From Eutreptiella sp. 'Long Island Sound 2002' (lineage: Eukaryota; Euglenozoa; Euglenophyceae; Eutreptiales; Eutreptiaceae): a stretch of 64,000 nucleotides of DNA. Positions 1-64,000 of this stretch are shown one piece after another. The stretch is taken from assembly GCA_964036045.1 (NCBI GenBank), contig OZ038386.1, positions 19,368,225 through 19,432,224 of the forward strand. The letters run 5' to 3'. A program made the translations under genes and the position numbers. Within the stretch, counting starts at the first letter, position 1. Each line of letters starts with the position of its first letter. The notes beneath the pieces were generated by a model. That model made no database searches. It saw only the letters and a program-made list of their open reading frames with translations, and was not told where the DNA came from.

Positions 1-36
1 GGGGCTTGTGGGGGGCCGGTTGCAACGCCGTAAGCC

Positions 37-86
37 ATATCTCTCGGGGACATTCAGAATATGCCAACTTTGTGGGTTTTGGCACT
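37..86. repeat. Left arm of a 5.4 kb inverted repeat pair
   Basis: The stretch containing ATATCTCTCGGGGAC and GCCAACTTTGTGGGTTTT is found again in reverse complement at 5383-5430, with a few differences between the two blocks. The pair could be the imperfect termini of a transposon of about 5.4 kb, or two oppositely oriented copies of one family. No target duplication could be made out. Confidence 0.5.
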
Positions 87-159
87 TTTCGGCATTTTCT
101 ACAAGTTTTGCTTCCATGTGCAAACATGTCGTCACCTTGGGGGGGGGGGGTATGTGTAT

Positions 160-370
160 ACTTTTGTGAAAAATGTAAGTCGTGTACAAAAAAACCGTCT
201 AGTCGTGTAATTTTATTTTTTTTGCTGTAAATGCGTGTAATTTTTTTATTTTTGCTGTAAGTCGTGTGAATTATAAAAAAAAATTGAATTTTTTTATTTT
301 TGCGGTAAGGGAGTGTAATTTTTTTATTTTTGCGGTAAGTCGTGTAAATTATAAAAAAAATTGAAAAATT
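160..370. repeat. AT-rich iterated repeat (GTAAGTCGTGTAATTTTT type)
   Basis: Several copies of a unit close to GTAAGTCGTGTAATTTTTTT with TTTTTGCGGTAA or TTTTTGCTGTAA spacers. The same family makes up 4275-4665. Bases 371-730 after it show no convincing gene or repeat. Confidence 0.6.
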
Positions 371-754
371 GAAAGAAATGCAACCTTTGCAATACATGCG
401 CAATATGTACAGCTGCAGGTTCCGTATGGCACCCCATAGCGACCTTAACGATGGGACGCCGTGTCCACAAAGCACATAGTACTTTGCGTGGCCACCAATT
501 AGTTGGGACTCGGCCAATACAACATAGTTTCACGTGGAGTCATTGGCACGAGACACAAAATCGGGCCAAAGAAAAGAGTCCTGACAGGGCCATGGCAGGA
601 TTGTGTATAAAGTCTGATGTCTGGTGTGGCATGTTGTTTTTGCAGTGTATACAACAAGATGTGTGATGTGTCTGATATAGATCTGATGCTTGGAGGAAGG
701 GGGGGTTGGGTTGGGTTGGTGTCCAAATGGATGTGCAAAAAGTTGATGCCCCCC

Positions 755-1091
755 ACCCCATAGGTCCCCATAGGCCCCGATAGGTCCCCGTAGGTCCCCA
801 TAGGTGCCAATGGGTCTCCAAAGGTCCCCATAGGCCCCCATAGGTCCCCATAGGGGCCGATAGGTCCCCATAGGCCCCCATAGGTGCCCATCGGCCCCCA
901 GAGGTCCCCATAGGTGCCAATGGGTCCCCAAATGTCCCCATAGATGCCAATGAGTCCCCATAGGCCCCCATAGGCCCCCATAGGTCCACATAGGTGCCCA
1001 TAGGTGGCAACAGGTGCCCATAGGCCCCCATAGGTCCCCATAGGTCCCCACAGGCCCCGATAGGTCCCCATAGGCCCCGATAGGTCCCCAT
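755..1091. repeat. Minisatellite, CCCCATAGG(T/C) unit
   Basis: About 30 tandem units of 10-12 bp built on CCCCATAGGTC or CCCCATAGGCC, with variants such as CCAATGGGTC. Open frames over it are low-complexity Gly/Trp/Tyr repeats read from the array and are not taken as genes. Confidence 0.85.
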
Positions 1092-1990
1092 GGCGGTGGT
1101 TCCCCAGCGTAGAGGCGCGCTGGGTTTTGCCACAGGAGGGCTGCTCACCTTCCTTGGAACGCCCCCCGTTCCAGCAAAACAGCTCCGCAACCCCCCCCCC
1201 CCCCCCCTAGCAGCACGACCAAGAACCACCGGGGGCGAGAGTCGGGACCCATCCCCGTGCGCCCCGGGCCATGAACTGACATGGCCCCGTTAAACACAGC
1301 CTCCGTTGGCCAGTTGAGCGCCCCTCCCCTACCCCCTGGCCTGGCCGACGCCCTGGCCCATCGTCGGCTCCGGTGGCGTTCACCAGGTCAGCAGTCACCT
1401 CCCCACCAGGGGGAGTCCGCGCGTGAGTTCCCGCCGGCTCCCCGACCTGATCTACGCCCAACTGGGGAGCCCGGCCAACAACCTGTGGTGAGGCCACCCC
1501 CCTCCCCCCTGCCCAGCTGCCAACAACCTGCTGGTGAGGCGCTGCCGGCGTGCGGGGGATGCCCAGACTGTGTGGTGAGGCATCCCCCCCGCCCCCCCCC
1601 CGCCCTGCAGCACGTCACCACCGTGCGGGGGGCGGTCAGCGTGCGTGGGATGCCAAGAACCTGTGGTGAGGCACCCCCCCCCCCCCCCGCCCTGCAGCAC
1701 GTCACCACTGTGCGGGGGGCGGTCAGCGTGCGTGGGATGCCAAGAAGCTGTGGTGAGGCATCCCCCCCTCAGGGAGGGCTGGTGTTGGGGGCCAGCAGCC
1801 TGTGGCTGAGCGCCCCCCGACCCATTGCCCTGCACCCAGCGCCCCTGTGCCCTTGGCCCTGAGCCTAGTGCCAATGCCTGGTGAGGCGCTGGGAGTGCAG
1901 CGGGGACGCCAAAAGCCTGTGGTGAGGCGTACCCCTGCTCCTGCTACCCCCTCCCACTCTGCCCCCCTTGCCGTGCGTAGTCCCACGCTA
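1092..1990. repeat. GC-rich block with C-tracts and a roughly 100 bp tandem repeat
   Basis: A run of about 18 C at 1191-1208 is followed by C-rich sequence. Between about 1484 and 1770 a unit containing CTGTGGTGAGGCA, a C-tract, GCCCTGCAGCACGTCACCA and GGGGGGCGGTCAGCGTGC occurs at least twice in full and once or more in part. No gene is supported; long open frames here follow the base composition. Confidence 0.65.
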
Positions 1991-2655
1991 CGCCCCAGCG
2001 CTGCCCCACCCTGAGCCCCAGCGCAGCCCCACGCAGCGCTCTTGCGCAGCCCCGCGCTTCTCCCCGGCTTACTCCCACGCCACGCGCATGCGTGGCCCCA
2101 TGCCGCGCCCATGCGCGGCCCCACGCTGCGCCCCTGCGCAGCCCCACGCTGTTGCGCCCCTACGCAGCCCCAAGCTGCTGCGCCCCTGCGCGGCCCCATG
2201 CTGCGCCCATGCGCAGCCCCATGCTGCGCCCCTACGCAGCCCCACGCTGCGCCCCTGCGCAGCCCCCCGCTGCTGCGCCCCTGCGCAGACCCACGCTGCT
2301 GCGCCCCTGCGCAGCCCAATGCTGCGCCCCTGCGCAGCCCTATGCTGCGCCCATGCGCAGACCCACGCTGATGCGCCCCTGCGCAGCCCCACGCTGCGCC
2401 CCTGTGCAGCCCCATGCTGCGCCCCTGTGCAGCCCCATGCTGCACCCCTGTGCAGCCCCATGCTGCACCCTTGCGCAGCCCCACGCTGCGCCCCTGCGCA
2501 GCCGCACGCTGCTGCGCCCCTTCGCAGCCCCACACTGCGCCCCTGCGCAGCCCCACGCTGCTGCGCCCCTGCACAACCCCATGCTGCGCCCATGCGCAGC
2601 CCCATGCTGCGCCCCTGCGCAGCCGCACGCTGCTGCGCCCCTTCACAGCCCCAGC
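1990..2655. repeat. Minisatellite, GCGCAGCCCCACGCT unit
   Basis: Dozens of tandem 14-18 bp units built on GCGCAGCCCCACGCT with inserted GCTGCGCCCCT. It is read as Ala/Pro/Cys or Gly/Arg repeats in every frame. It merges into the 5' portion of the reverse-strand coding remnant at 2640-3171. Confidence 0.85.
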
Positions 2656-3171
2656 GGGTGCCAGCGGGTGCCAGCGGGTGGACGTCGTGGGCGGCGTAGC
2701 CGCCGCCTTGCCGTTCGTCGACGCGGCTTTCCGTTTCGTTATCGTCGTGGCCGCGGGCGCGGCCTGGGCCGCTGCGGCGGCGCCGGCTCGCGCGGAGGCC
2801 GCGGGTGCCGGTTCGTCTCGCGATTCCGCCAGCTCAAGTCGGAGGGTGTTGATGATGTCCTCGAGGGACGCGATTTGTCGTTGGAGCGAGGCGATCATGG
2901 CCTGCTCCGCCGTGGGGGGGGCGGGGGGCGGCTGGGCAAGGCGGTTGCCCCCCTTACCCCCCTTGGAGCGAGAGCGGCTGCGCGCCGCCGCCCCCCCGCT
3001 GTTAGCTGCGGGTGGTGTGCCCGCGAGAAAGGGTGCCAGCGCCGCACCAAGGGCCGTGAGGACCTCGGGGCGCTGAAGGAGGGCGGCCAGCTGGGTGGCC
3101 ACCCCCGTTTGGTCGCCCATCGTGCGCAGGGCGCGAGGGCGAGAGAAGGGGAAGACGCAGGAGCGTCGCAA
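2640..3171 (-). CDS. Coiled-coil protein fragment, possibly Gag-like; function unknown
   Basis: The reverse strand is open from 3171 past 2640. A plausible start is the Met of MGDQTGVATQ, 17 residues inside. The readable part has a short helical segment, an Ala/Gly/Ser/Arg-rich stretch with an RSRSRSK tract, a Pro-rich linker, then a clear coiled coil (heptad-like IASLQRQIASLEDIINTL) followed by an Ala-rich tail and a basic KRKA segment. Beyond about 2640 the frame runs into the minisatellite, so the natural C-terminus is lost or replaced. Coiled coil plus basic tail is common in Gag-like and transposon accessory proteins, but no diagnostic motif is visible. It could also be a chance GC-rich frame, although the coiled coil argues against that. 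Confidence 0.35.
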
Positions 3172-3229
3172 AAAGGAACAAGAGGATTGCGGATCAGCTA
3201 GGCAGCCTCACCACGTGCAGGTTCACAAT

Positions 3230-3935
3230 AAGAGGCCTGAAAAACACATAAAGAGGGGCTAAAACATGCTTAATACAGGATATTTGATCATTTTGGATTG
3301 TCAGAGTATCAAAAAGATCAGTTTTGGAAATTTCCATTTTTGAGCTCCCGAGGCTGGAAAGCTGCATAAGCAGATTGTGCCCTGGCCCCCTTGGGAGCCC
3401 CCCCCCCCCCCCGCCCAACACCCAAATAGGGTGCAAAACACATAAAGAGGGGCCCAAACATGCTTCACATAGGATATTTGATCATTTTGGATTGTCAAAG
3501 TATCAAAAAGATCAGTTTCGGAAATTTCCATTTTTGAGCTGCCGAGGGTGGAACATAAGCAGGTTGTGCCCCGGCCCCCTTGGGAGCCCCCCCCCCCCCA
3601 CACCCACCACCAATAGGGTGAAAAACACATAAAGAGGGGCTAAAATATGCTTTACATAGGATATTTGATCATTTTGGATGGTAAGAATATAAAAAAAATC
3701 AGTTTTGGAAATTTCCATTTTTGAGCTGCCGAGGCTGGTAAACTACATAAGCAGGTTGTGCCCTAGACCCCTTGGGAGCCCCCCCCCCCCCCGAACACCC
3801 AAATAGGGTGAAACACACATAAAGAGGGGCTAAAACATGCTTCACATATTTCATCATTGTGAGTGGTCACAATATCAAAAAAAATTTGCAAAATTTTCCA
3901 TTTTTGACCTGTAGAGGGTGGAAAACTGCTGAAGC
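3230..3935. repeat. Satellite, four monomers of about 190-200 bp
   Basis: Monomers beginning with AAAACACATAAAGAGGGG start near 3241, 3434, 3622 and 3821 (spacing 193, 188 and 199 bp). Each holds GGATATTTGATCATTTTGGA, GGAAATTTCCATTTTTGAGC and a C-tract after TTGGGAGC. The last is the most diverged. Short frames across it are shadows. Confidence 0.9.
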
Positions 3936-3984
3936 AGTTTGTGCACACACCAAATGCCATTGAACCACCTACAAACAGCAATTT

Positions 3985-4242
3985 CGAAGCTTTTGGGGGG
4001 CCCATGGCTCGGGCTAGATGGGCCCAGTGGCCACTACGTGGGTCCCCATGGGCGCTCAAGAACCCGTATTGTCACCAAAAAAACCCAAGCTAGGGGCAAC
4101 AGAAGGGTTTCGGAAAAAGTCGAAATGTGAAATTTTTTTCAAGTGCCACTAAATAGCCTACACAACAACAATTTTGGGGTGCCCGGAGGGCCCATGGCAC
4201 GGGCTGCATAGGCCTAGCGGCCACTACGTGGCCACAGGTGGG
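3985..4242. repeat. Two related copies of a GGGCCCATGG...GGCCACTACGTG segment
   Basis: The block containing GGCCCATGGCTCGGGCT and GGCCACTACGTGG at about 3998-4050 recurs at about 4188-4232 with several substitutions. It looks like two decayed monomers of another satellite. Nothing else is seen up to the AT-rich array at 4275. Confidence 0.5.
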
Positions 4243-4274
4243 CACATCGCCTACATGCATGCATTTTCAGTAAA

Positions 4275-4665
4275 ATTGGTAATTGCTTCTTTGCGGTAAG
4301 GTCGTGTAATTTTTTTATTTTTGCGGTAAACGCGTGTACGAAAAAATCGTCCAGTCGTGTAATTTTTTTATTTTTGCGGTAAGTCGTGTAATTTTTTTTT
4401 TTTTCGCTGTAAATGCGCGTAACAAAAAAACCGTCAGGTCGTGTAATTTTTTTTATTTTTGCGGTAAATCGTGTAATTTTTTTTTTCGCTGTAAATGCGC
4501 GTAACAAAAAAACCGTCAGGTCGTGTAATTTTTTTTTTGCTGTAAGTCGTGTAAGCCGGCTTACACGACTTACAGCAAAAAAAAAATTACACGACCTGAC
4601 GGTTTTTTTGTTACGCGCATTTACAGCGGAAAAAAAAAATTTACACGAATTACAACATACACATA
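4275..4665. repeat. AT-rich iterated array ending in a 142 bp perfect palindrome
   Basis: Units GTAAGTCGTGTAATTTTT with TTTTTGCGGTAA spacers run forward until 4557, then reverse. The arms 4487-4557 and 4558-4628 are exact reverse complements with no spacer, centred on AAGCCGGCTT, and pairing continues imperfectly outward. The array is the same family as 160-370. A spacer-free palindrome this long can form a cruciform and is also a common assembly artefact. Confidence 0.85.
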
Positions 4666-4792
4666 CTTTTTGAAATCTGCAAGAAAACGCCATTTCAGAA
4701 ATGTATGGGTTGGGGGGGGGGGTGACATTTTTCAGCGTAGCACAACACATTGGACGGTGCACACAAACATGGCACTGCACCGTTCATCCATT

Positions 4793-5218
4793 TTTACTCT
4801 GAATCACTGTCATCGTCAGCATTCCCTTTTTCAGGCAGGGCTGGGACCCCATTAGGGCAGACATCCCCCTGTTTGTGGACAGGGACATATTTCTTCAATT
4901 TTTGCCGATCCTGCAACCTCCGTGCCTTCACTGGCACCCAACCTTCGTTAAGGGGCATGGCCCACAGGCCTCAGCGGTCGTCAGAATGTCATGCTCCTTG
5001 TGGGAGCATGCAGGTGGCTGTGAGCGGGAGGTACGGGGCTTTTTTGCCTGGCTACCAGGCTCATGCCGAGTCACCTGCACCCACTCTGCACCCCCAGAGC
5101 GAGCCCTTTTGCGCGTCAACGGCTTTTGTGGTGCATCCGTGGAAGCAACAGCCCGTGGCGTGAATTTGTATGAAAACATGGCAGCTGCCTGTTGAAAAAA
5201 AGAGGCAGCAAGCAACAC
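4793..5218 (-). pseudogene. Frameshifted C-terminal gene remnant, unknown family
   Basis: Reverse-strand frame 5218 to 4928 reads a Lys/Arg-rich, Ser/Pro-containing protein (TRKRARSGGAEW, GSQAKKPRTSRS). Near 4930 the same protein appears to continue in another frame, with EGWVPVKARRLQDRQKLKKY, VPVHKQGDVCPNG and an acidic end ADDDSDSE at a stop near 4793. The switch fits a one-base indel close to the CCCCTTAACGAAGG segment. The basic patch followed by an acidic tail looks like a natural protein end rather than chance. I do not recognise the family; it may be the tail of a transposon protein of the element bounded by 37-86 and 5383-5430. Confidence 0.4.
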
Positions 5219-5382
5219 ATGTACCGTCCGAAACGGACAAAAATCTCAAACATGTCGTCAGTACAGCATGCAGACCCAGGTGTTCCAAATAGCCCTTTTC
5301 AAGGGCTTTCCGAATGTACCCCACATACCCCTACCCCCGGAACACTCAGTGGGCACAAATGAGGCAACAATGGCACCGACCC

Positions 5383-5430
5383 CCGAAAACCCACAAAGTT
5401 GGCATAATCAGCACCGTCCCCGAGAGATAT
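5383..5430. repeat. Right arm of the 5.4 kb inverted repeat pair
   Basis: Reverse complement of 37-86, including AACCCACAAAGTTGGC and GTCCCCGAGAGATAT. Bases 5431-5960 beyond it have no supported gene; 5520-5930 is rich in degenerate GCACTGCTGCTG trinucleotide-like sequence. Confidence 0.5.
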
Positions 5431-5973
5431 TACTAACACCCACACAAAACACAGTCTTGTGTGCAATGGAATGGGCACCAGTTCACTGGAACCGCTCGGG
5501 CATTAAGATAGAGCAATGGCAGTGGCCCTGCTGCTCATTTTGCACTTCTTCCTGCTGCTGCTGTCGACACTCCGATGGCACCGACGCTGCTGATGTTCCT
5601 GCAGGCGTTCCGATGATGCACCCATGGTACTGATAATTTTGTTATTACATTGCTAATCTTGCCCCATTGCAGTGCAGCTTCCGCTCCAACTGCACTGCTG
5701 TGGCTGTTGCACTGATCGTACTTCGGTGGCACTGCTGCTGTGCTTCTATGGCACTGCCGCAAATGTTTGACAGGTACGGCAGCTGAAGCCTCTGATGACT
5801 GGTGCTTCCTTGGTGCTGCTTACGCAGCTTTGGCACGGATGCCCACATTGCTACCGCTCTGCTGGTGATGTGTTCATGATACTACTGCTGCCGCTCCCCG
5901 TGGTGCTGCTGATGCCTGTGCTGCTGCTATTGTTGGCTTCCTTTCCAACGATTTGCTGACTACTTTGACCTCG

Positions 5974-6104
<131 letters not shown>

Positions 6105-6228
6105 TCTTCAGCTTAATCACTCTTCAACGCAATGAAGCGTGGGAAGCTCTTAATCAAGCTTGTCCTGCCTGCATTTGCACCGCAACATTCACGCAGCGCG
6201 TGGTATTTGTACACCTCGTCGTGCTCCC

Positions 6229-6525
6229 TCAAATAGATAGATAGACCCAATACACCTGCTGCAAATACACTTGCTCCTTCAGATGCTCCTTCTGAAGATA
6301 TTCACGTTCGCGGTTTGGTTGTACTGCAAAATTAAAGTCAGGCTCGACTGTATCGGTCTTCAATTGAATACCAAGACTAGGTAGGTCAACGGCATTCTGG
6401 AACTTGCTGGCTGGCTTGGAAAGGGCTTTTTCCCCTTGGATTTCCTGTAAGTACAAGAATATATCAAGCGGTTCGCACGAATACCTGGCAGTCTCATCCT
6501 CCAAACTTACAATTGCGTCTGACAT
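6229..6525 (-). CDS. Short unknown protein, doubtful
   Basis: A 98-codon reverse-strand frame starting with an ATG and the sequence MSDAIVSLEDETARY, with ordinary amino acid composition and an internal segment rich in Gln, Glu and Lys. No motif, signal peptide or membrane segment is seen. It could be an exon of a decayed gene or a chance frame. Bases 6526-6887 upstream of the hAT element contain nothing I can name. Confidence 0.25.
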   Translation of the reverse strand: MSDAIVSLEDETARYSCEPLDIFLYLQEIQGEKALSKPASKFQNAVDLPSLGIQLKTDTVEPDFNFAVQPNREREYLQKEHLKEQVYLQQVYWVYLSI

Positions 6526-7113
6526 GTGTTGACCATATGGACATGCATTGTGAGCGATCGCAGCTTGTGGTGAACCAGCCGTTCAGGAGCTTGCTTGCAA
6601 TCTTTGCAATTGCATTGCATACCCCCACCCCCACTACTGTCTGGAGTACGGCCTGTCCAAGGGCAGCTTACCCCCCTTGCGAGGATGTGCGCCTGAGCCT
6701 GGCCCCTCGACACCAAGAAGGACGCCAAGACCAAGAGGGTTGTCCGCCAGGCAGCAGCCCCTAGCCCCTGCCCGCCAGGAGGCATGCAGCCCAGGCCAGA
6801 GACCCGCTCTTAAGAGAACATCAAGAAAAACGAGCGGGTGGAGGGTAGACGACAGGGGTCGCCCCCTCCCCAGCCTGGGGAACAAGGTACAGGATCATGG
6901 ATTTGCTTAGTGACGGGGGGGGGGCAGGGGGGGTGAATTTCAAGACCCACCCACCCAAAATTTAGGAAAACCCAAGGACCCAAAAATGTCCCACCCCCAT
7001 GGGGGGGGGGGTGTTTGACAGCCAAGGACCCCACCCAGGCAGCCACCAAAGCCGGACACAGATCACGAGCACTGCACCAGATTTCAGCAAATTTCTGAAG
7101 CCAGATGAGCAGT

Positions 7114-8541
7114 CTATTCACTGTCGCCACTGCTTGAGTCAGATGATGAATCGGAGGAGCTGAAGCTCTTTAAAGAATCACTGTCCTCACTTGAGGAGAC
7201 TTCAGACCGCTTCCTTTTCTTTCCCGTGCCCCCCTTCGCATCCCTGGGCACCTGCTTGCCCTTCCCTTTGGACTTCTGAACACCACAATCAGTATGTTCC
7301 AGACGGAAGCATGCACGTCGCGCATTAGTGCGCATGTCTTCCCAAACAGTGTCAAAATTGTACTCTGTCCAGGGTACACTGTCCGGCGCCAAAATCATGA
7401 ATTGCTCCACCAATTTGGTGCTGATGCGCAGCCATTAGGGAGCAAGCAGGCGGGTGAGCTGAGAAAAGGCCTGCTCAACAACCGCATCCCCTGGTGCCAA
7501 CGCAAGGCAGCACCTGAGCAAAATATGCAGACATGGAAATGTGGTTTTGTTACAAATAATATGCTTCAAAAATGCACGGGAATCAACAGGCTTTAGGGCT
7601 GTTTTGTAGACCACTTTCGTTTGGTCAAACTCAGCCTTTACATGCGCCCAAGTCATTGAAGGGAACCTGCGTTGCCAATGCTCAAAAACTGCTTTCAAGT
7701 CCTCTACACCATGCAACTCCAAGGCATGCTCATTGGCTGGCCATTTTGATATATCCAGCCACCCAAGCCTCCCCAGAATTCATCGGTTGGCAAATCGCTT
7801 TTGCATTTCTTGCAAAAAACCATCGCGAATCCGTCTCAAAGAAGGCTTCATATCACCACCCATGTGTAGTTTCACACCACGGAACACATGCACACCCTTG
7901 TCCTTTTTCTCAATTGCCTGCATGAGGGCAGAAAATTGGGCCTGATCAGCCACTTGACCCCTCATTGCAGTCTCAACTTCCTGCATGATGCCATCACGCT
8001 CAACGAACGTGATGTCATGCGCTTGCAGTTTCTTTTCCGCTGTTGAGACACAAACTGCAATATCAATCACACCTGCGAAAATCTGTAAAAACCTGATATC
8101 ATACCACATCTTTCCAATGAGCTCCCACTCAGGACCTTTTGATTTACCGGCCAACTTGAGCACATTCACAGTGATGATGTGCCACACAGCCAAAAAAATA
8201 GACAGAGATCTTCGCAAACCCTCCATCCAACGCCCTTTATGGATGCAATGCAACGTGTGAAAATCAGGATTTTCGGCCGCGGTCTCCATTTCCAAGAGCT
8301 CCTTTTTTCGAAATACTTTGACCACCTTTTGTTGTCCACCGGCCTTTGTTGCTGCCGTCAAAAAGCAAAACCCATCCCACAGAAGAATGTAGGATTCCTT
8401 TTGTTTTGCGCAACTCCACCGTACTGAGGCCATCTGCGTAATTCCGAAAGGGCCTTGCACCATCGCCCTGAAAAGTTGGGCCCTTTGCCAAAGTACCGCG
8501 ATCCTCCACATGGTTGGCGTGCTGCAAGCGTAGCGACTCAT
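7114..8541 (-). pseudogene. hAT transposase, central and C-terminal part with dimerisation region
   Basis: From 8541 to 7114 one reverse-strand frame is open except for two stops. The first, TGA near 7779, follows KRFANR (a CGA to TGA change would explain it). The second, TAA near 7433, follows FSQLTRLLAP. The segment FPCLHILLRCCLALAPGD with AVVEQAFSQLTRL is the hATC dimerisation motif at the C-terminal end of hAT transposases. A Lys/Ser-rich acidic tail (KKRKRSEVSSSEDSDS) ends at 7114. The layout resembles hAT proteins of the ZNF862-like group, which is a family-level guess. Catalytic acidic residues cannot be assigned safely because of the decay. Confidence 0.8.
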
Positions 8542-8767
8542 AAAAATATGTGGTGGGCTGCAAATTCTGCGCTATGCTCAGAGCTGTCCGCAACTCAGCC
8601 TTGGTCCAAAAATCCATGTCCCGCTTTTTCTGCTCCGCTTTGGAGTTTGCAGCTTGCTCCTTTCGAAATTTGAATGGCCAAGTTTCAACAGGGGGGCGCC
8701 TCTCATTTGCAGCATGTACCAACTCCCACAATTCCTCTGCACTTCTTGTCTTGACCAGTTTGGCCAT
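8264..8767 (-). pseudogene. hAT transposase, middle segment in a shifted frame
   Basis: Reverse-strand frame of 167 codons overlapping the 7114-8541 frame at 8264-8541. Its first two thirds (ending near ADGLSTVELRKTKG) look genuine. The true protein then passes into the other frame, so a frameshift lies at about 8450-8540. It contains LQHANHVEDRGTLAKG and the segment VGWVLLFDGSNKG, which is reminiscent of the FxxDGSTD region of ZNF862-like hAT transposases, where an acidic catalytic residue sits. It is out of frame with the N-terminal segment at 8817-9263. Confidence 0.6.
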
Positions 8768-8816
8768 TCTCTGGACGTAGTTGTATTTGGATGCCTCCTT
8801 TACATCGTCAGGGAAC

Positions 8817-9263
8817 TCAATAATTGTTGCAATAGCATCCCTGTACGTCTCCCAAGTTGGTGCCGGCTTTGCAACAGCTGTTGTTGGTTGTACAGCAACC
8901 TGTTGGGCAGCCTGGGTAGCTGCTGTACAACCCTAAACAGCTGCAGGTGCTCCTAGTGAGGTAATCACAAATGCAGAGGAACTTGTTGGTTGTACAGCAC
9001 CCTGTTGGGTAGCCTGGGTAGCCTGGGCACCACCACCAGAGGAACTTGCTCCGAACTGGTACAGTCAGGTGCAGCATTGGCTGCTCAGCTTCAGCAATTT
9101 GCTTGGGTGTGGGGAATGCTGGTCGCTTTTTGATGAAACCACCAAGCGCCCCAGCCTGTTTTGAAGCAGCCATGCGAGATTTATGCTCAGTAGACTTCAA
9201 ATGCTCACGTCGAGCTCTCTCAGCATCAGCTATATAGAGCCCACACTCACAAGGTTTCTTCAT
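8817..9263 (-). pseudogene. hAT transposase N-terminal zinc-finger segment
   Basis: The reverse-strand ATG at 9263 opens MKKPCECGLYIADAER, followed by HLKSTEHKSRM. This gives a Cys-x-Cys and His-x5-His arrangement like the BED/C2H2-type DNA-binding fingers at the start of hAT transposases. Then come a basic stretch and a short Pro/Lys linker. After about residue 70 the frame reads repeated Cys/Thr-rich sequence caused by a duplicated TTGTTGGTTGTACAGCA block near 8882 and 8982, so only the N-terminal 65-70 residues are trusted. Confidence 0.6.
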
Positions 9264-9944
9264 ATTGTGCCTAGAAATTCAGACTGCAGCACACAAGCAC
9301 ACAGAGGAGGCAGCAATGTGGAAGAATTCATGAAAAAAGAGAGATAACTTGCCGCCCTCCCAGGCAGAGGTGGGGCAGATGCCACGGGCACCCTAAAACA
9401 TCCCCTGCAGGTGGCTGCTGACGCATGCTCTGTGATACCCTGGTGGCAACACAGCTCTGCCTGAGAGGGCTGCGCAGGGGTGAACCTACGCTGCCACCAG
9501 GGTACCCACCTGCAGGAGAGTGGATGCTGTGGGGGTGCAGCATCCAGCGTCGGAAAAAAAGACGCTGCCCATGTTTATCTGACACCCCCCCAATCTCTCT
9601 AACAACGACAACTCACTCACAAGGAAGCAAGCATGACTGACTGGGGGTCATAACCAGAACTGGCCCAAAAGACAACAAAAAAAAACAGAGCACAGCAAAC
9701 CATTTTCAGCATCGGAGAGAGCCCGAGGTGGAACAAGCAAGACAACCTGTGAATGTCACTACCAGTCATTCCATGCATCAGAACACCCAGGGAGCCAGAA
9801 TTGTCCCACCCCCACGGGGGGGGAGGGGGGTGTTTGGACACCCACCCACCCAAAATTTCCAAGACACCCACCCACCCCCCCCCGTCCCGTAGGACGGCCA
9901 CTAAGCAAATCCCTGTACAGGATGGTTCTCCTTCCCCTCAGCGA

Positions 9945-10135
9945 CACAGCACAGCACACAACACAACACAGCACAGCGCGGCACAGCACAGCACAGCACA
10001 GCACGACAAAGCACGGCACGGCACGGCACACCGCAACACAGTACAAAACGGCACAACACAGTAAACCACAGCGCAGCACAGCACATCACAGCACATCACA
10101 GCACAGCACACAACACAGCACACAACACAAGGGCG
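9945..10135. repeat. Simple repeat, (CAGCA/CAACA)n
   Basis: Degenerate tandem ACAGC or ACAAC pentamers with CGGCA variants. It starts 22 bp outside the hAT target duplication. Confidence 0.9.
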
Positions 10136-10425
10136 CAGCGCAGCCCCGCAACCGACAGCACCACCAAAAGCAATACGGTCGCCATCCCTGAGGCCATACC
10201 CGAGGTCGGACCCGTGGAACACGGGGACGGCAGCCACAACAGGGCCGGGGCCCCGGGGACGCCTGAGTGGCGCCCAGGGCTACGACACCTTCGCATAGGT
10301 GCAGACAGCAAGCAGTAATAAGGTGGTCCTCCCTTCCCCTTCCCCCCCCCGTGGAGACTGCCAAGGACGCGCTGGTGTGCGCAGCGCAGGCCGCCAGACC
10401 AACAGTACTGGTAGCAGTGGACAGT

Positions 10426-10652
10426 GCAACACAGGCCTCCAAACCGCCAAATCTGCAGCAGTGGAGAGCACAGCACTGGCCTCCAGACCACCAGATCTGG
10501 CAGCGGGGGTTGGCGCAGCACTGGCCTCCAAACCAACAGTTCTGGCAGCAGTGATACGTGCAACACTGGCCTCCAGACCGCCAGTTCTAGCAGCAGAGGG
10601 TTGCGCAGCACTGGCCTCCAGACCACCATGTCTGGCGGCAGTGGGCAGCGCA
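10426..10652. repeat. 45 bp minisatellite, five units
   Basis: Units of the form CAGCACTGGCCTCCAGACC followed by a CCAGNTCTGGCAGCAG segment start near 10426, 10471, 10516, 10561 and 10606, an exact 45 bp period. Because 45 is a multiple of three, all frames stay open as 15-residue repeats (STGLQT...SGS). A short coding repeat cannot be excluded, but no start or flanking domain supports one. Confidence 0.85.
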
Positions 10653-10659
10653 GCACGTC

Positions 10660-13240
10660 CAGCCCGGCATGGAGGCCAAAAGGGGGGCACGGTGCGAAGG
10701 CACACCACCAATGCGCCACTGTGGCAGCCCCTCTTGGTGCGCCCCACGATCGCAAGCAAAGGTAAGCACCTGCGACAGCAGAATCACTGTCCACAAGCTC
10801 CATTTGGGAGAAGAAAACCATGTGAAACACCACCCACAACTGTTCTTTTTAATGATACCCTTGTTTCACGTCTCAGGGATGCCCAGCTGCAGGTCACAAC
10901 ATATTGCTCATCACCTATCATGCACATTTACGCATCGCATCAGCACATCAAAATCATGCATTTGTGATGTGTGTAGACACCAACCATGGGGAAGTTGGGT
11001 ATCGACTCATCGCTGTGTGTAATCGATTCAGAAAGTAGTGCCCACAGGGCAGCCAACTAGCAGCAGTTGACCGTAGCTTTACAGGGGCAGCAAGAGGTAG
11101 TAAACCGTCACCTTTGCCCACATATGGGTAACCTAACGCCCAGAAGGTTCCAATTCTACAGATCAAAATGCGCGAAAAAACTCATGCATGAATAAACTAT
11201 TTCTGGGGCAGCTGTTCAGCCCATGAACTGACAATACAGCCCATGAAAGTAACCGCCCTATTTGCCGTTGGTCATCCATATCACCTAAAGCCTGAGGCTA
11301 GGAGTGACCGTGGGACATTGCTGGAGACAAACGCCTTGCAATTCCAGGTTCCAAAGACCCGCAGTATCATGTATCATCTATCTATCACACAAGCGCAGAC
11401 ACCTCGAGAGTCGGTTTCACTTGATCCTCCAAGAACACGTTCACTTTGTGTCCTTTGGGTCGTGAATACTTGCGGTTTTCCAACACCTGAAAGGCGTGCA
11501 ATGCGTGCCAGAGCGTGAGCGTGAGCGAGAGCGTGATACAGGCGGTCCAGGTTCTAGGGGAATTACCTTGAGATAAGCATGTGTGACATTCCCTTCCCAT
11601 TTCGAACCCGCTACGGGATGCAGATGCTGAGACTCCACGCCCGTCAACACTAGCCACACGCCCGTGTTGCGTACTAATAGTTTCACGTACACATGCTGCC
11701 ATGAGCACAGGAGCTGGTGCAGCCCATTACAGCAAGGGGAGGGCGGCATAGTGCATGCCATTTGGGTCAGGATGTCTCCATATATTGATACCCCACCCGT
11801 CGAAGCCCCCGCAGCCTGGATCCTTGGCTTAAATTTTGAAAGGGGGCAGATCCCCCCTCGCCACCTCGTCGAAGCAGATGACCGGAAATTGACAGAACCA
11901 ACGCCCAGTGCTGCCGTGAAATTGAGGGATGCATGCATCATCCACAAGATTTCTGGTCAAATACAACAAATTTCCAAACCCCAAATGCCCCGATCACCTT
12001 TTGCCCATGCAATGTCAAATTTGTCATTTTTGTGGGAGATGGTGCACCAGATTTGGTGTAGACCAACGGCCGACGAAGCTGCATCCAAGCGGCAAAACAT
12101 GCCGAAAATACCATCATGGCCAAATAAGCTTGCAACACAAAATATGGACACCATGCAGCTCAATACCAAGGTATCACACCGCCCACACACTACACACTTG
12201 CACGAATCAAGAAGCGCACTACCAAAATTCATGGTGCAAAAATTGATGGAACCAATGATTGGTGTTGTTGAGACCAGGCTCGAGGCGCACCAAGATGTGG
12301 TGGCACACAACATCAAAGCAACAAAAATATGCACCACGTGTTCTTCTCACAAAAAGTTTTTAACCACACCATGGGCAATGATAGCAAGCCGTGGTGGCCT
12401 AATAGCCTTTTACTAAGTTGTTTAGCTGAGGCGTGATAGCTCGGGGCAGCGATAGCTAGCGGTTGCATTCGTGGCCCAGTAAGAGGTGCCTTAGAAGTGG
12501 AACAGCTTTGGGCAATGTTGGTTCCTATTGTGATAGCTTTTGGGCAATCACAGGCATGGTGGTGGCCTTGCCCTTTTTCAGATTGGTTGCCGCAGTGCGA
12601 TAGCTTCGGGCAATGATAGCACCTTGCCTTGCAGGAAGGGGCAAATGGGGGCGGCTTAACCTCGGATACCTTGCTTGCCACTGCAGACATTGCGCGCTTG
12701 TTGAAGGCGTGCTTTTGCAACGATGGTGAGCTCAGGTAAACCATCATAGTTTTCCCAGGTGTGGTGAGTCCCACAACAAGGGGAGGGGGGGAGACGATTA
12801 AGGTTCACATTTACTCACTACCCACCACCGTTTTCCAGCAACGCCTAAGTTTCTTTTCAACCATTCCCCAACACTTTTGTTTGGGTGCATTGAGATTGTG
12901 AGCAAGCGGAACGTATCGGACCCGATCCAAGCCCTCTGCACCCTTGATGCATGGGAATCCCGCACACACTACACACACAATATGTTACATACCACCACTA
13001 AAGTGGACAGATTTTCGAGCATTGTGTGTGTGCAAGAACCAAGGGGGAGGGGATCAACGTTGCGTTCTTCGGAGAAAATTGATGTTTTTCTTCGTGCGGA
13101 CAAGGAGCGAATGTTTCTCCCCCCTTTTGGTGGCTAGCCCCGTGGGCCACAACCACTTAGCCATCGTTGCCCAAAGCTATCATTCGGGTGGCACCCAACG
13201 TAGGGCACAACGAGGACACCAAGAAGGCTTGAACCAATCC
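10660..13240. other. Unassigned sequence, decayed repeats
   Basis: No frame has convincing protein character. Between about 12375 and 12620 and again at 13160-13190 a motif near GGGCAATGATAGC or GCTATCATTGCCC recurs in both orientations (for example 12374, 12530, 12599, 13168), suggesting remains of a foldback element. A 250-codon frame at 11664-12416 was considered and not accepted. Confidence 0.4.
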
Positions 13241-13242
13241 CC

Positions 13243-13647
13243 TTACCACGGGCCACGGGCCACATAGAGATAGTTGGGGTGGACGACCTGCTGTCGCGTT
13301 TGTTGGTAATCATGTCTCTCGAACTTTTGTTGCTCCCTCTGCATCTTGTCTTGCAAAACCTCTTCAATGCTCACACTTGCGCGCACCGCCACATCCTTGG
13401 ACCGGCGGTGGCCTTGCATGCCTCCCACGACTGCTGCAAAGACATCCGTTGGCGTCGTGCGGGCTGGTGGGGGATCGGGGTTCGGAGCATAGTCCGCTTT
13501 GCTCCGGGACTCAAATTGGGCCAAATTGCGTTTGTGGTGGTCCAAGCGGGCCTTTTGCTGCTTCAAGTAGCCACCTTTATGTTGCGTGAGCACGAGGCGC
13601 AAGATCTGCTCCCGTTGGGAATCCGCGGCGTCTCCCTGTGCTGGCAT
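13243..13647 (-). CDS. Probable C-terminal fragment of a transposon accessory protein, unknown
   Basis: A 134-codon reverse-strand frame of soluble, charged composition: a basic amphipathic region (KQQKARLDHHKRNLAQF), a Pro-rich linker (NPDPPPARTTPTD) and a Gln/Glu/Lys-rich helical end (VLQDKMQREQQKFERHDYQ). This resembles the C-terminal helical tails that follow SANT/Myb-like domains in transposon-encoded proteins, such as those at 18888 and 53617, but there is no direct match to either. No good ATG context is seen; it is probably partial. Confidence 0.35.
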   Translation of the reverse strand: MPAQGDAADSQREQILRLVLTQHKGGYLKQQKARLDHHKRNLAQFESRSKADYAPNPDPPPARTTPTDVFAAVVGGMQGHRRSKDVAVRASVSIEEVLQDKMQREQQKFERHDYQQTRQQVVHPNYLYVARGPW

Positions 13648-13939
13648 TAGGTTCCGGGGCTAGAGCAGCCAACAGCAATGACCCATGTGCCCTTCGGGAG
13701 CGCCCTTCAAGAGCGCGGCACAATACACGGGAAGCTATAGAAAGGATGAGGGCCCAATTAGCTCGCTCAAGAGCGATCGACACAAGGGCTAGTTGAGCAA
13801 AGCACTCTCGTCGCACAAAGCAAAGCGCCCAAACAAGAACTTGCTACTTCAATTTTGGCATGCCTTTGGACGTCACGAGGCACGCGCTCATGTTGGCATG
13901 GTCCATTCATGATGGCAAAAAATTCTTCGTGGCGAAAAC

Positions 13940-14010
13940 GGAACTTTCTTTGTGGAAAACGGGCTATTAACGCGTTTTTCAGCCAAAAAAAAAACGGGCT
14001 GTGGTGACCC
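13940..14010. repeat. AACGGGCT foldback-type repeat
   Basis: GGAAAACGGGCTATTAACG, CGTTTTTCAGCC, an A-tract and AACGGGCTGTGGTGA occur here. The same series is found at 61360-61545, with relatives at 62560-62690. Confidence 0.6.
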
Positions 14011-14084
14011 ATTTTAAAATTGGGGTTCATTGGGGTTGACAGTGAATGCGCGTTGGTGACTAGGCGATGCAATCCGCGCCAGAT

Positions 14085-14205
14085 CGGATCCCCCCCCCAA
14101 AATGGACCGCATCATGGATCGGACACGGAGGTGAAAACCCCCCCGCCCCCCCCCCCAACCCCCCCAACCCCCCCTGCCTACCCCCCCGAAATGGATCGGA
14201 GCCAA
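14085..14205. repeat. C-tract repeat with CCAAAATGGACCG...CATGGATCGG
   Basis: CCCCAAAATGGACCGCATCA, ATGGATCGGACACGGAGGT and long C runs. A second copy in the same orientation lies at 16545-16665. Both sit near short reads of GCGCGCTGGTGAC type sequence, so this is probably one dispersed family. Confidence 0.6.
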
Positions 14206-14801
14206 AAAATCGCCCGAAACTCGCGGAGCGCCGCGGTTACTGCCCGGGGAGCCCCAACGTCACCAAGTCAGCCACAATGGGCATGCATATGCATGAGACA
14301 GGCACTCGGCAAACAAAGCAGAGATCTTTGATGATGCTAACTTGGGCTACTAGCACTGCTACTACTACCACTACCACTGCTACGCTTGTACAAATCCACA
14401 TTCGCAAGGGTCTTCACAGCCTTCACTCTACCCTTCCCATTATTGCACTTCGCTCCAACGGAGGCCATAATGCCTAGCCGTTGCACTTCGGAGTAACTGC
14501 AATAGGATTGATAAATTACGGTAATTTAAGGTTTTTAAATTACGGGCCGTAACTTACGCCGTAACTTACGCCGTAACTTACAAAAATTACGTAATTTATG
14601 GTCCGGACCAAGGTTTTACGCCAAAAGCATGTAATTTTGCCAAAAATTGTACTTTTCCCGCTTTTGTAGGGGGGGTGAGGGGTGGGGGAGTTGTTGGCAA
14701 CTTTTGTGGGGCCCCCATGGGCGAGCCACAACCTTCCACCTTCCCAAGTGTGCAAGAGGGGAGACAAATCGCAATCTGAATTCATTGGTTGTGGGTTTCA
14801 C

Positions 14802-15180
14802 CTACCGCTTCGAAAGAGCGCTGTGGTTGTAGCGGATGAACGTGTCACGGGCGAGCTTCCGGAAACCCAACCGATCCCGATTCGTTGCCCGTGGTGGTGT
14901 CCACAACGCTTGCGTTGCATCACATAGTTCGGCACCTACTTCAACGTCCTCAGAAGTATCTAGAGGAGTATCCACGGGTAGGGCATCTTCGACCTCCTCA
15001 GGTTGAGTGTGTTTGTCCCTCCAATGTTGAAGCATCCGGTTTTGGTTCGCAGCCTTGCGGTAGTCACGAACAGGGTGCTTGCATTGAACCGTTTTGGGTG
15101 TTTTCCCATCATCTTTGAACTCAACAATGGTGTATTCATCCCAAATAGCCCCTTTAGTCTTCGGCCAGATTCTAACCGCG
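14802..15180 (-). pseudogene. BED-type zinc finger fragment
   Basis: Reading 15180 to 14802 on the reverse strand gives IWDEYTIVEFKDDGKTPKTV then QCKHPVRDYRKAANQNR and MLQHWRDKHTQPEEVEDALP. An aromatic start, one Cys-x-x-type ligand region and a closing HWRDKH pair are like the BED fingers found at the N-terminus of hAT and related transposases, although the full Cys-x2-Cys pair is not clear. It is followed by an acidic linker and a stop near 14802. No catalytic domain follows, so it is a remnant or an exapted DNA-binding fragment inside the element 14505-15971. Confidence 0.45.
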
Positions 15181-15644
15181 GCTGGAGGTTCTGAGGTGAC
15201 CGGTGACCCCCCCCCCCCCGCCCCCCCCCCCCTCTAGCCGCGGCTAGTAGAAATTTTCAGGAACCCACCAGAAGGCACCATTTCTGCAATTTAAAGCAAA
15301 CATGCAATATGGCAATGGATACTAATGGGTACCGTGGACTTGTTGGAAAAAAATTGTTTGACAGCGAACCCACTAAATATGCAACAAAACGGAAATGAAC
15401 TACTCATGCAAGATCTTGGAAAAAATTTTTGTTCGATTTGTTCAAAAATGTGTACAGTGTGATGTCCCATGTTGCAACATGCATGATGCAACTCAAAGGC
15501 ACACAGCGATGAAACTTCTTGAAAAATTTGTTTCGATTGTGCTGGAACAAGCAAGCAAAAGCATACCAATTGCCATGCAAAAAAGTCCGATCAATCACAT
15601 TGTGTCCCATAGACAATAGACAATACGAAATGTTTTTCCACACT

Positions 15645-15760
15645 TCTTCATGACACCTTGTGACAAATATTTGGTCCGGCCGTGGCTCGAAGCCGCAAAA
15701 CTCAATGTTTTTCCTCATGACACCTTGTGACAAATATTTGGCCAGCCGTGGGGAAGCCAC
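15645..15760. repeat. Tandem duplication of about 70 bp
   Basis: GACACCTTGTGACAAATATT followed by TGG and a GGCCGTGG-like segment occurs near 15650 and again near 15718. Bases 15972-16540 beyond the element show no gene. Confidence 0.7.
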
Positions 15761-16544
15761 CGCAGTGAGGTGATGACCCCCCCCCCCCCACCCCCCCCCC
15801 TTTGGTTAGAATCAGTCCTTCATGTGTGTGAAAAGAGGCCTATGGAGAAGGGGTGGCGAAAAATTCGGGCGGGGCGTAACTTACGGCCCGTAATTTATGA
15901 TCGCCGTAACTTACGTAATTTACGGCCGTAACTTACGTCGTAACTTACGTTTGTAACTTACGTTGCAATCCTAAACTGCAAGCGACCGCCATATTCGTGA
16001 GCACATCACCAGGCACCTTGAAATGAAGTTATGCATTGAAAAAATGCCCCCATTGACAAGGTGTTCCCAAGGTACAATGAAGCACAATTAATTTGCAACG
16101 ACTATTTGCACTCGCCATCCACACAAGACAACTAAAGATCATGGCAACAAAGCACTTCACCATCAAAAAAAAGCTCCATGCATACTTGTGAAAGTAATTA
16201 ATGTTCTTACGAAGGCACAACAAAAGTCTTGATGCATACAATAATCGTGAGGCAAGTTCTTCATGCCAAAAACAAGTGCTCGACAGATTGAAGGGTGATT
16301 GGTAATGATTCAAAAGTTCTTGATGCACAATAATAAAAATAAAAAAACATGAAGGTAGCACATCACTGCAAAACAAAGCAACACATCCTTACCAAAGTTG
16401 CAAAGCATGGAAAGGGTTTCTTCAAAAAAAAAATTGCCATAGCCCACACAATATCCACATCAACATCAAACCCAAAATGCATCGCACTAGATCGAACAGG
16501 TGTGCGCAACTATAAAAAATGGATCGGGATGGTGAAAAAAACCC

Positions 16545-16665
16545 GAGCCCCCTCCCCAAAATGGACCGGATCATGGATCGGGGTAGGTAAAACACCCCCC
16601 CCGCCCCCCCGCCCCCCCGCCCCCCCGCCCCCCCGCCCCCCCCCGCGCCTACTCCCCATGTGCGC
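16545..16665. repeat. Second copy of the CCAAAATGGACCG / C-tract repeat
   Basis: CCCCAAAATGGACCGGATCA, TGGATCGGGGTAGGTAAAAC, then C runs broken by single G residues. It matches 14085-14205. Bases 16680-18880 (2.2 kb) contain no frame, repeat or RNA that I can support. Confidence 0.6.
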
Positions 16666-18887
16666 GCTGGTGACCTAAAGCTCACCGATGCACACGCGCA
16701 CCACCCACTTCATCACCAACACTTCATGAGAAATGGGCCAATCGTGTGACTTTCAAGTCTTTTGGCTCCAAGGACAACTTGTTTTGCAACCAACGTGCCA
16801 CTCGTTGGACGCAAACGCGTTGGAATTTTTCGGGAGTCGAATCAAAGTTTGGGGATGTCACAATTGCTACGCAAGTAAGCAAAGATGAACCCTACACTCA
16901 TGATTGAATGATGGTTTAAAAAGGATGTAGCATCACCATGTTCGGCGCACCTTGCACGTTGTAACTCGGGGCACATGTCTATGTCTTTTATGTTTAGGCC
17001 AAGTGAAAAAAAAAGGAGAAGAGACCTAGACCAAATAGTTTGTGGCATCGTTTCCATTTCTAGATTGCCTCCACGGCTCCTCGGAGACCACGCCACGCAA
17101 AGAAAGCGCAAATTCGCAACCAAGGGACATAATCAATGGGTGTAATCAATTGTGTGAACCATTTTGGTGGTGGTGATCCAGCACATGGATTGTGCATCGT
17201 GGATCGTGCACGTACGAATGGCGCGGGCAGACATGGCGGGGTGTTCGTAGCCACGGCTCGCCGTGGATGGATGTTTTTGACCCCCACCCCCCCCTGCCGT
17301 GTGACTTGAAGACCGCCGGCGGAACATCGGACCAAGGCTTTGGAGTGAGGATAATTCGTGGGTCGCCATCAACGCGAACAACACACCTTGCAAGGGTGGA
17401 TTGGCAAAGGGGGCCCGACACACCCCTCACCATGCACTACACGCGACTTAAAACATGACACCGTGTCTCTCAGCTTTTTAATGATCATTCAAAAGCCATT
17501 GTTGAGCGGTTGCTTAATTATTTCACAAAGCTGCTGAGCACCAACTTGCTTCCCACTGGTGATACGATTGATGCAAAGGGATCCGTGGGTGGTGGTGATC
17601 CATAGAACAATGGATCACGTCCGCGAACTGGAGTTTGCTTCGCTTGTCCCAAATATGGGACTCGGCTTTACCATTGAAGAGCACATGATTTGTCAAATAT
17701 AACAAGGTCAACGCCACACGATGCAAACAAAAGTGGGAGAGCAAGGCCAATCAATAAATGATTCGGCTAGAGTTGGCCTTGCCGTTTGGATATTTGTTGA
17801 TTAATGGTAAAAGCCACTAGGGCAAAATCCACACGGAATGCATTGATGCTTGCGCGTAGGTCACATCAAATCAATCGGCATCTCCCATCCCTCTTTGCCA
17901 TGCTCTTCTACCTTTGTATTTTTCCTTTGCACGCCGATAAGTGTTACGGGAAGTGGGGCACGAAGAAACATATGCACAGGAGGTCAAAAGGGGGTGCCCT
18001 TTTGACGGCAAATGATTTCGTCCAAAAACATGGCATTATCAGAAAGTGTGTCACGATTGCGATTGCTTTCCGGCGCATGCGCGCAAATTACTCTTCAGAT
18101 CATGTGTACAAGAGGCATTCAAATGCATGTAAAGCATAGCTCATTATGGGCGGGTTGTCAAGGGCTTGCAAACCCTTAAGTTGGAGACTTTGCTGATGAG
18201 GGGTCGATTTGCAAATCAAAAAGATTGCACAAAGCCACATTTCAACCATGCCATGCCATGCATGCCCTTGGGTACCATTTGGCAACAAACTTTTAGTGTG
18301 ATTTTGTCACATCGTGTGTCAGCCATGTTGCGGTCGAGGCATGCTATCCCAATTTTAGGGCGAGGGTTGCGTTGGTACTAGGGACGCGAGTTAGAGTTAC
18401 CTAGGCTTTCGAGGAGCACGGCTGTGGATGGCGGAGTGCGCGCCGTCTACGTGATCTCTAGCACAAGGACGACGCGGAATACTTGGCCTGCCGTGTACAT
18501 TTCAATTAGTGTAGTTGAATCGTGTGTAATAGAGCATCCACGAAGCAAAAAGGAACTATGCAATCTATCTTTAACATGGTCCACTGAGAAGATAACCCAC
18601 GGAGGCAAGCGAGAGTACAGTGTGAGACAGGGCCTTTCGGCGTTCAAGCCGACATGGGCAACTGCGGTACCGGGGGAGCTAGGTGGGTATCCTAAAAGTG
18701 GTGGAAGGAAAAACCCTCATATGGGTATATCTTGGGGACCCAAAAAGCTGATATGGGTATATTTTGGGGGGGATGGGGGAGGGGTTTTGTGACTTGACTC
18801 GGACCTCAGCAGTGGCAAACCCAACCTCACACAGGCAAACCCTGAAGGCATGGAACATAAAACTCAGACATGAAATTTGAAATGTCC

Positions 18888-19662
18888 TTAGTTCTTCGAC
18901 ACTTGAGCCCGCCACTCCAAAAGCTGCTTACACTGATGCAACTCCGCTGGCGAAAGTTGTTCACCACATGCAGTCCGAGCATACAACTGAGCCAAGTGAG
19001 TATCAACCTGCTGAATCATCAAAAGCATATCACTTGCAACTTGTGCGGGAGCTTGTGTGGATGATGGTGTGGGATTGGGAGGAGGTGGGGGTTGAGTGGC
19101 TTGTTGGGCAACCGGTTGTGTCATATCTTGCACCTCTGCTGGGGTAACTTGCTGTGCCTGTTTCTTGTTCCGATAATCATGGTGGTTCTTGAGTGCTACA
19201 CGATCACGTGGAGTCAAGTCATACTGCAAACCCTCAAACCAACCATCCGCCCTGAGAACATTGTTCCAAAGAAGTGTCATGGCAGGAAAATCTACCCAGT
19301 CACCTTTTGGAAAGCGAGGAGCAAGGATAGAAAACAATGCCTTCTCGGAATCATTCCACTTGAGGCGTGTGACACATTGCTTCTTGGAATGCAAATATTC
19401 TGTGGCACTCACGGATCATTACGCATGTTGGTATTGCGGTTGGTGTGGGGCACCACAAAATCAGGTCTCACCATCTTTTGTTTTTCACCAAGCTTGTCCC
19501 GGGTCATCTTGTCTATTTGCTTAACAAATTTTGCGGGGTTTGGTACTGCGGCCGTTGCATTGCCTTGGTTTCTACCCGTTGTTGCTTGATGGGCTCATCA
19601 TCATCCGAGGACTCATACTCCAGTTCTTCCTCAATGACTCCTTGACCTCCTGGGCCCTCCAT
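18888..19662 (-). pseudogene. SANT/Myb-like transposon protein, frame-broken
   Basis: An acidic start (MEGPGGQGVIEEELEYESSD at 19662) runs to a stop at 19513. The SANT-like part is in another frame from 19412 to 18888: RLKWNDSEKALFSILAPRF, a Trp-containing helix (DWVDFPAMTLLWNNVLRA) and YDLTPRDRVALKNHHDYRNK. These read as a three-helix Myb/SANT fold. A Pro/Gln-rich linker and a C-terminal helix QLSPAELHQCKQLLEW follow. The protein at 53617-54258 has the same plan (KYTSDEEDLLKILLPRY, then GQLSPQQWVQYHQLF), so the two are homologues. The break may be an intron or a frameshift. In related transposons such proteins are presumed DNA-binding partners of the transposase. Confidence 0.6.
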
Positions 19663-20013
19663 GTGGTCTAATATCAAAGATACAACACATAACAAGCACA
19701 AAATGCAAAAAAAAACGAGCTCAAATAACTGCTTGTACATGCATGGTTCGGCTGCGAAACTCGGTACGTATCATTGCCCAATGGTCCTTTTGACTTGATG
19801 AATGTATCTCCAAAATTTCAAACAATGGTGTCAAGTTATGGTTACGTCGTCCAATCAAGGGTATATTCGTCGAAAAACAATCATTCATTATTTAATATGA
19901 ATGCGTTAACCATTTTGCACCGTAATTTCTGTTAAATTCTTTTGCGTTCTCATTTTTCGTCTGTGGTACTTCAGCGGCTGAACAGGCCCGGCGCCGCGGC
20001 TTAGCCTAAATCT

Positions 20014-20250
20014 CGGTGACGGTATGCAGACTGCGGCCCTAGCAGACTGCGAAAGACTGCGCACGAACAGGCGACACGCGCATTTACGACAACCGAAAAA
20101 ACGACTGCAACTGATCTTCTGCTAAAAGGCGACAAGGATGTTTTGAACCGTTCTGCAGCCGAAATTTATAAAATAATTGTATTATTTTATCGCCAGATAA
20201 GGGAACGATACCTTACTGGTAACAAGGCTACTGCTGTTGATTTTCAAGTC
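20014..20250. repeat. Left terminal inverted repeat of the MULE
   Basis: Pairs with the right end at about 51050-51251. Bases 20014-20160 show no mismatch by eye; the inner part (GAACGATACCTT and AAGTCCCTCCAAGTGAAAAT) is only similar. Confidence 0.85.
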
Positions 20251-20370
20251 CCTCCAAGTGAAAATCCACTCCCTCCTACTCAATTTCAACTCCCTCCTAC
20301 TCATTTTCAACTCCCTCCTACTCATTTTCAACTCCCTCCTACTCATCTTCAACTCTCTCCTACTCAACTC
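20251..20370. repeat. Left subterminal minisatellite (reverse orientation)
   Basis: About six 21 bp units of ATTTTCAACTCCCTCCTACTC, the reverse complement of the units at 49893-51053. A little more than one forward unit also sits at 21180-21211 next to the LTR2 insertion. Confidence 0.9.
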
Positions 20371-21178
20371 CTAGTCAACCATATTGTGAATGTGTGCATG
20401 CAAATGATCATTATACGCGGCCTGCTGCGAACTCAGGCCCCGAGGAGCCTGATTCACGCTGGTTAGCGCATCTGAAAGCTCAAGGGCAGCATTCAGCTCT
20501 TCCTTCAGCGGCTGACCGCTACCCCTACCCTGACCCCTACCTCTTCCCTTTGTAGCACCCTTTGGACCATCCCCTCGCTTAGCGGCCTTCCTGACAGTTG
20601 GCTGCACGGTTCGCTTGGCGGCCACCGGCGGGGGAACAGGTCGTGGTGCTTGTGCACCTGCCACATGGATTTGTGTGGAGGAGGCTCGCATGTCCACAAA
20701 TTGGTTCAGGCGCCTCTCCTCTTCTTCGAGAAAGGCCTCTGCATCTTGTCCCTGGTCGGCAAGATGAGTTGCCACTCGATCCACATTAGTTATATATTGA
20801 CGCATCCGGGACTGCAGGTTCCCTAAGGAGCGGACAATCTGCTCGCGTTTCGTTTTGGACGGCAAATCAGCCCACGAGGAGATGTCGGTCAATATAATGT
20901 CATCGTCTGTAGCATGGATTGCCACGGGTACCTGCACTGTGGGTAGGGGGAGGCGTTTGGCACTGACAAGGAACTCAGTTGCAGTCTCAAAATGTTTTAA
21001 AATAAAAATTGGATTGAACAACCCAAGATGGAAGCCGACTGAAGATGACCGATGATGCAAAACACCAAAATAGTGACGACATTGATGCCCGACTCGGACA
21101 GCAAGTCCACAACTACACCAAAACTTCGTATAGGCACCATCCTCACCCAATGGCTCAAACAGACAAACATAATGTGGA
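20371..21178 (-). pseudogene. MULE transposase C-terminal remnant with SWIM zinc finger
   Basis: The reverse-strand frame is open from 21234 to a stop at 20371, but the first 20 or so codons are read from minisatellite and LTR2 sequence. The coding part starts near HYVCLFEPLGEDGAYTKFW. It contains CSCGLAVRVGHQCRHYF, the SWIM pattern CxC-x8-CxH located C-terminal to the DDE domain in MULE transposases. A helical region (ERRLNQFVDMRASS) and a basic Gly/Arg/Lys-rich tail (KRGDGPKGATKGRGRGQGRG) follow. The DDE catalytic core that should precede the SWIM finger is absent from this copy, so it cannot encode a working transposase. Confidence 0.8.
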
Positions 21179-21206
21179 GGGAGTCGAAAATGAGTAGGAG
21201 GGAGTT

Positions 21207-21211
21207 GAAAT
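21207..21211. other. GAAAT target duplication, left copy, of LTR2
   Basis: Matches 49888-49892. Removing LTR2 restores an uninterrupted minisatellite unit (GGAGTTGAAATTGAGTAGG type), which supports the junction. The duplication could be read as 6 bp (TGAAAT) because one T is shared with the LTR end. Confidence 0.85.
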
Positions 21212-21324
21212 AGTAAGAAAAAGTGCTTTTCCATTGCTTTGAGGCATACTCTAGTTGTATTAGAGATGCACTGAGCATCCAGGCATTTCTATCTTAGTAT
21301 TGGTCCCACCAAAACCGGTGATAA
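21212..21324 (+). repeat. 5' LTR of LTR2, first piece
   Basis: Matches 49092-49204 with four substitutions noticed. The LTR continues at 38561 after LTR1. The split point is the ATAA at 21321-21324. Confidence 0.93.
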
Positions 21325-24300
21325 TGAAGCGGTACCCAGAACCCCATGGCTAGGTTAGGGCATACAACCGGTCTCCGGTCCACTAACCCCATGTACGGAA
21401 GGGAAGACCGGTCTCCGGTCCACTAACCCCATGTACGGAAGGCGCCCGTTGACGCCCGGCGAGAGCGTGTTCCGTGCCGTAAAGCCCCGCATCGGCAACC
21501 GATGCCCCGCCAGCGGAGATTTATATATCAGAACATCAGGAATCAACAGGGTTTTGTTTTCATATTGTTTCCGTCAATTTTTACGCTTCCGTTCTGATAC
21601 TCACTGTTTTGATTGCTGGCGGTTGGATCGCGACTTTACTGTAACCGCCAGTTTAACTGTTTATAATGGAAATTTTAACGCTATCCGTGACGAAGGCTCT
21701 AAAGACTTCAGGAATTGCGTTGATGCATCCGCAATTTTCACATTCTACACTCGCAACCTTAATCCGAATTTTTCAGGATGTCGAAATCGGATTTTCGACT
21801 TCGACATCCCCGCACTTGATTTGACCTCCTTCGAGTGGACCTACGTGCTTCCCTATGCACGAATCAACTTTCCTTTTATCCTGCCCTCCATTTGTCTTAA
21901 AGATATGGGCAAAACAAAGTTAATTCGTGAGGCCACTTGTAAGGGTCATATCTCGTGCCGCTTGCGAGGAATGACAATAAGGAAACGTGGGATGTATTCA
22001 CAATACTCCCGACGTAATTTAGGAAGCTTTATATGCCTTGCGTTTCCACACGTGCGCGCTAGTGTAATGGATCATGGTCAAGAGGGTAGAGTTTGCGTTA
22101 TAACTCTTTGGCCATGACATTGCGTGCGTTAAGATAACTTTCGAGTGTAGCGCGCAAGTGTTGGTGTTGCATAGGAACTCTCCTTGAGTTCCTATGAGCG
22201 ATTGACACAAAGTTATGCCCTTGGAGGGGCATGACATATCGTGGGGGGAGCTACCTTTTGGGGCAATATGTGGTATGTGCCATGTGTTGTATTGCGTGCC
22301 CATTTGGCGGGTTTGGCTGAGAGCGATGGAACCGCCAATGGACCTCATATTGTGCAAGCCCCTTCTCCATACTCCCCACGATCAATTGCAAGCCTAACCT
22401 TCGTGAAGGGAAGCTTGTGTGGCGATCCCAAAGCGATGCGTTGGGAGCAAGGTGTGTGTTTTGCAATTTTCCATATTTTCATGTGCCCACTTGGGAAGTA
22501 GCGCTCGTAACCTTTCAAGGCGCCCCAAGTGGAGCACATATGTGGGATCGAAGGTCATTGGTGTCAAGTCATTGTGTTTAGAAGGATTAGTTGATTGCAC
22601 GATCCAATCCGGAGATATTATAATATAATTGTGTGCCTTTCAAGGCACTTTTGTGTGTCTTTGTACCAATTTTGCCGTTTTTGGCCCGTCATGATGTCAA
22701 GTGGCGAACATGCATCTCAACGTTGCGCTCAATTGACATCATGACCCAAGTATGTTATGAGGGTACATACTTCGGTCCCCAACATATCTTGGACCCGGCG
22801 AATAACTCCTCTTGGGCTTGGCATACCGTGGCTGCCATGTTGGCGATTTGGGACTATCCCAAATCATGGGCTCACTTGGCGACCCTGCCATTCCCAATAC
22901 CGGAGGAGTTGGGCGACGCCCAAAAGATATGTTGGACACATATGACTTGATACCAATCCTATGGCACACTCCGGTCCGAGTCGGGCATGTGCCTCATTTG
23001 CCCCAACCATGAGTGTGCGCATTTTTGGCCATTTTGAGCAATTTTCCACTTTTGCTGCCCGCCGTGCACTATGTTGAGCCCACCCGTGCACGCCGGACGC
23101 ATGGACCAATGGACCATATATGACATGGGTGTTGTGTATATTGGTCCCCATGGTTCACACACCACGTGGGCGAAGCGGAGCAACCTTCGTTAAGGCGCTA
23201 GCCCAAAATGAGTGTGGGCAATTTTGCCATTTTGGCATTTGTGGACCCAATTGGGACCGTCACCACGCCAAGTGGCATGGAGATCTTTGAGAGCCAAGGG
23301 CATGGGAGTCTCCGTTGGACTCCCGGTGGATCGCGTATGGAATGGCGGATCCGATCTCCAAGCCGGCGTGGAGATATACTATTGGGAGCACACCGAATTT
23401 TGGCTCATTTCAAGCAGCCAAAATGACCCCATTTTGGGACCCCAATTTCCCCCTTCCGTGTGGTCAATTGGCGGCCCCAATTCTCTAAGCCCATAGGGAG
23501 CCCGGACCTAACTCCAAGTTGTACACTCAGATATAAGTCCTAGGTCCTGCCTCCTACCCTGTGAGCCATTGGCCTTACCTTGGCCGGGCGAGCCGCGCGT
23601 GGGAATGACGCCAATTTTGGTGATTTTGGCATCATGACCCCACTTGACTCATCCGTGTTGCCCTGATGCCGGGACCTCAGAGGGAACCAGGTTGGGTGAG
23701 GGCTCCAGGGAGTTCGTACTCGAAGGGCATAGGGTCAGTTGCCTCGTCCCTACCTCTGGCGGGTCCGGACGAGAGGTCAATTTTGGAGATTTTTGAGCTA
23801 ATTCCAGTTTGGGCTGAAACAGCCCATTCTCAGCTACCAACTCCTGGGTGATAATGGCGGGGCCATATCTCTGGCTCAGAGAGGAGTTGGGACCTGCCGT
23901 TAAGGGAGCATAGGGAGCCACTGTCGGTTGGCCTTGGAGTGCCTTGGTTCCCAGGAACTCGCCTGTGGCTGGGCGGGACACCTCCCCTATTGGCAGGGTT
24001 TCAGGGTCCGGACTGAGCAGGGCATGGGTTGTGTTTGAGCCCCCGCCCCCACCAGCCACTGAGAGGGTCGGACCTGGGATTGGGATATGAGTTGGGACTG
24101 AGTGTCTATTGTCCCTTGATGCCCTTACCCCAGTCCAGTCATAACCCCATGTGTACATATCCTGATGTGTTGCTGTACATACTTTCGTTCCCTTGTTGCA
24201 GAGTGGCAAGGATCCTGAAACGCTTTGTCACATGACATGAGCGCATTGATGCCCTTGTGAGCGTAGTGCTTTGCCTGCCTGCTCACTTGCGTGTGTCCAC

Positions 24301-24339
24301 CGCAGCGTCCCGTGGCCGGCCCCCCGCGGGAACGCGTCA
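21325..24339 (+). repeat. 5' LTR of LTR1
   Basis: 3,015 bp, unusually long. It holds a TATA-like TTATATATCA at 21521-21530, a hairpin ATAGGAACTC/GAGTTCCTAT at 22171-22195, and a 228-codon frame at 21431-22117 that is also open in the 3' copy. Transcription of the element would start in this LTR; the start site is not visible. Confidence 0.95.
21431..22117 (+). CDS. Hypothetical ORF inside the LTR1 LTR (5' copy)
   Basis: 228 codons from ATG with ordinary composition, rich in Phe, Arg and Asn (FRQFLRFRSDTHCFDCWRL, FYTRNLNPNFSGCRNRIFDF). The copy in the 3' LTR (35648-36334) is also full length and differs at two residues (P to T, N to S). I recognise no family. Preservation is expected from the low LTR divergence, so it does not by itself prove selection. 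It could be an accessory protein, a captured gene piece or a chance frame. Confidence 0.3.
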   Translation: MYGRRPLTPGESVFRAVKPRIGNRCPASGDLYIRTSGINRVLFSYCFRQFLRFRSDTHCFDCWRLDRDFTVTASLTVYNGNFNAIRDEGSKDFRNCVDASAIFTFYTRNLNPNFSGCRNRIFDFDIPALDLTSFEWTYVLPYARINFPFILPSICLKDMGKTKLIREATCKGHISCRLRGMTIRKRGMYSQYSRRNLGSFICLAFPHVRASVMDHGQEGRVCVITLWP

Positions 24340-24743
24340 AAAGCGTTTCACCGCCGCGGGGTTACCCAGCCCTCGCGTGCCACTCGGGGCCACCAACCCC
24401 GAGCAGCGCGGCGCAGCTCGCAGCTCGCAGCGCAGCGCAGCGGCTCGCAGCGCAGCGCAGCGGCTCGCAGCACCACCCAGCGACAGCGTCGAGTTCGTCA
24501 CAGAGCCAGCAGCGCCGTCCAGAGCATCGCCCTGACCGCGCCGCGACCGTGAAGGAAGTGGACAGACCAGACCCATCGGCCGACCAGCAAGGCCGCGTCA
24601 ACCACTTCCACAACCACCGGCTGACCAGCACCAGCCGCACACCCAGTCCAGTGCTGCAGCACCCGCCTCAACAACCACCACCAGTTCGTTGAGTAGAACG
24701 AGTGCACACCAAGGACCTCAAGACCAACTATGCCCCCGCTGCC
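24340..24743 (+). other. LTR1 leader between 5' LTR and gag
   Basis: 404 bp, GC-rich, with a cluster of GCAGCGCAGCGGCTC repeats at 24405-24480. No TGG-starting site complementary to a tRNA 3' end is seen right after the LTR (sequence AAAGCGTTTCACCGCCGCGG), so the priming mode is unclear. Confidence 0.6.
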
Positions 24744-27700
24744 ATGGTGAATTGGCAAGAAGCGGGTAGGACGTGGCCGCGGCCCCACCCCCATGCAGTG
24801 CGCCTACTGCGTGGGTTGGTTTGGGACCAGCACTACCGCCACAGCCACCCCCAGTGCGAAGGCGGCATGCCCAGGAGCTTCGAGCTCCCCACGGACATCG
24901 CCGCCGACCGCCTGCAGGCCGTGGAGGACTGGCTGCGGGCGGAAGGGTTCGCCTTCCGCTTCCAGCAGAGGCGCTGGAGGACGTGGGCTTGGCCGGACAG
25001 GCCCGGCGAAGGGCTGCGCCCCGACGGGATTGAGGAGGACGAGGACCCCAACGCCTACCCGTCGGGCGCCTCGATCAATGTCTCCATGTGGGACATGATC
25101 GAGAAGAACTTCCCGGAACCGGGGAGCGAGCGCAGGCAGCAGGGCAGCAGCAGCGCGTCTCCGGGGAAGGAGAAGCGGTCCGCCGGGGACAGGAAGCGGG
25201 ACCGGAGGTGGCGGGAGTACCAGGAGTCCCTGGCCGCCGAAGCCACCCAGGGCGCCAAGGGCGGAACCCCAGCCCCCAGTCCCCAACGGGCCAATGGTGG
25301 TCATCACCCCGGCCACGCCACCCTCGGAGACTTCATCCAAGTCGCCAGGCAGACCAAGGCCAAGCCCCGTCCGCTGCTCCTGAAGCCCCAGCAGGCCTCA
25401 GCAGGCCCCAGCAGCGACGTGGAGTTGGCCCACCGCGGGAGGTTGCCGGCCGACCAGGCCAGCTCCAGCAGCAGCGTTGCTCCCGACAGGGACGTGGCGC
25501 GCGCCTGTGAGCGCGTCTGTGGGGTGCCCTGCAACCTTCGGGTTGCCCGGCAACGGTCCAGGCAGCACAGCGCTGCCGTGGAGGGCGCCGTCGGCATCGC
25601 CCAGGAGGAGGCTGCGGAGTGGGCGCATGGCATGGCCATCCACGCCCGGACCGTGGCGGCCATTGCGGCCGGACTCACGGCCGTAGCCGCCCATGGGGCA
25701 GCGACTGCCCAGGTCAACGGTGAGTTGGCGGCAGCCGACGAGGAAGCCCGCCTGACGCAGGAGGCCATTGCCTGCAGGGAGGCCGAGGTGAGGGCGCTGG
25801 AAGAGGCGCTTGCCCAAGAGAGGGCAAAGAAGGAGGCGGAGGAAAGGGCCCACGCCGAAGCGACGGCCAAGGCCCGGGCGGACGCCGCCAAGAAGGACGC
25901 CATCGAGGCCGCGCGACGGAAGGTCGCTGAGGAGAAGGCCAAGACGGAGGCGGAGCTGGCAGCGTTGGAAGCGCAGAAGGCGCGGCTGCAGCAGGCCCGG
26001 GAAGCCGAGGCGGCTCGTGCTCGGGAGGAAGCCGAAGTGCGAGCTGCCGCAGCCACCGCCGCCGCAATGGAGGAGGCAGAGGCCAAACTCCGCCGCGAGA
26101 CTCCCCCGGGGGGATCACGAGTGGAGACCCTTCGAAAGCTTTTCGAAGGGGACGCCTCCTCCAGGATGACGCTGGATGAGGCGGACACGGGCAGCAGTGG
26201 GAGCAGTGGCCCCACCACCCATCGACGGAGGAAGGGCAAGGGGAAGACCCCCGAGAGGCCGCGGAGGCCAGCGGGTGGACACCCCCACGACAGTGACCCC
26301 TTCTTCACCGCCAGTGACGGGGATGAACGAGGCCGCCGACATCGCCAAGTGGTGGCTTGGACGGGCGGAGGAGGCGGAGACGTCCCCATGGAGCCGGAAG
26401 GTGAGGATGAGGATCTCCCTCCTCCCTACCGGAGCTCGGAGTTCTCCGAGACCGAGACGCCCAGGTGGGGCGACATGGACGAGGATGACGACATGGACTT
26501 CGGCATCACGAAGAAGCGCCCATCCTCGGACCCACCGAGGCGACCCGGCGGAGACCCACCGGGACCCCCTGGCGGAGGACCATCAGGACCCCCTGGAGGA
26601 CGCCCACCAAGTGGACCCCCTGGAGGCGGACCACCGGGCGGGGGAGGACCCCCTGGACCGGGCGGACCCGGCGGAGGCCCTCCTGGAGGACCCCCTGGGG
26701 ACCCCGACGACCCACCAGGGAACGGCGACCCGGATACCACCTGGCGGTGGATTGTCTACCTCCGCAGGAGAGTCCAGTTGCTCGAGCTGGAGGTAGACAC
26801 GGGCAAGGGCGAGATGACTCGCATCTCCAAGGTCGCCGCGCGCGCGCAGACAGAGCTGGACATCGCCAGGGCCGAGATCAGCGGGCTGAACACGGTCATC
26901 AGCGGCCTGCAGCAGAGGCTGGACGCGCTGGAAGCCCGTGGGAGCGTCGGCAGCGACCACCCACCCCTGGAGTCTGGCTCGTCGGACGACGGCTGGGGAC
27001 CCGGACCAGGTCCAGGCAGACCCCACGCCCCCGGCGGAGCCCCCAGGAGTCGCCCCAGCGCCAGTGCCCCCTCTCTCACCGCCCCCTCTCACCACAGCGC
27101 GGGCCGCCGCAACGAGCGCGTGCCGCCCGGCAGTGGCGGTGAGGATTGGCGTGATGAGTGGCTCAGCTCGGACCACCACAACCGCCGTGCTCCACCGCGG
27201 ACGCCTGTACGCCCCCGACGCCCGGCACCAGCCCCGGTGCCAATCCCAATGGCTGGAGGACGTTATGGTGGACTCAGGGACGAGCTCCCCAGAGGAGACG
27301 TGGAGTGGGATGTCGGCGAAGGTGAGGACCTGGACCTGGACCTGGAGGAGTTCGACATCAGCCCGCCGCGTGGTGTACGACGGGAGGCCGCTGAACGCAG
27401 CCGCCGGCGCCGTGATGAGGATGCGTACATGGAAGAAGTACGGCGTGAACATTTTGGTTCAGCGTACATGGAGGAACCGCGGCGTAGCCACAGGGGTTCC
27501 ATGGAGGAGATGGACGTGGCGGCCGTGGGAGTCCGTGGGCGAGGCCGATGGGAACCTCGGTCGACCTCGCGGCCGGCGTTCATGGTCTCTAAGGCCGCGG
27601 ACGCCGCCGTGTGGGAAGACTTGAAGGACATCAAGCCCCCCATGTACGACGGCAACCCCCTCAACCTCGACCGCTTCTTGGAGAAGCTGGACGATTGGGG

Positions 27701-29063
27701 GCTGACCGTCACTGAAGACATGCCTCACGCGGATGCGGAGAGATATGTCTTCAGACGGTTCAGGTACCGCCTGCCGGAAGTGCTCGGAGAGCTATACTTC
27801 ATGGCGACCAAGGAGGGGAAAATCAAGACCCTCAAGGAAGCCAAGAAGTGGCTCAACGAGCAGGAGCGGGTGGACGCTCCGCAGGTGGCTGCCAAGCGGT
27901 GGAAGTCCATCAAGCTTGAGCATGATGGACGGGAGATCCGCCTGCGGGATTGGCGGGACTTCCGAGGGAAATACACCCTCCACCGCCGCAACGTGGAGGA
28001 TTGGAACGAGGGCGACGAGCAGGCTCGCCTGCTCTCCATGCTGCCGGAAGCATGGATCAAGAGGGTCACCAAGGAGGAATCCAAGCGGGCCAAGTCCAAC
28101 CACACGGTCAAGATGATGCTCCCCAAAGAGTATCATACGAACGTTGTGGCTTGGGCGAAGAAGAATGTGGCCCGGGATGTCAAACGGCACTCCCTGCGGA
28201 ACGCTCTCCTTATCACCGTCTCGGGCGATCGCGAGAAGACCGCGATGTGGCGCCTTGACGAGTGTGAGTTGAGCGGCCAGACCATCCGTCTGCAGGCCAT
28301 CCCGGCGCGGATTAGTTGCGACGAGATCCTGGAGTGGGTTGGCGAGGAAGTACTCAAGGAGTACCGAAACCTCCACCACACCCGCGGGTTGAGGCCCGGC
28401 GACCGCGACGTCAACTACGTTGGCGAGGGACCTGGCGGGGAAGCTGCCATGGACCCAGCGGGAGCCGGCGGCGATGAGACTCTCGTCGACGATGACGACG
28501 AAGATGAGCCCGCCGACGTGGCCGTTTGTGCCTTCGTGGCCAAGAACCTGAGCGCGGGGAGCAAACCGGGAAACTGGAAGCCCCTGCAGCAGGGTTGGAG
28601 GAAGCAGGAGAAGAGGGACCCTCGCCGCATTGGCGACCCTCCGCTGTCCTTTGGGGAGTTCATACGAGCTCACCCTCAGGGCTGTTTCGTGTGTTATGGG
28701 AGGAAGCGAGGCTTCAACCATGACCACCGAACATGCCCCGTCCACAAGGCCGACACGGAGGCTTACAAGAAGGCGCACGGGTTGAAGAAGCGTGCGCCCG
28801 CGGGTATCCGGGAAGCCAAGGTGGAGGTGGACAGGGACGAGCTCTCCAAGCTGGTGTCGCAGGGGACGGAGTTGGCCAAGGAGATCCAGGAGATCAAGAG
28901 GAACTGGGTCCCCAGGTCGGACAACAAGAACAAGGAGAACAACCAGAACAACCAGAACAAGGACAAGGACAAGAAGCCTACTCGCAGCGAAAGAAGGAGG
29001 AAGGGCGTCAACGAGGTTGATGCGGAGGAGAACACCCCTTCTTCCACAACCGACGCCCCCTAG
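24744..29063 (+). CDS. gag: Gag polyprotein of LTR1
   Basis: The start is taken as the ATG at 24744 (MVNWQEAGRTW), giving 1,439 residues; the frame is open from further upstream. That is very large for Gag. Numbering below is from a GTG 14 codons upstream. An Arg/Trp-rich N-terminal segment is followed by an alanine-rich coiled coil near residues 340-470 (EEALAQERAKKEAEERA), a collagen-like Pro/Gly tract near 620-680, a second coiled coil near 700-750, then a capsid-like region from about 967 (PPMYDGNPLNLDRFLEKLDD). Near 1328 is a C-x2-C-x8-H-x4-C cluster (CFVCYGRKRGFNHDHRTC), a longer-spaced relative of the retroviral zinc knuckle. The basic Lys/Asn-rich tail ends at a UAG that is in frame with Pol. 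Confidence 0.88.
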   Translation: MVNWQEAGRTWPRPHPHAVRLLRGLVWDQHYRHSHPQCEGGMPRSFELPTDIAADRLQAVEDWLRAEGFAFRFQQRRWRTWAWPDRPGEGLRPDGIEEDEDPNAYPSGASINVSMWDMIEKNFPEPGSERRQQGSSSASPGKEKRSAGDRKRDRRWREYQESLAAEATQGAKGGTPAPSPQRANGGHHPGHATLGDFIQVARQTKAKPRPLLLKPQQASAGPSSDVELAHRGRLPADQASSSSSVAPDRDVARACERVCGVPCNLRVARQRSRQHSAAVEGAVGIAQEEAAEWAHGMAIHARTVAAIAAGLTAVAAHGAATAQVNGELAAADEEARLTQEAIACREAEVRALEEALAQERAKKEAEERAHAEATAKARADAAKKDAIEAARRKVAEEKAKTEAELAALEAQKARLQQAREAEAARAREEAEVRAAAATAAAMEEAEAKLRRETPPGGSRVETLRKLFEGDASSRMTLDEADTGSSGSSGPTTHRRRKGKGKTPERPRRPAGGHPHDSDPFFTASDGDERGRRHRQVVAWTGGGGGDVPMEPEGEDEDLPPPYRSSEFSETETPRWGDMDEDDDMDFGITKKRPSSDPPRRPGGDPPGPPGGGPSGPPGGRPPSGPPGGGPPGGGGPPGPGGPGGGPPGGPPGDPDDPPGNGDPDTTWRWIVYLRRRVQLLELEVDTGKGEMTRISKVAARAQTELDIARAEISGLNTVISGLQQRLDALEARGSVGSDHPPLESGSSDDGWGPGPGPGRPHAPGGAPRSRPSASAPSLTAPSHHSAGRRNERVPPGSGGEDWRDEWLSSDHHNRRAPPRTPVRPRRPAPAPVPIPMAGGRYGGLRDELPRGDVEWDVGEGEDLDLDLEEFDISPPRGVRREAAERSRRRRDEDAYMEEVRREHFGSAYMEEPRRSHRGSMEEMDVAAVGVRGRGRWEPRSTSRPAFMVSKAADAAVWEDLKDIKPPMYDGNPLNLDRFLEKLDDWGLTVTEDMPHADAERYVFRRFRYRLPEVLGELYFMATKEGKIKTLKEAKKWLNEQERVDAPQVAAKRWKSIKLEHDGREIRLRDWRDFRGKYTLHRRNVEDWNEGDEQARLLSMLPEAWIKRVTKEESKRAKSNHTVKMMLPKEYHTNVVAWAKKNVARDVKRHSLRNALLITVSGDREKTAMWRLDECELSGQTIRLQAIPARISCDEILEWVGEEVLKEYRNLHHTRGLRPGDRDVNYVGEGPGGEAAMDPAGAGGDETLVDDDDEDEPADVAVCAFVAKNLSAGSKPGNWKPLQQGWRKQEKRDPRRIGDPPLSFGEFIRAHPQGCFVCYGRKRGFNHDHRTCPVHKADTEAYKKAHGLKKRAPAGIREAKVEVDRDELSKLVSQGTELAKEIQEIKRNWVPRSDNKNKENNQNNQNKDKDKKPTRSERRRKGVNEVDAEENTPSSTTDAP

Positions 29064-29106
29064 CGGAGCCCCTGCAGCCAAGGGCCCCGGCTAGGGCGGT
29101 CGCAGG
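29061..29106 (+). promoter_or_regulatory. Candidate UAG readthrough site between gag and pol
   Basis: UAG at 29061-29063 is followed by CGG, and the frame stays open straight into Pol. From about 29071 the bases CCTGC and AGCC can pair with GGCT (29089-29092) and GCAGG (29102-29106), giving a stem about seven bases after the stop. A stop followed by CGG with a stem a few bases downstream is like known viral readthrough signals. Whether readthrough occurs is inference. Confidence 0.55.
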
Positions 29107-32100
29107 ATGGTGACGTGGGAAGCGCCGAACCATCCCAGTCGGGAGTCAATAAGCACAAGGGGACTGCCGCGGGCGGAAGGCCCGGTCCGGCACCCAGTAG
29201 CGGAGGCGGGGTGAGGGCAAGTGAAGGCACGAACCCTTGCACCCGTCCGTCCTTCGCGACCAAGAATGTGTTTGATGTACTACAAGATCTATCCGAGAGT
29301 ATCGGAGGATCACCCGGACCGCAGCTGGATGCTGCAGATGGGCAGCCTGAGCCCATTGTCCACGACCTGCACCAGTCGCTTGTTGAGCTTCTGGAACGGC
29401 CGGAGATCCTGAGTTTGCACGCCGTGCGCCGTGTCGGTCGCGAGCGGCAGTTGCATCTTAAGGTCCGTGCCTTATGCGGGGAAGTGGAAAAGGTTTTCGA
29501 CGTGTTGGTCGACACGGGAGCTCAAGTCAGCTTGGTCAAGGCTGGCCTACTTCCACCAGAGTGTCTGACCGACAGTCGGAAACCTGTCAGGCTGAAGGTG
29601 GCGAACGGCCAGTACATGGTGGGAGGCACGAAGGAAGCGGCCATCGGGCTGCAGTTCTTGAACCATCGTGAGCTGAGCCGCCCAGACCTCGGCAAGGAAA
29701 TCCTCCTGCACGGTCGCTTCTACGAGGCCGAGATGGACTGGGACATGATCGTTGGGTACGACTTCATGATGGAGACGGACTCCGGCGTTCTCCCGGCCCA
29801 GGCCTCGATGACCCTGTACCAGGACGACCAGCTCTCGTGGCTATCGTCACCTGAGCACCATGTGGAATGCCAATGGATCCACCCCGAACGCAATCAGCTC
29901 GAAGTGGCCGCGCTGGACACTGAGCCAACTGGTCCTGCAAACCAGGAGTACGGCGTAAGGCCCGAAGTGGCGAGCCGAGTTGTCGCGGACTTGGGAGCTT
30001 CGGATCTGGCCCTGGATGCGTTCTCTTCAGGAACCTCCGCCCATCTGCGGGTGTGTGAGAAGTACTGGAGCGCACAGGACTCCGCGTGGAAGAAGCACTG
30101 GGGTCCGCATCAGGGATTGATGTGGATCCATTGCCCCCGTTGGGACATTCCAAGAGCGATAGCGAAGATTCGCAAGGACCGCTCCAAGGCAGTGCTGGTT
30201 GTTCCCATGGGATGCACCGAGGAGGAAAGTACCCGACATTGGGTAGCCTCATTGACCAACATGACCTTAAACAAGGTCGTCCTACCGGCTGGAGAGAGTG
30301 TCTATCAGGACGCTAAGGGACAGCCCATGCCACCCCAGAGATGGCCAACGGAATTCCACTATGTGGATGGGGGCCTTGATCAGGCCGACACCACGGACTT
30401 CGTGTGTGTCAACCGCATCGTAGCGAAGCCTTGGAGGCAATGCTTTGCGGTTCCCCCTGTTGACATCGAAGAATCGGAATCGGAAGACCCCCTCACTGAA
30501 GAGGAGTGGGATCTGGTTCAGGGGTATATGGATCAGCCCTTTCACGACTGGGGAAACCAGCGTGAGGGCAAGGGCCAGGACAGAGCCTGGTGGGAAGTGG
30601 ACTCGATCGTCTCTGGTTCCTATGACGGGAACACCTTCGTGCAGAGGGTGCTGGACCATCTATCCAGCCAGGACGAGCCAATCGGGGGTAACCCACCCAC
30701 CTACGGCGATCTATTCCGAGGCAAGACCAGAGATGGCCCTTTGGGCTACCTGGGAAGACCACCTGAGCCGAAAGCGAGCGGAGTAGCTACCCCTCAAGTA
30801 AGCTCCGTGGTTCAAGTGCCCGGAAAAGCCAAGGCGGAGTCCGATGACTGCCCCAAGATCCAGGCATTGAGGGCCCGGCTGAAACAGAAGTACGGTGATA
30901 CCTTCTTCAGCGGTAAGCCTGTGTTTCCCCCACCGGTGCGTGGACCGTATGGCGAGGCCAAGATACAACTGAAGCAGGACCCCCGTGTGTACCGGCACCG
31001 GGAGTTTGCCCTGAGGGGCGAGAGGAAGGAGGCCATGGAGAAGATCCTCCGTGACTTCATCCAGAGGGGTTGGCTCGAGCCGTGCCACTCCGAATGGGCC
31101 TCTCCGTGCTTCGTCGTCCCCAAGAAGGTGGCCGGTGAGTGGCGGCTCGTGGTCGACTACCGCGGCCTGAACGCCCAAACGCAGCACGACAGCTATACGC
31201 TGCCCCTCGTTGAGGACATGCTGCAAAAACAACACCGGCGGAGGATCTTCACGGTGATTGACCTGAAACATGGTTATCATCAGATGCCTCTCGCCGAGGA
31301 GTCCCGTGCCTGCACAGCCATGAGCACCCCACTTGGACCTCTCCAGTGGAAGGTGATGCCCATGGGCGTTACCAACGGCAATGCGGCTTTTCAGCGGATG
31401 CTGGAGAACCTGCTTGAGCCGGTGCGTGACTGTGCGGACCCCTTCGTGGACGACGTGATCATCGCGTCCGGGGACCCCAGTATGAGCTACGAGGAGCTCC
31501 TGGAGGCACATGAAAGGGACGTCACTCGAGTGCTCGACCTTCTGGTTCGGCACAACTTCACGGGCAGCAGTGACAAGGCCACCATTGCGGTAAGCGAGGT
31601 GGTCTTCGCTGGCCACGTAGTCGGGAACGGGCAGCGAAAGCCCATACCTGGCAAGGTGGCTGCGATTGAGCACTGGGAAAAGCCCAAAACGGTCTCTGAG
31701 CTACGGGCGTATCTGGGGTTCTGCAACTACTACTCGGGGTATATCAAAATGTATGCCGAGTATGCAGCCCCCATGACGACCATGCTCAAGGGCAACCGAG
31801 AGGAGACCAAGAAGGGGTCCAAGAAGGCTCTGGTCTGGACAGCTGAGTCTGACCGTGCCTTTGAGGGGATGAAGCAGGCGCTGCTATCCGCAGTGGGTCT
31901 GCACCTCGTGGATCCCGACCGAGGGTTCGTCCTGCGCACCGACGCTTCCGACTACGCCATTGGCGCTGTGTTGGAGCAAGTGCTTGACGATGGGAGGCAC
32001 GTGCCCGTGGCCTTCTGGAGCCGAGTCCTGGCGGAAGGCCAGAGACGGACGTGGACGCCCCGTGAAAAGGAGGCGTATGCTATCGTCATGGCTCTCAGGA

Positions 32101-34079
32101 AATGGGCTGGGTACATAGCCCTCCATCCCGTCACCGTCTGCACCGACCATCAGAGTCTGCAGTCGTGGCACAAGGAGCACGTGGACACCCCCTCAGGTCC
32201 CGCCTCCCGACGGGCAAGATGGCATGAGACCTTGGCCAAGTTCGACCTCACGGTTGTGTATATTCCTGGAAAGGATAACACCGTGGCGGACTGTCTCAGT
32301 AGGTGGGCCTATCCCGCCAGCAAGGGCATGACGGATATCTCTGCCCATGGCGATGAGGCTGAGACCGCTGAAGCCAAGAGAATCATCGAAATGGAGCGCC
32401 TGATGGAGGAGGAGGGTGCTAAATGCTTCGTCGTCATGGCTGCAGATGCCCCCCTCGCGTCGAGGGTGAGCAGAGCGGTCAGAGTACTCGCCCCTGATGG
32501 AGCTGAGTCCGACAAGCACCTCTTCCCGGAGTCTTGCCTCCAGGACGACTGGACCGACGACTACGCCAAGTCTGAGGCCTTTGCGGCCGAGTATAGGGCT
32601 GTGACCGACCCTGATGACGGGCAGAAGTGGCCAAAGGGGCTGACTGAGGAAGATGGCAAGCTCTACCGGAATGGTAAGCTGCTAGTACCAGAGTCCCGGG
32701 TGCTCGAGCTGTGTGAAGCTTGGCACCACCACATGCTGCACCCAGGGGTCAAGAAGCAAGCTCTTGACATGCAGCGTCGGTTCGAGGTCGACCATATCGT
32801 TCTCTACACCGCCATCAAGAAGGTCAGGAAGGGTTGCTCGGTCTGTCAGGCCTGCAATCCCGATAACCGGAACGTCAAGGGGGAAGCCCAATGGACCCCG
32901 GTTCCTGACCAGCCCATGGAGAGCGTGGCCATGGACGTCTTCTCCATGCCCGAAGTGCACATTGGCAAGGAGACCTTTGACTGTGTGGTTCTCTGTGTGG
33001 ACCGCCACAGCGGCTACGTTGTAGCCGTTCCGGCACGCAAAAAGGAGTTGCTCGCCAAGGAAGTGGCAGTCATGATGATTCGTCATTGGCTGACCGTCTT
33101 TGACATCCCCCGCACCATTTGCAGTGACCGAGGGCCCCAGTTTACTGGTGGCTGGTTCAAGGCTATGTGTTCCCTCATGGGAATACGTCATGCCAAGAGC
33201 GTCGCCTATCTCAGCCGGTCCAACGGCCGTGCTGAAGTGGCTGGACGGCAGCTGTTCGAGAAGCTGCGCAAGATCCACATCACCAATCCACGTCGGAACT
33301 GGTTTGAGGAGATGTGGCCTGCTCTGAAGGCCCATCATGACACCCCCACTCCGGGCGGTTTGTCCCCTCACCACATTCTGTTCGGCAGGGACCCACTGGG
33401 TAGGGGACTTCCCTTGTCTGGTGATGGCATGGCTATGGATGCCAAGGAATTCTTCGCGCGGCAAGAGCAAACGGCGCGGGACATCCGCCAGCAACTCGAG
33501 AAGGAGCATGCTGAGCGTCAGAAGTCCGCCCCGAGCTCGACAGCGCAGAAGTTCAGGGTGGGAGACCCGGTGTGGGTGATCAGACCCCGCCCTATGGGCA
33601 CCCACCGCACCAAGACCTGGTTCACACCCGGCGAGGTGGTCCGCAGGATTGGTGAGGGCACCTACCGCATCAAGGTGGGTCACGGACAGTTCCGGGAGCG
33701 CCACGAGAGTCAACTCCGTGTGCGGGAACCCGACCTCCGTGGCCAGCATGTGTCCCTGAGCTATGCCGCACATGAGGCCGATTCGGACGACGACTATGCT
33801 GAGCAGGACAACTATACAGTCGAGAAGATCCTGGCTCAGCGTCCGAAGGCCTCGGCACCCGGAGGTCTGGAGTTCAAGGTTCGTTGGCGGGGCTATGGGC
33901 CGTCCCACGACACCTGGGAACCCGTCTCCTCGTTCGTGCCGCGGGTCAATAGTCCTTCATGGAGTACATCCGCAAGCACAAGACCAAGATCCACGTTTCG
34001 GACTTGGCAGCACTCACCCGGGCGATTGCAGCCAGGGGTGCCTGATCAGCGCCCTGAGCTCTCCCCTGATGCGTCTTGA
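29064..34079 (+). CDS. pol: Pol polyprotein of LTR1 (protease, RT, RNase H, integrase, chromodomain)
   Basis: Open from the Gag UAG to 34079 (1,654 residues counted from a GTG at 29115). Aspartic protease motif DTGA near residue 133. An extra domain at about 295-392 (LALDAFSSGTSAHL, WIHCPRWDIPRAIAKI) lies before RT. RT contains WRLVVDYRGLN and the active-site FVDD at 777-780. RNase H begins near RTDASDYAIGAVLE (Asp 943). Integrase has the HHCC finger (from about 1204, ending CSVCQAC) and D1274, D1338 and E1374, the last pair spaced DD35E. A chromodomain at about 1567-1605 (YTVEKILA, FKVRWRGYGPSHDTWEP) probably directs insertion to heterochromatin. The last 30 or so residues are out of frame: the other frame gives MEYIRKHKTKIHVSDLAAL, so one base was lost near 33955. 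Confidence 0.95.
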   Translation, partial: RSPCSQGPRLGRSQDGDVGSAEPSQSGVNKHKGTAAGGRPGPAPSSGGGVRASEGTNPCTRPSFATKNVFDVLQDLSESIGGSPGPQLDAADGQPEPIVHDLHQSLVELLERPEILSLHAVRRVGRERQLHLKVRALCGEVEKVFDVLVDTGAQVSLVKAGLLPPECLTDSRKPVRLKVANGQYMVGGTKEAAIGLQFLNHRELSRPDLGKEILLHGRFYEAEMDWDMIVGYDFMMETDSGVLPAQASMTLYQDDQLSWLSSPEHHVECQWIHPERNQLEVAALDTEPTGPANQEYGVRPEVASRVVADLGASDLALDAFSSGTSAHLRVCEKYWSAQDSAWKKHWGPHQGLMWIHCPRWDIPRAIAKIRKDRSKAVLVVPMGCTEEESTRHWVASLTNMTLNKVVLPAGESVYQDAKGQPMPPQRWPTEFHYVDGGLDQADTTDFVCVNRIVAKPWRQCFAVPPVDIEESESEDPLTEEEWDLVQGYMDQPFHDWGNQREGKGQDRAWWEVDSIVSGSYDGNTFVQRVLDHLSSQDEPIGGNPPTYGDLFRGKTRDGPLGYLGRPPEPKASGVATPQVSSVVQVPGKAKAESDDCPKIQALRARLKQKYGDTFFSGKPVFPPPVRGPYGEAKIQLKQDPRVYRHREFALRGERKEAMEKILRDFIQRGWLEPCHSEWASPCFVVPKKVAGEWRLVVDYRGLNAQTQHDSYTLPLVEDMLQKQHRRRIFTVIDLKHGYHQMPLAEESRACTAMSTPLGPLQWKVMPMGVTNGNAAFQRMLENLLEPVRDCADPFVDDVIIASGDPSMSYEELLEAHERDVTRVLDLLVRHNFTGSSDKATIAVSEVVFAGHVVGNGQRKPIPGKVAAIEHWEKPKTVSELRAYLGFCNYYSGYIKMYAEYAAPMTTMLKGNREETKKGSKKALVWTAESDRAFEGMKQALLSAVGLHLVDPDRGFVLRTDASDYAIGAVLEQVLDDGRHVPVAFWSRVLAEGQRRTWTPREKEAYAIVMALRKWAGYIALHPVTVCTDHQSLQSWHKEHVDTPSGPASRRARWHETLAKFDLTVVYIPGKDNTVADCLSRWAYPASKGMTDISAHGDEAETAEAKRIIEMERLMEEEGAKCFVVMAADAPLASRVSRAVRVLAPDGAESDKHLFPESCLQDDWTDDYAKSEAFAAEYRAVTDPDDGQKWPKGLTEEDGKLYRNGKLLVPESRVLELCEAWHHHMLHPGVKKQALDMQRRFEVDHIVLYTAIKKVRKGCSVCQACNPDNRNVKGEAQWTPVPDQPMESVAMDVFSMPEVHIGKETFDCVVLCVDRHSGYVVAVPARKKELLAKEVAVMMIRHWLTVFDIPRTICSDRGPQFTGGWFKAMCSLMGIRHAKSVAYLSRSNGRAEVAGRQLFEKLRKIHITNPRRNWFEEMWPALKAHHDTPTPGGLSPHHILFGRDPLGRGLPLSGDGMAMDAKEFFARQEQTARDIRQQLEKEHAERQKSAPSSTAQKFRVGDPVWVIRPRPMGTHRTKTWFTPGEVVRRIGEGTYRIKVGHGQFRERHESQLRVREPDLRGQHVSLSYAAHEADSDDDYAEQDNYTVEKILAQRPKASAPGGLEFKVRWRGYGPSHDTWEPVSSFVPRVNSPSWSTSASTRPRSTFRTWQHSPGRLQPGVPDQRPELSPDAS

Positions 34080-35530
34080 GCGCTTGTGAGGCCGACGAAT
34101 CGTCCCTTACTTGCTTGCTGTCTTCCATCTTTTGGTGACAGAGTGGCCATATGCCCCCCCCCTGCTGAATCCAGAGGAGGATGGCCCCTCTCTTCTTCTA
34201 TTCGTCACTCACCCCCCTGCTGCATCCTTGGGAAACCAGGTAGGGCGACTGACCTTCATTTTTCTGAACTCTTGGGGCCTTGAAGCCCATACGACGTTGC
34301 GCAACGGATGCCGCTGTCATCGGCATTGCGAATTTTTGAGTGTGTGGTCTGGTTCCATGGCACTTGCGGAATCCAGACCAGTCGACGTGTGTCTCGAGAC
34401 TATATATGGCCTGAACTCAGGCGTTTTCCTGTCCACCCTCCTGCATTTGCCTTATCCTGACCGTGGCGTGGTTTGGCACTCTGTCCAGAGTGTGTTTACA
34501 CGCCTATTTACCCCGCTTGTTTTGCTTTTCTGCTCCCCAGGATATGTGCATTTGTATGTTACGATTGTCAGCCCATCACCGACAGATGGACTGTTTTTTC
34601 CCCCCCCCGAGGGGATGCGAATCGCAATACAGAGGCGCCCTGAGTCGCCGTTTACATGTTCATACACAGGGTCCAACCTGGACCAGTACCACATTACATA
34701 TTCTTCTGTTTGAGTGCCTGTGATACCGTGTTGCCCTATTCGCTGTGATGTGGAGATCCTGATGGCGCCAGGCGGGAAGCCCAGTTGCCTGACTACACTC
34801 CCAGCGGTCCGCGACTGTCAGTCCCTGTGTGAGCCTACCGATTCGCAGACGCACTTGCAGTCGGATGGCGGCCTCCGGTGCTCCTGACCTCGGTCAGTCT
34901 GCCTGGGAAACTGGTGGTTTGAGGAGTCGACGCCTCCGCCCACACTGCATGAGGACTCCCTCATGTATGGCCTTCGTGGTAATAGGGCGAGGGAAAAGAC
35001 GGCCTTGATGCCCGATCCCTTAAGGAGGAGCCCCCTTAAGATCCCTTAAGGAGTTCGGCTGTATCACTCTGGACTCGCGTCGTATGGATATGGACATGGT
35101 GCGCCCGAGGAGGGACCCGTGGGGACTCTCCCCAGTCGGCGGGCCTTGGGAAGCTTGGGGTAGCCTGATGGATCTTTGTGGTCGCTCTCGACCTGTGGGA
35201 CCACCTCGGTCGTCGTGTGTCGCCTATGTTGGCCGTGTATGCCACTGCCACTGTGGTGGTGACCGTAGCAGCCGGCACCCGGTGCGCCTGGTATTGGTTA
35301 ACGGGTCCTTTGGATGCCGAACAATCGCCGCCAGGACCCGGGACTTGATACTTGATACTATACATGTGCTATGAGCTTTTACAGCATCATACCTATCTTA
35401 CTGTGGGATTTAAAAGCCTTACCTGAGTCAGCCTAAAGTGAGGGTGTGACACCCCCCCCCCTTCAGGAAATGGTCCTGGGTACCCGCTGCCATGCGTAGG
35501 TGTTATCGAGCCCCCCCCAGGGTTTGCTCT
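34080..35530 (+). other. LTR1 3' untranslated region
   Basis: 1.45 kb between pol and the purine tract. A 200-codon frame at 34111-34713 (MLAVFHLLVTEWPYAPPLL) has some hydrophobic stretches but no signal, glycoprotein or other recognisable motif, and is not accepted as a gene. A GATCCCTTAAGGAG repeat occurs at 35013-35052. Confidence 0.5.
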
Positions 35531-35541
35531 AAGGAGGGGGG
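35531..35541 (+). promoter_or_regulatory. Polypurine tract of LTR1
   Basis: AAGGAGGGGGG directly abuts the 3' LTR, the expected place and composition for the plus-strand primer. Confidence 0.85.
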
Positions 35542-38500
35542 TGAAGCGGTACCCAGAACCCCATGGCTAGGTTAGGGCATACAACCGGTCTCCGGTCCAC
35601 TAACCCCATGTACGGAAGGGAAGACCGGTCTCCGGTCCACTAACCCCATGTACGGAAGGCGCCCGTTGACACCCGGCGAGAGCGTGTTCCGTGCCGTAAA
35701 GCCCCGCATCGGCAACCGATGCACCGCCAGCGGAGATTTATATATCAGAACATCAGGAATCAACAGGGTTTTATTTTCATATTGTTTCCGTCAATTTTTA
35801 CGCTTCCGTTCTGATACTCACTGTTTTGACTGCTGGCGGTTGGATCGCGACTTTACTGTAACCGCCAGTTTAACTGTTTATAATGGAAATTTTAACGCTA
35901 TCCGTGACGAAGGCTCTAAAGACTTCAGGAATTGCGTTGATGCATCCGCAATTTTCACATTCTACACTCGCAACCTTAATCCGAATTTTTCAGGATGTCG
36001 AAATCGGATTTTCGACTTCGACATCCCCGCACTTGATTTGACCTCCTTCGAGTGGACCTACGTGCTTCCCTATGCACGAATCAACTTTCCTTTTATCCTG
36101 CCCTCCATTTGTCTTAAAGATATGGGCAAAACAAAGTTAATTCGTGAGGCCACTTGTAAGGGTCATATCTCGTGCCGCTTGCGAGGAATGACAATAAGGA
36201 AACGTGGGATGTATTCACAATACTCCCGACGTAGTTTAGGAAGCTTTATATGCCTTGCGTTTCCACACGTGCGCGCTAGTGTAATGGATCATGGTCAAGA
36301 GGGTAGAGTTTGCGTTATAACTCTTTGGCCATGACATTGCGTGCGTTAAGATAACTTTCGAGTGTAGCGCGCAAGTGTTGGTGTTGCATAGGAACTCTCC
36401 TTGAGTTCCTATGAGCGATTGACACAAAGTTATGCCCTTGGAGGGGCATGACATATCGTTGGGGGAGCTACCTTTTGGGGCAATATGTGGTATGTGCCAT
36501 GTGTTGTATTGCGTGCCCATTTGGCGGGTTTGGCTGAGAGCGATGGAACCGCCAATGGACCTCATATTGTGCAAGCCCCTTCTCCATACTCCCCACGATC
36601 AATTGCAAGCCTAACCTTCGTGAAGGGAAGCTTGTGTGGCGATCCCAAAGCGATGCGTTGGGAGCAAGGTGTGTGTTTTGCAATTTTCCATATTTTCATG
36701 TGCCCACTTGGGAAGTAGCGCTCCTAACCTTTCAAGGCGCCCCAAGTGGAGCACATATGTGGGATCGAAGGTCATTGGTGTCAAGTCATTGTGTTTAGAA
36801 GGATTAGTTGATTGCACGATCCAATCCGGAGATATTATAATATAATTGTGTGCCTTTCAAGGCACTTTTGTGTGTCTTTGTACCAATTTTGCCGTTTTTG
36901 GCCCGTCATGATGTCAAGTGGCGAACATGCATCTCAACGTTGCGCTCAATTGACATCATGACCCAGGTATGTTATGAGGGTACATACTTCGGTCCCCAAC
37001 ATATCTTGGACCCGGCGAATAACTCCCACTGGGCTTGGCATACCGTGGCTGCCATGTTGGCGATTTGGGACTATCCCAAATCATGGGCTCACTTGGCGAC
37101 CCTGCCATTCCCAATACCGGAGGAGTTGGGCGACGCCCAAAAGATATGTTGGACACATATGACTTGATACCAATCCTATGGCACACTCCGGTCCGAGTCA
37201 GGCATGTGCCTCATTTGCCCCAACCATGAGTGTGCGCATTTTTGGCCATTTTGAGCAATTTTCCACTTTTGCTGCCCGCCGTGCACTATGTTGAGCCCAC
37301 CCGTGCACGCCGGACGCATGGACCAATGGACCATATATGACATGGGTGTTGTGTATATTGGTCCCCATGGTTCACACACCACGTGGGCGAAGCGGAGCAA
37401 CCTTCGTTAAGGCGCTAGCCCAAAATGAGTGTGGGCAATTTTGCCATTTTGGCATTTGTGGACCCAATTGGGACCGTCACCACGCCAAGTGGCATGGAGA
37501 TCTTTGAGAGCCAAGGGCATGGGAGTCTCCGTTGGACTCCCGGTGGATCGCGTATGGAATGGCGGATCCGATCTCCAAGCCGGCGTGGAGATATACTATT
37601 GGGAGCACACCGAATTTTGGCTCATTTCAAGCAGCCAAAATGACCCCATTTTGGGACCCCAATTTCCCCCTTCCGTGTGGTCAATTGGCGGCCCCAATTC
37701 TCTACGCCCATAGGGAGCCCGGACCTAACTCCAAGTTGTACACTCAGATATAAGTTCTAGGTACTGCCTCCTACCCTGTGAGCCATTGGCCTTACCTTGG
37801 CCGGGCGAGCCACGCGTGGGAATGACGCCAATTTTGGTGATTTTGGCATCATGACCCCACTTGACTCATCCGTGTTGCCCTGATGCCGGGACCTCAGAGG
37901 GAACCAGATTGGGTGAGGGCTCCAGGGAGTTCGTACTCGAAGGGCATAGGGTCAGTTGCCTCGTCCCTACCTCTGGCGGGTCCGCACGAGAGGTCAATTT
38001 TGGAGATTTTTGAGCTAATTCCAGTTTGGGCTGAAACAGCCCATTCTCAGCTACCAACTCCTGGGTGATAATGGCGGGGCCATATCTCTGGCTCAGAGAG
38101 GAGTTGGGACCTGCCGTTAAGGGAGCATAGGGAGCCACTGTCGGTTGGCCTTGGAGTGCCTTGGTTCCCAGGAACTCGCCTGTGGCTGGGCGGGACACCT
38201 CCCCTATTGGCAGGGTTTCAGGGTCCGGACTGAGCAGGGCATGGGTTGTGTTTGAGCCCCCGCCCCCACCAGCCACTGAGAGGGTCGGACCTGGGATTGG
38301 GATATGAGTTGGGACTGAGTGTCTATTGTCCCTTGATGCCCTTACCCCAGTCCAGTCTTAACCCCATGTGTACATATCCTGATGTGTTGCTGTACATACT
38401 TTCGTTCCCTTGTTGCAGAGTGGCAAGGATCCTGAAACGCTTTGTCACATGACATGAGCGCATTGATGCCCTTGTGAGCGTAGTGCTTTGCCTGCCTGCT

Positions 38501-38556
38501 CACTTGCGCGTGTCCACCGCAGCGTCCCGTGGCCGGCCCCCCGCGGGAACGCGTCA
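35542..38556 (+). repeat. 3' LTR of LTR1
   Basis: 3,015 bp, the same length as the 5' LTR, offset 14,217 bp, with about 20 substitutions noted by eye and no indel needed. It carries the same TATA-like site (35738-35747) and hairpin (36388-36412). Confidence 0.95.
35648..36334 (+). CDS. Hypothetical ORF inside the LTR1 LTR (3' copy)
   Basis: 228 codons, colinear with 21431-22117 and differing at two residues. Function unknown; same caveats as the 5' copy. Confidence 0.3.
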   Translation: MYGRRPLTPGESVFRAVKPRIGNRCTASGDLYIRTSGINRVLFSYCFRQFLRFRSDTHCFDCWRLDRDFTVTASLTVYNGNFNAIRDEGSKDFRNCVDASAIFTFYTRNLNPNFSGCRNRIFDFDIPALDLTSFEWTYVLPYARINFPFILPSICLKDMGKTKLIREATCKGHISCRLRGMTIRKRGMYSQYSRRSLGSFICLAFPHVRASVMDHGQEGRVCVITLWP

Positions 38557-38560
38557 ATAA

Positions 38561-39244
38561 CACGTTTTGACCTATGGAACCAAACACCCAATCAGGATAT
38601 GGAGTGGACCCCTTAATCCCCTTTCAATGTGAGGCAAATCGTCTTTTCCTGAGTTTACTGAGAACTGACATATCCAAGGTAGAGCCTATGAATTTATCTA
38701 TGTTTTTCCATGAATTCTTAGCTATCCTAGTGGTATGCACCCTAGGGGGCTGGGCACCTCTTCTTGAGAGGTCCTGGGTTCAATTCCTGGTCAGCCTAGC
38801 TAAGTAGGAAGATCCCATGTGACATGGCAGTGACCTCATCGCCACATGCCCTGCCACCTCAGCACATATGGGACCCAAAACAAAGAGTGCACATCTCCTG
38901 AGATGGCACTATGGAGAGAGAGTGACCATGGGGCAGTTTTCCAACTCTTTTTCCAAAACATTTCAGCTATCTTTGTGAATATGCATTCCGATTTGACCTG
39001 AGCTGTAGTTTCTGTGAATATCCAATCATCTTTCACTGTTTATACTGCAGCCCTTCATGCTTTGATCCTGATTATCTTCTCCTTGCACACTTCTGGCTTG
39101 GGCTATCCTGGATTGACTTGGATTTACTGTATTTCAACAAACAAAACCTTTTCATCTCCAAAAACAAGCAGCAGGACACCCTACAGCAACAGCAAGCAGC
39201 AGGATAAGCAAAAACACAGTGCTGAAACCACTATAAACTTTTCT
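38561..39244 (+). repeat. 5' LTR of LTR2, second piece
   Basis: Continues the LTR after the LTR1 insertion and matches 49205-49887 with a one-base length difference (TTTTT against TTTT near 38950). It ends ATAAACTTTTCT, just before the putative primer site. Confidence 0.93.
38718..38803 (+). ncRNA. tRNA-like module within the LTR2 LTR
   Basis: Complementary ends TTAGCTA and TAGCTAA enclose an A-box-like TATCCTAGTGG (38723-38733), an internal hairpin ACCTCT/AGAGGT and a B-box-like GGTTCAATTCC (38777-38787). Spacing suits a pol III type 2 promoter. The T-stem does not pair properly, so it is at best a degenerate tRNA-derived piece. A copy lies in the 3' LTR near 49358-49444. Confidence 0.35.
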
Positions 39245-39260
39245 GGTAGCAAGAGGCAGC
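39244..39260 (+). promoter_or_regulatory. Putative primer binding site of LTR2
   Basis: TGGTAGCAAGAGGCAG follows the LTR. TGGTAGCA is what would pair with the 3' end of an initiator-methionine-like tRNA; the match weakens after eight bases. Confidence 0.5.
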
Positions 39261-39344
39261 CTGACTCTGCGCACCGGCAGCAACCCCGCGCCGTACATCC
39301 AGTGCGCCGAGTACGGGCATATATAAGCAGAAGGGTGACTGAAG

Positions 39345-40124
39345 ATGGACACAAGGAAGGAGGACGCCGACGTGAAGACAGCGCCAGCGCCTGAGGCACC
39401 GGCAAGGCCAGCACCTGGCGCTGTACCTTCGGCGGAGCCCTTACATGGGCCAGTGGATGCGGCTGAGGACTCCCTGGATGGACTCCAGACGGCCTTCGGG
39501 GCCCTGTCTGTCGAAGAGGTGGTGGTCACTCAGCCTGTGAAGAGGAAGAGAAGAGAGAGCGAGAAGGATGCTGGAGAAGAAGCAGACAAAGGAGAGGAAC
39601 AAGGGCAAGACCTGACGCATGACCCTACCTTCGAAGGCGCACCAAGCGCTTCTGGCCTCCACGCATCACCCTCTCCTATAACCACCACACTCCCAGCCGC
39701 TGCAACATCCACTTCTACAACCAACCCGCCTATGGCAGAGGGCACAGGCTTTACTGGCATGCCTCCCTACCCCGCCTATGGTATGGGCCCACCTACCACT
39801 GCGCTCCTTGAGGCGACTACTGCCAGTGAGCCGGTGGCTTCCAGCTCTGCGCCGCGATGGTATGCGGCTGAATATCCCCATCCACTACCCGCTACTGAAA
39901 CCTATGTTGATGTTCCTGGGTATGCTCCTGGGTATGCACCTGGGTATGCACCCTTGCGTGGGTTGAGGAGAGGACCAGAGTCTCTTGGAGGCAGGAGTAG
40001 AGGATCGGGAAGATCCTCCAACAGGTCCCTGACGCGGTCGGAGATCAACGAGGTGCTTTTTTGCACTGTGCATCCCCTCAATCCCCGGGGTGCTAGGGGA
40101 AGCTCGATCAACGAGGTGCTCTGA
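39345..40124 (+). pseudogene. gag: Gag N-terminal part of LTR2
   Basis: ATG at 39345, 259 codons to a TGA at 40122-40124 that is in the same frame as the next Gag segment. The product is a disordered acidic and Pro/Ala-rich leader with a nuclear-localisation-like KRKRRESEKD, a Tyr/Pro-rich region with three GYAP repeats (VPGYAPGYAPGYAP) and a basic Arg/Ser/Gly segment. SINEVL near the end repeats an earlier EINEVL, showing a small duplication at the break. A C to T change of CGA would create the TGA. It is taken as the start of the Gag completed at 40143-41843. Confidence 0.6.
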
Positions 40125-40142
40125 GGAGCCACTTCAAAAATC

Positions 40143-41843
40143 GTGGGCGACCTCACTCAAGAGATCCGTGAGAAGCTGGAGCCCCTGATGATCCCGCCCC
40201 AAGCGTCACCTATCTCGGTGGGAATGTCACCCCACCGAGTACAGGCTAACCACCTGGCGGCAGGGTTGACAACTACCCTGGGGAGCCTGAGGAGCAGACC
40301 GATGCCGACGCCTGCAGCTATTCCGAGAAGTCCTTTCGTGCCGAGAACGGCCCAGCCGCCCTACAGCAACGTGACGAACTCGACGAGGGCCGAGCTGGAC
40401 CGGCTGGGGCTAACAGCCTTGAGGGCTATGGTGGACGTAGAGCCTTATGGCTCTAGTGATCTAGGCGGAGACCCCTCCGATGATGAGCCGCCGTCGATGG
40501 ATTCTTCTTCGCCCTCAGATGACGAGGACCCGGAGGACCCCGAGGACCCAAGGGGTAAGAAGAAGAAGAAGAAGAAGAAGAAGACCCGACGCCCTGAGGG
40601 ACGCAGGTCTCAGGAGGCGAAGGCTATTGCCACCTCCAAGATCGTGGTGAACCTGCCTCAGTTCACAGGCAAGGACCTCAGCGAGTTCGCTGAGAATTTT
40701 GGCCGGTTTCTACGACTGACCGGCCAAACCCACGCTAGTGGGCGACCCAAGTGCGATCTGCTCCTGCAGTGCTGCAAGACCAAGTACCTGGAGAAGCAGG
40801 TCAAGCAGATCGTGACTAACTCCGCCACCTTTGCCGATGTGTTGGTTGCCCTAGAGAGGCAGTACCCGACCTACGAAACGGACCTCCCCATCAGAGCCGA
40901 GATCCAGAACCTGCCCGTGCTGCCCAACAACCCCAAACCTGGCAGGGTATCTGAGCTGTTGGCTGACCTGGATCACTGGGCTGGACGACTGACGCCCGGT
41001 TCCTACAGCAGCGACGACCTGCTGTTCTGGTTGGTGGCCAAGCTCCCTCGAGAGCTGTGGGACGAGTGCCGTTCAACGGCGGAGCGCAAGGCTAGATCCC
41101 TCCGCTACGAGGATCTATGCCTGCTACTCCTGAAGCTGGCGCTGGAGAAGGAGAGCGACCAGCACTTGAACAACTACCGTCCTGGTGGTGGCGGTTCTGG
41201 AGGTCATGGCAAAGGGTACCAAGGGTCCCGACCTGGGCAGGGGACTACCCCCAAACACGCCCACACCCGTATCATGGAGAGCGTGAAGGAGCTATTCTGG
41301 TGTGATGCCAGAGACGAGCAGGGCCACCTGCAGCACGCCCCTGACTGCGAGCAGCGAGACTGCTTCGTAGTCCAGGGGAAGCAGCAGGAGAAGAACAACG
41401 GCGCCAAAGCGAAGCTGCCGGATCATTACAGGTGCACCATCACGTGTGCATTCTGCGGGAAGCGGAAGCACTACGAGGATGAGTGCTACCATAAGCAACG
41501 CCTATCGGCGAAGCTTAAGGGTGAAGATCCTGGCAAAGGCTCAGGCAAAGGTGGAGGCAAAGGCAAAGGCAACGACTCCGGCAAGGGCAAGTCGAAAGGA
41601 CGTGGTCAAGAGCAAGACAAGGGTCAAGGTGGACGAGGAGGAGGCGCTAACCGCCAGCCCGACAACAAGAACAAGGACAAGAACGGAGGAAACCCCAACC
41701 CTAATCCAGGGGGGAACTCCGAGCCCTCTGGAGGGCAGTCTGGACCTACCGCACGCTCACAAACGCAGGCCCAGCAAGAACAAGGAGCCAAGCGTGAGCA
41801 TGAAGGTGGTGATGACGGCAACGCTAAGAAGAGGAGCGGTTAA
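40143..41843 (+). CDS. gag: Gag main part of LTR2 (capsid-like plus zinc knuckle)
   Basis: 566 codons, same frame as the 39345 segment. A Ser/Pro/Asp-rich region and nine consecutive Lys (from about 40555) precede a capsid-like domain that begins VVNLPQFTGKDLSEFAENF near residue 170 and includes LLFWLVAKLPRELWDECR. A single CCHC knuckle (CAFCGKRKHYEDEC, C-x2-C-x4-H-x4-C) binds nucleic acid. The tail is a Gly/Lys/Gln-rich low-complexity region. The stop TAA at 41841 is followed 60 bases later by the pol frame, which is shifted by -1 relative to gag with no overlap. Confidence 0.85.
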   Translation: MGDLTQEIREKLEPLMIPPQASPISVGMSPHRVQANHLAAGLTTTLGSLRSRPMPTPAAIPRSPFVPRTAQPPYSNVTNSTRAELDRLGLTALRAMVDVEPYGSSDLGGDPSDDEPPSMDSSSPSDDEDPEDPEDPRGKKKKKKKKKTRRPEGRRSQEAKAIATSKIVVNLPQFTGKDLSEFAENFGRFLRLTGQTHASGRPKCDLLLQCCKTKYLEKQVKQIVTNSATFADVLVALERQYPTYETDLPIRAEIQNLPVLPNNPKPGRVSELLADLDHWAGRLTPGSYSSDDLLFWLVAKLPRELWDECRSTAERKARSLRYEDLCLLLLKLALEKESDQHLNNYRPGGGGSGGHGKGYQGSRPGQGTTPKHAHTRIMESVKELFWCDARDEQGHLQHAPDCEQRDCFVVQGKQQEKNNGAKAKLPDHYRCTITCAFCGKRKHYEDECYHKQRLSAKLKGEDPGKGSGKGGGKGKGNDSGKGKSKGRGQEQDKGQGGRGGGANRQPDNKNKDKNGGNPNPNPGGNSEPSGGQSGPTARSQTQAQQEQGAKREHEGGDDGNAKKRSG

Positions 41844-41905
41844 TGAGGATGGCCCGCAAATTGCGGAACAAGGGGTTCGAGGTGACCTGTCCCGCAGAGT
41901 TCTGA

Positions 41906-43447
41906 CGGGGACGCTCTGGTGGCACCCAAGACCTGGTGTTTTGGGTACGTATCCGACTAGGGGGACGCGAATACCTGGGGGTATTGGATACTGGCGCCAC
42001 CATATCTATAGTGGCCAAGAAAACTTTTCCTGGTGGGAGCCTGAAGAACACCATGACCACCGCTGCTATACGCATGGGGGATGGACATGTGGTGCACAGC
42101 TGCGGGGACTGTGAAGTGGAGGTACCTATGGGCTCCCGGACTATCGCCCATCGGTTCTATGTGATGGACACTGAGGCCTTCGACCTTGTACTGGGGACTG
42201 ACTTCTTCGTACAGCACTCCCAGATACAATCCCTGACGCTGCAAGCGCCCTACCTCCTCTACGTGGACCACGGCAGTGGCAGAGAGTCTGTGCCACTGGA
42301 GCAGTCGGAACATACCTCGAGTTACCTGAGACTATCGAAGGAGGAGCCCTCGAACATGATGGCGGCCTCCAAAACTGAGGACTATCAACTATTTGGGGAA
42401 GTCCTAGACCAAGGTCTGAAGGAGTTGGGTTACTCTCGAGAAGACATAAGTGTGGAGTTGTTTGCCAGCGACAAGCAGCATGTACTGGACCTTTACTGCA
42501 GCAAGGGGAAGAACTGCAGCTACAAATTTTACCGGCCCTCTTTCGGGATGGCCTACGGGAACCCCAGGTTCAGTGAACTGGGGAAGGTGCTGACCAAGGT
42601 GGCCTCGGAACGTTCCCGTATGGTCCTATGTTCCCCCGATTGGGGAGCCCATGGGGGCAACGAGTACTGGCGAAACCTCCTGGACAGGCTGACTATCAGC
42701 TCTGTTCGTTTGCCTGATGCGGCCATCTACGTGCCTCTGGGACGCAAGACGCCTATTGGGAAGCCCGGATGGGGGATTATGCTCAGCGTGGTGGACGGTA
42801 GTCTTACCACCATCCCCTGGGAGGACCTGGACCCGACTCTGGTCCAGGCTATACAACGAGAAAGCGATCGACTCGCCTTGGGTGACTTGAAGGATCGCCT
42901 ACGACCTCAAGATGCTGTTGAGACTATATCCGGAGGAGATGAGTACGTCGTGACTGACACCAACGCCCCCAACTCTCCCTGTCATGTACCTGTTCCTGAT
43001 GGAGTCTCTGGGTGTGGACTATCTGAGCTACCTAGCTCTATCCACTCAGATGACGAAACTGAGCACGACGCCTTCTTCGTGCAGACCTGTGTGGAGGAAG
43101 TGGAGAACGCAGAGTACGTCGCCCCACTGAAACCCCTACTCTCCGTGAGGGTGGAAGACCCCGTGGATGAGGAGCTGGACCCTCGATCCAGGCTCAGGGA
43201 GTATGTGGATTCCAAGAGGAAGTTGGTAACGAAAAAGCTATGCTACGTGAAGCCTACCCGCAGCTCATGGCCACTGAAGCAAGAACGTATGGGAGACCTA
43301 TCCCAATTGAAGGAGGACCTCGAACAGAAGATCACCACCTGGCAAAGGGAGGTAGATCTTAAGCTCACGAAGAGCGTGTGGGGCGCCCATCTGAGGACCC
43401 CACAGGAGGACGACCTCTCGGAGGAATGTGTATGTGAACCCCCTTGA
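41906..43447 (+). CDS. pol: Pol protease segment of LTR2 with extra domain
   Basis: The frame opens at 41906 after a stop. The usual first start codon would be a GTG at 41936. Numbering from 41936: the aspartic protease motif LDTGAT lies near residue 18 and its C-terminal LGTDFFV near 91. A second domain at about 170-262 (ISVELFASDKQHVLDLYC, MVLCSPDWGAHGGNEYW) corresponds in position and pattern to the extra domain of LTR1 Pol. The segment ends at a TGA (43445-43447). The frame continues through it into RT, so the TGA looks like a CGA to TGA mutation in an otherwise continuous Pol. Confidence 0.8.
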   Translation, partial: RGRSGGTQDLVFWVRIRLGGREYLGVLDTGATISIVAKKTFPGGSLKNTMTTAAIRMGDGHVVHSCGDCEVEVPMGSRTIAHRFYVMDTEAFDLVLGTDFFVQHSQIQSLTLQAPYLLYVDHGSGRESVPLEQSEHTSSYLRLSKEEPSNMMAASKTEDYQLFGEVLDQGLKELGYSREDISVELFASDKQHVLDLYCSKGKNCSYKFYRPSFGMAYGNPRFSELGKVLTKVASERSRMVLCSPDWGAHGGNEYWRNLLDRLTISSVRLPDAAIYVPLGRKTPIGKPGWGIMLSVVDGSLTTIPWEDLDPTLVQAIQRESDRLALGDLKDRLRPQDAVETISGGDEYVVTDTNAPNSPCHVPVPDGVSGCGLSELPSSIHSDDETEHDAFFVQTCVEEVENAEYVAPLKPLLSVRVEDPVDEELDPRSRLREYVDSKRKLVTKKLCYVKPTRSSWPLKQERMGDLSQLKEDLEQKITTWQREVDLKLTKSVWGAHLRTPQEDDLSEECVCEPP

Positions 43448-43477
43448 GCGTGCCTATGTTGCCATCGTCCACCGGAG

Positions 43478-45661
43478 ATGGTTGAACAAGACCTTCTATA
43501 TGCCTACCAAGGGCTGAAGGATACTACCACGGGCGAAGAGTCGGTGGAGGACCACCTCCCGACATCTATTACTCAGGGGGCAAGCAACTTACACTCTGAC
43601 GAGGACATGGAGGACAAGATCAAGGTATTGGACCCGCGGGTACAGAAGCTTATAACGACCTATCTGGAGGTTTTCGGAGAACTACCCCCTCCAGCCTCAT
43701 GTGACAAGCTGGTACAGATGGACCTCAAGCTGAAACCCGAGTTCGTGGGTCACAAGATCCGGAGGAGACCCTATCCAGCTCCTAAAGAGCAGGCCGACGA
43801 GATTGAGCGACAGATACAAGAATGTATTGACGCTGGGCTAGTCCTGGAGTACAAGGACGGGGACTACCCCCTACACTGCAGCCCCTGTTTCCTGGTGGCT
43901 AAACCTGGGTCTACAGCCAAACGGCTGGTAGTGGACTACGGAGAGCTGAACAAGAAAACGCTGAACCACTCCGGGTCCATTCCCAATATGGAGTCTACCC
44001 TAGAGAAGATAGCCTCCTGTCGCTACAAGACCAAAATGGACAAGCGAAGCGGATTCTGGCAAGTGGACCTGACGCCCAACGCACAGGAACTACTGGCCTT
44101 CATCACCCCTCAGGGGAGGGTGTTCAAGTGGAAGGTCATGCCGTTTGGCGTGGCCAACGCACCCGCTCTATTCCAAGAGCTGATGAACAAGCTCTTGTCC
44201 ATCCTACGAAGGAGACCTAAGGTGCAGGAGCTCATATCCCGTGGTGCCCAGATGGAGGCTCACATCGACGATGTATGCCTCGGGACCAATACCCGGGAGG
44301 ATCACCTAATCCTCTTGGGTGCGTTCTTTGCGGTCTGCCAGGAGAACCACACACGACTCAAGCTGGAGAAGTGTGAGTTCATGCAGGAGACCATGCAGTA
44401 CCTGGTGTTTGATGTTGGCTATGGGTGGTGGACCCCAGCGGCCTCTAAGGCCAAACCCCTGATGGATGCCAAGGTACGACACGAAGACCCCAAGAAAGGA
44501 CTTCATGATGTACGCAGTTTCATTGGGGCGTGCAACTTCTATCGCCGCCACATCAAAAACTTCACCTACACCAGCGCCGTTCTGACGGACTTGATCAAGA
44601 AGAGTACTACTTGGCGCTGGGGCCCACAAGAACAACAAGCGTTTGACAAGCTCAAAGACAAGGTAGCCAACGCTAAGTGCTTGGGCGTGCCTAGGGCACA
44701 AGGGGAGATTATCCTGGTGACGGACGCCAGCAATGTGGGCGGTGGTGGAACGTTGTTCCAATGGCAAGCACTAGAGAAGGAGGAGTTCGACTCGGCCATT
44801 TCCCAATGGGGGACGGAAGGTCTCAACCGAGATGGAACCCTCAAGTACAGCTACCCTGACGACAAGTGGGTCCTAGTACCTCTGGGCCACTGGAACTGGA
44901 AGTGGAACCAGGCCAGGGCGAACTACTCCACCTATGAGCAGGAATTGCTCGCGGGTATGCTGGTGCTATCCTCACAAGCACGACTATTGGGGAGTAACCC
45001 TGTGGTCTGGCTGTGCGACCAAGAACCGGTCCGCAGTTTCCAGAAGGGTCCCCCACCTGAGAAGGCCAAGCTACGGCGCTGGTGGACCTACCTCAGTCAA
45101 CTACGGCTGACGGTACACCATATCCAGGGAGTGAAGAACGAGTGTGCCGACTACATCAGCCGCAACAACTTCGACGCCCTGATTGGTGCCCGGTCTGAAG
45201 CGCTGGCTAAGGAGGCGTTCAGCCGCATGGACGTCCACTTGGACCTCAACATGACGATGATACGCCCCCAGGATGGATTCCAACAATCGGAGTACCTGAA
45301 GGAGTTTGGGGATATCTACAAGCGCCTGGAGAAACGCCTTGAACCCCTCCTGGTCAACCAAGACCAGTGGAAGAGGGACAAGAGCTACCTCTGGCACGAG
45401 GACCGCATCGTGGTGCCTATTGACCGAGTCTCAGCGCTGCTGAAGTGGACCCATGAGTCCAGTGGTCATGTGGGTGCTGACTGTACCCTGAGGCTGTTCA
45501 AGCAGTGGTTCCACACTACGTGGACTGACGACCAACTGCGGAAAACCCTCCAGCCTATCGTGGACAAGTGCCCGTGCAGGTCCTGTAAACCAGGGGATAT
45601 CAGGGACAGAGGTCTCTACTCGACCCTGCCCATCCCTCACTGTGCTAACAGTGTTCTATAG
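43478..45661 (+). CDS. pol: Pol reverse transcriptase / RNase H segment of LTR2
   Basis: 727 codons, same frame as the preceding and following segments. RT begins near residue 85. It contains KRLVVDYGELNKKT, FKWKVMPFGVANAPALFQ and HIDDV near residue 263, the catalytic Asp pair with Ile in place of the usual Val before DD. RNase H starts at about residue 413 (ILVTDASNVGGGGTLFQW) with an insert before the YSTYEQELLAGML segment. After it comes the integrase zinc finger (H...H from about residue 659, closing CPCRSC). A TAG at 45659-45661 separates this from the integrase core; a CAG to TAG change would explain it. Confidence 0.88.
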   Translation: MVEQDLLYAYQGLKDTTTGEESVEDHLPTSITQGASNLHSDEDMEDKIKVLDPRVQKLITTYLEVFGELPPPASCDKLVQMDLKLKPEFVGHKIRRRPYPAPKEQADEIERQIQECIDAGLVLEYKDGDYPLHCSPCFLVAKPGSTAKRLVVDYGELNKKTLNHSGSIPNMESTLEKIASCRYKTKMDKRSGFWQVDLTPNAQELLAFITPQGRVFKWKVMPFGVANAPALFQELMNKLLSILRRRPKVQELISRGAQMEAHIDDVCLGTNTREDHLILLGAFFAVCQENHTRLKLEKCEFMQETMQYLVFDVGYGWWTPAASKAKPLMDAKVRHEDPKKGLHDVRSFIGACNFYRRHIKNFTYTSAVLTDLIKKSTTWRWGPQEQQAFDKLKDKVANAKCLGVPRAQGEIILVTDASNVGGGGTLFQWQALEKEEFDSAISQWGTEGLNRDGTLKYSYPDDKWVLVPLGHWNWKWNQARANYSTYEQELLAGMLVLSSQARLLGSNPVVWLCDQEPVRSFQKGPPPEKAKLRRWWTYLSQLRLTVHHIQGVKNECADYISRNNFDALIGARSEALAKEAFSRMDVHLDLNMTMIRPQDGFQQSEYLKEFGDIYKRLEKRLEPLLVNQDQWKRDKSYLWHEDRIVVPIDRVSALLKWTHESSGHVGADCTLRLFKQWFHTTWTDDQLRKTLQPIVDKCPCRSCKPGDIRDRGLYSTLPIPHCANSVL

Positions 45662-46837
45662 GTGGACTACACGGAGATGCCGAAGTTCGGGGGCTATGAC
45701 TTCGCCCTCGTGGTAACCTGTGGGTTGACCAGGTTTACCAGGGTGTTCCCATGTACCAAGCACATTACCGGGGAGGAGACTATCAAGATACTCCTGGAGG
45801 AATGGTTTTGTGTCTATGGGGCGCCCAAGGAGATCAACTCCGATGAGGACGTACGAGTACGCTCAGATACTGGCTGGTACAAGAGGGTCCTGAGATCCCT
45901 CAATGTCCAGGTGTCTACGGGGATTCCCTACTCCCACACGAGCAACCCCCTATGTGAGCGACAGATCCGTGTCCTGAAGGAGAACGTACGGATATGGTGC
46001 AAAACTGAACGCACCAGAGACTGGGTGAGACTACTCCCCGTCATATCCTTGATGATGAACTCCCAAGAGAGTTCAGCTACTGGCTACTCGCCCCATGAGC
46101 TATTCCTAGGGCGCCCGGCATGGTTCCTACATGCCTCCTATCCAGAGGACACCCATTCTTCTGTGGGTGAATGGGTCCAAGAGCAACAAGCGAAGGTGGA
46201 CAAGGCCAAGGCTATGCTCCAGAGAGTGAGGGAGCGTCAGTGGAACAAGAAGAACAAGCACCGAGTACCGGCCACCTACCAAGAGGGGGACTGGTTGCTG
46301 GTGCACCACAGTCTACTACCCGCCTGGCCACGCTCTACCAACGATGACCCATACTTCGGGCCGTACAAGATTCTATCAGTGGATGGACACCGTATCACCG
46401 TGCGGTGTTCTCCCCGTCTAGGGGGGACCCTGGTGTGCGCTGCTCAACACCTGAAGCGCTACTATGATCCTGAAGACCTCTGTGGGGAGGAGTGGGAGCT
46501 GAACGACGAGGAAATCGCCGCTCTGGACCTACAAGGGGCTGCCAGCCCTATGGAAGTTGAAGGTGAACTCCCCGACATGAACGCCGAGGAGATGGCTAAG
46601 GAGGGCTTCTACCTGGTGAAGTCTGTCCTACGCCACCGCTATCGCCAGGGTTGGCGCTTCCTCACCCTCTGGGAAGGGTTTGGAGTCGAAGAGGCCACCT
46701 GGGAGCCCTTCTCTGCATTTGTTCTACCTGAGGGACGCCTAAACTCAGTTCTGGTTGACTACTTGTCCCAGAACAACCTTGGTGAGTTGCTCAGGCTCGC
46801 TGAGACGCTTGCCTCCAAGACTAAAGCTAGGGACTGA
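45662..46837 (+). CDS. pol: Pol integrase core and chromodomain segment of LTR2
   Basis: 391 codons directly following the TAG in the same frame. The integrase core begins VDYTEMPKFGGYDFALVVT with the first catalytic Asp at residue 2, then SDEDVRVRSDTGW (Asp 61 or 63) and CERQIRVLKE (Glu 99). If Asp 63 is used, the spacing is DD35E. A basic region and an SH3-like stretch (GDWLLVHHSLLPAWPRS) follow. The C-terminal EGFYLVKSVLRHRYRQGW and FLTLWEGFGVEEATWEPF form a chromodomain at about 314-365. Without readthrough of the TAG, integrase would not be made as part of Pol. Confidence 0.88.
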   Translation: MDYTEMPKFGGYDFALVVTCGLTRFTRVFPCTKHITGEETIKILLEEWFCVYGAPKEINSDEDVRVRSDTGWYKRVLRSLNVQVSTGIPYSHTSNPLCERQIRVLKENVRIWCKTERTRDWVRLLPVISLMMNSQESSATGYSPHELFLGRPAWFLHASYPEDTHSSVGEWVQEQQAKVDKAKAMLQRVRERQWNKKNKHRVPATYQEGDWLLVHHSLLPAWPRSTNDDPYFGPYKILSVDGHRITVRCSPRLGGTLVCAAQHLKRYYDPEDLCGEEWELNDEEIAALDLQGAASPMEVEGELPDMNAEEMAKEGFYLVKSVLRHRYRQGWRFLTLWEGFGVEEATWEPFSAFVLPEGRLNSVLVDYLSQNNLGELLRLAETLASKTKARD

Positions 46838-49082
46838 ACCTTACCCTTACCTGCCAAAGCGTATGTGTGAGTGTGCTATCCCTAAGGTCCTGAGAGCAAG
46901 CCGCAGAAGTGGTGTCCTAATTATACCCAAGTCTGCACGCTTGCCAAACCTGGAGGTTTGGCTTATTGATGCCACGGGGTACGCTCCGGGTCTCCCCTTC
47001 CCTAAGCGCCTAGTTTCTGTGCTGGCGCAAAACCTTTGGGGAATACCCAGCGTGCTAATCCAGGTATTGTTTTCCCTACCTATCTGTCTACTACAGGGAG
47101 GGGTGGCGGAAAGTTATGAAGGCATGAAAACGCCGTTTTGCTAAGTGGCCAAAACACTGACCTAACGACTGCCACAGCCCACCAACCCTGCTAAAATTGC
47201 AGGAAACGGGTGGGACAGTGACACACGCACTACAGGTCCTACACACCCTACAGTGGCACCATCCTGGTGGGCGAGCACTGGGGCAACTGGCTCAAGCCCC
47301 CACTCAGGACTACCACTCCTACACGCACACTCTACTGGGCGTTGCGAAGGCAAAGGTCTCATGGGTCCTAGCGACCCTCCTGTGAAATGACAAGAGAACA
47401 CAGCGCTGCTAAGCAACTGTGGCCTAACAGGGGACGCCACAACGCGTTTCCCCTGCTAGGGCTTGGAGGGAAGAGGTGCTCTTGCGTGCACGGCGCAGAT
47501 GTCGATGGAGTCGGACTCCCTGCTCTGCCACAGGCAGAGGGGAGTTACTTGTTTGTGTGATCTGCGCCCTTGTTTAGCAGGGCATGAAAAAAATGGTATG
47601 CTGCTGCACCAATCACCCTACCTGCCCACCTGTAAAGCAAAGGCAAATGAAGAGGCGTTTGCGGCGGAGGAACCAAGCCACACTCCCCGTATTATACGGT
47701 TCTCAGTGTGACCTATAATACACTGTCCGCAAACACGCTGAAGAATCAGCTACCTCTGTCAAGCAAGCAAGCGTTAAGGGACTCCTCAGGTTCTCTTAAA
47801 GAACGTACCGAGGAGCCCCTGGGTAGCCTAAACAAGGTTTACCGTGCGCACTTCGCGTGGCCTACCCTTTAATGCGTGTGTGAATGCGCGAGCATGCACT
47901 TGTATCGTGGGCACACCTGCCCATCTGAACCTCAATCACGAACTCCACCAGGGGGTGGCCCCGCCTGGGCTTACTTACCTACCGCTGGAGAGAGAGAGCA
48001 AGTGAGGGGCGCACGCGAAGAACGTTGCTATGCACTTGTGTGTATGTCTAATCACCCTGATCTGACCGCTAATCATCTGCAATCTTTCTAATCAATCCGT
48101 CTATCGCGTTCTATCTTTGTTAGCGCTGCTACAAAGCTCGTTCACGGAGACACGAGACGAGCAATGTGTATGCGGCATACGAGACGAGCATACCTGTAGT
48201 TTATACCTGATTCATTGAAGTCTTTTCGTTCATTTTCGAATTCTTGAATTTTTGATTCTTCTAATAGTGTGGGTGGAATCTGTATGTTTATTTATTAATG
48301 TGTGTGTCGTCATTTTCAAGACTACGTGAGACATACGTTTATAATTCCATTATTTCTCCATTTTCCGGCGCTTTGCTAGGAGCCGCTCCTGCGCGCCGCC
48401 TTTTTATGCGTATGAATTTCTGGATTTAAAAAAATCCAGAGATGACTATAATTTCTATAAAAATGTGCTTCTGATGCACAATTGTATTCTGCTCAGGTGT
48501 GTCGTTTCAGAAAAATTCTAGGCCGTCATTTGACGGATTTTGGTGTCGTCGCTTCGTTTTTGCGTGGATTCGTCCATAATTCTCCCATTCCTGCCTCTGC
48601 AGATACCCGCGCGCAGCCTCGCTGAGTAGGCCGTGTTCGGGCCGGAACGCAGGTGCCTGGAGAGACTGAGCAGAACCAAGACCCCGCCAAGGGGCAATTT
48701 AATTTTTTTGACGACCCCCTTCGCCCTAAGACAGGTCACAGGTCGCCAGCAGGTTTACGAGAACCCATGCGAGTGTGTATATTGTGTCTTGCGTTGGGTT
48801 TGTGTCGACGCTGCGTCTTGGAGGGAGGGATGCACATGCACATGTTTTGGCATGCTCCCAAACTAACCCAACCAAGCCTCAGGAGCCCCGGCAGCGCCAT
48901 GAGCGCTGAGTCTTCTGTAGGAAATGTTACAAACAGAGCAGCAAAAGAGCGCCAGCCATGGTGAGCGCCCATTTTTCTGTGCGAGGGAAGCTATAGGTAT
49001 TTTAAAGTAGATGTGGAAACCAAGGAAAGGCCAAGAAAAAATCCCTTTTTCCTAAAATGCGACAGTGGTGGCCACCACAGCA
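46838..49082 (+). other. LTR2 region between pol and the 3' LTR
   Basis: 2.2 kb with no supported gene. It changes from balanced composition to AT-rich after 48100 (many TTTTCG and ATTTTT runs). No second retroelement or promoter was identified. Confidence 0.5.
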
Positions 49083-49091
49083 CAAGGGGGG
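49083..49091 (+). promoter_or_regulatory. Polypurine tract of LTR2
   Basis: CAAGGGGGG lies immediately before the 3' LTR start AGTAGGAAAAAG. Confidence 0.8.
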
Positions 49092-49887
49092 AGTAGGAAA
49101 AAGTGCTTTTCCATTGCTTTGAGGCATACTCTAGTTGTATTAGAGATGCACTGAGCATCCAGGCATTTCTATCTTAGTGTTGGTCCCACCAAAACTGGTG
49201 ATAACACATTTTGACCTATGGAACCAAACACCCAATCAGGATATGGAGTGGACCCCTTAATCCCCTATCAATGTGAAGCAAATCATCTTTTCCTGGGTTT
49301 ACTGAGAACTGACATATCCAAGGTAGAGCCTATGAATTTATCTATGTTTTTCCATGAATTCTTAGCTATCCTAGTGGTATGCACCCTAGGGGGCTGGGCA
49401 CCTCTTTTTGAGAGGTCCTGGGTTCAATTCCTGGTCAGCCTAGCTAAGTAGGAAGATCCCATGTGACATGGCAGTGACCTCATCGCCACATGCCCTGCCA
49501 CCTCAGCACATATGGGACCCAAAACAAAGAGTGCACATCTCCTGAGATGGCACTATGGAGAGAGAGTGACCATGGGGCAGTTTTCCAACTCTTTTCCAAA
49601 ACATTTCAGCTATCTTTGTGAATATGCATTCCGATTTGACCTGAGCTGTAGTTTCTGTGAATATCCAATCATCTTTCACTGTTTATACTGCAGCCCTTCA
49701 TGCTTTGATCCTGATTATCTTCTCCTTGCACACTTCTGGCTTGGGCTATCCTGGATTGACTTGGATTTACTGTATTTCAACAAACAAAACCTTTTCATCT
49801 CCAAAAACAAGCAGCAGGACACCCTACAGCAACAGCAAGCAGCAGGAGAAGCAAAAACACAGTGCTGAAACCACTATAAACTTTTCT
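49092..49887 (+). repeat. 3' LTR of LTR2 (uninterrupted)
   Basis: 796 bp. It contains the unoccupied LTR1 target (GGTGATAACACA near 49198) and the second copy of the tRNA-like module. It is followed by GAAAT (49888-49892), the right target duplication. Confidence 0.95.
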
Positions 49888-49892
49888 GAAAT

Positions 49893-51053
49893 TGAGTAAA
49901 AGGGAGTGGATTTTCACTTGCAAAGAGTTGAAATTGAGTAGAAGGGAGTTGAAATCGAGTAGGAGGGAGTCGAAAATGAGTAGAAGGGATTGGATTTTCA
50001 CTAGGAGGGAGTTGAAATTGAGTAGAAGGGAGTTGAAATTGAGTAGGAGGGAGTGGATTTTCACTTGGAGAGAGTTGAAAATGAGTAGGAGGGAGTTGAA
50101 ATTGAGTAGGAGAGAGTTGAAATGGAGTAGGAGGGAGTGGATTTTCACTTGGAGGGAGTTGAAAATGAGCAGGAGGAAGTTGAAAATGAGTAGGAGGGAG
50201 TGGATTTTCACTTCGAGGGAGTTGAAAATGAGCGGGGGGAGTCGAAAATGAGTAGGAGGGAGTTCAAAATGAGTACGAGAGAGTTGAAAATGAGCATAAG
50301 GGAGTTGAAAATGAGTAGGAAGGAGTTGAAAATGAGCAGGCGGGAGTGGATATTCACTTGGAAGGAGTTGAAAATGAGCAGGTGGGAGTTGAAAATGAGT
50401 AGGAGGGAGTTGAAAATGAGTAGGAGGGAGTGGATTTTCACTTAGAGAGAGTTGAAAATGAGCAGGGGGAAGTTGAAAATGAGTAGGAGGGAGTTGAAAA
50501 TGAGTAGGAGGGAGTTGAAAATGAACAGGACGGAGTTGAAAATGAGTAGGAGGGAGTTGAAATTGAGCTGGAGAGAGTTGAAAATGAGCAGGGGGAAGTT
50601 GAAAATGAGTAGGAGGGAGTTGAAAATGAGTAGGAGGGAGTGGATTTTCACTTGGAGGGAGTTGAAAATGAGAAGGGGGGAGTTGAAAATGAGTGCGAGG
50701 GAGTTGAAAATGAGTAGGAGGGAGTTGAAAATGAGCAGGAGGGAGTTGAAAATGAGCATGGGGGAGTTGAAAATTAGTAGGAGGGAGTTGAAAATGAGCA
50801 GGAGGGAGTTGAAAATGAGTAGGATGGAGTTGAAATTGAGCACGGGGGAGTGGAAAATGAGCAAGAGGGAGTTGAAAATGAGTAGGAGGTAGTGGATTTT
50901 CACTTGGAGGGAGTTGAAAATGAGCAGGGGGGCGTTGAAAATGAGTAGGAGGGAGTTGAAAATGAGTAGGAGGGAGTTGAAAATGAGTAGGAGGGAGTTG
51001 AAAATGAGTAGGAGGGAGTGGATTTTCACTTGGAGGGACCTGGAAATCAGCAA
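49893..51053. repeat. Right subterminal minisatellite of the MULE, about 55 units of 21 bp
   Basis: Consensus GAGTAGGAGGGAGTTGAAAA plus T, broken at intervals by a variant containing GGAGTGGATTTTCACTTGG. It is read as MSRRELK repeats on the plus strand. The left arm holds only about six units in the opposite orientation, so this arm has expanded strongly. Confidence 0.95.
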
Positions 51054-51104
51054 GTATCGTTCCTTCATCTGGCTATAAAGTAATGCAACTATTTTTTAAA
51101 TTTG

Positions 51105-51251
51105 GGCTGCAGAACGGTTCAAAACATCCTTGTCGCCTTTTAGCAGAAGATCAGTTGCAGTCGTTTTTTCGGTTGTCGTAAATGCGCGTGTCGCCTGTTC
51201 GTGCGCAGTCTTTCGCAGTCTGCTAGGGCCGCAGTCTGCATACCGTCACCG
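51105..51251. repeat. Right terminal inverted repeat of the MULE
   Basis: Exact reverse complement of 20014-20160 as read by eye, ending GCATACCGTCACCG. Confidence 0.9.
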
Positions 51252-51377
51252 CCAAATACCCCCCTAGCTGCCCCTATACCGCAACTGCTACCTAGACAAC
51301 TCCGCGAGCGCCGCGGGAACGCCGCGGCCGCCTTTAGTATTTTGCAAATTTTGCCATTGCGCGTAGGGTGCCGCTCT

Positions 51378-51500
51378 GGTGATATACCGGTATATACCGC
51401 GGCGCCGGGGAATGCCGCGGTATATACTGCAGTATATACCGCGGCGCCGCGGTATATACTGCAGTATATACCGCGGCGCCGCGGTATTTTCCGGGAATGC
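51378..51500. repeat. Palindromic array of TATATACCGCGGCGCCGCGG units
   Basis: Alternating self-complementary blocks ACCGCGGCGCCGCGGT and ATATACTGCAGTATAT recur two to three times, with flanking diverged copies. The stretch can pair with itself in many registers. It separates the MULE end from the DUF6729 ORF. Confidence 0.85.
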
Positions 51501-51624
51501 CAGTATATGGTCGCCAGTGTACCAGTATTTGGGAACCGCTTTTTTTTTTCACCTGTACTGTTGTTTTTGATATACTTATCCCCTTCATTTTAAAATTTTC
51601 TACCATTTCATCACAGGCACAAAA

Positions 51625-52590
51625 ATGAAAGCATTACTGCTGTTGTTATTTTGGTTGTGGTTGACTCCACAAGCATGGGGAGGGGGATCCAAAAAGGACC
51701 CCCCATACTTCAGTAACTACAATATGGATTTCATCAAGAACACGCAGACCCATTGGGGAAGGATGGTGACAACCTGTGCCAATGGCAAGCCTGCCTTTTT
51801 TGTGTGGGATCCCTTGACACAATACAAGTTTCACTTGTCTTGCTCATGTGGAAAACCTTTGCGTGTCCATAAGTGGCACCAAAGGATTGCATGCCTCTTA
51901 GAGGAGAATTGCATTCTTCTCATGAGAGGCTATGCATGTCGGCATAAGATCAAGGGTGAAGAGGTAGGTTGTGGTAAAATATATCATTCTTGGGATATAA
52001 CTAGTCAATTGACACCCAAGCTACAAAGGGCATTCCCTTTTATATTATTTCAAAAAAGTGCTTTGCACAAGCAAGTCCTTCGACTTGTCTTGACAGAACT
52101 TTCAAAGGGTGTAAGCATGTGTGCAACAGCAGAACAAATGGCTTCTTTGTACGAAGGGAGGTACAATGAAGTAGTTCATCATGCTGAGAGGTATTTTCCA
52201 TCATCAGATTGGGGTGCACCTCCGAGTGAGTTTTTGTTGATAGCAATGATTGCCAAAGAGGCTGCTCGGGGAAAGGATTTCTATGATGCTTGCCTCAAGT
52301 CTCTTGGGGCACATAAACTATCAGCCGACCACACATTCAAAATTGCCAAGAAGTGTACGGTCAAAGTGGACCATCACTTTGAAAAACTTTTCGACAGTGC
52401 ATACTTTGTTCTCAATGAGCTAGGCATGGTCTTGGCTTGGAGATTCCTCGAGGATGCCTCCATTCCGGCTGACATCCTTGAGGAGATAGCTCAACGCTCA
52501 ACACTCATAGCTCAACACTGCCTCTGCTACCTATATGGAAGCAGTGTTAACCTACCTCATTCATTTATTCAATGTGAAGAAGTTCACTAA
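51625..52590 (+). CDS. DUF6729-type transposase-like protein, N-terminal half
   Basis: 321 codons from ATG. After a hydrophobic start (MKALLLLLFWLWLTPQAWG) comes GGGSKKDPPYFSNYNMDF, then a Cys/His-rich region (FHLSCSCGKPLRVHKWHQR, YACRHKIKG, VGCGKIYHSWD) like the zinc-binding DUF6729 domain of large algal and fungal transposon proteins. SADHTFKIAKKC near residue 243 looks like the first catalytic Asp strand of a DDE transposase. The second Asp and the Glu cannot be found: sequence after IPADILEEIAQRS runs out and the next ORF starts in another frame at 52535. The copy is probably internally deleted. A pyrimidine tract and ATCACAG at 51609-51615 upstream could be a splice acceptor. Confidence 0.6.
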   Translation: MKALLLLLFWLWLTPQAWGGGSKKDPPYFSNYNMDFIKNTQTHWGRMVTTCANGKPAFFVWDPLTQYKFHLSCSCGKPLRVHKWHQRIACLLEENCILLMRGYACRHKIKGEEVGCGKIYHSWDITSQLTPKLQRAFPFILFQKSALHKQVLRLVLTELSKGVSMCATAEQMASLYEGRYNEVVHHAERYFPSSDWGAPPSEFLLIAMIAKEAARGKDFYDACLKSLGAHKLSADHTFKIAKKCTVKVDHHFEKLFDSAYFVLNELGMVLAWRFLEDASIPADILEEIAQRSTLIAQHCLCYLYGSSVNLPHSFIQCEEVH

Positions 52591-53575
52591 AGCATGGGCA
52601 AACCCGCAGAAGTCGGGACTCACCCACGATCATCTCCGAAAGATAGCGCCCCTTTTTGCTGCGTGTTTGGAATGCAACATGCCAATTCCAACACGATATG
52701 AAGAGGCCTTAACTATTCACTCCATGTGGAAGTCAACTAACCCTATGGCCAAAGAATTTCCCAAGACATGTGACACAAGATTTGGGTTGCCTACTAGACA
52801 ATTGCCACCCGGGTTGTCAGAGGAGGCATTAAAGGATGTTGATGAGGGTGATAGTGAAGAGATTGATAAGGATTTAGAGACCGTTGCGGGTAAGATTTGG
52901 GATTGGTTGGAGGATGTTGAGAACCAATGTGATGAGGGTCCATCGTTTGATGAGGATGCAACTGCAGAAGAGGTCGCGGATTGGTGGGAGAAGTGGACGG
53001 GGGTTCGTTCTCACATAGCTCGCGAGTTCCGGGTGAATTCCTTATTTGATGAGCCTGCTACCAATGCGCATGGCCGACCAAAATGGTACCTCCCACAAAG
53101 TTCCGAACAGTTGCCATTGCTCACTGACCTTGCCCACAATGGGTTGCGCCAAATGCCCATTGAAGGCGATGGGAATTGCGCTTTTCGTGCCCTTGCCCAT
53201 TTCTTACCACATGATCATGCTACCCTCCGGCGCCTTGTGGTGGACGAATTGTTTGAAAAAAGGGGGGAGTATGAACCTTTTTACACGGGTGACAATTGGG
53301 AAGGTGCTGTTGAGGAGCTGCGTGCCGATGGTTTTTGGCATAATGATGTAGCCGATTTGGTGATGCTTGCAGCCGCAACCCTCTTTCAAAGGCCCCTTAT
53401 GATATTCACTGCCAACATGGGTGCAATACTGGCCACACCATTGTATGCCACGGGGCGGGAGGTTGAGGGGGACCCATTGCTTCTTACCTTCTACAGGGCA
53501 CACTACAATGTCGCTGTACGCGACAATGACCCATCACGGCACATGTACCAAGATAAAGGGTTGCATGTACTTTAA
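52535..53575 (+). CDS. OTU-family cysteine protease-like protein
   Basis: 346 codons from ATG, overlapping the previous ORF by 56 bases in another frame. The first 200 residues continue a transposon-like region (THDHLRKIAPLFAACLECNM) and an acidic stretch (DEGDSEEIDKDLE). The OTU domain starts near residue 205: MPIEGDGNCAFRALAHFL gives the catalytic Asp and Cys (Cys 215), and LLTFYRAHYNVAV gives the catalytic His (His 323). OTU enzymes cleave ubiquitin-type linkages, and such domains are carried by several large eukaryotic transposon families. The DUF6729 ORF before it and the SANT ORF 41 bases after it suggest one transposon cassette, possibly one spliced gene. Confidence 0.8.
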   Translation: MEAVLTYLIHLFNVKKFTKAWANPQKSGLTHDHLRKIAPLFAACLECNMPIPTRYEEALTIHSMWKSTNPMAKEFPKTCDTRFGLPTRQLPPGLSEEALKDVDEGDSEEIDKDLETVAGKIWDWLEDVENQCDEGPSFDEDATAEEVADWWEKWTGVRSHIAREFRVNSLFDEPATNAHGRPKWYLPQSSEQLPLLTDLAHNGLRQMPIEGDGNCAFRALAHFLPHDHATLRRLVVDELFEKRGEYEPFYTGDNWEGAVEELRADGFWHNDVADLVMLAAATLFQRPLMIFTANMGAILATPLYATGREVEGDPLLLTFYRAHYNVAVRDNDPSRHMYQDKGLHVL

Positions 53576-53616
53576 GGCCTTCATCTAGGACTACCACGGC
53601 AACAGCACTAGAACAG

Positions 53617-54258
53617 TTGGTGGTGCCTTTTAAAAAGAGAAAGTACACATCCGATGAGGAGGATCTACTCAAAATTCTGTTGCCGCGGTATCGTAGTGAC
53701 TTTAAGGGGTTGGCGGATGCATGGGAGCGGGTATTCATGGCTCGGGGGGAGTTTGAGGGGGTAGTGTACAACATTGACCGCCGCTCACTTGCCCAATTGA
53801 AATCAAAGGCCCAACACATTGCAGGTGCGGAAACCAAATCTCAAAAGGCGGTGACACGGTCTGACACAACCACACAGCAGGCAGCCCAGCAACCCTCACA
53901 ACGGGCGTCACAAGCGCCCCACTCACCTCCACCATCACAACCACCACCTTCACCAGCCCGAACCACCACGGAAACAGACTCTCAGTGCCCATCTGATGTT
54001 ACCCCAATCCCTTCCCAAGCTCCGGCCCCTCTGCAACCCCCTGCACCCACCTTGGCACCCACCCCAGCCCCTCATCCGGCGCCCGCTCTTGCTCCTGTCT
54101 CTCCCAATGGAATGGTTGCGTTGCAACAGGCAACAATGGCGCTTCAAGCATATCAACACCCGGCACGACTAGGTCAGCTGTCTCCGCAACAATGGGTGCA
54201 ATACCACCAATTGTTCGGTCAAGTGCAAGCAATGGCGAATTCGTTGGGCAATGCGTGA
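53617..54258 (+). CDS. SANT/Myb-like transposon protein
   Basis: 213 codons. The frame has no ATG before the domain and would start at a TTG, so it is probably an exon or a 5'-truncated gene. KRKYTSDEEDLLKILLPRY, FKGLADAWERVFMARG and YNIDRRSLAQLKSKAQHI form a three-helix SANT/Myb-like fold. A long Pro/Ala/Gln-rich linker and a C-terminal helix with GQLSPQQWVQYHQLFGQ follow. It is homologous to the reverse-strand gene at 18888-19662. Likely role: DNA binding for the transposon at 51625-54258. Downstream lies satellite DNA. Confidence 0.7.
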   Translation: MVVPFKKRKYTSDEEDLLKILLPRYRSDFKGLADAWERVFMARGEFEGVVYNIDRRSLAQLKSKAQHIAGAETKSQKAVTRSDTTTQQAAQQPSQRASQAPHSPPPSQPPPSPARTTTETDSQCPSDVTPIPSQAPAPLQPPAPTLAPTPAPHPAPALAPVSPNGMVALQQATMALQAYQHPARLGQLSPQQWVQYHQLFGQVQAMANSLGNA

Positions 54259-54299
54259 CCTATTTGGACCAAGTGTGCCCTCGGTGAATGTACCATAGT

Positions 54300-55332
54300 G
54301 CATCAACCCCCAATCCCCCCCCCAAAAAACAGGAGTATGCGCCATAATAGGGTTACCGAATTTTCGGAGTGACCCCTCCCCAAAGGTGTTCCCGGAGCGC
54401 AAAACCTCGGTCAAATTGACCATACAGGCATAGTCTTTTGAAAACTAGACACTTTTGGGCATCTTTGGAAAAAAAAAGCGCCCAAATCCGAGCCGGTGGC
54501 GCCAAGTTACCCCCCGGGGACTTTGAAAAGCGTAGGTATGCGCAGTACTAGGGTTATGCCATTTTCGGAGTGACCCCTCCACAAAGGCGGTCCCGGAGCG
54601 CCAAAAAGCGGTCAAATTGACCCATACGGGCATAGTTTTTCGAAAACTAGACACTTTTCCGCATCTTTTGACCAAAAAAGCGCCCAAATCCGAGCCGGTG
54701 GCGCCAAGTTACCCCCTGGAGACTTTGAAAAGCGTGGGTGCGAAAAGTAGTAGGGTTATGCAATTTTCGGAGTGACCCCTCCCCAAAGGCGGTCCCGAAG
54801 CGCCAAAAAGCGGTCAAATTGACCCATACAAGCATGGTCTTTCGGAAACTAGACACTTTTCCGCATCTTTTGACCCAAAAAGCGCCCAAATCCGAGCCGG
54901 TGGCGCCAAGTTACCCCCTGGGGACTTTAAACAAACTGCTTAAAAAATCAGACACTTTTTGTCAATTTTTTGGTGAACTCCGGGTAAAGGCGGCCCAAGG
55001 GCGCAAAACCTCGGTCGAATTGACCCATACGGGCATGATTATTCGAAAACTAGACACTTTTCCGCATCTTTTGACCCAAAAAGCGCCCAAATATGAGCCA
55101 GTGGCGCCAAGTTACCCCCTGGGGACTTTAAACAACCTGCTTAAAAAATAAGACACTTTTTGTCAATTTTTTGCTGAATTCCGGGTAAAGGCGGTCCAAG
55201 GGCGCAAAACCTCGGTCAAATTGACCCATACGGGCATAGTTATTCGAAAACCAGACACTTTTCCGCATCTTTTGACCCAAAAAGCGCCCAAATCCGAGCC
55301 GGTGGCGCCAAGTTACCCCCCATGGACTTTTG
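54300..55332. repeat. Satellite, five monomers of 201-202 bp
   Basis: GCGCCAAGTTACCCC occurs at 54499, 54701, 54903, 55104 and 55305, spacing 202, 202, 201 and 201. Each monomer also has CGGTCAAATTGACC (palindromic core GGTCAATTTGACC-like), ACTAGACACTTTT and CATCTTTTGACC. The last two monomers differ in the segment AAACTGCTTAAAAAATCAGA. Short frames across it are shadows. Confidence 0.95.
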
Positions 55333-55574
55333 GAGACCTGGTTGGTGCACTATGGTACTAAAACACCAAAAACACACAAAAACCATCACTTTGACCCATG
55401 TGCATGTCCTATGACCATCCGAAACCTATCCGTATGCATGCATTGACCTTATTCAACGACATGAGGCACCCCAAGCTGCCACAAAGGCCCCGGGGCTCGC
55501 CCGGGCCCTTCACTTTTTTTAAAAATTTCGAACATACGAAGACGGATCAATATACCCGCTTGCCGATGACAATA

Positions 55575-55650
55575 TTTTTTGCGCTGTCCGAGTTGGTCGT
55601 GCGCAAGGCGCCGGCGCCAGATGCGCCGGTTCGAACCCCTGCTCAGAACT
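55575..55650 (+). tRNA. tRNA-derived fragment, Leu/Ser-like, probably a pseudogene or SINE head
   Basis: TGTCCGAGTTGGTCG resembles an A box of type II tRNAs and GGTTCGAACCCCTGC is a good B box, about 45 bases apart. Acceptor ends do not pair well (TGCGCTG against CAGAACT). No intact cloverleaf could be drawn, so a SINE head or pseudogene is more likely than a working tRNA. Confidence 0.4.
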
Positions 55651-55694
55651 GGCCTGCGCCGCGCCGCCGCCTGGCGGCAATTCTCTGCCGCGCC

Positions 55695-55770
55695 AATTTG
55701 TGTCACCAGACCTTTCTGGGAATTTTGTGTCACCAGGAATTTTTTTCTGGACGATCTGTGTCACCAGAGT
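55695..55770. repeat. Three copies of TGTGTCACCAG
   Basis: TGTGTCACCAG at about 55699, 55727 and 55758, separated by about 28-31 bases with related TTTCTGG flanks. The following 55775-56000 has an open frame (LSDHLVPDIFWGDLETNDRL) with gene-like composition but no recognisable motif. Confidence 0.6.
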
Positions 55771-56020
55771 GGCAGCCTTACCGCCATTGCTATTGCACAA
55801 CGTACTTCACTGGCCGCGAATGGAATGAAGTATCTTTCAGATCATTTGGTTCCAGATATCTTTTGGGGCGATCTCGAAACCAATGACCGATTGCCACAAC
55901 CTGATGACCTCAATGCATACCTTTTTTCAAGAAGGGGCAGCTATCCTAGTGTAATTGGGTGCAGTCCAGCGCAGTACGGTGCAGTGCCGTATGATTTCAC
56001 CCCTAAAAGTGTTAGCTAGG

Positions 56021-56176
56021 GGCGAGATTTCAGGACGATAATCGTTACCTCCGTCTCGCGGGAGAGGTAACGATTATCGTCCTGAAATCTGGAGGGACCA
56101 ATCCAGAGGTAACGATTATCGTCCTGAAATCTGGGGGAACCAAGCTAGAGGTAACGATTATCGTCCTAAAATCTCG
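56021..56176. repeat. Left iteron cluster of element 1 (four copies)
   Basis: Copies near 56025 (inverted), 56071, 56108 and 56150; the last has CCTAAAAT in place of CCTGAAAT. Copies one and two face each other around CGTCTCGCGG and can form a hairpin. Bases 56177-56514 lead up to the gene and show nothing further. Confidence 0.9.
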
Positions 56177-56587
56177 GCCAACCGCCAAAGCACCCGGGGT
56201 TGTGACCAATCAATAAAACCGGCTTTTTGAGCCGGTTCCAATGAGCCTATTGGGTAAAATTTTCAATTTTCAACCGAAAAAACCGTTTTGGTAACCGAAA
56301 GTAACCGCGGTTGTCAATGAGGACATCGTCATGACAAGAGTAACAAATGACAAAATGCCGTATTTGCGTACAACAAGAAAAATTGGTTGCAAAAACAACC
56401 TCGCATCATCTTCTGGTGGTTTCTAATCATTTCCACAACAATTTTCGTCAAATTTGAGGCAAATTACTCGGCAAAACCCATATCTCCTCAATTTGTAGAC
56501 AATTTGTAGACATCATGTCCAAAAGGATGGAAAACATGTTTGATGCTGGGTTGCCACCACCATTGACACCTGTGTGAGCAGCTGTTC

Positions 56588-57088
56588 TTGTGCACCGTTT
56601 CTCGCCGTGCTTGCCACTCCCCTAACAAGGGTAGTGCGGCCTCTGATGCTTTGTCTATTGCTGAATCCGTGGATCTCCTTGTTAATGACGTTGTGGTGGT
56701 GTCTTGTGATTCAGAGTGGGACTATGATGAGCACCCATTGACACAGGTCTCACTCAAAAGGTCCTTTGCTGAGGCTAGAGAAAGCTATCGTACAGCAGCT
56801 TGGGCAGCACCCACAGCACCTGCAGATTCCCCTGTGAATCAGGACTTGTCCAATACTCCTCAACCATTTAGGAAGATGCGCCGACCGTGGTTTCCTCCTC
56901 GGACTGCGCCTCGCGAGAACATTTGCTACAAGTGTTCTACGGAAATTTTTGTTTTGCGGCCATTGCGTGGTGGTAACCGTGTTCAATGCAATGCTTGCAA
57001 TGCCCCTTTTCATGAGAAATGCTTCCATAGCTCTACTGTGAAGCCGGAGGATGGGGTGGGCCCTTGTTGTCTTGAGGCCAAGGAGTAG
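56588..57088 (+). CDS. PHD-like zinc finger protein of element 1
   Basis: 166 codons. A short upstream start at 56515 (MSKRMENMFDAGLPPPLTPV, stop 56575) resembles the start of the homologue at 60037 and is probably its first exon or a frameshifted N-terminus. The frame has an acidic part (SCDSEWDYDEHPLTQVSLK), a conserved ESYRTAAWAAP segment, and a C-terminal finger from Cys 113: C-x2-C-x17-C-x2-C-x4-H-x2-C, ending CC instead of C-x2-C. PHD fingers usually read histone H3 tails. No catalytic domain is present. It aligns with the element 2 protein through TQxSxK, YRxAAxAAP, PxPF and CYxC, with the same 17-residue spacing in the finger. Confidence 0.7.
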   Translation: MCTVSRRACHSPNKGSAASDALSIAESVDLLVNDVVVVSCDSEWDYDEHPLTQVSLKRSFAEARESYRTAAWAAPTAPADSPVNQDLSNTPQPFRKMRRPWFPPRTAPRENICYKCSTEIFVLRPLRGGNRVQCNACNAPFHEKCFHSSTVKPEDGVGPCCLEAKE

Positions 57089-57304
57089 GCCTATCTATCT
57101 ATCGATCTATCGCTAAATTTCAACTAACATGTGTATTGTTGCATGCTAACCCTCAAGAACCCAAACCTCACAACTAATGTGTACAGTGGGACTTTTTTTT
57201 CTCGTATGGGTTTTTTTCCATGCCCTATGTGGTTCTCAAGCTTTCACTCCCTTTGCTTTGCCTTGCACATGCTTCAGGAGGGATGGGGCATGTGGCGCTC
57301 ATAT

Positions 57305-57354
57305 GGAGGTAACGATTATCGTCCTGAAATCTCGCCCCTCTACCTAACACTTTT
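57305..57354. repeat. Right inverted repeat of element 1
   Basis: Reverse complement of 56005-56052 with one substitution and a two-base difference. It contains the fifth iteron copy. Confidence 0.9.
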
Positions 57355-57357
57355 AAG

Positions 57358-57461
57358 TAATCGTTAGTAGGTAACGATTATCGTCCTGAAATCTCGGCCC
57401 GTTCGCTTCGCTCCTACAGGGCCGAGATTTCAGGACGATAATCGTTACCTACTAACGATTA
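57358..57461. repeat. 43 bp perfect hairpin at the right end of element 1
   Basis: Arms 57358-57400 and 57419-57461 are exact reverse complements, loop 18 bases (GTTCGCTTCGCTCCTACA). Each arm contains one iteron. It is directly adjacent to the right inverted repeat. Confidence 0.95.
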
Positions 57462-57488
57462 TGTAATAAAATACTCAAAATGTACATG

Positions 57489-57922
57489 CTTGCACAGCCC
57501 TCATTCGGACCGGCTCGCACAGGTGCGAACGCCGGCCCTCACTCGGACGGTGCAAGTTTCTTTTGTCTTTTGTCTTTTGTTTTTTAAGTGGAGTGGTCGG
57601 GTGAAGCTATGGTACCCGGCGCCTTGGGTTGGCAACACCAATGTGCCACACTCTGCTGAGCGTAAGGGGGAGCTTGCTTGTGTTTCGCGATTCCTGACAT
57701 ATGTTATGGCCTCGTCCCGCATGGGTGACCATCGGAGGACCCATAAAGGGCAGGCGAATGAGATATGTGCCCGTGGGGTGCGGATTTTTTGCCGCTGCAT
57801 GCGACCCCCAAAGTCGTGATGTTAGCGGGTTGGGCTTTGTCACGGTGGCATCACGAACGGGCTCCCAACCTCTCGCTATACTCTTGGTTGAAAGTAGAGT
57901 GCACATAGTGCCGTAAACTAAA
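57489..57922. repeat. 434 bp direct repeat, copy 1
   Basis: Matches 58242-58675 (offset 753) with one difference noted (CCATCGGAGG against CCATGGGAGG). It begins with a hairpin whose ends CTTGCAC/GTGCAAG and inner TCGCAC/GTGCGA pair. The 109-codon frame across it is not accepted as a gene. Confidence 0.95.
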
Positions 57923-58241
57923 TTGCGAGATCTGGACGCACAGTCAGTGGCCCAGTAGCTCCGATGTGTGGTGTGTTTCCGACGTGGTGTATTATATTTG
58001 GGTTCCGACAAGAAGAACCCCACTTCAGGAGCTCCAAGATACCCGTAAGCTCTCTCTGAGAGCCGGTTGTGAGGTTTCTTGCTTGGTTTGGAATGATGTT
58101 ATTTGTACGCTAAGAACATGTTCCCTACAGGACAAACACCGTGTGTTCATGCTGTTTCCTGGGAAAGTCTTAGTGGCAAACTAATTTTGTTCATTTCTTG
58201 AATTTCATGAATTTTCCGACCCCCGCCCTTGCGGTGGGGGT

Positions 58242-58675
58242 CTTGCACAGCCCTCATTCGGACCGGCTCGCACAGGTGCGAACGCCGGCCCTCACTCGGA
58301 CGGTGCAAGTTTCTTTTGTCTTTTGTCTTTTGTTTTTTAAGTGGAGTGGTCGGGTGAAGCTATGGTACCCGGCGCCTTGGGTTGGCAACACCAATGTGCC
58401 ACACTCTGCTGAGCGTAAGGGGGAGCTTGCTTGTGTTTCGCGATTCCTGACATATGTTATGGCCTCGTCCCGCATGGGTGACCATGGGAGGACCCATAAA
58501 GGGCAGGCGAATGAGATATGTGCCCGTGGGGTGCGGATTTTTTGCCGCTGCATGCGACCCCCAAAGTCGTGATGTTAGCGGGTTGGGCTTTGTCACGGTG
58601 GCATCACGAACGGGCTCCCAACCTCTCGCTATACTCTTGGTTGAAAGTAGAGTGCACATAGTGCCGTAAACTAAA
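58242..58675. repeat. 434 bp direct repeat, copy 2
   Basis: Preceded by GACCCCCGCC/GGTGGGGGTC, a hairpin that also looks like a purine tract (GCGGTGGGGG). With copy 1 and the 319 bp between them the arrangement resembles a miniature LTR element (TRIM), but no target duplication or primer site was found. Bases 58676-59842 have no supported feature. Confidence 0.95.
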
Positions 58676-59859
58676 CTAAATGTGCTTTTCGAGTATCCAT
58701 TGTTTTGGAGCAAGCCATTCACTTCTTGTGCCAACGCTCGTTTGAGGTATTTCTTCTGTTCCAACGCTTGTCTCAAGTCTATTTCGCGCAAACCATTTCC
58801 ATCCTTTCATGCTTTGCATAATCAGAAGACCACCATAAAAACGTGCCCTCTGATGAGTCCGATGGCTTGAGTCTCGGGTCAATGGGCTTCCGCGTGGTCA
58901 CAACTTGCGCCCGTCCCAGAAATGCCACAGATTGAGTAGAAGGGTATTGGGCGTTGGTGCATTGGTCCGTTTACTTCCGATCTTAATGTTTCTCTACTCA
59001 CTTCGATGCAAACTCATCAATGGTTAAAGTCTACAACTTTTACGTGCCAATGCAGTGACCATGCTAACCATGCTAATCAAGTGTGCTAAAGTACGCGCCA
59101 CCATAATGGTTAGAGGTAGTAAAAGCCAAAACAAATTAGGTGCAATGGAACTTGAACAGCTTGAACAACTTGAATTCATCGTTCTAGTTCATTTCACCAT
59201 GATAACTAGGAATGCACTTTTGAGATGGCTATGCCACTCATGAAGCGCAAACGACCGAAGCAATTCCTAGATTCATGTACCGTGGCCGATCAATACCAGT
59301 CCTCTTTGCTTTTTTTTTTTCATCTAACTACAAAGGAAGTAAAAGGGTTAAGTGATTTGCACTATTGCCCATGTTACATAGTCTTGCATTGTGTCGTGAT
59401 CATTGATATGGTACTTTTGTTTCCAGGCTGTGGAGGACGACGCTCACTTGACGGACTAGCTGCTATTTACGCCAAGCGGATGGTGCACCGTCGTCCTCTC
59501 AACCCCTTAAGCCGAGCCTTATCATGATGATTTTGAATGCACTTGTGCTTAGAATGGTGGAAGTTTTCTCCCGTATGGCAATCCTTGAAGTGGACTAGTT
59601 TGTAGTAAATTGGATGGTTGGATGCCCATGGCTCCTCGGAGGTCACCGATGCCATCCAAGAATTTTTCGTCCCTTTCAAAGTGAGCAAGAGTATGAAAAC
59701 AAAGGAGCGATGTGCTTTCATTTGTGCCACTATTGATTGGTGGAATCCATTTTTGGCTCCCGTTTCCACCACTAGGGATGGCCTCGAAGTTGGGAGTTCA
59801 TTACACTAGCTTTGCTCTACCGTTGCCTAGGACACGCCCAATTATATCCGCTATCGGTC

Positions 59860-59995
59860 TCACAATTTCTTTGCAAAGAAATGCTATCGCCGACCCTCCT
59901 GGCGATAGCATTTCTTTGCAAAGAAACGCTAGGGGGTAGCATTTCTTCGCAAAGAAATGTTAGGCGATAGCATTTCTTCGCAAAGAAATGTTAGT
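59860..59995. repeat. Left iteron cluster of element 2 (four copies)
   Basis: TTTCTTTGCAAAGAAA or TTTCTTCGCAAAGAAA cores near 59866, 59910, 59942 and 59972. Copies one and two face each other around GACCCTCCT. Confidence 0.93.
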
Positions 59996-60036
59996 GTGCA
60001 TTTTGTTCCCTCTGTGTTTACTAGAGTAGCACAACA

Positions 60037-60994
60037 ATGTCCAAGAAAGATTCCAAGGTTTCTGAGGCACAATTGCCCACGCCACCCCGTGTAGAGCAAT
60101 TCATTGGTGTACTTCAAGAATGCAAAGATAAGAAAGAAGACACCAAGGAACCTATCAATAGCAACATGTTTGAGGATGACTCGGATCATGAGGATCAAAT
60201 CGGAAAACCCAAGAACACCAAGAGAACGGAGTTGGTAGCCCTCAATGTAGCCATGGAGTTCCAAGAAGTCTCGGCTAAACCCTCCCCAAACCAGAGATAA
60301 AAGCCGAACCTTGCCCAAAACCACCACAGAACCCTTCACCAATGAAAGTGAAACTTGAGTCTCCCCAAGAGATGGACAATCGTCAAGTAAGTATTTATAC
60401 TATCTCTGATGATGATTTGCTGAGCTCACATTCTTGCGATGTGTTGAATGCTTCTATGGTTTCCTCTAAGCTTTCCTTCGGAGATGAAGCAAATGAGTAT
60501 GAAGAGTTTCCTCCGACTCAATTGATGATGATTTGCTGAGCTCACATTCTTGCGATGTGTTGAATGCTTCTATGGTTTCCTCTAAGCTTTCCTTCGGAGA
60601 TGAAGCAAATGAGTATGAAGAGTTTCCTCCGACTCAATTGTCTGAGAAGGGGGATGTGTTTGCCTCACTTGCAGAAGGTATCAATGAATATCGTGATGCG
60701 GCTTTTGCCGCCCCACCTAGTGAGGAAGGTGCAGCACACAATCAGGTGTTTGAAGACATGCCTAACCCCTTCACAGCAGCAAAGAAGCCTAAAAAGGCCC
60801 CATGTAGACCCAAGGTGGAACCAAGTGTATGCTATATGTGTGATGAGCCGATCCCTAGGAAACGTGACACTATTGCTCTTCAACCGGTGTCATGTGATGC
60901 ATGCCGTGCAACCTACCACCTTCGGTGTGCCAAGTTGACTCGAGTGCCTCGTCATGGGTCATGGATTTGTGAAAGCTGCACCATGACGCCGTAG
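60037..60994 (+). pseudogene. PHD finger protein of element 2, two frame breaks
   Basis: ATG at 60037 (MSKKDSKVSEAQLPTPPRVE) opens a Lys/Glu/Asp-rich N-terminus that stops at 60300. The coding sense continues in another frame (IKAEPCPKPPQNPSPMKVKL) from near 60285, within a CCTCCCC run. A 116 bp tandem duplication (60407-60522 and 60523-60638) then shifts the frame again. The last frame, 60533-60994, carries PPTQLSEKGDVF, EYRDAAFAAP and a canonical PHD finger: C-x2-C-x17-C-x2-C-x4-H-x2-C, ending WICESC. GTAAGT at 60387 could be a splice donor, so part of the break may be an intron. A chromatin-reader role follows from the family. Confidence 0.65.
60407..60638. repeat. 116 bp tandem duplication inside the PHD gene
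   Basis: Two adjacent copies starting TGATGATGATTTGCTGAGCT. 116 is not a multiple of three, so the frame is broken. Confidence 0.95.
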
Positions 60995-61149
60995 TTCTTC
61001 CCTATTTATGGCTAAGAGGTAGGAGCCATGTGGTAGCCATTCCGCCTCCGAATGTGCGGGGTGCCACGACAAACAGTGACGTTTCGCAACTCAACTTGAC
61101 TTCTTTACCCCTCTTGATGTCAATGTCTTGGGAATGCGGGTTTTGCCAT

Positions 61150-61302
61150 GGAGGGTCGGCGATAGCATTTCTTTGCAAAGAAATTGTGAGACTTCGATAG
61201 CGGATATAGTGAAACGCTACCCGATAGCGTTTCTTTGCAAAGAAATGCTGGGGCCCCTACCCCAGCATTTCTTTGCAAAGAAACGCTATCGGGTAGCGTT
61301 TC
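61150..61302. repeat. Right inverted repeat and 43 bp hairpin of element 2
   Basis: The inverted repeat 61150-61208 is followed at once by hairpin arms 61211-61253 and 61260-61302 with a six-base loop (CCCCTA). Three iteron copies are included. Confidence 0.93.
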
Positions 61303-61357
61303 CTGTATAGACTCCGTAAGCTAATTCGTGACCTGCTGCTAATGGCTCGCTATTCTT

Positions 61358-61545
61358 TGATGGAAAACGGGCTACTAACCCGTTTTTCTGCAAAAAAAAA
61401 AAAGCGGGCTGTGGTGAGCGCACCATAACCCGCTCATTTTTGGCACAAAAAGGGGGTGAAAAAGCCCTCTTTTTGTTCTCCTTTTTTTCAAAAAATGGGT
61501 CTTCTAGCCCGTTTATTTTTGGCGAAAAAAACGGGTTTTCCGGCG
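61358..61545. repeat. AACGGGCT foldback cluster, left
   Basis: Several AAACGGGCT / AGCCCGTTT units separated by A-rich runs; relatives at 13940-14010 and 62560-62690. Bases 61546-62560 between the clusters have reverse-strand open frames (61614-62033) with His/Cys-rich composition but no recognisable domain. Confidence 0.6.
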
Positions 61546-62559
61546 AACGCTAGGGTACCAAGACCATCCACTTTGCGTGAAGCCCCTGGTGACCGGTGTA
61601 GGGCCCCTTGGCCTCACAAAGCACACTGATGTACCCAACCATATTCTTGCCCTGCGGGTAGATACCCGCAATCTAGGTAATGATGGAATATTATAATGTG
61701 CCGAATCTCAACCTTTAACATCCCTCCAATGGCCCTCAAAACCGTGGCACAAGAAAGGAAACAATGTTTCCCACAGCCGTCGGAACCGTGGTACATGTGC
61801 CGTCCACACATGGCCCCATGGTGCAGCGGGTGCACCCAAAGTTTTCCAAATGCGACGCAATGTGCGTGCGCTTGTCTCACACATGTCAACCTGTGACAAT
61901 GTTGGTTTGGGACTGTATGCCACACCATAATGGCAACATGCTCAAACATGGCTGCAATTAGGTCCGATTTGCCATAGTACACATGGCACAAAAAACACGG
62001 GTAACTTACGCCTCCTTTACCATCTGCAAGCAAGTCAACGAGTCAGCGGATTGTTGCAAGGAGATCACACCAACCTTTGCTGGGCTTGATTCTACCGTAG
62101 GTGCATCGGGGAGAGGCACCTATTGGGGCACATGACGAACATCTTCGAGGGGCGATGCATGCAACAGCGACAACGAAAGAAAAGCGAAAGGCCCGTGTTG
62201 GGGTATGAGAGTGTGTGCGTATGGGCGAAGTATCAGACCACGGGGAGAGTCAACACGAGAGGGCCCGGGAACCAAAGCAGCCTACATTCTTACACCGTGT
62301 GGAGTACAACTAGCCTGCATTGGCATGTTTGTATGCGTGCATAGTGCGGGGAGCCTTGCCCACGGTGCCAGAGGATAATCCAGACTTTGCCTTCCATGTG
62401 GTTTGTTACATTTCAGCCTATGGCCGGCCACTGACAAGTTTGTCTTTCGTGTGCTTGCGTGCCCGTGACCATCGGCATTGTTTCAGGATTCGATGTGCTT
62501 CCCACAAGATAATCCTCATCCAAGAGGCCAGGCGTAAGGAGAAGGGCAAAAAAGCACGT

Positions 62560-62690
62560 GACAACCCGTTTTTGCTTTCACCGAGAAAACGGGTTGTTAC
62601 TACCACAAACCCATTTCATAAAAAAAAAAACGGTTCAATTGTGGACCACAACCCGTTTTTTTCGCCTAAAAAAATTAATCCGTTTTAAAA
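62560..62690. repeat. AACGGGTT foldback cluster, right
   Basis: AACCCGTTTTTGCTTTCACC, GAAAACGGGTTGTTACTACC and ACAACCCGTTTTTTTCGCC units. It may form, with 61358-61545, the ends of a 1.3 kb element. Bases 62691-63460 contain nothing I can name. Confidence 0.5.
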
Positions 62691-63463
62691 CCAAACAAAT
62701 TTCCTTTTTTCCGCCCCCATTAACCCACGTCCTAGGAGAAAATATCCCAATCCCTCATATGGTGCCTGCCCCGCGTCCACCCTGCGACCTACCTCAACAA
62801 TCAAAAGATGGCCGCTCCTTTTTCGTTTGTTACACTACCTTGCAAGTACACAAAGGAGTAGCCCACATTGGTCATCACCTCACTTGAGCACCTTTTGGCC
62901 ATGGATATGGCGTAGAAGATTCCAAAAGTGAAGTGTGCAAGGTTGGCTCACAAGGCTCACACCAAATGTTGGTGCAAGTTGAATGACATGAAAGCAAGCA
63001 ACACGAACCCAATTTTTATGGGGCCAACTGAAAAAAACTGAAAATGCACTTGGCGACCGAAAAAAACTGTTGAGTAACCAAAAAAGCGGTTTGCAACTAG
63101 AAAAACCGGCTTGCATAGCAATGACATATTCACCATCGTCAAGAAATGGCAAAAATTAAAGAATGATAATAACAATGAAATAAAGAAGTGTAGAGTAGGC
63201 ATGCTCCAACGTACACTGCAGGATCTCCACGACCCCAAACAATTTGAAGTACTACATATTGCGCCATCAGGACGCGATGCGCGCGCATGGGCCATGCACC
63301 ACATCAAAGGTATGGCAGAACTGCATGGGGTCGACCGCCATTGTAACTATGAAGTAAAGGCCCAAAGTGTTTCCCAGGTAAAAACCAAGTAAAAACCAGG
63401 TAAAATGTGTAAAAATTCAACAATTTGCTTTGTGCGTGTTGGCTCGCCTTGCCCTTTCTTAGA

Positions 63464-63848
63464 TGTAACTACGAAGACAGTGAAGTTTCGCTAAAACGAG
63501 GTCAAAATGCGGTAAATGTTGTTTAAGGTTAAGAAAATTGACTCTAGCTACTTCTAAGCCAAAAACAAGTAAAATCAAGCCAAAATGGGGATAAAAAATT
63601 TTTTTTGCAATCTGGGGGTGTTCTGGCTGTGCCAAATGCGTGAAAGCCAAAAATCCTTAGCGCCAGACGCCAAAGCCGGCTTTAGCGCGCGTCAAAGCTG
63701 GTTTTAGCGCCAATTTCTGCAGTTTTCCTTAATTTACCACATTTTGACGCGCGCCAAAGCCAGTTTTAGCGCGCGCTAAAATGAGGTTTACAAAATTTTA
63801 CCGCGTTTTAGCGAAACTTCACTTTTCCCATTTGTCTTCGTAGTTACA
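63464..63848. mobile_element. MITE of about 385 bp
   Basis: Termini TGTAACTACGAAGACA and its reverse complement TGTCTTCGTAGTTACA, followed by inner inverted GTGAAGTTTCGCTAAAACG. The interior has GGCGCTAA / TTAGCGCGCG self-complementary units at 63658-63780. No gene. The flanks share only GA, so the target duplication is uncertain. Confidence 0.7.
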
Positions 63849-64000
63849 GAATGTGTAACGGACACATTTGCATGCAAATAGGCTGAAATATGGGTGAAAA
63901 CGGAGGTGTTTTGCCACTTTTACGTGTCCCGCACCACACCACTCCCATGTACATGCAATTATTGTCCTTTAGTGGCTTTTTGCGCGCGTAAAAGGGTGTA

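Follow-up and report, generated by a model that had tools for sequence, protein, structure and literature searches.

Two loci in the 64,000-nucleotide window raised the question of what kind of mobile element keeps one layout of iterons, inverted ends and a right-end hairpin around a PHD-finger gene when the iterons of the two loci are unrelated in sequence. A sequence-only reading had described them as non-autonomous members of a transposon family. Comparison with the source genome (2.28 Gb; all copy counts are lower bounds) indicated that both elements are probably non-autonomous deletion derivatives of a DNA transposon family carrying a gene that joins a tyrosine recombinase (YR)-like domain to a PHD finger (YR-PHD), a family that is Crypton-like but has Helitron2-like ends.

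The first element (element A, lineage A1) occupied positions 56005-57468 on the forward strand (1,464 bp), with ends common to copies elsewhere in the genome. Its left subterminal inverted repeat (56005-56052, plus strand) contained the first iteron, and 35 nt of it (56018-56052) were 100% complementary to 57305-57339 within the right subterminal inverted repeat (57305-57355, minus strand). Seven iterons with the core AACGATTATCGTCCTGAAA were present, four on the left (56028-56171, starting at 56028 on the minus strand and at 56069, 56111 and 56153 on the plus strand) and three on the right (57311-57446, starting at 57311 and 57373 on the plus strand and at 57428 on the minus strand). The right-end hairpin (57358-57461), for which strand is not applicable, had perfect 43-nt arms at 57358-57400 and 57419-57461. 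A 5' remnant of the YR-PHD gene (MSKRMEN...) was located at 56515-56562 on the plus strand, with the deletion directly after it, and a 3' remnant encoding the acidic and proline-rich linker and the PHD finger, homologous to the C-terminus of P0059, was located at 56617-57088 on the same strand. Alignment with L030 and L026 broke off at 56562 and picked up again at 56617.

The second element (element B, lineage B1) extended from 59844 to 61309 on the forward strand (1,466 bp), with ends common to L047-L054 where those copies are whole. Its left subterminal inverted repeat (59844-59903, plus strand) included 43 nt (59857-59899) that were 100% complementary to 61150-61192 in the right one (61145-61208, minus strand). 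The seven palindromic iterons, with the core TTTCTTTGCAAAGAAA, comprised four on the left (59866-59988; starts 59866, 59911, 59942 and 59973) and three on the right (61168-61283; starts 61168, 61230 and 61268), and the right-end hairpin (61211-61302, strand not applicable) again had perfect 43-nt arms (61211-61253 and 61260-61302). On the plus strand, a 5' remnant of the lineage B YR-PHD gene (MSKKDSKVSEAQ..., 60037-60277) was followed by a 3' remnant with the PHD finger (60284-60994), which was broken by a 116-bp tandem duplication (60407-60638). The stretch 59842-60277 was 98.6% identical to L047 positions 360-795, and L047 positions 796-1816 were absent from the window copy.

The iterons, inverted ends, orientation and 43-nt perfect hairpins of both elements were as first described. 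The borders given at that stage (56005-57461 and 59843-61302) were indeed clean, but comparison with other copies shifted them by a few bases, to those given above. The PHD proteins of the two elements were confirmed as homologous (35% identity over 110 aa, E = 1e-15).

Both elements had close relatives elsewhere in the genome, many of them with clean borders, which bore out the proposal of a transposon family. L027 was 99.8% identical to element A over 1,468 nt, and L052 and L051 were 99.93% and 99.86% identical to element B over 1,392 and 1,408 nt, respectively. The gene remnant of element A (query 376-531) was covered by 21 of at least 85 genome matches, and that of element B (query 103-259) by nine of at least 150, the window copy being counted in each case. 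These alignments showed both window loci to be deletion derivatives of multicopy transposons, in agreement with the earlier view that they are non-autonomous.

Genome-wide, the 26-nt A iteron was found at 577 + 557 places when up to 3 mismatches were allowed, and the 22-nt palindromic B iteron at 478 places with up to 2; since the reversed A iteron and the B control each gave none, neither set of iterons can be attributed to chance. Within lineage A and within lineage B the iteron sequence drifted, and the iterons of lineages A, B, C and D were, by inspection, unrelated to one another. Judged from these repeats, at least four lineages have different iterons, and each branch carries its own repeat set on a similar overall layout, as the suggestion of repeat turnover on a shared blueprint had anticipated. 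The 4+3 arrangement seen in the window was not strict: the exact count was found in 5 of the 22 tabulated copies, the left side having four iterons in 17 of them and the right side ranging from one to four.

Longer relatives contained one gene of about 560-650 codons, in which an N-terminal region is followed by a divergent YR-like domain and then, after a proline- and acid-rich linker, by a PHD finger at the C-terminus; all that the window copies retained of this gene was its two ends. Complete elements of 2.3-2.5 kb were found in lineages A3, B1 and B2. Open YR-PHD frames lay inside the two-ended elements L035 (653 aa), L047 and L048 (622 aa) and L050 (619 aa), and further long frames were present in L032 (653 aa), L049 (622 aa) and L033 (564 aa). 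Identity of the gene between lineages was 31-45%. Since the window PHD gene corresponds to the 3' end of this longer gene, L035 and L047-L050 are candidate autonomous relatives for both lineages, of the kind that the sequence-only reading had proposed to look for. That reading had recorded one PHD gene and no transposase; the PHD gene stood, but the longer gene with its YR-like domain, of which the window holds remnants, had been missed. Neither a reverse transcriptase or DDE gene nor a Rep/Helicase gene was found among the long ORFs of the complete elements L035, L047, L048 and L050. In Pfam searches with the PHD profile (cut-off 24 bits), the window B ORF (26.0) and P0001 (24.4) scored above the cut-off, and window A, P0002, P0061 and the full-length B proteins L047, L049 and L050 scored below it; the window A ORF had C1/PHD matches under the cut-off. 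No relatives of P0001 were found in viral contigs.

The relationship of the central domain to YRs was examined by profile-profile alignment of six family members with ten known YRs (FimB, FimE, IntS, XerC, XerD, Cre, lambda Int, HP1 Int, IntD and IntR). The alignment scored 29.5 over 167 columns (P = 0.003) and placed three sites in register, namely Arg-I (TGFR with HGFR), Arg-II (SIARR with HMLRH) and the tyrosine (VY with WY). This score was reached by none of 200 column shuffles (maximum 22.1) and exceeded that of the reversed profile (17.7); an earlier run likewise gave none of 60 shuffles. The probability assigned by hhalign itself, from thin profiles, was 10.5%. The PHROG integrase profile phrog_1 matched four of seven scanned proteins, L024 (6.1e-5), L050 (6.3e-5) and, weakly, L049 (0.0044) and L047 (0.0068), with no match in L030, L033 and L035. 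The GTMKN, K[DS][IM][AG]R and YH motifs were present in all nine frames checked and Arg-I in eight of them. The open copy L048 had Gln at Arg-I, so an open frame does not imply activity. The canonical HxxR histidine, part of the R-H-R-Y tetrad expected of a Crypton YR, was not conserved, D or S standing at the aligned position. Among the family proteins scanned, no YR family of Pfam or NCBIfam was matched, including DUF3504 (the Crypton clade) and DUF3435 of Pfam, and PDB sequence searches gave no usable match. An AlphaFold model of P0061 built from a 12-row alignment (pLDDT 31.7) gave no fold support for a YR. These comparisons show that the central domain is distantly similar to YRs, and it may share their catalytic activity. 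The possibility of a PHD gene that includes an HTH of its own was also considered and was rejected, because the HTH-like N-terminus of P0001 and P0053 corresponds in alignment to the last part of the YR-like domain, tyrosine included.

The ends of the family were asymmetric, each side having a subterminal inverted repeat but the right side alone a stem-loop. In A copies the left boundary was identical in nearly all, and the right end, where kept, read ...TGTAATA (TGTGATA in L026); B elements ran from ATATCCG to CTGTATA. The hairpin of exactly 43 bp, once taken as a fixed part of the blueprint, proved to vary from a 9- to a 43-bp stem in both lineages. The minimal form, with 9 bp in the stem and 5 nt in the loop, was found in L012, L020, L047, L052, L053 and L054, and with one additional base in L013; L012 and L052 had it even though they are 99.9% identical to the window copies. 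It read TAATCGTTA-GTAGG-TAACGATTA in lineage A (L012 and L020) and GAAACGCTA-CCCGA-TAGCGTTTC in lineage B (L047 and L052-L054).

The left flank ended in TT in 32 of 35 unique flanks, compared to a background of 7.6%, and the right flank began with R in 22 of 24, followed by A in 20 of 24; the insertion target is TT^R. The proposed comparison with empty sites yielded two, both TT^GAAA and both without a target duplication, each being a paralogous repeat about 87-91% alike (n = 2 only). Among the flank-compared loci, no empty site was found for six B copies, L031, L035 or either window copy. As to terminal direct repeats, the AAAA start of A elements was matched by RAAA in the right flank in 8 of 16 cases and the ATAT start of B elements in 0 of 8. 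No circle junction, with the right end joined to the left, was seen.

CACTA (En/Spm) elements have protein-binding motifs that recur near their ends in either orientation; they encode a DDE transposase and duplicate 3 bp of the target. The family resembled them in its repeated subterminal motifs, which also occur in both orientations, and differed from them with respect to the transposase and the duplications. As described in the relevant parts of PMC3212892, Cryptons (CryptonF/S/A/I) are likewise eukaryotic DNA elements with a YR (here YR-like) as recombination gene, without reverse transcriptase and with known non-autonomous derivatives. According to the same source they lack terminal inverted repeats and long direct repeats, often have direct repeats of 4-6 bp at their termini, and have boundaries that are hard to define (PMC3212892). 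In contrast, the family has long asymmetric inverted repeats (35 nt in A and 43 nt in B, perfect), a terminal hairpin and iterons that are palindromic. At the C-terminus its proteins have a PHD finger, where those of Cryptons have either GCR1_C or no domain, and none of the scanned proteins matched a Pfam YR family. Starships, as outlined in PMC12506042, are YR-mobilised eukaryotic DNA elements with empty insertion sites, and in this they resemble the family with its YR-like gene, but they are large and cargo-bearing with a DUF3435 captain at the 5' edge, whereas the family elements are 2.3-2.5 kb and gave no DUF3435 match. Helitron2/Helentron elements and their HINE/DINE-1 derivatives, according to the portions of PMC4067079 and PMC5148889 drawn on here, share with the family asymmetric terminal inverted repeats and a 3' stem-loop. 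Their insertion at TT without target duplication is also similar, the position in the family being TT^R and not within TT, but the inverted repeats and hairpins of the family are far longer and its full-length members encode a YR-like PHD protein instead of Rep/Helicase.

Helitron2/HINE was the first reading of the ends and was demoted once the YR-PHD gene turned up in longer copies. An element of Helitron2/Helentron type, in which a Rep/Helicase encoded at another site would act on the ends and YR-PHD would be a captured passenger, is now an improbable explanation: YR-PHD was the sole gene among the long ORFs of the complete 2.3-2.5 kb elements of lineages A3, B1 and B2, and its conservation across lineages is above that expected of a passenger. 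A classical cut-and-paste DDE transposon with a captured PHD gene would account for the inverted repeats and for the deletion derivatives, both of which are frequent in DDE elements. However, the lack of target duplication in both empty sites, the TT and R flanks, the asymmetry of the inverted repeats and the lack of a second long gene in complete copies already disfavour this explanation, which is highly improbable.

Integron attC sites and phage CTX attP undergo single-strand YR recombination at a folded hairpin. Recombination of this type at the right end, in place of double-strand synapsis, is consistent with a right end that in both lineages can fold into a stem of 9 to 43 bp, and with a gene that resembles a YR. 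However, a double-strand core site explains the inverted repeat equally well, and the 9-5-9 bp arrangement is near that of usual YR sites, given in part of PMC3212892 as 11-13 bp arms and a 6-8 bp spacer; the single-strand route is unlikely. A broader and tentative proposal, itself rather doubtful, is that the family represents a superfamily of eukaryotic YR transposons apart from Cryptons, with Helitron-like asymmetric ends and a right hairpin that serves as the recombination site (possibly as a folded single strand). Its lineages would then form a natural series of recombinase/site pairs whose sequences have become unrelated, each fused to a PHD reader that possibly steers insertion by chromatin state.

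Under the preferred explanation, that of a YR-PHD transposon family with deletion derivatives, the recombinase would bind the palindromic iterons and the 9-5-9 bp inverted-repeat core of the right end, bring both ends together and excise the element as a circle. The circle would then recombine with a TT^R target and leave it unduplicated, and the complex may be anchored to modified histones by its PHD finger. Deletion copies, the two window elements among them, would move in trans. When lineages split, recombinase and iteron would have changed jointly, so that the blueprint was kept and the repeat was not.

The abstract of PMC4157794 describes eukaryotic YR elements as relatively rare and little understood. 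No such YR-PHD fusion was found in the listed titles and abstract beginnings from the literature on Cryptons, tyrosine recombinases, PHD fingers and the end features, which is no proof of absence. Helitron2-like ends enclose what would be an enzyme of a different class, which cautions against annotating elements from the structure of their ends alone. A single genome provides many recent copies with sharp ends, in long as well as deletion forms, together with a TT^R target, empty sites and no fewer than four iteron lineages. Because copies, ends, target and lineages occur together in that genome, site recognition and the joint change of recombinase and site are directly testable, and a recombinase that bears a PHD finger would possess a module for chromatin-guided integration.

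Genome-wide searches were conducted with the iterons of the two window elements, A and B, whose two-locus description in the sequence-only reading was borne out. The orientation of the iterons in element A was -+++ at the left end and ++- at the right, element B carried four palindromic iterons at its left end and three at its right, and a right-hand terminal hairpin with perfect 43-nt arms was present in both. A search of the 2.28-Gb genome gave 577+557 places for the A iteron (26 nt, ≤3 mismatches) and none for the reversed control; the B iteron (22-nt palindrome, ≤2 mismatches) was found at 478 places and none with its control. The A iteron loci examined were 20 stretches, chosen as clusters from the first 100 places listed, and eight short loci, four of which overlapped and were excluded; the surroundings of A-like recombinase genes (six stretches) and of B proteins (eight) were added. 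A copies began with (TT)AAAAGTGTTAG and ended in ...TGTAATA, B copies began with (TT)ATATCCG and ended in ...CCTGTATA, and the end TTATATCCG was common to lineages B and C. From the ends, flanks and empty sites of copies elsewhere, the borders of the two window elements were placed at 56005-57468 (A) and 59844-61309 (B).

After removal of duplicate flanks and right-end inverted repeats, TT directly preceded the element in 32 of 35 left flanks (A, 23/26; B, 9/9), the background being 7.6% of dinucleotides in the examined loci; the exceptions were loci L031 and L025 and the window A copy (CT). Of 24 right flanks, 22 had a purine as the first base after the element (A, 14/16; B, 8/8), and 20 had A as the second. 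This target preference is common to lineages A and B despite their differing repeats. Empty sites were found for two insertions: L013 is the unoccupied counterpart of the insertion in L012, and L027 of that in L026, both of them paralogous repeats (91% and 87% alike, respectively). Both read TT^GAAA, and the target sequence was repeated in neither filled site.

Protein identity within lineage A was 78% (A1-A2), 64% (A1-A3) and 61% (A2-A3), and B1 and B2 were 78% identical; between lineages it was 36-38% (A-B), 38-45% (A-D) and 31-32% (B-D). Examples of the iterons are GGTAACGATTATCGTCCTGAAATCTC (A1), GTTAACGATTATCGTCCTGAAATCTC (A2), CATCTAACGATTATCGTCCTGAAAACTC and a variant (A3), GATAGCATTTCTTTGCAAAGAAACGCTA (B1), GATAACGTTTCTTGGCCAAGAAATGTTATC (B2), CCGTGGCATATGCCACGGATATC (C) and AAAACGGGTTAATAGCCCGTTTT (D). 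Iteron-to-end distances were near-equal, at 24 and 65 on the left in A versus 23 and 68 in B, with the last right iteron 40 from the end in A versus 41 in B. The fixed 4+3 layout that had been proposed held in part: among 22 layouts (both window copies, short derivatives and full elements; counts dependent on the cut-off of 3 mismatches), four left iterons were found in 17 and exactly 4+3 in five. A minimal right-end inverted repeat, with 9-bp arms and a 5-nt spacer, was present in both lineages; the window copies have equal 43-nt arms because this same 23-nt unit was lengthened by exactly 20 nt in each. The long hairpin seems dispensable, since copies limited to the minimal repeat (L012, L052) match the window copies as closely as long-hairpin copies do.

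A copies of approximately 2.9 kb (L017, L026) had a PHD gene that extended upstream into a longer protein. Open frames joining a tyrosine recombinase (YR)-like domain to a C-terminal PHD finger encoded 653 aa (L032, L035), 622 aa (L047-L049), 619 aa (L050) and 564 aa (L033). The gene lay between both element ends in L035 (2,535 bp), L047 (2,296 bp), L048 (2,327 bp) and L050 (2,355 bp); the right end was absent from L049. Public proteins included many PHD proteins of both kinds (38 matches among 59 candidates and 19 among 53), the longest with an HTH-like N-terminus. In L032 (878-3333), compared with L035, the gene-bearing interior was inverted between the two subterminal repeats, so that the stem-loop end precedes the gene (5') and the plain end follows it (3'); recombination between these inverted repeats could account for this.

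Alignment of window A to the full gene ran to 56562 and resumed at 56617, and that of window B to L047 ran to 60277 and resumed at 60284, with 1,021 bp missing. Given these breaks, both window copies are internal-deletion forms of the longer gene, one in each of two lineages. Judged by the coordinates of the matches, and with the window copy included, the A remnant was common to 21 of 85 genome matches and the B remnant to 9 of 150. By alignment, the A deletion was also found in L012, L027 and two copies in L028, and the B deletion in L051, L052, L054 and, in part, L053. Identity between window copies and sister deletion copies was 99.4-99.9%, which indicates recent movement. Other fixed query ranges (e.g. 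58-259, 106-259, 128-259) recurred at many places among the B matches, a pattern that would fit frequent formation of deletion derivatives followed by their amplification.

No YR family in Pfam or NCBIfam was matched by the family proteins scanned. The PHROG integrase profile phrog_1 matched L024 (6.1e-5), L050 (6.3e-5), L049 (0.0044) and L047 (0.0068), with no match in L030, L033 or L035. A profile of six lineage members, aligned with ten known recombinases from E. coli K-12 and phages, scored 29.5 across 167 columns and placed both arginines (Arg-I, Arg-II) as well as the nucleophile Tyr in register. The best of 200 shuffles scored 22.1 and the reversed profile 17.7; the program's own probability was 10.5%. 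A smaller profile gave a similar result (27.3 versus a maximum of 18.9 in 60 shuffles). GTMKN, the Arg-II motif and Tyr were kept in 9/9 frames checked and Arg-I in 8/9, L048 having Gln. The HxxR histidine was replaced, which leaves the R-H-R-Y tetrad expected of a Crypton YR without its H in this family. AlphaFold prediction from a shallow alignment gave no usable fold model. The family gene is likely to encode a tyrosine recombinase.

Several neighbouring or rearranged elements were also observed. In the window, a Gypsy-type element with a chromodomain polyprotein and 3,016-bp LTRs 99.3% identical (21325-38557) apparently interrupts another gypsy element in its 5' LTR (pieces 21212-21324 and 38557-39245, versus 49092-49888). 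Palindromic 32-bp repeats, GCCGCGGTATATACTGCAGTATATACCGCGGC, immediately precede ORFs with matches to DUF6729 and an OTU protease (51390-53575), possibly another element with palindromic iterons. A 434-bp direct repeat, 99.8% identical (57489-57922 and 58242-58675), adjoined the right side of element A. Repeats of the AACGGGCTACTAACCCGTTTTT type at 61353-61417 and 13946-14007, 89% alike, resembled lineage D iterons (L033, L021) and are perhaps remnants of that lineage. Elsewhere, an element of the third lineage, C, with CCGTGGCATATGCCACGG iterons abutted the right end of an A copy (L018, 2473-3715), A copies lay tail to tail in inverted orientation (L016, 3592-5836), and tandem blocks of approximately 4.4 and 3.8 kb each contained an A copy, the left flanks being identical (L028, 2037-7802; L029, 3873-9001).

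The sequences themselves show the copies, their ends, target and empty sites, the deletions and the gene; most simply, these are read as the products of YR-mediated excision and integration. Binding and core sites would be provided by the iterons together with the inverted repeat of the right end, and the window copies would be mobilised in trans; we infer catalysis, a circle, site recognition and a PHD function. Such a mode of working would be Crypton-like. Cryptons, as described in PMC3212892, have no terminal inverted repeats, whereas these are present here, and the family was therefore not filed as Crypton. The ends resemble those of Helitron2/Helentron elements, as these are described in PMC4067079 and PMC5148889, but the enzyme encoded inside the elements belongs to another class than Rep/Helicase. 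The family comprises YR-like DNA transposons whose gene carries a PHD fusion, whose inverted repeats are asymmetric and whose palindromic repeats differ from lineage to lineage.
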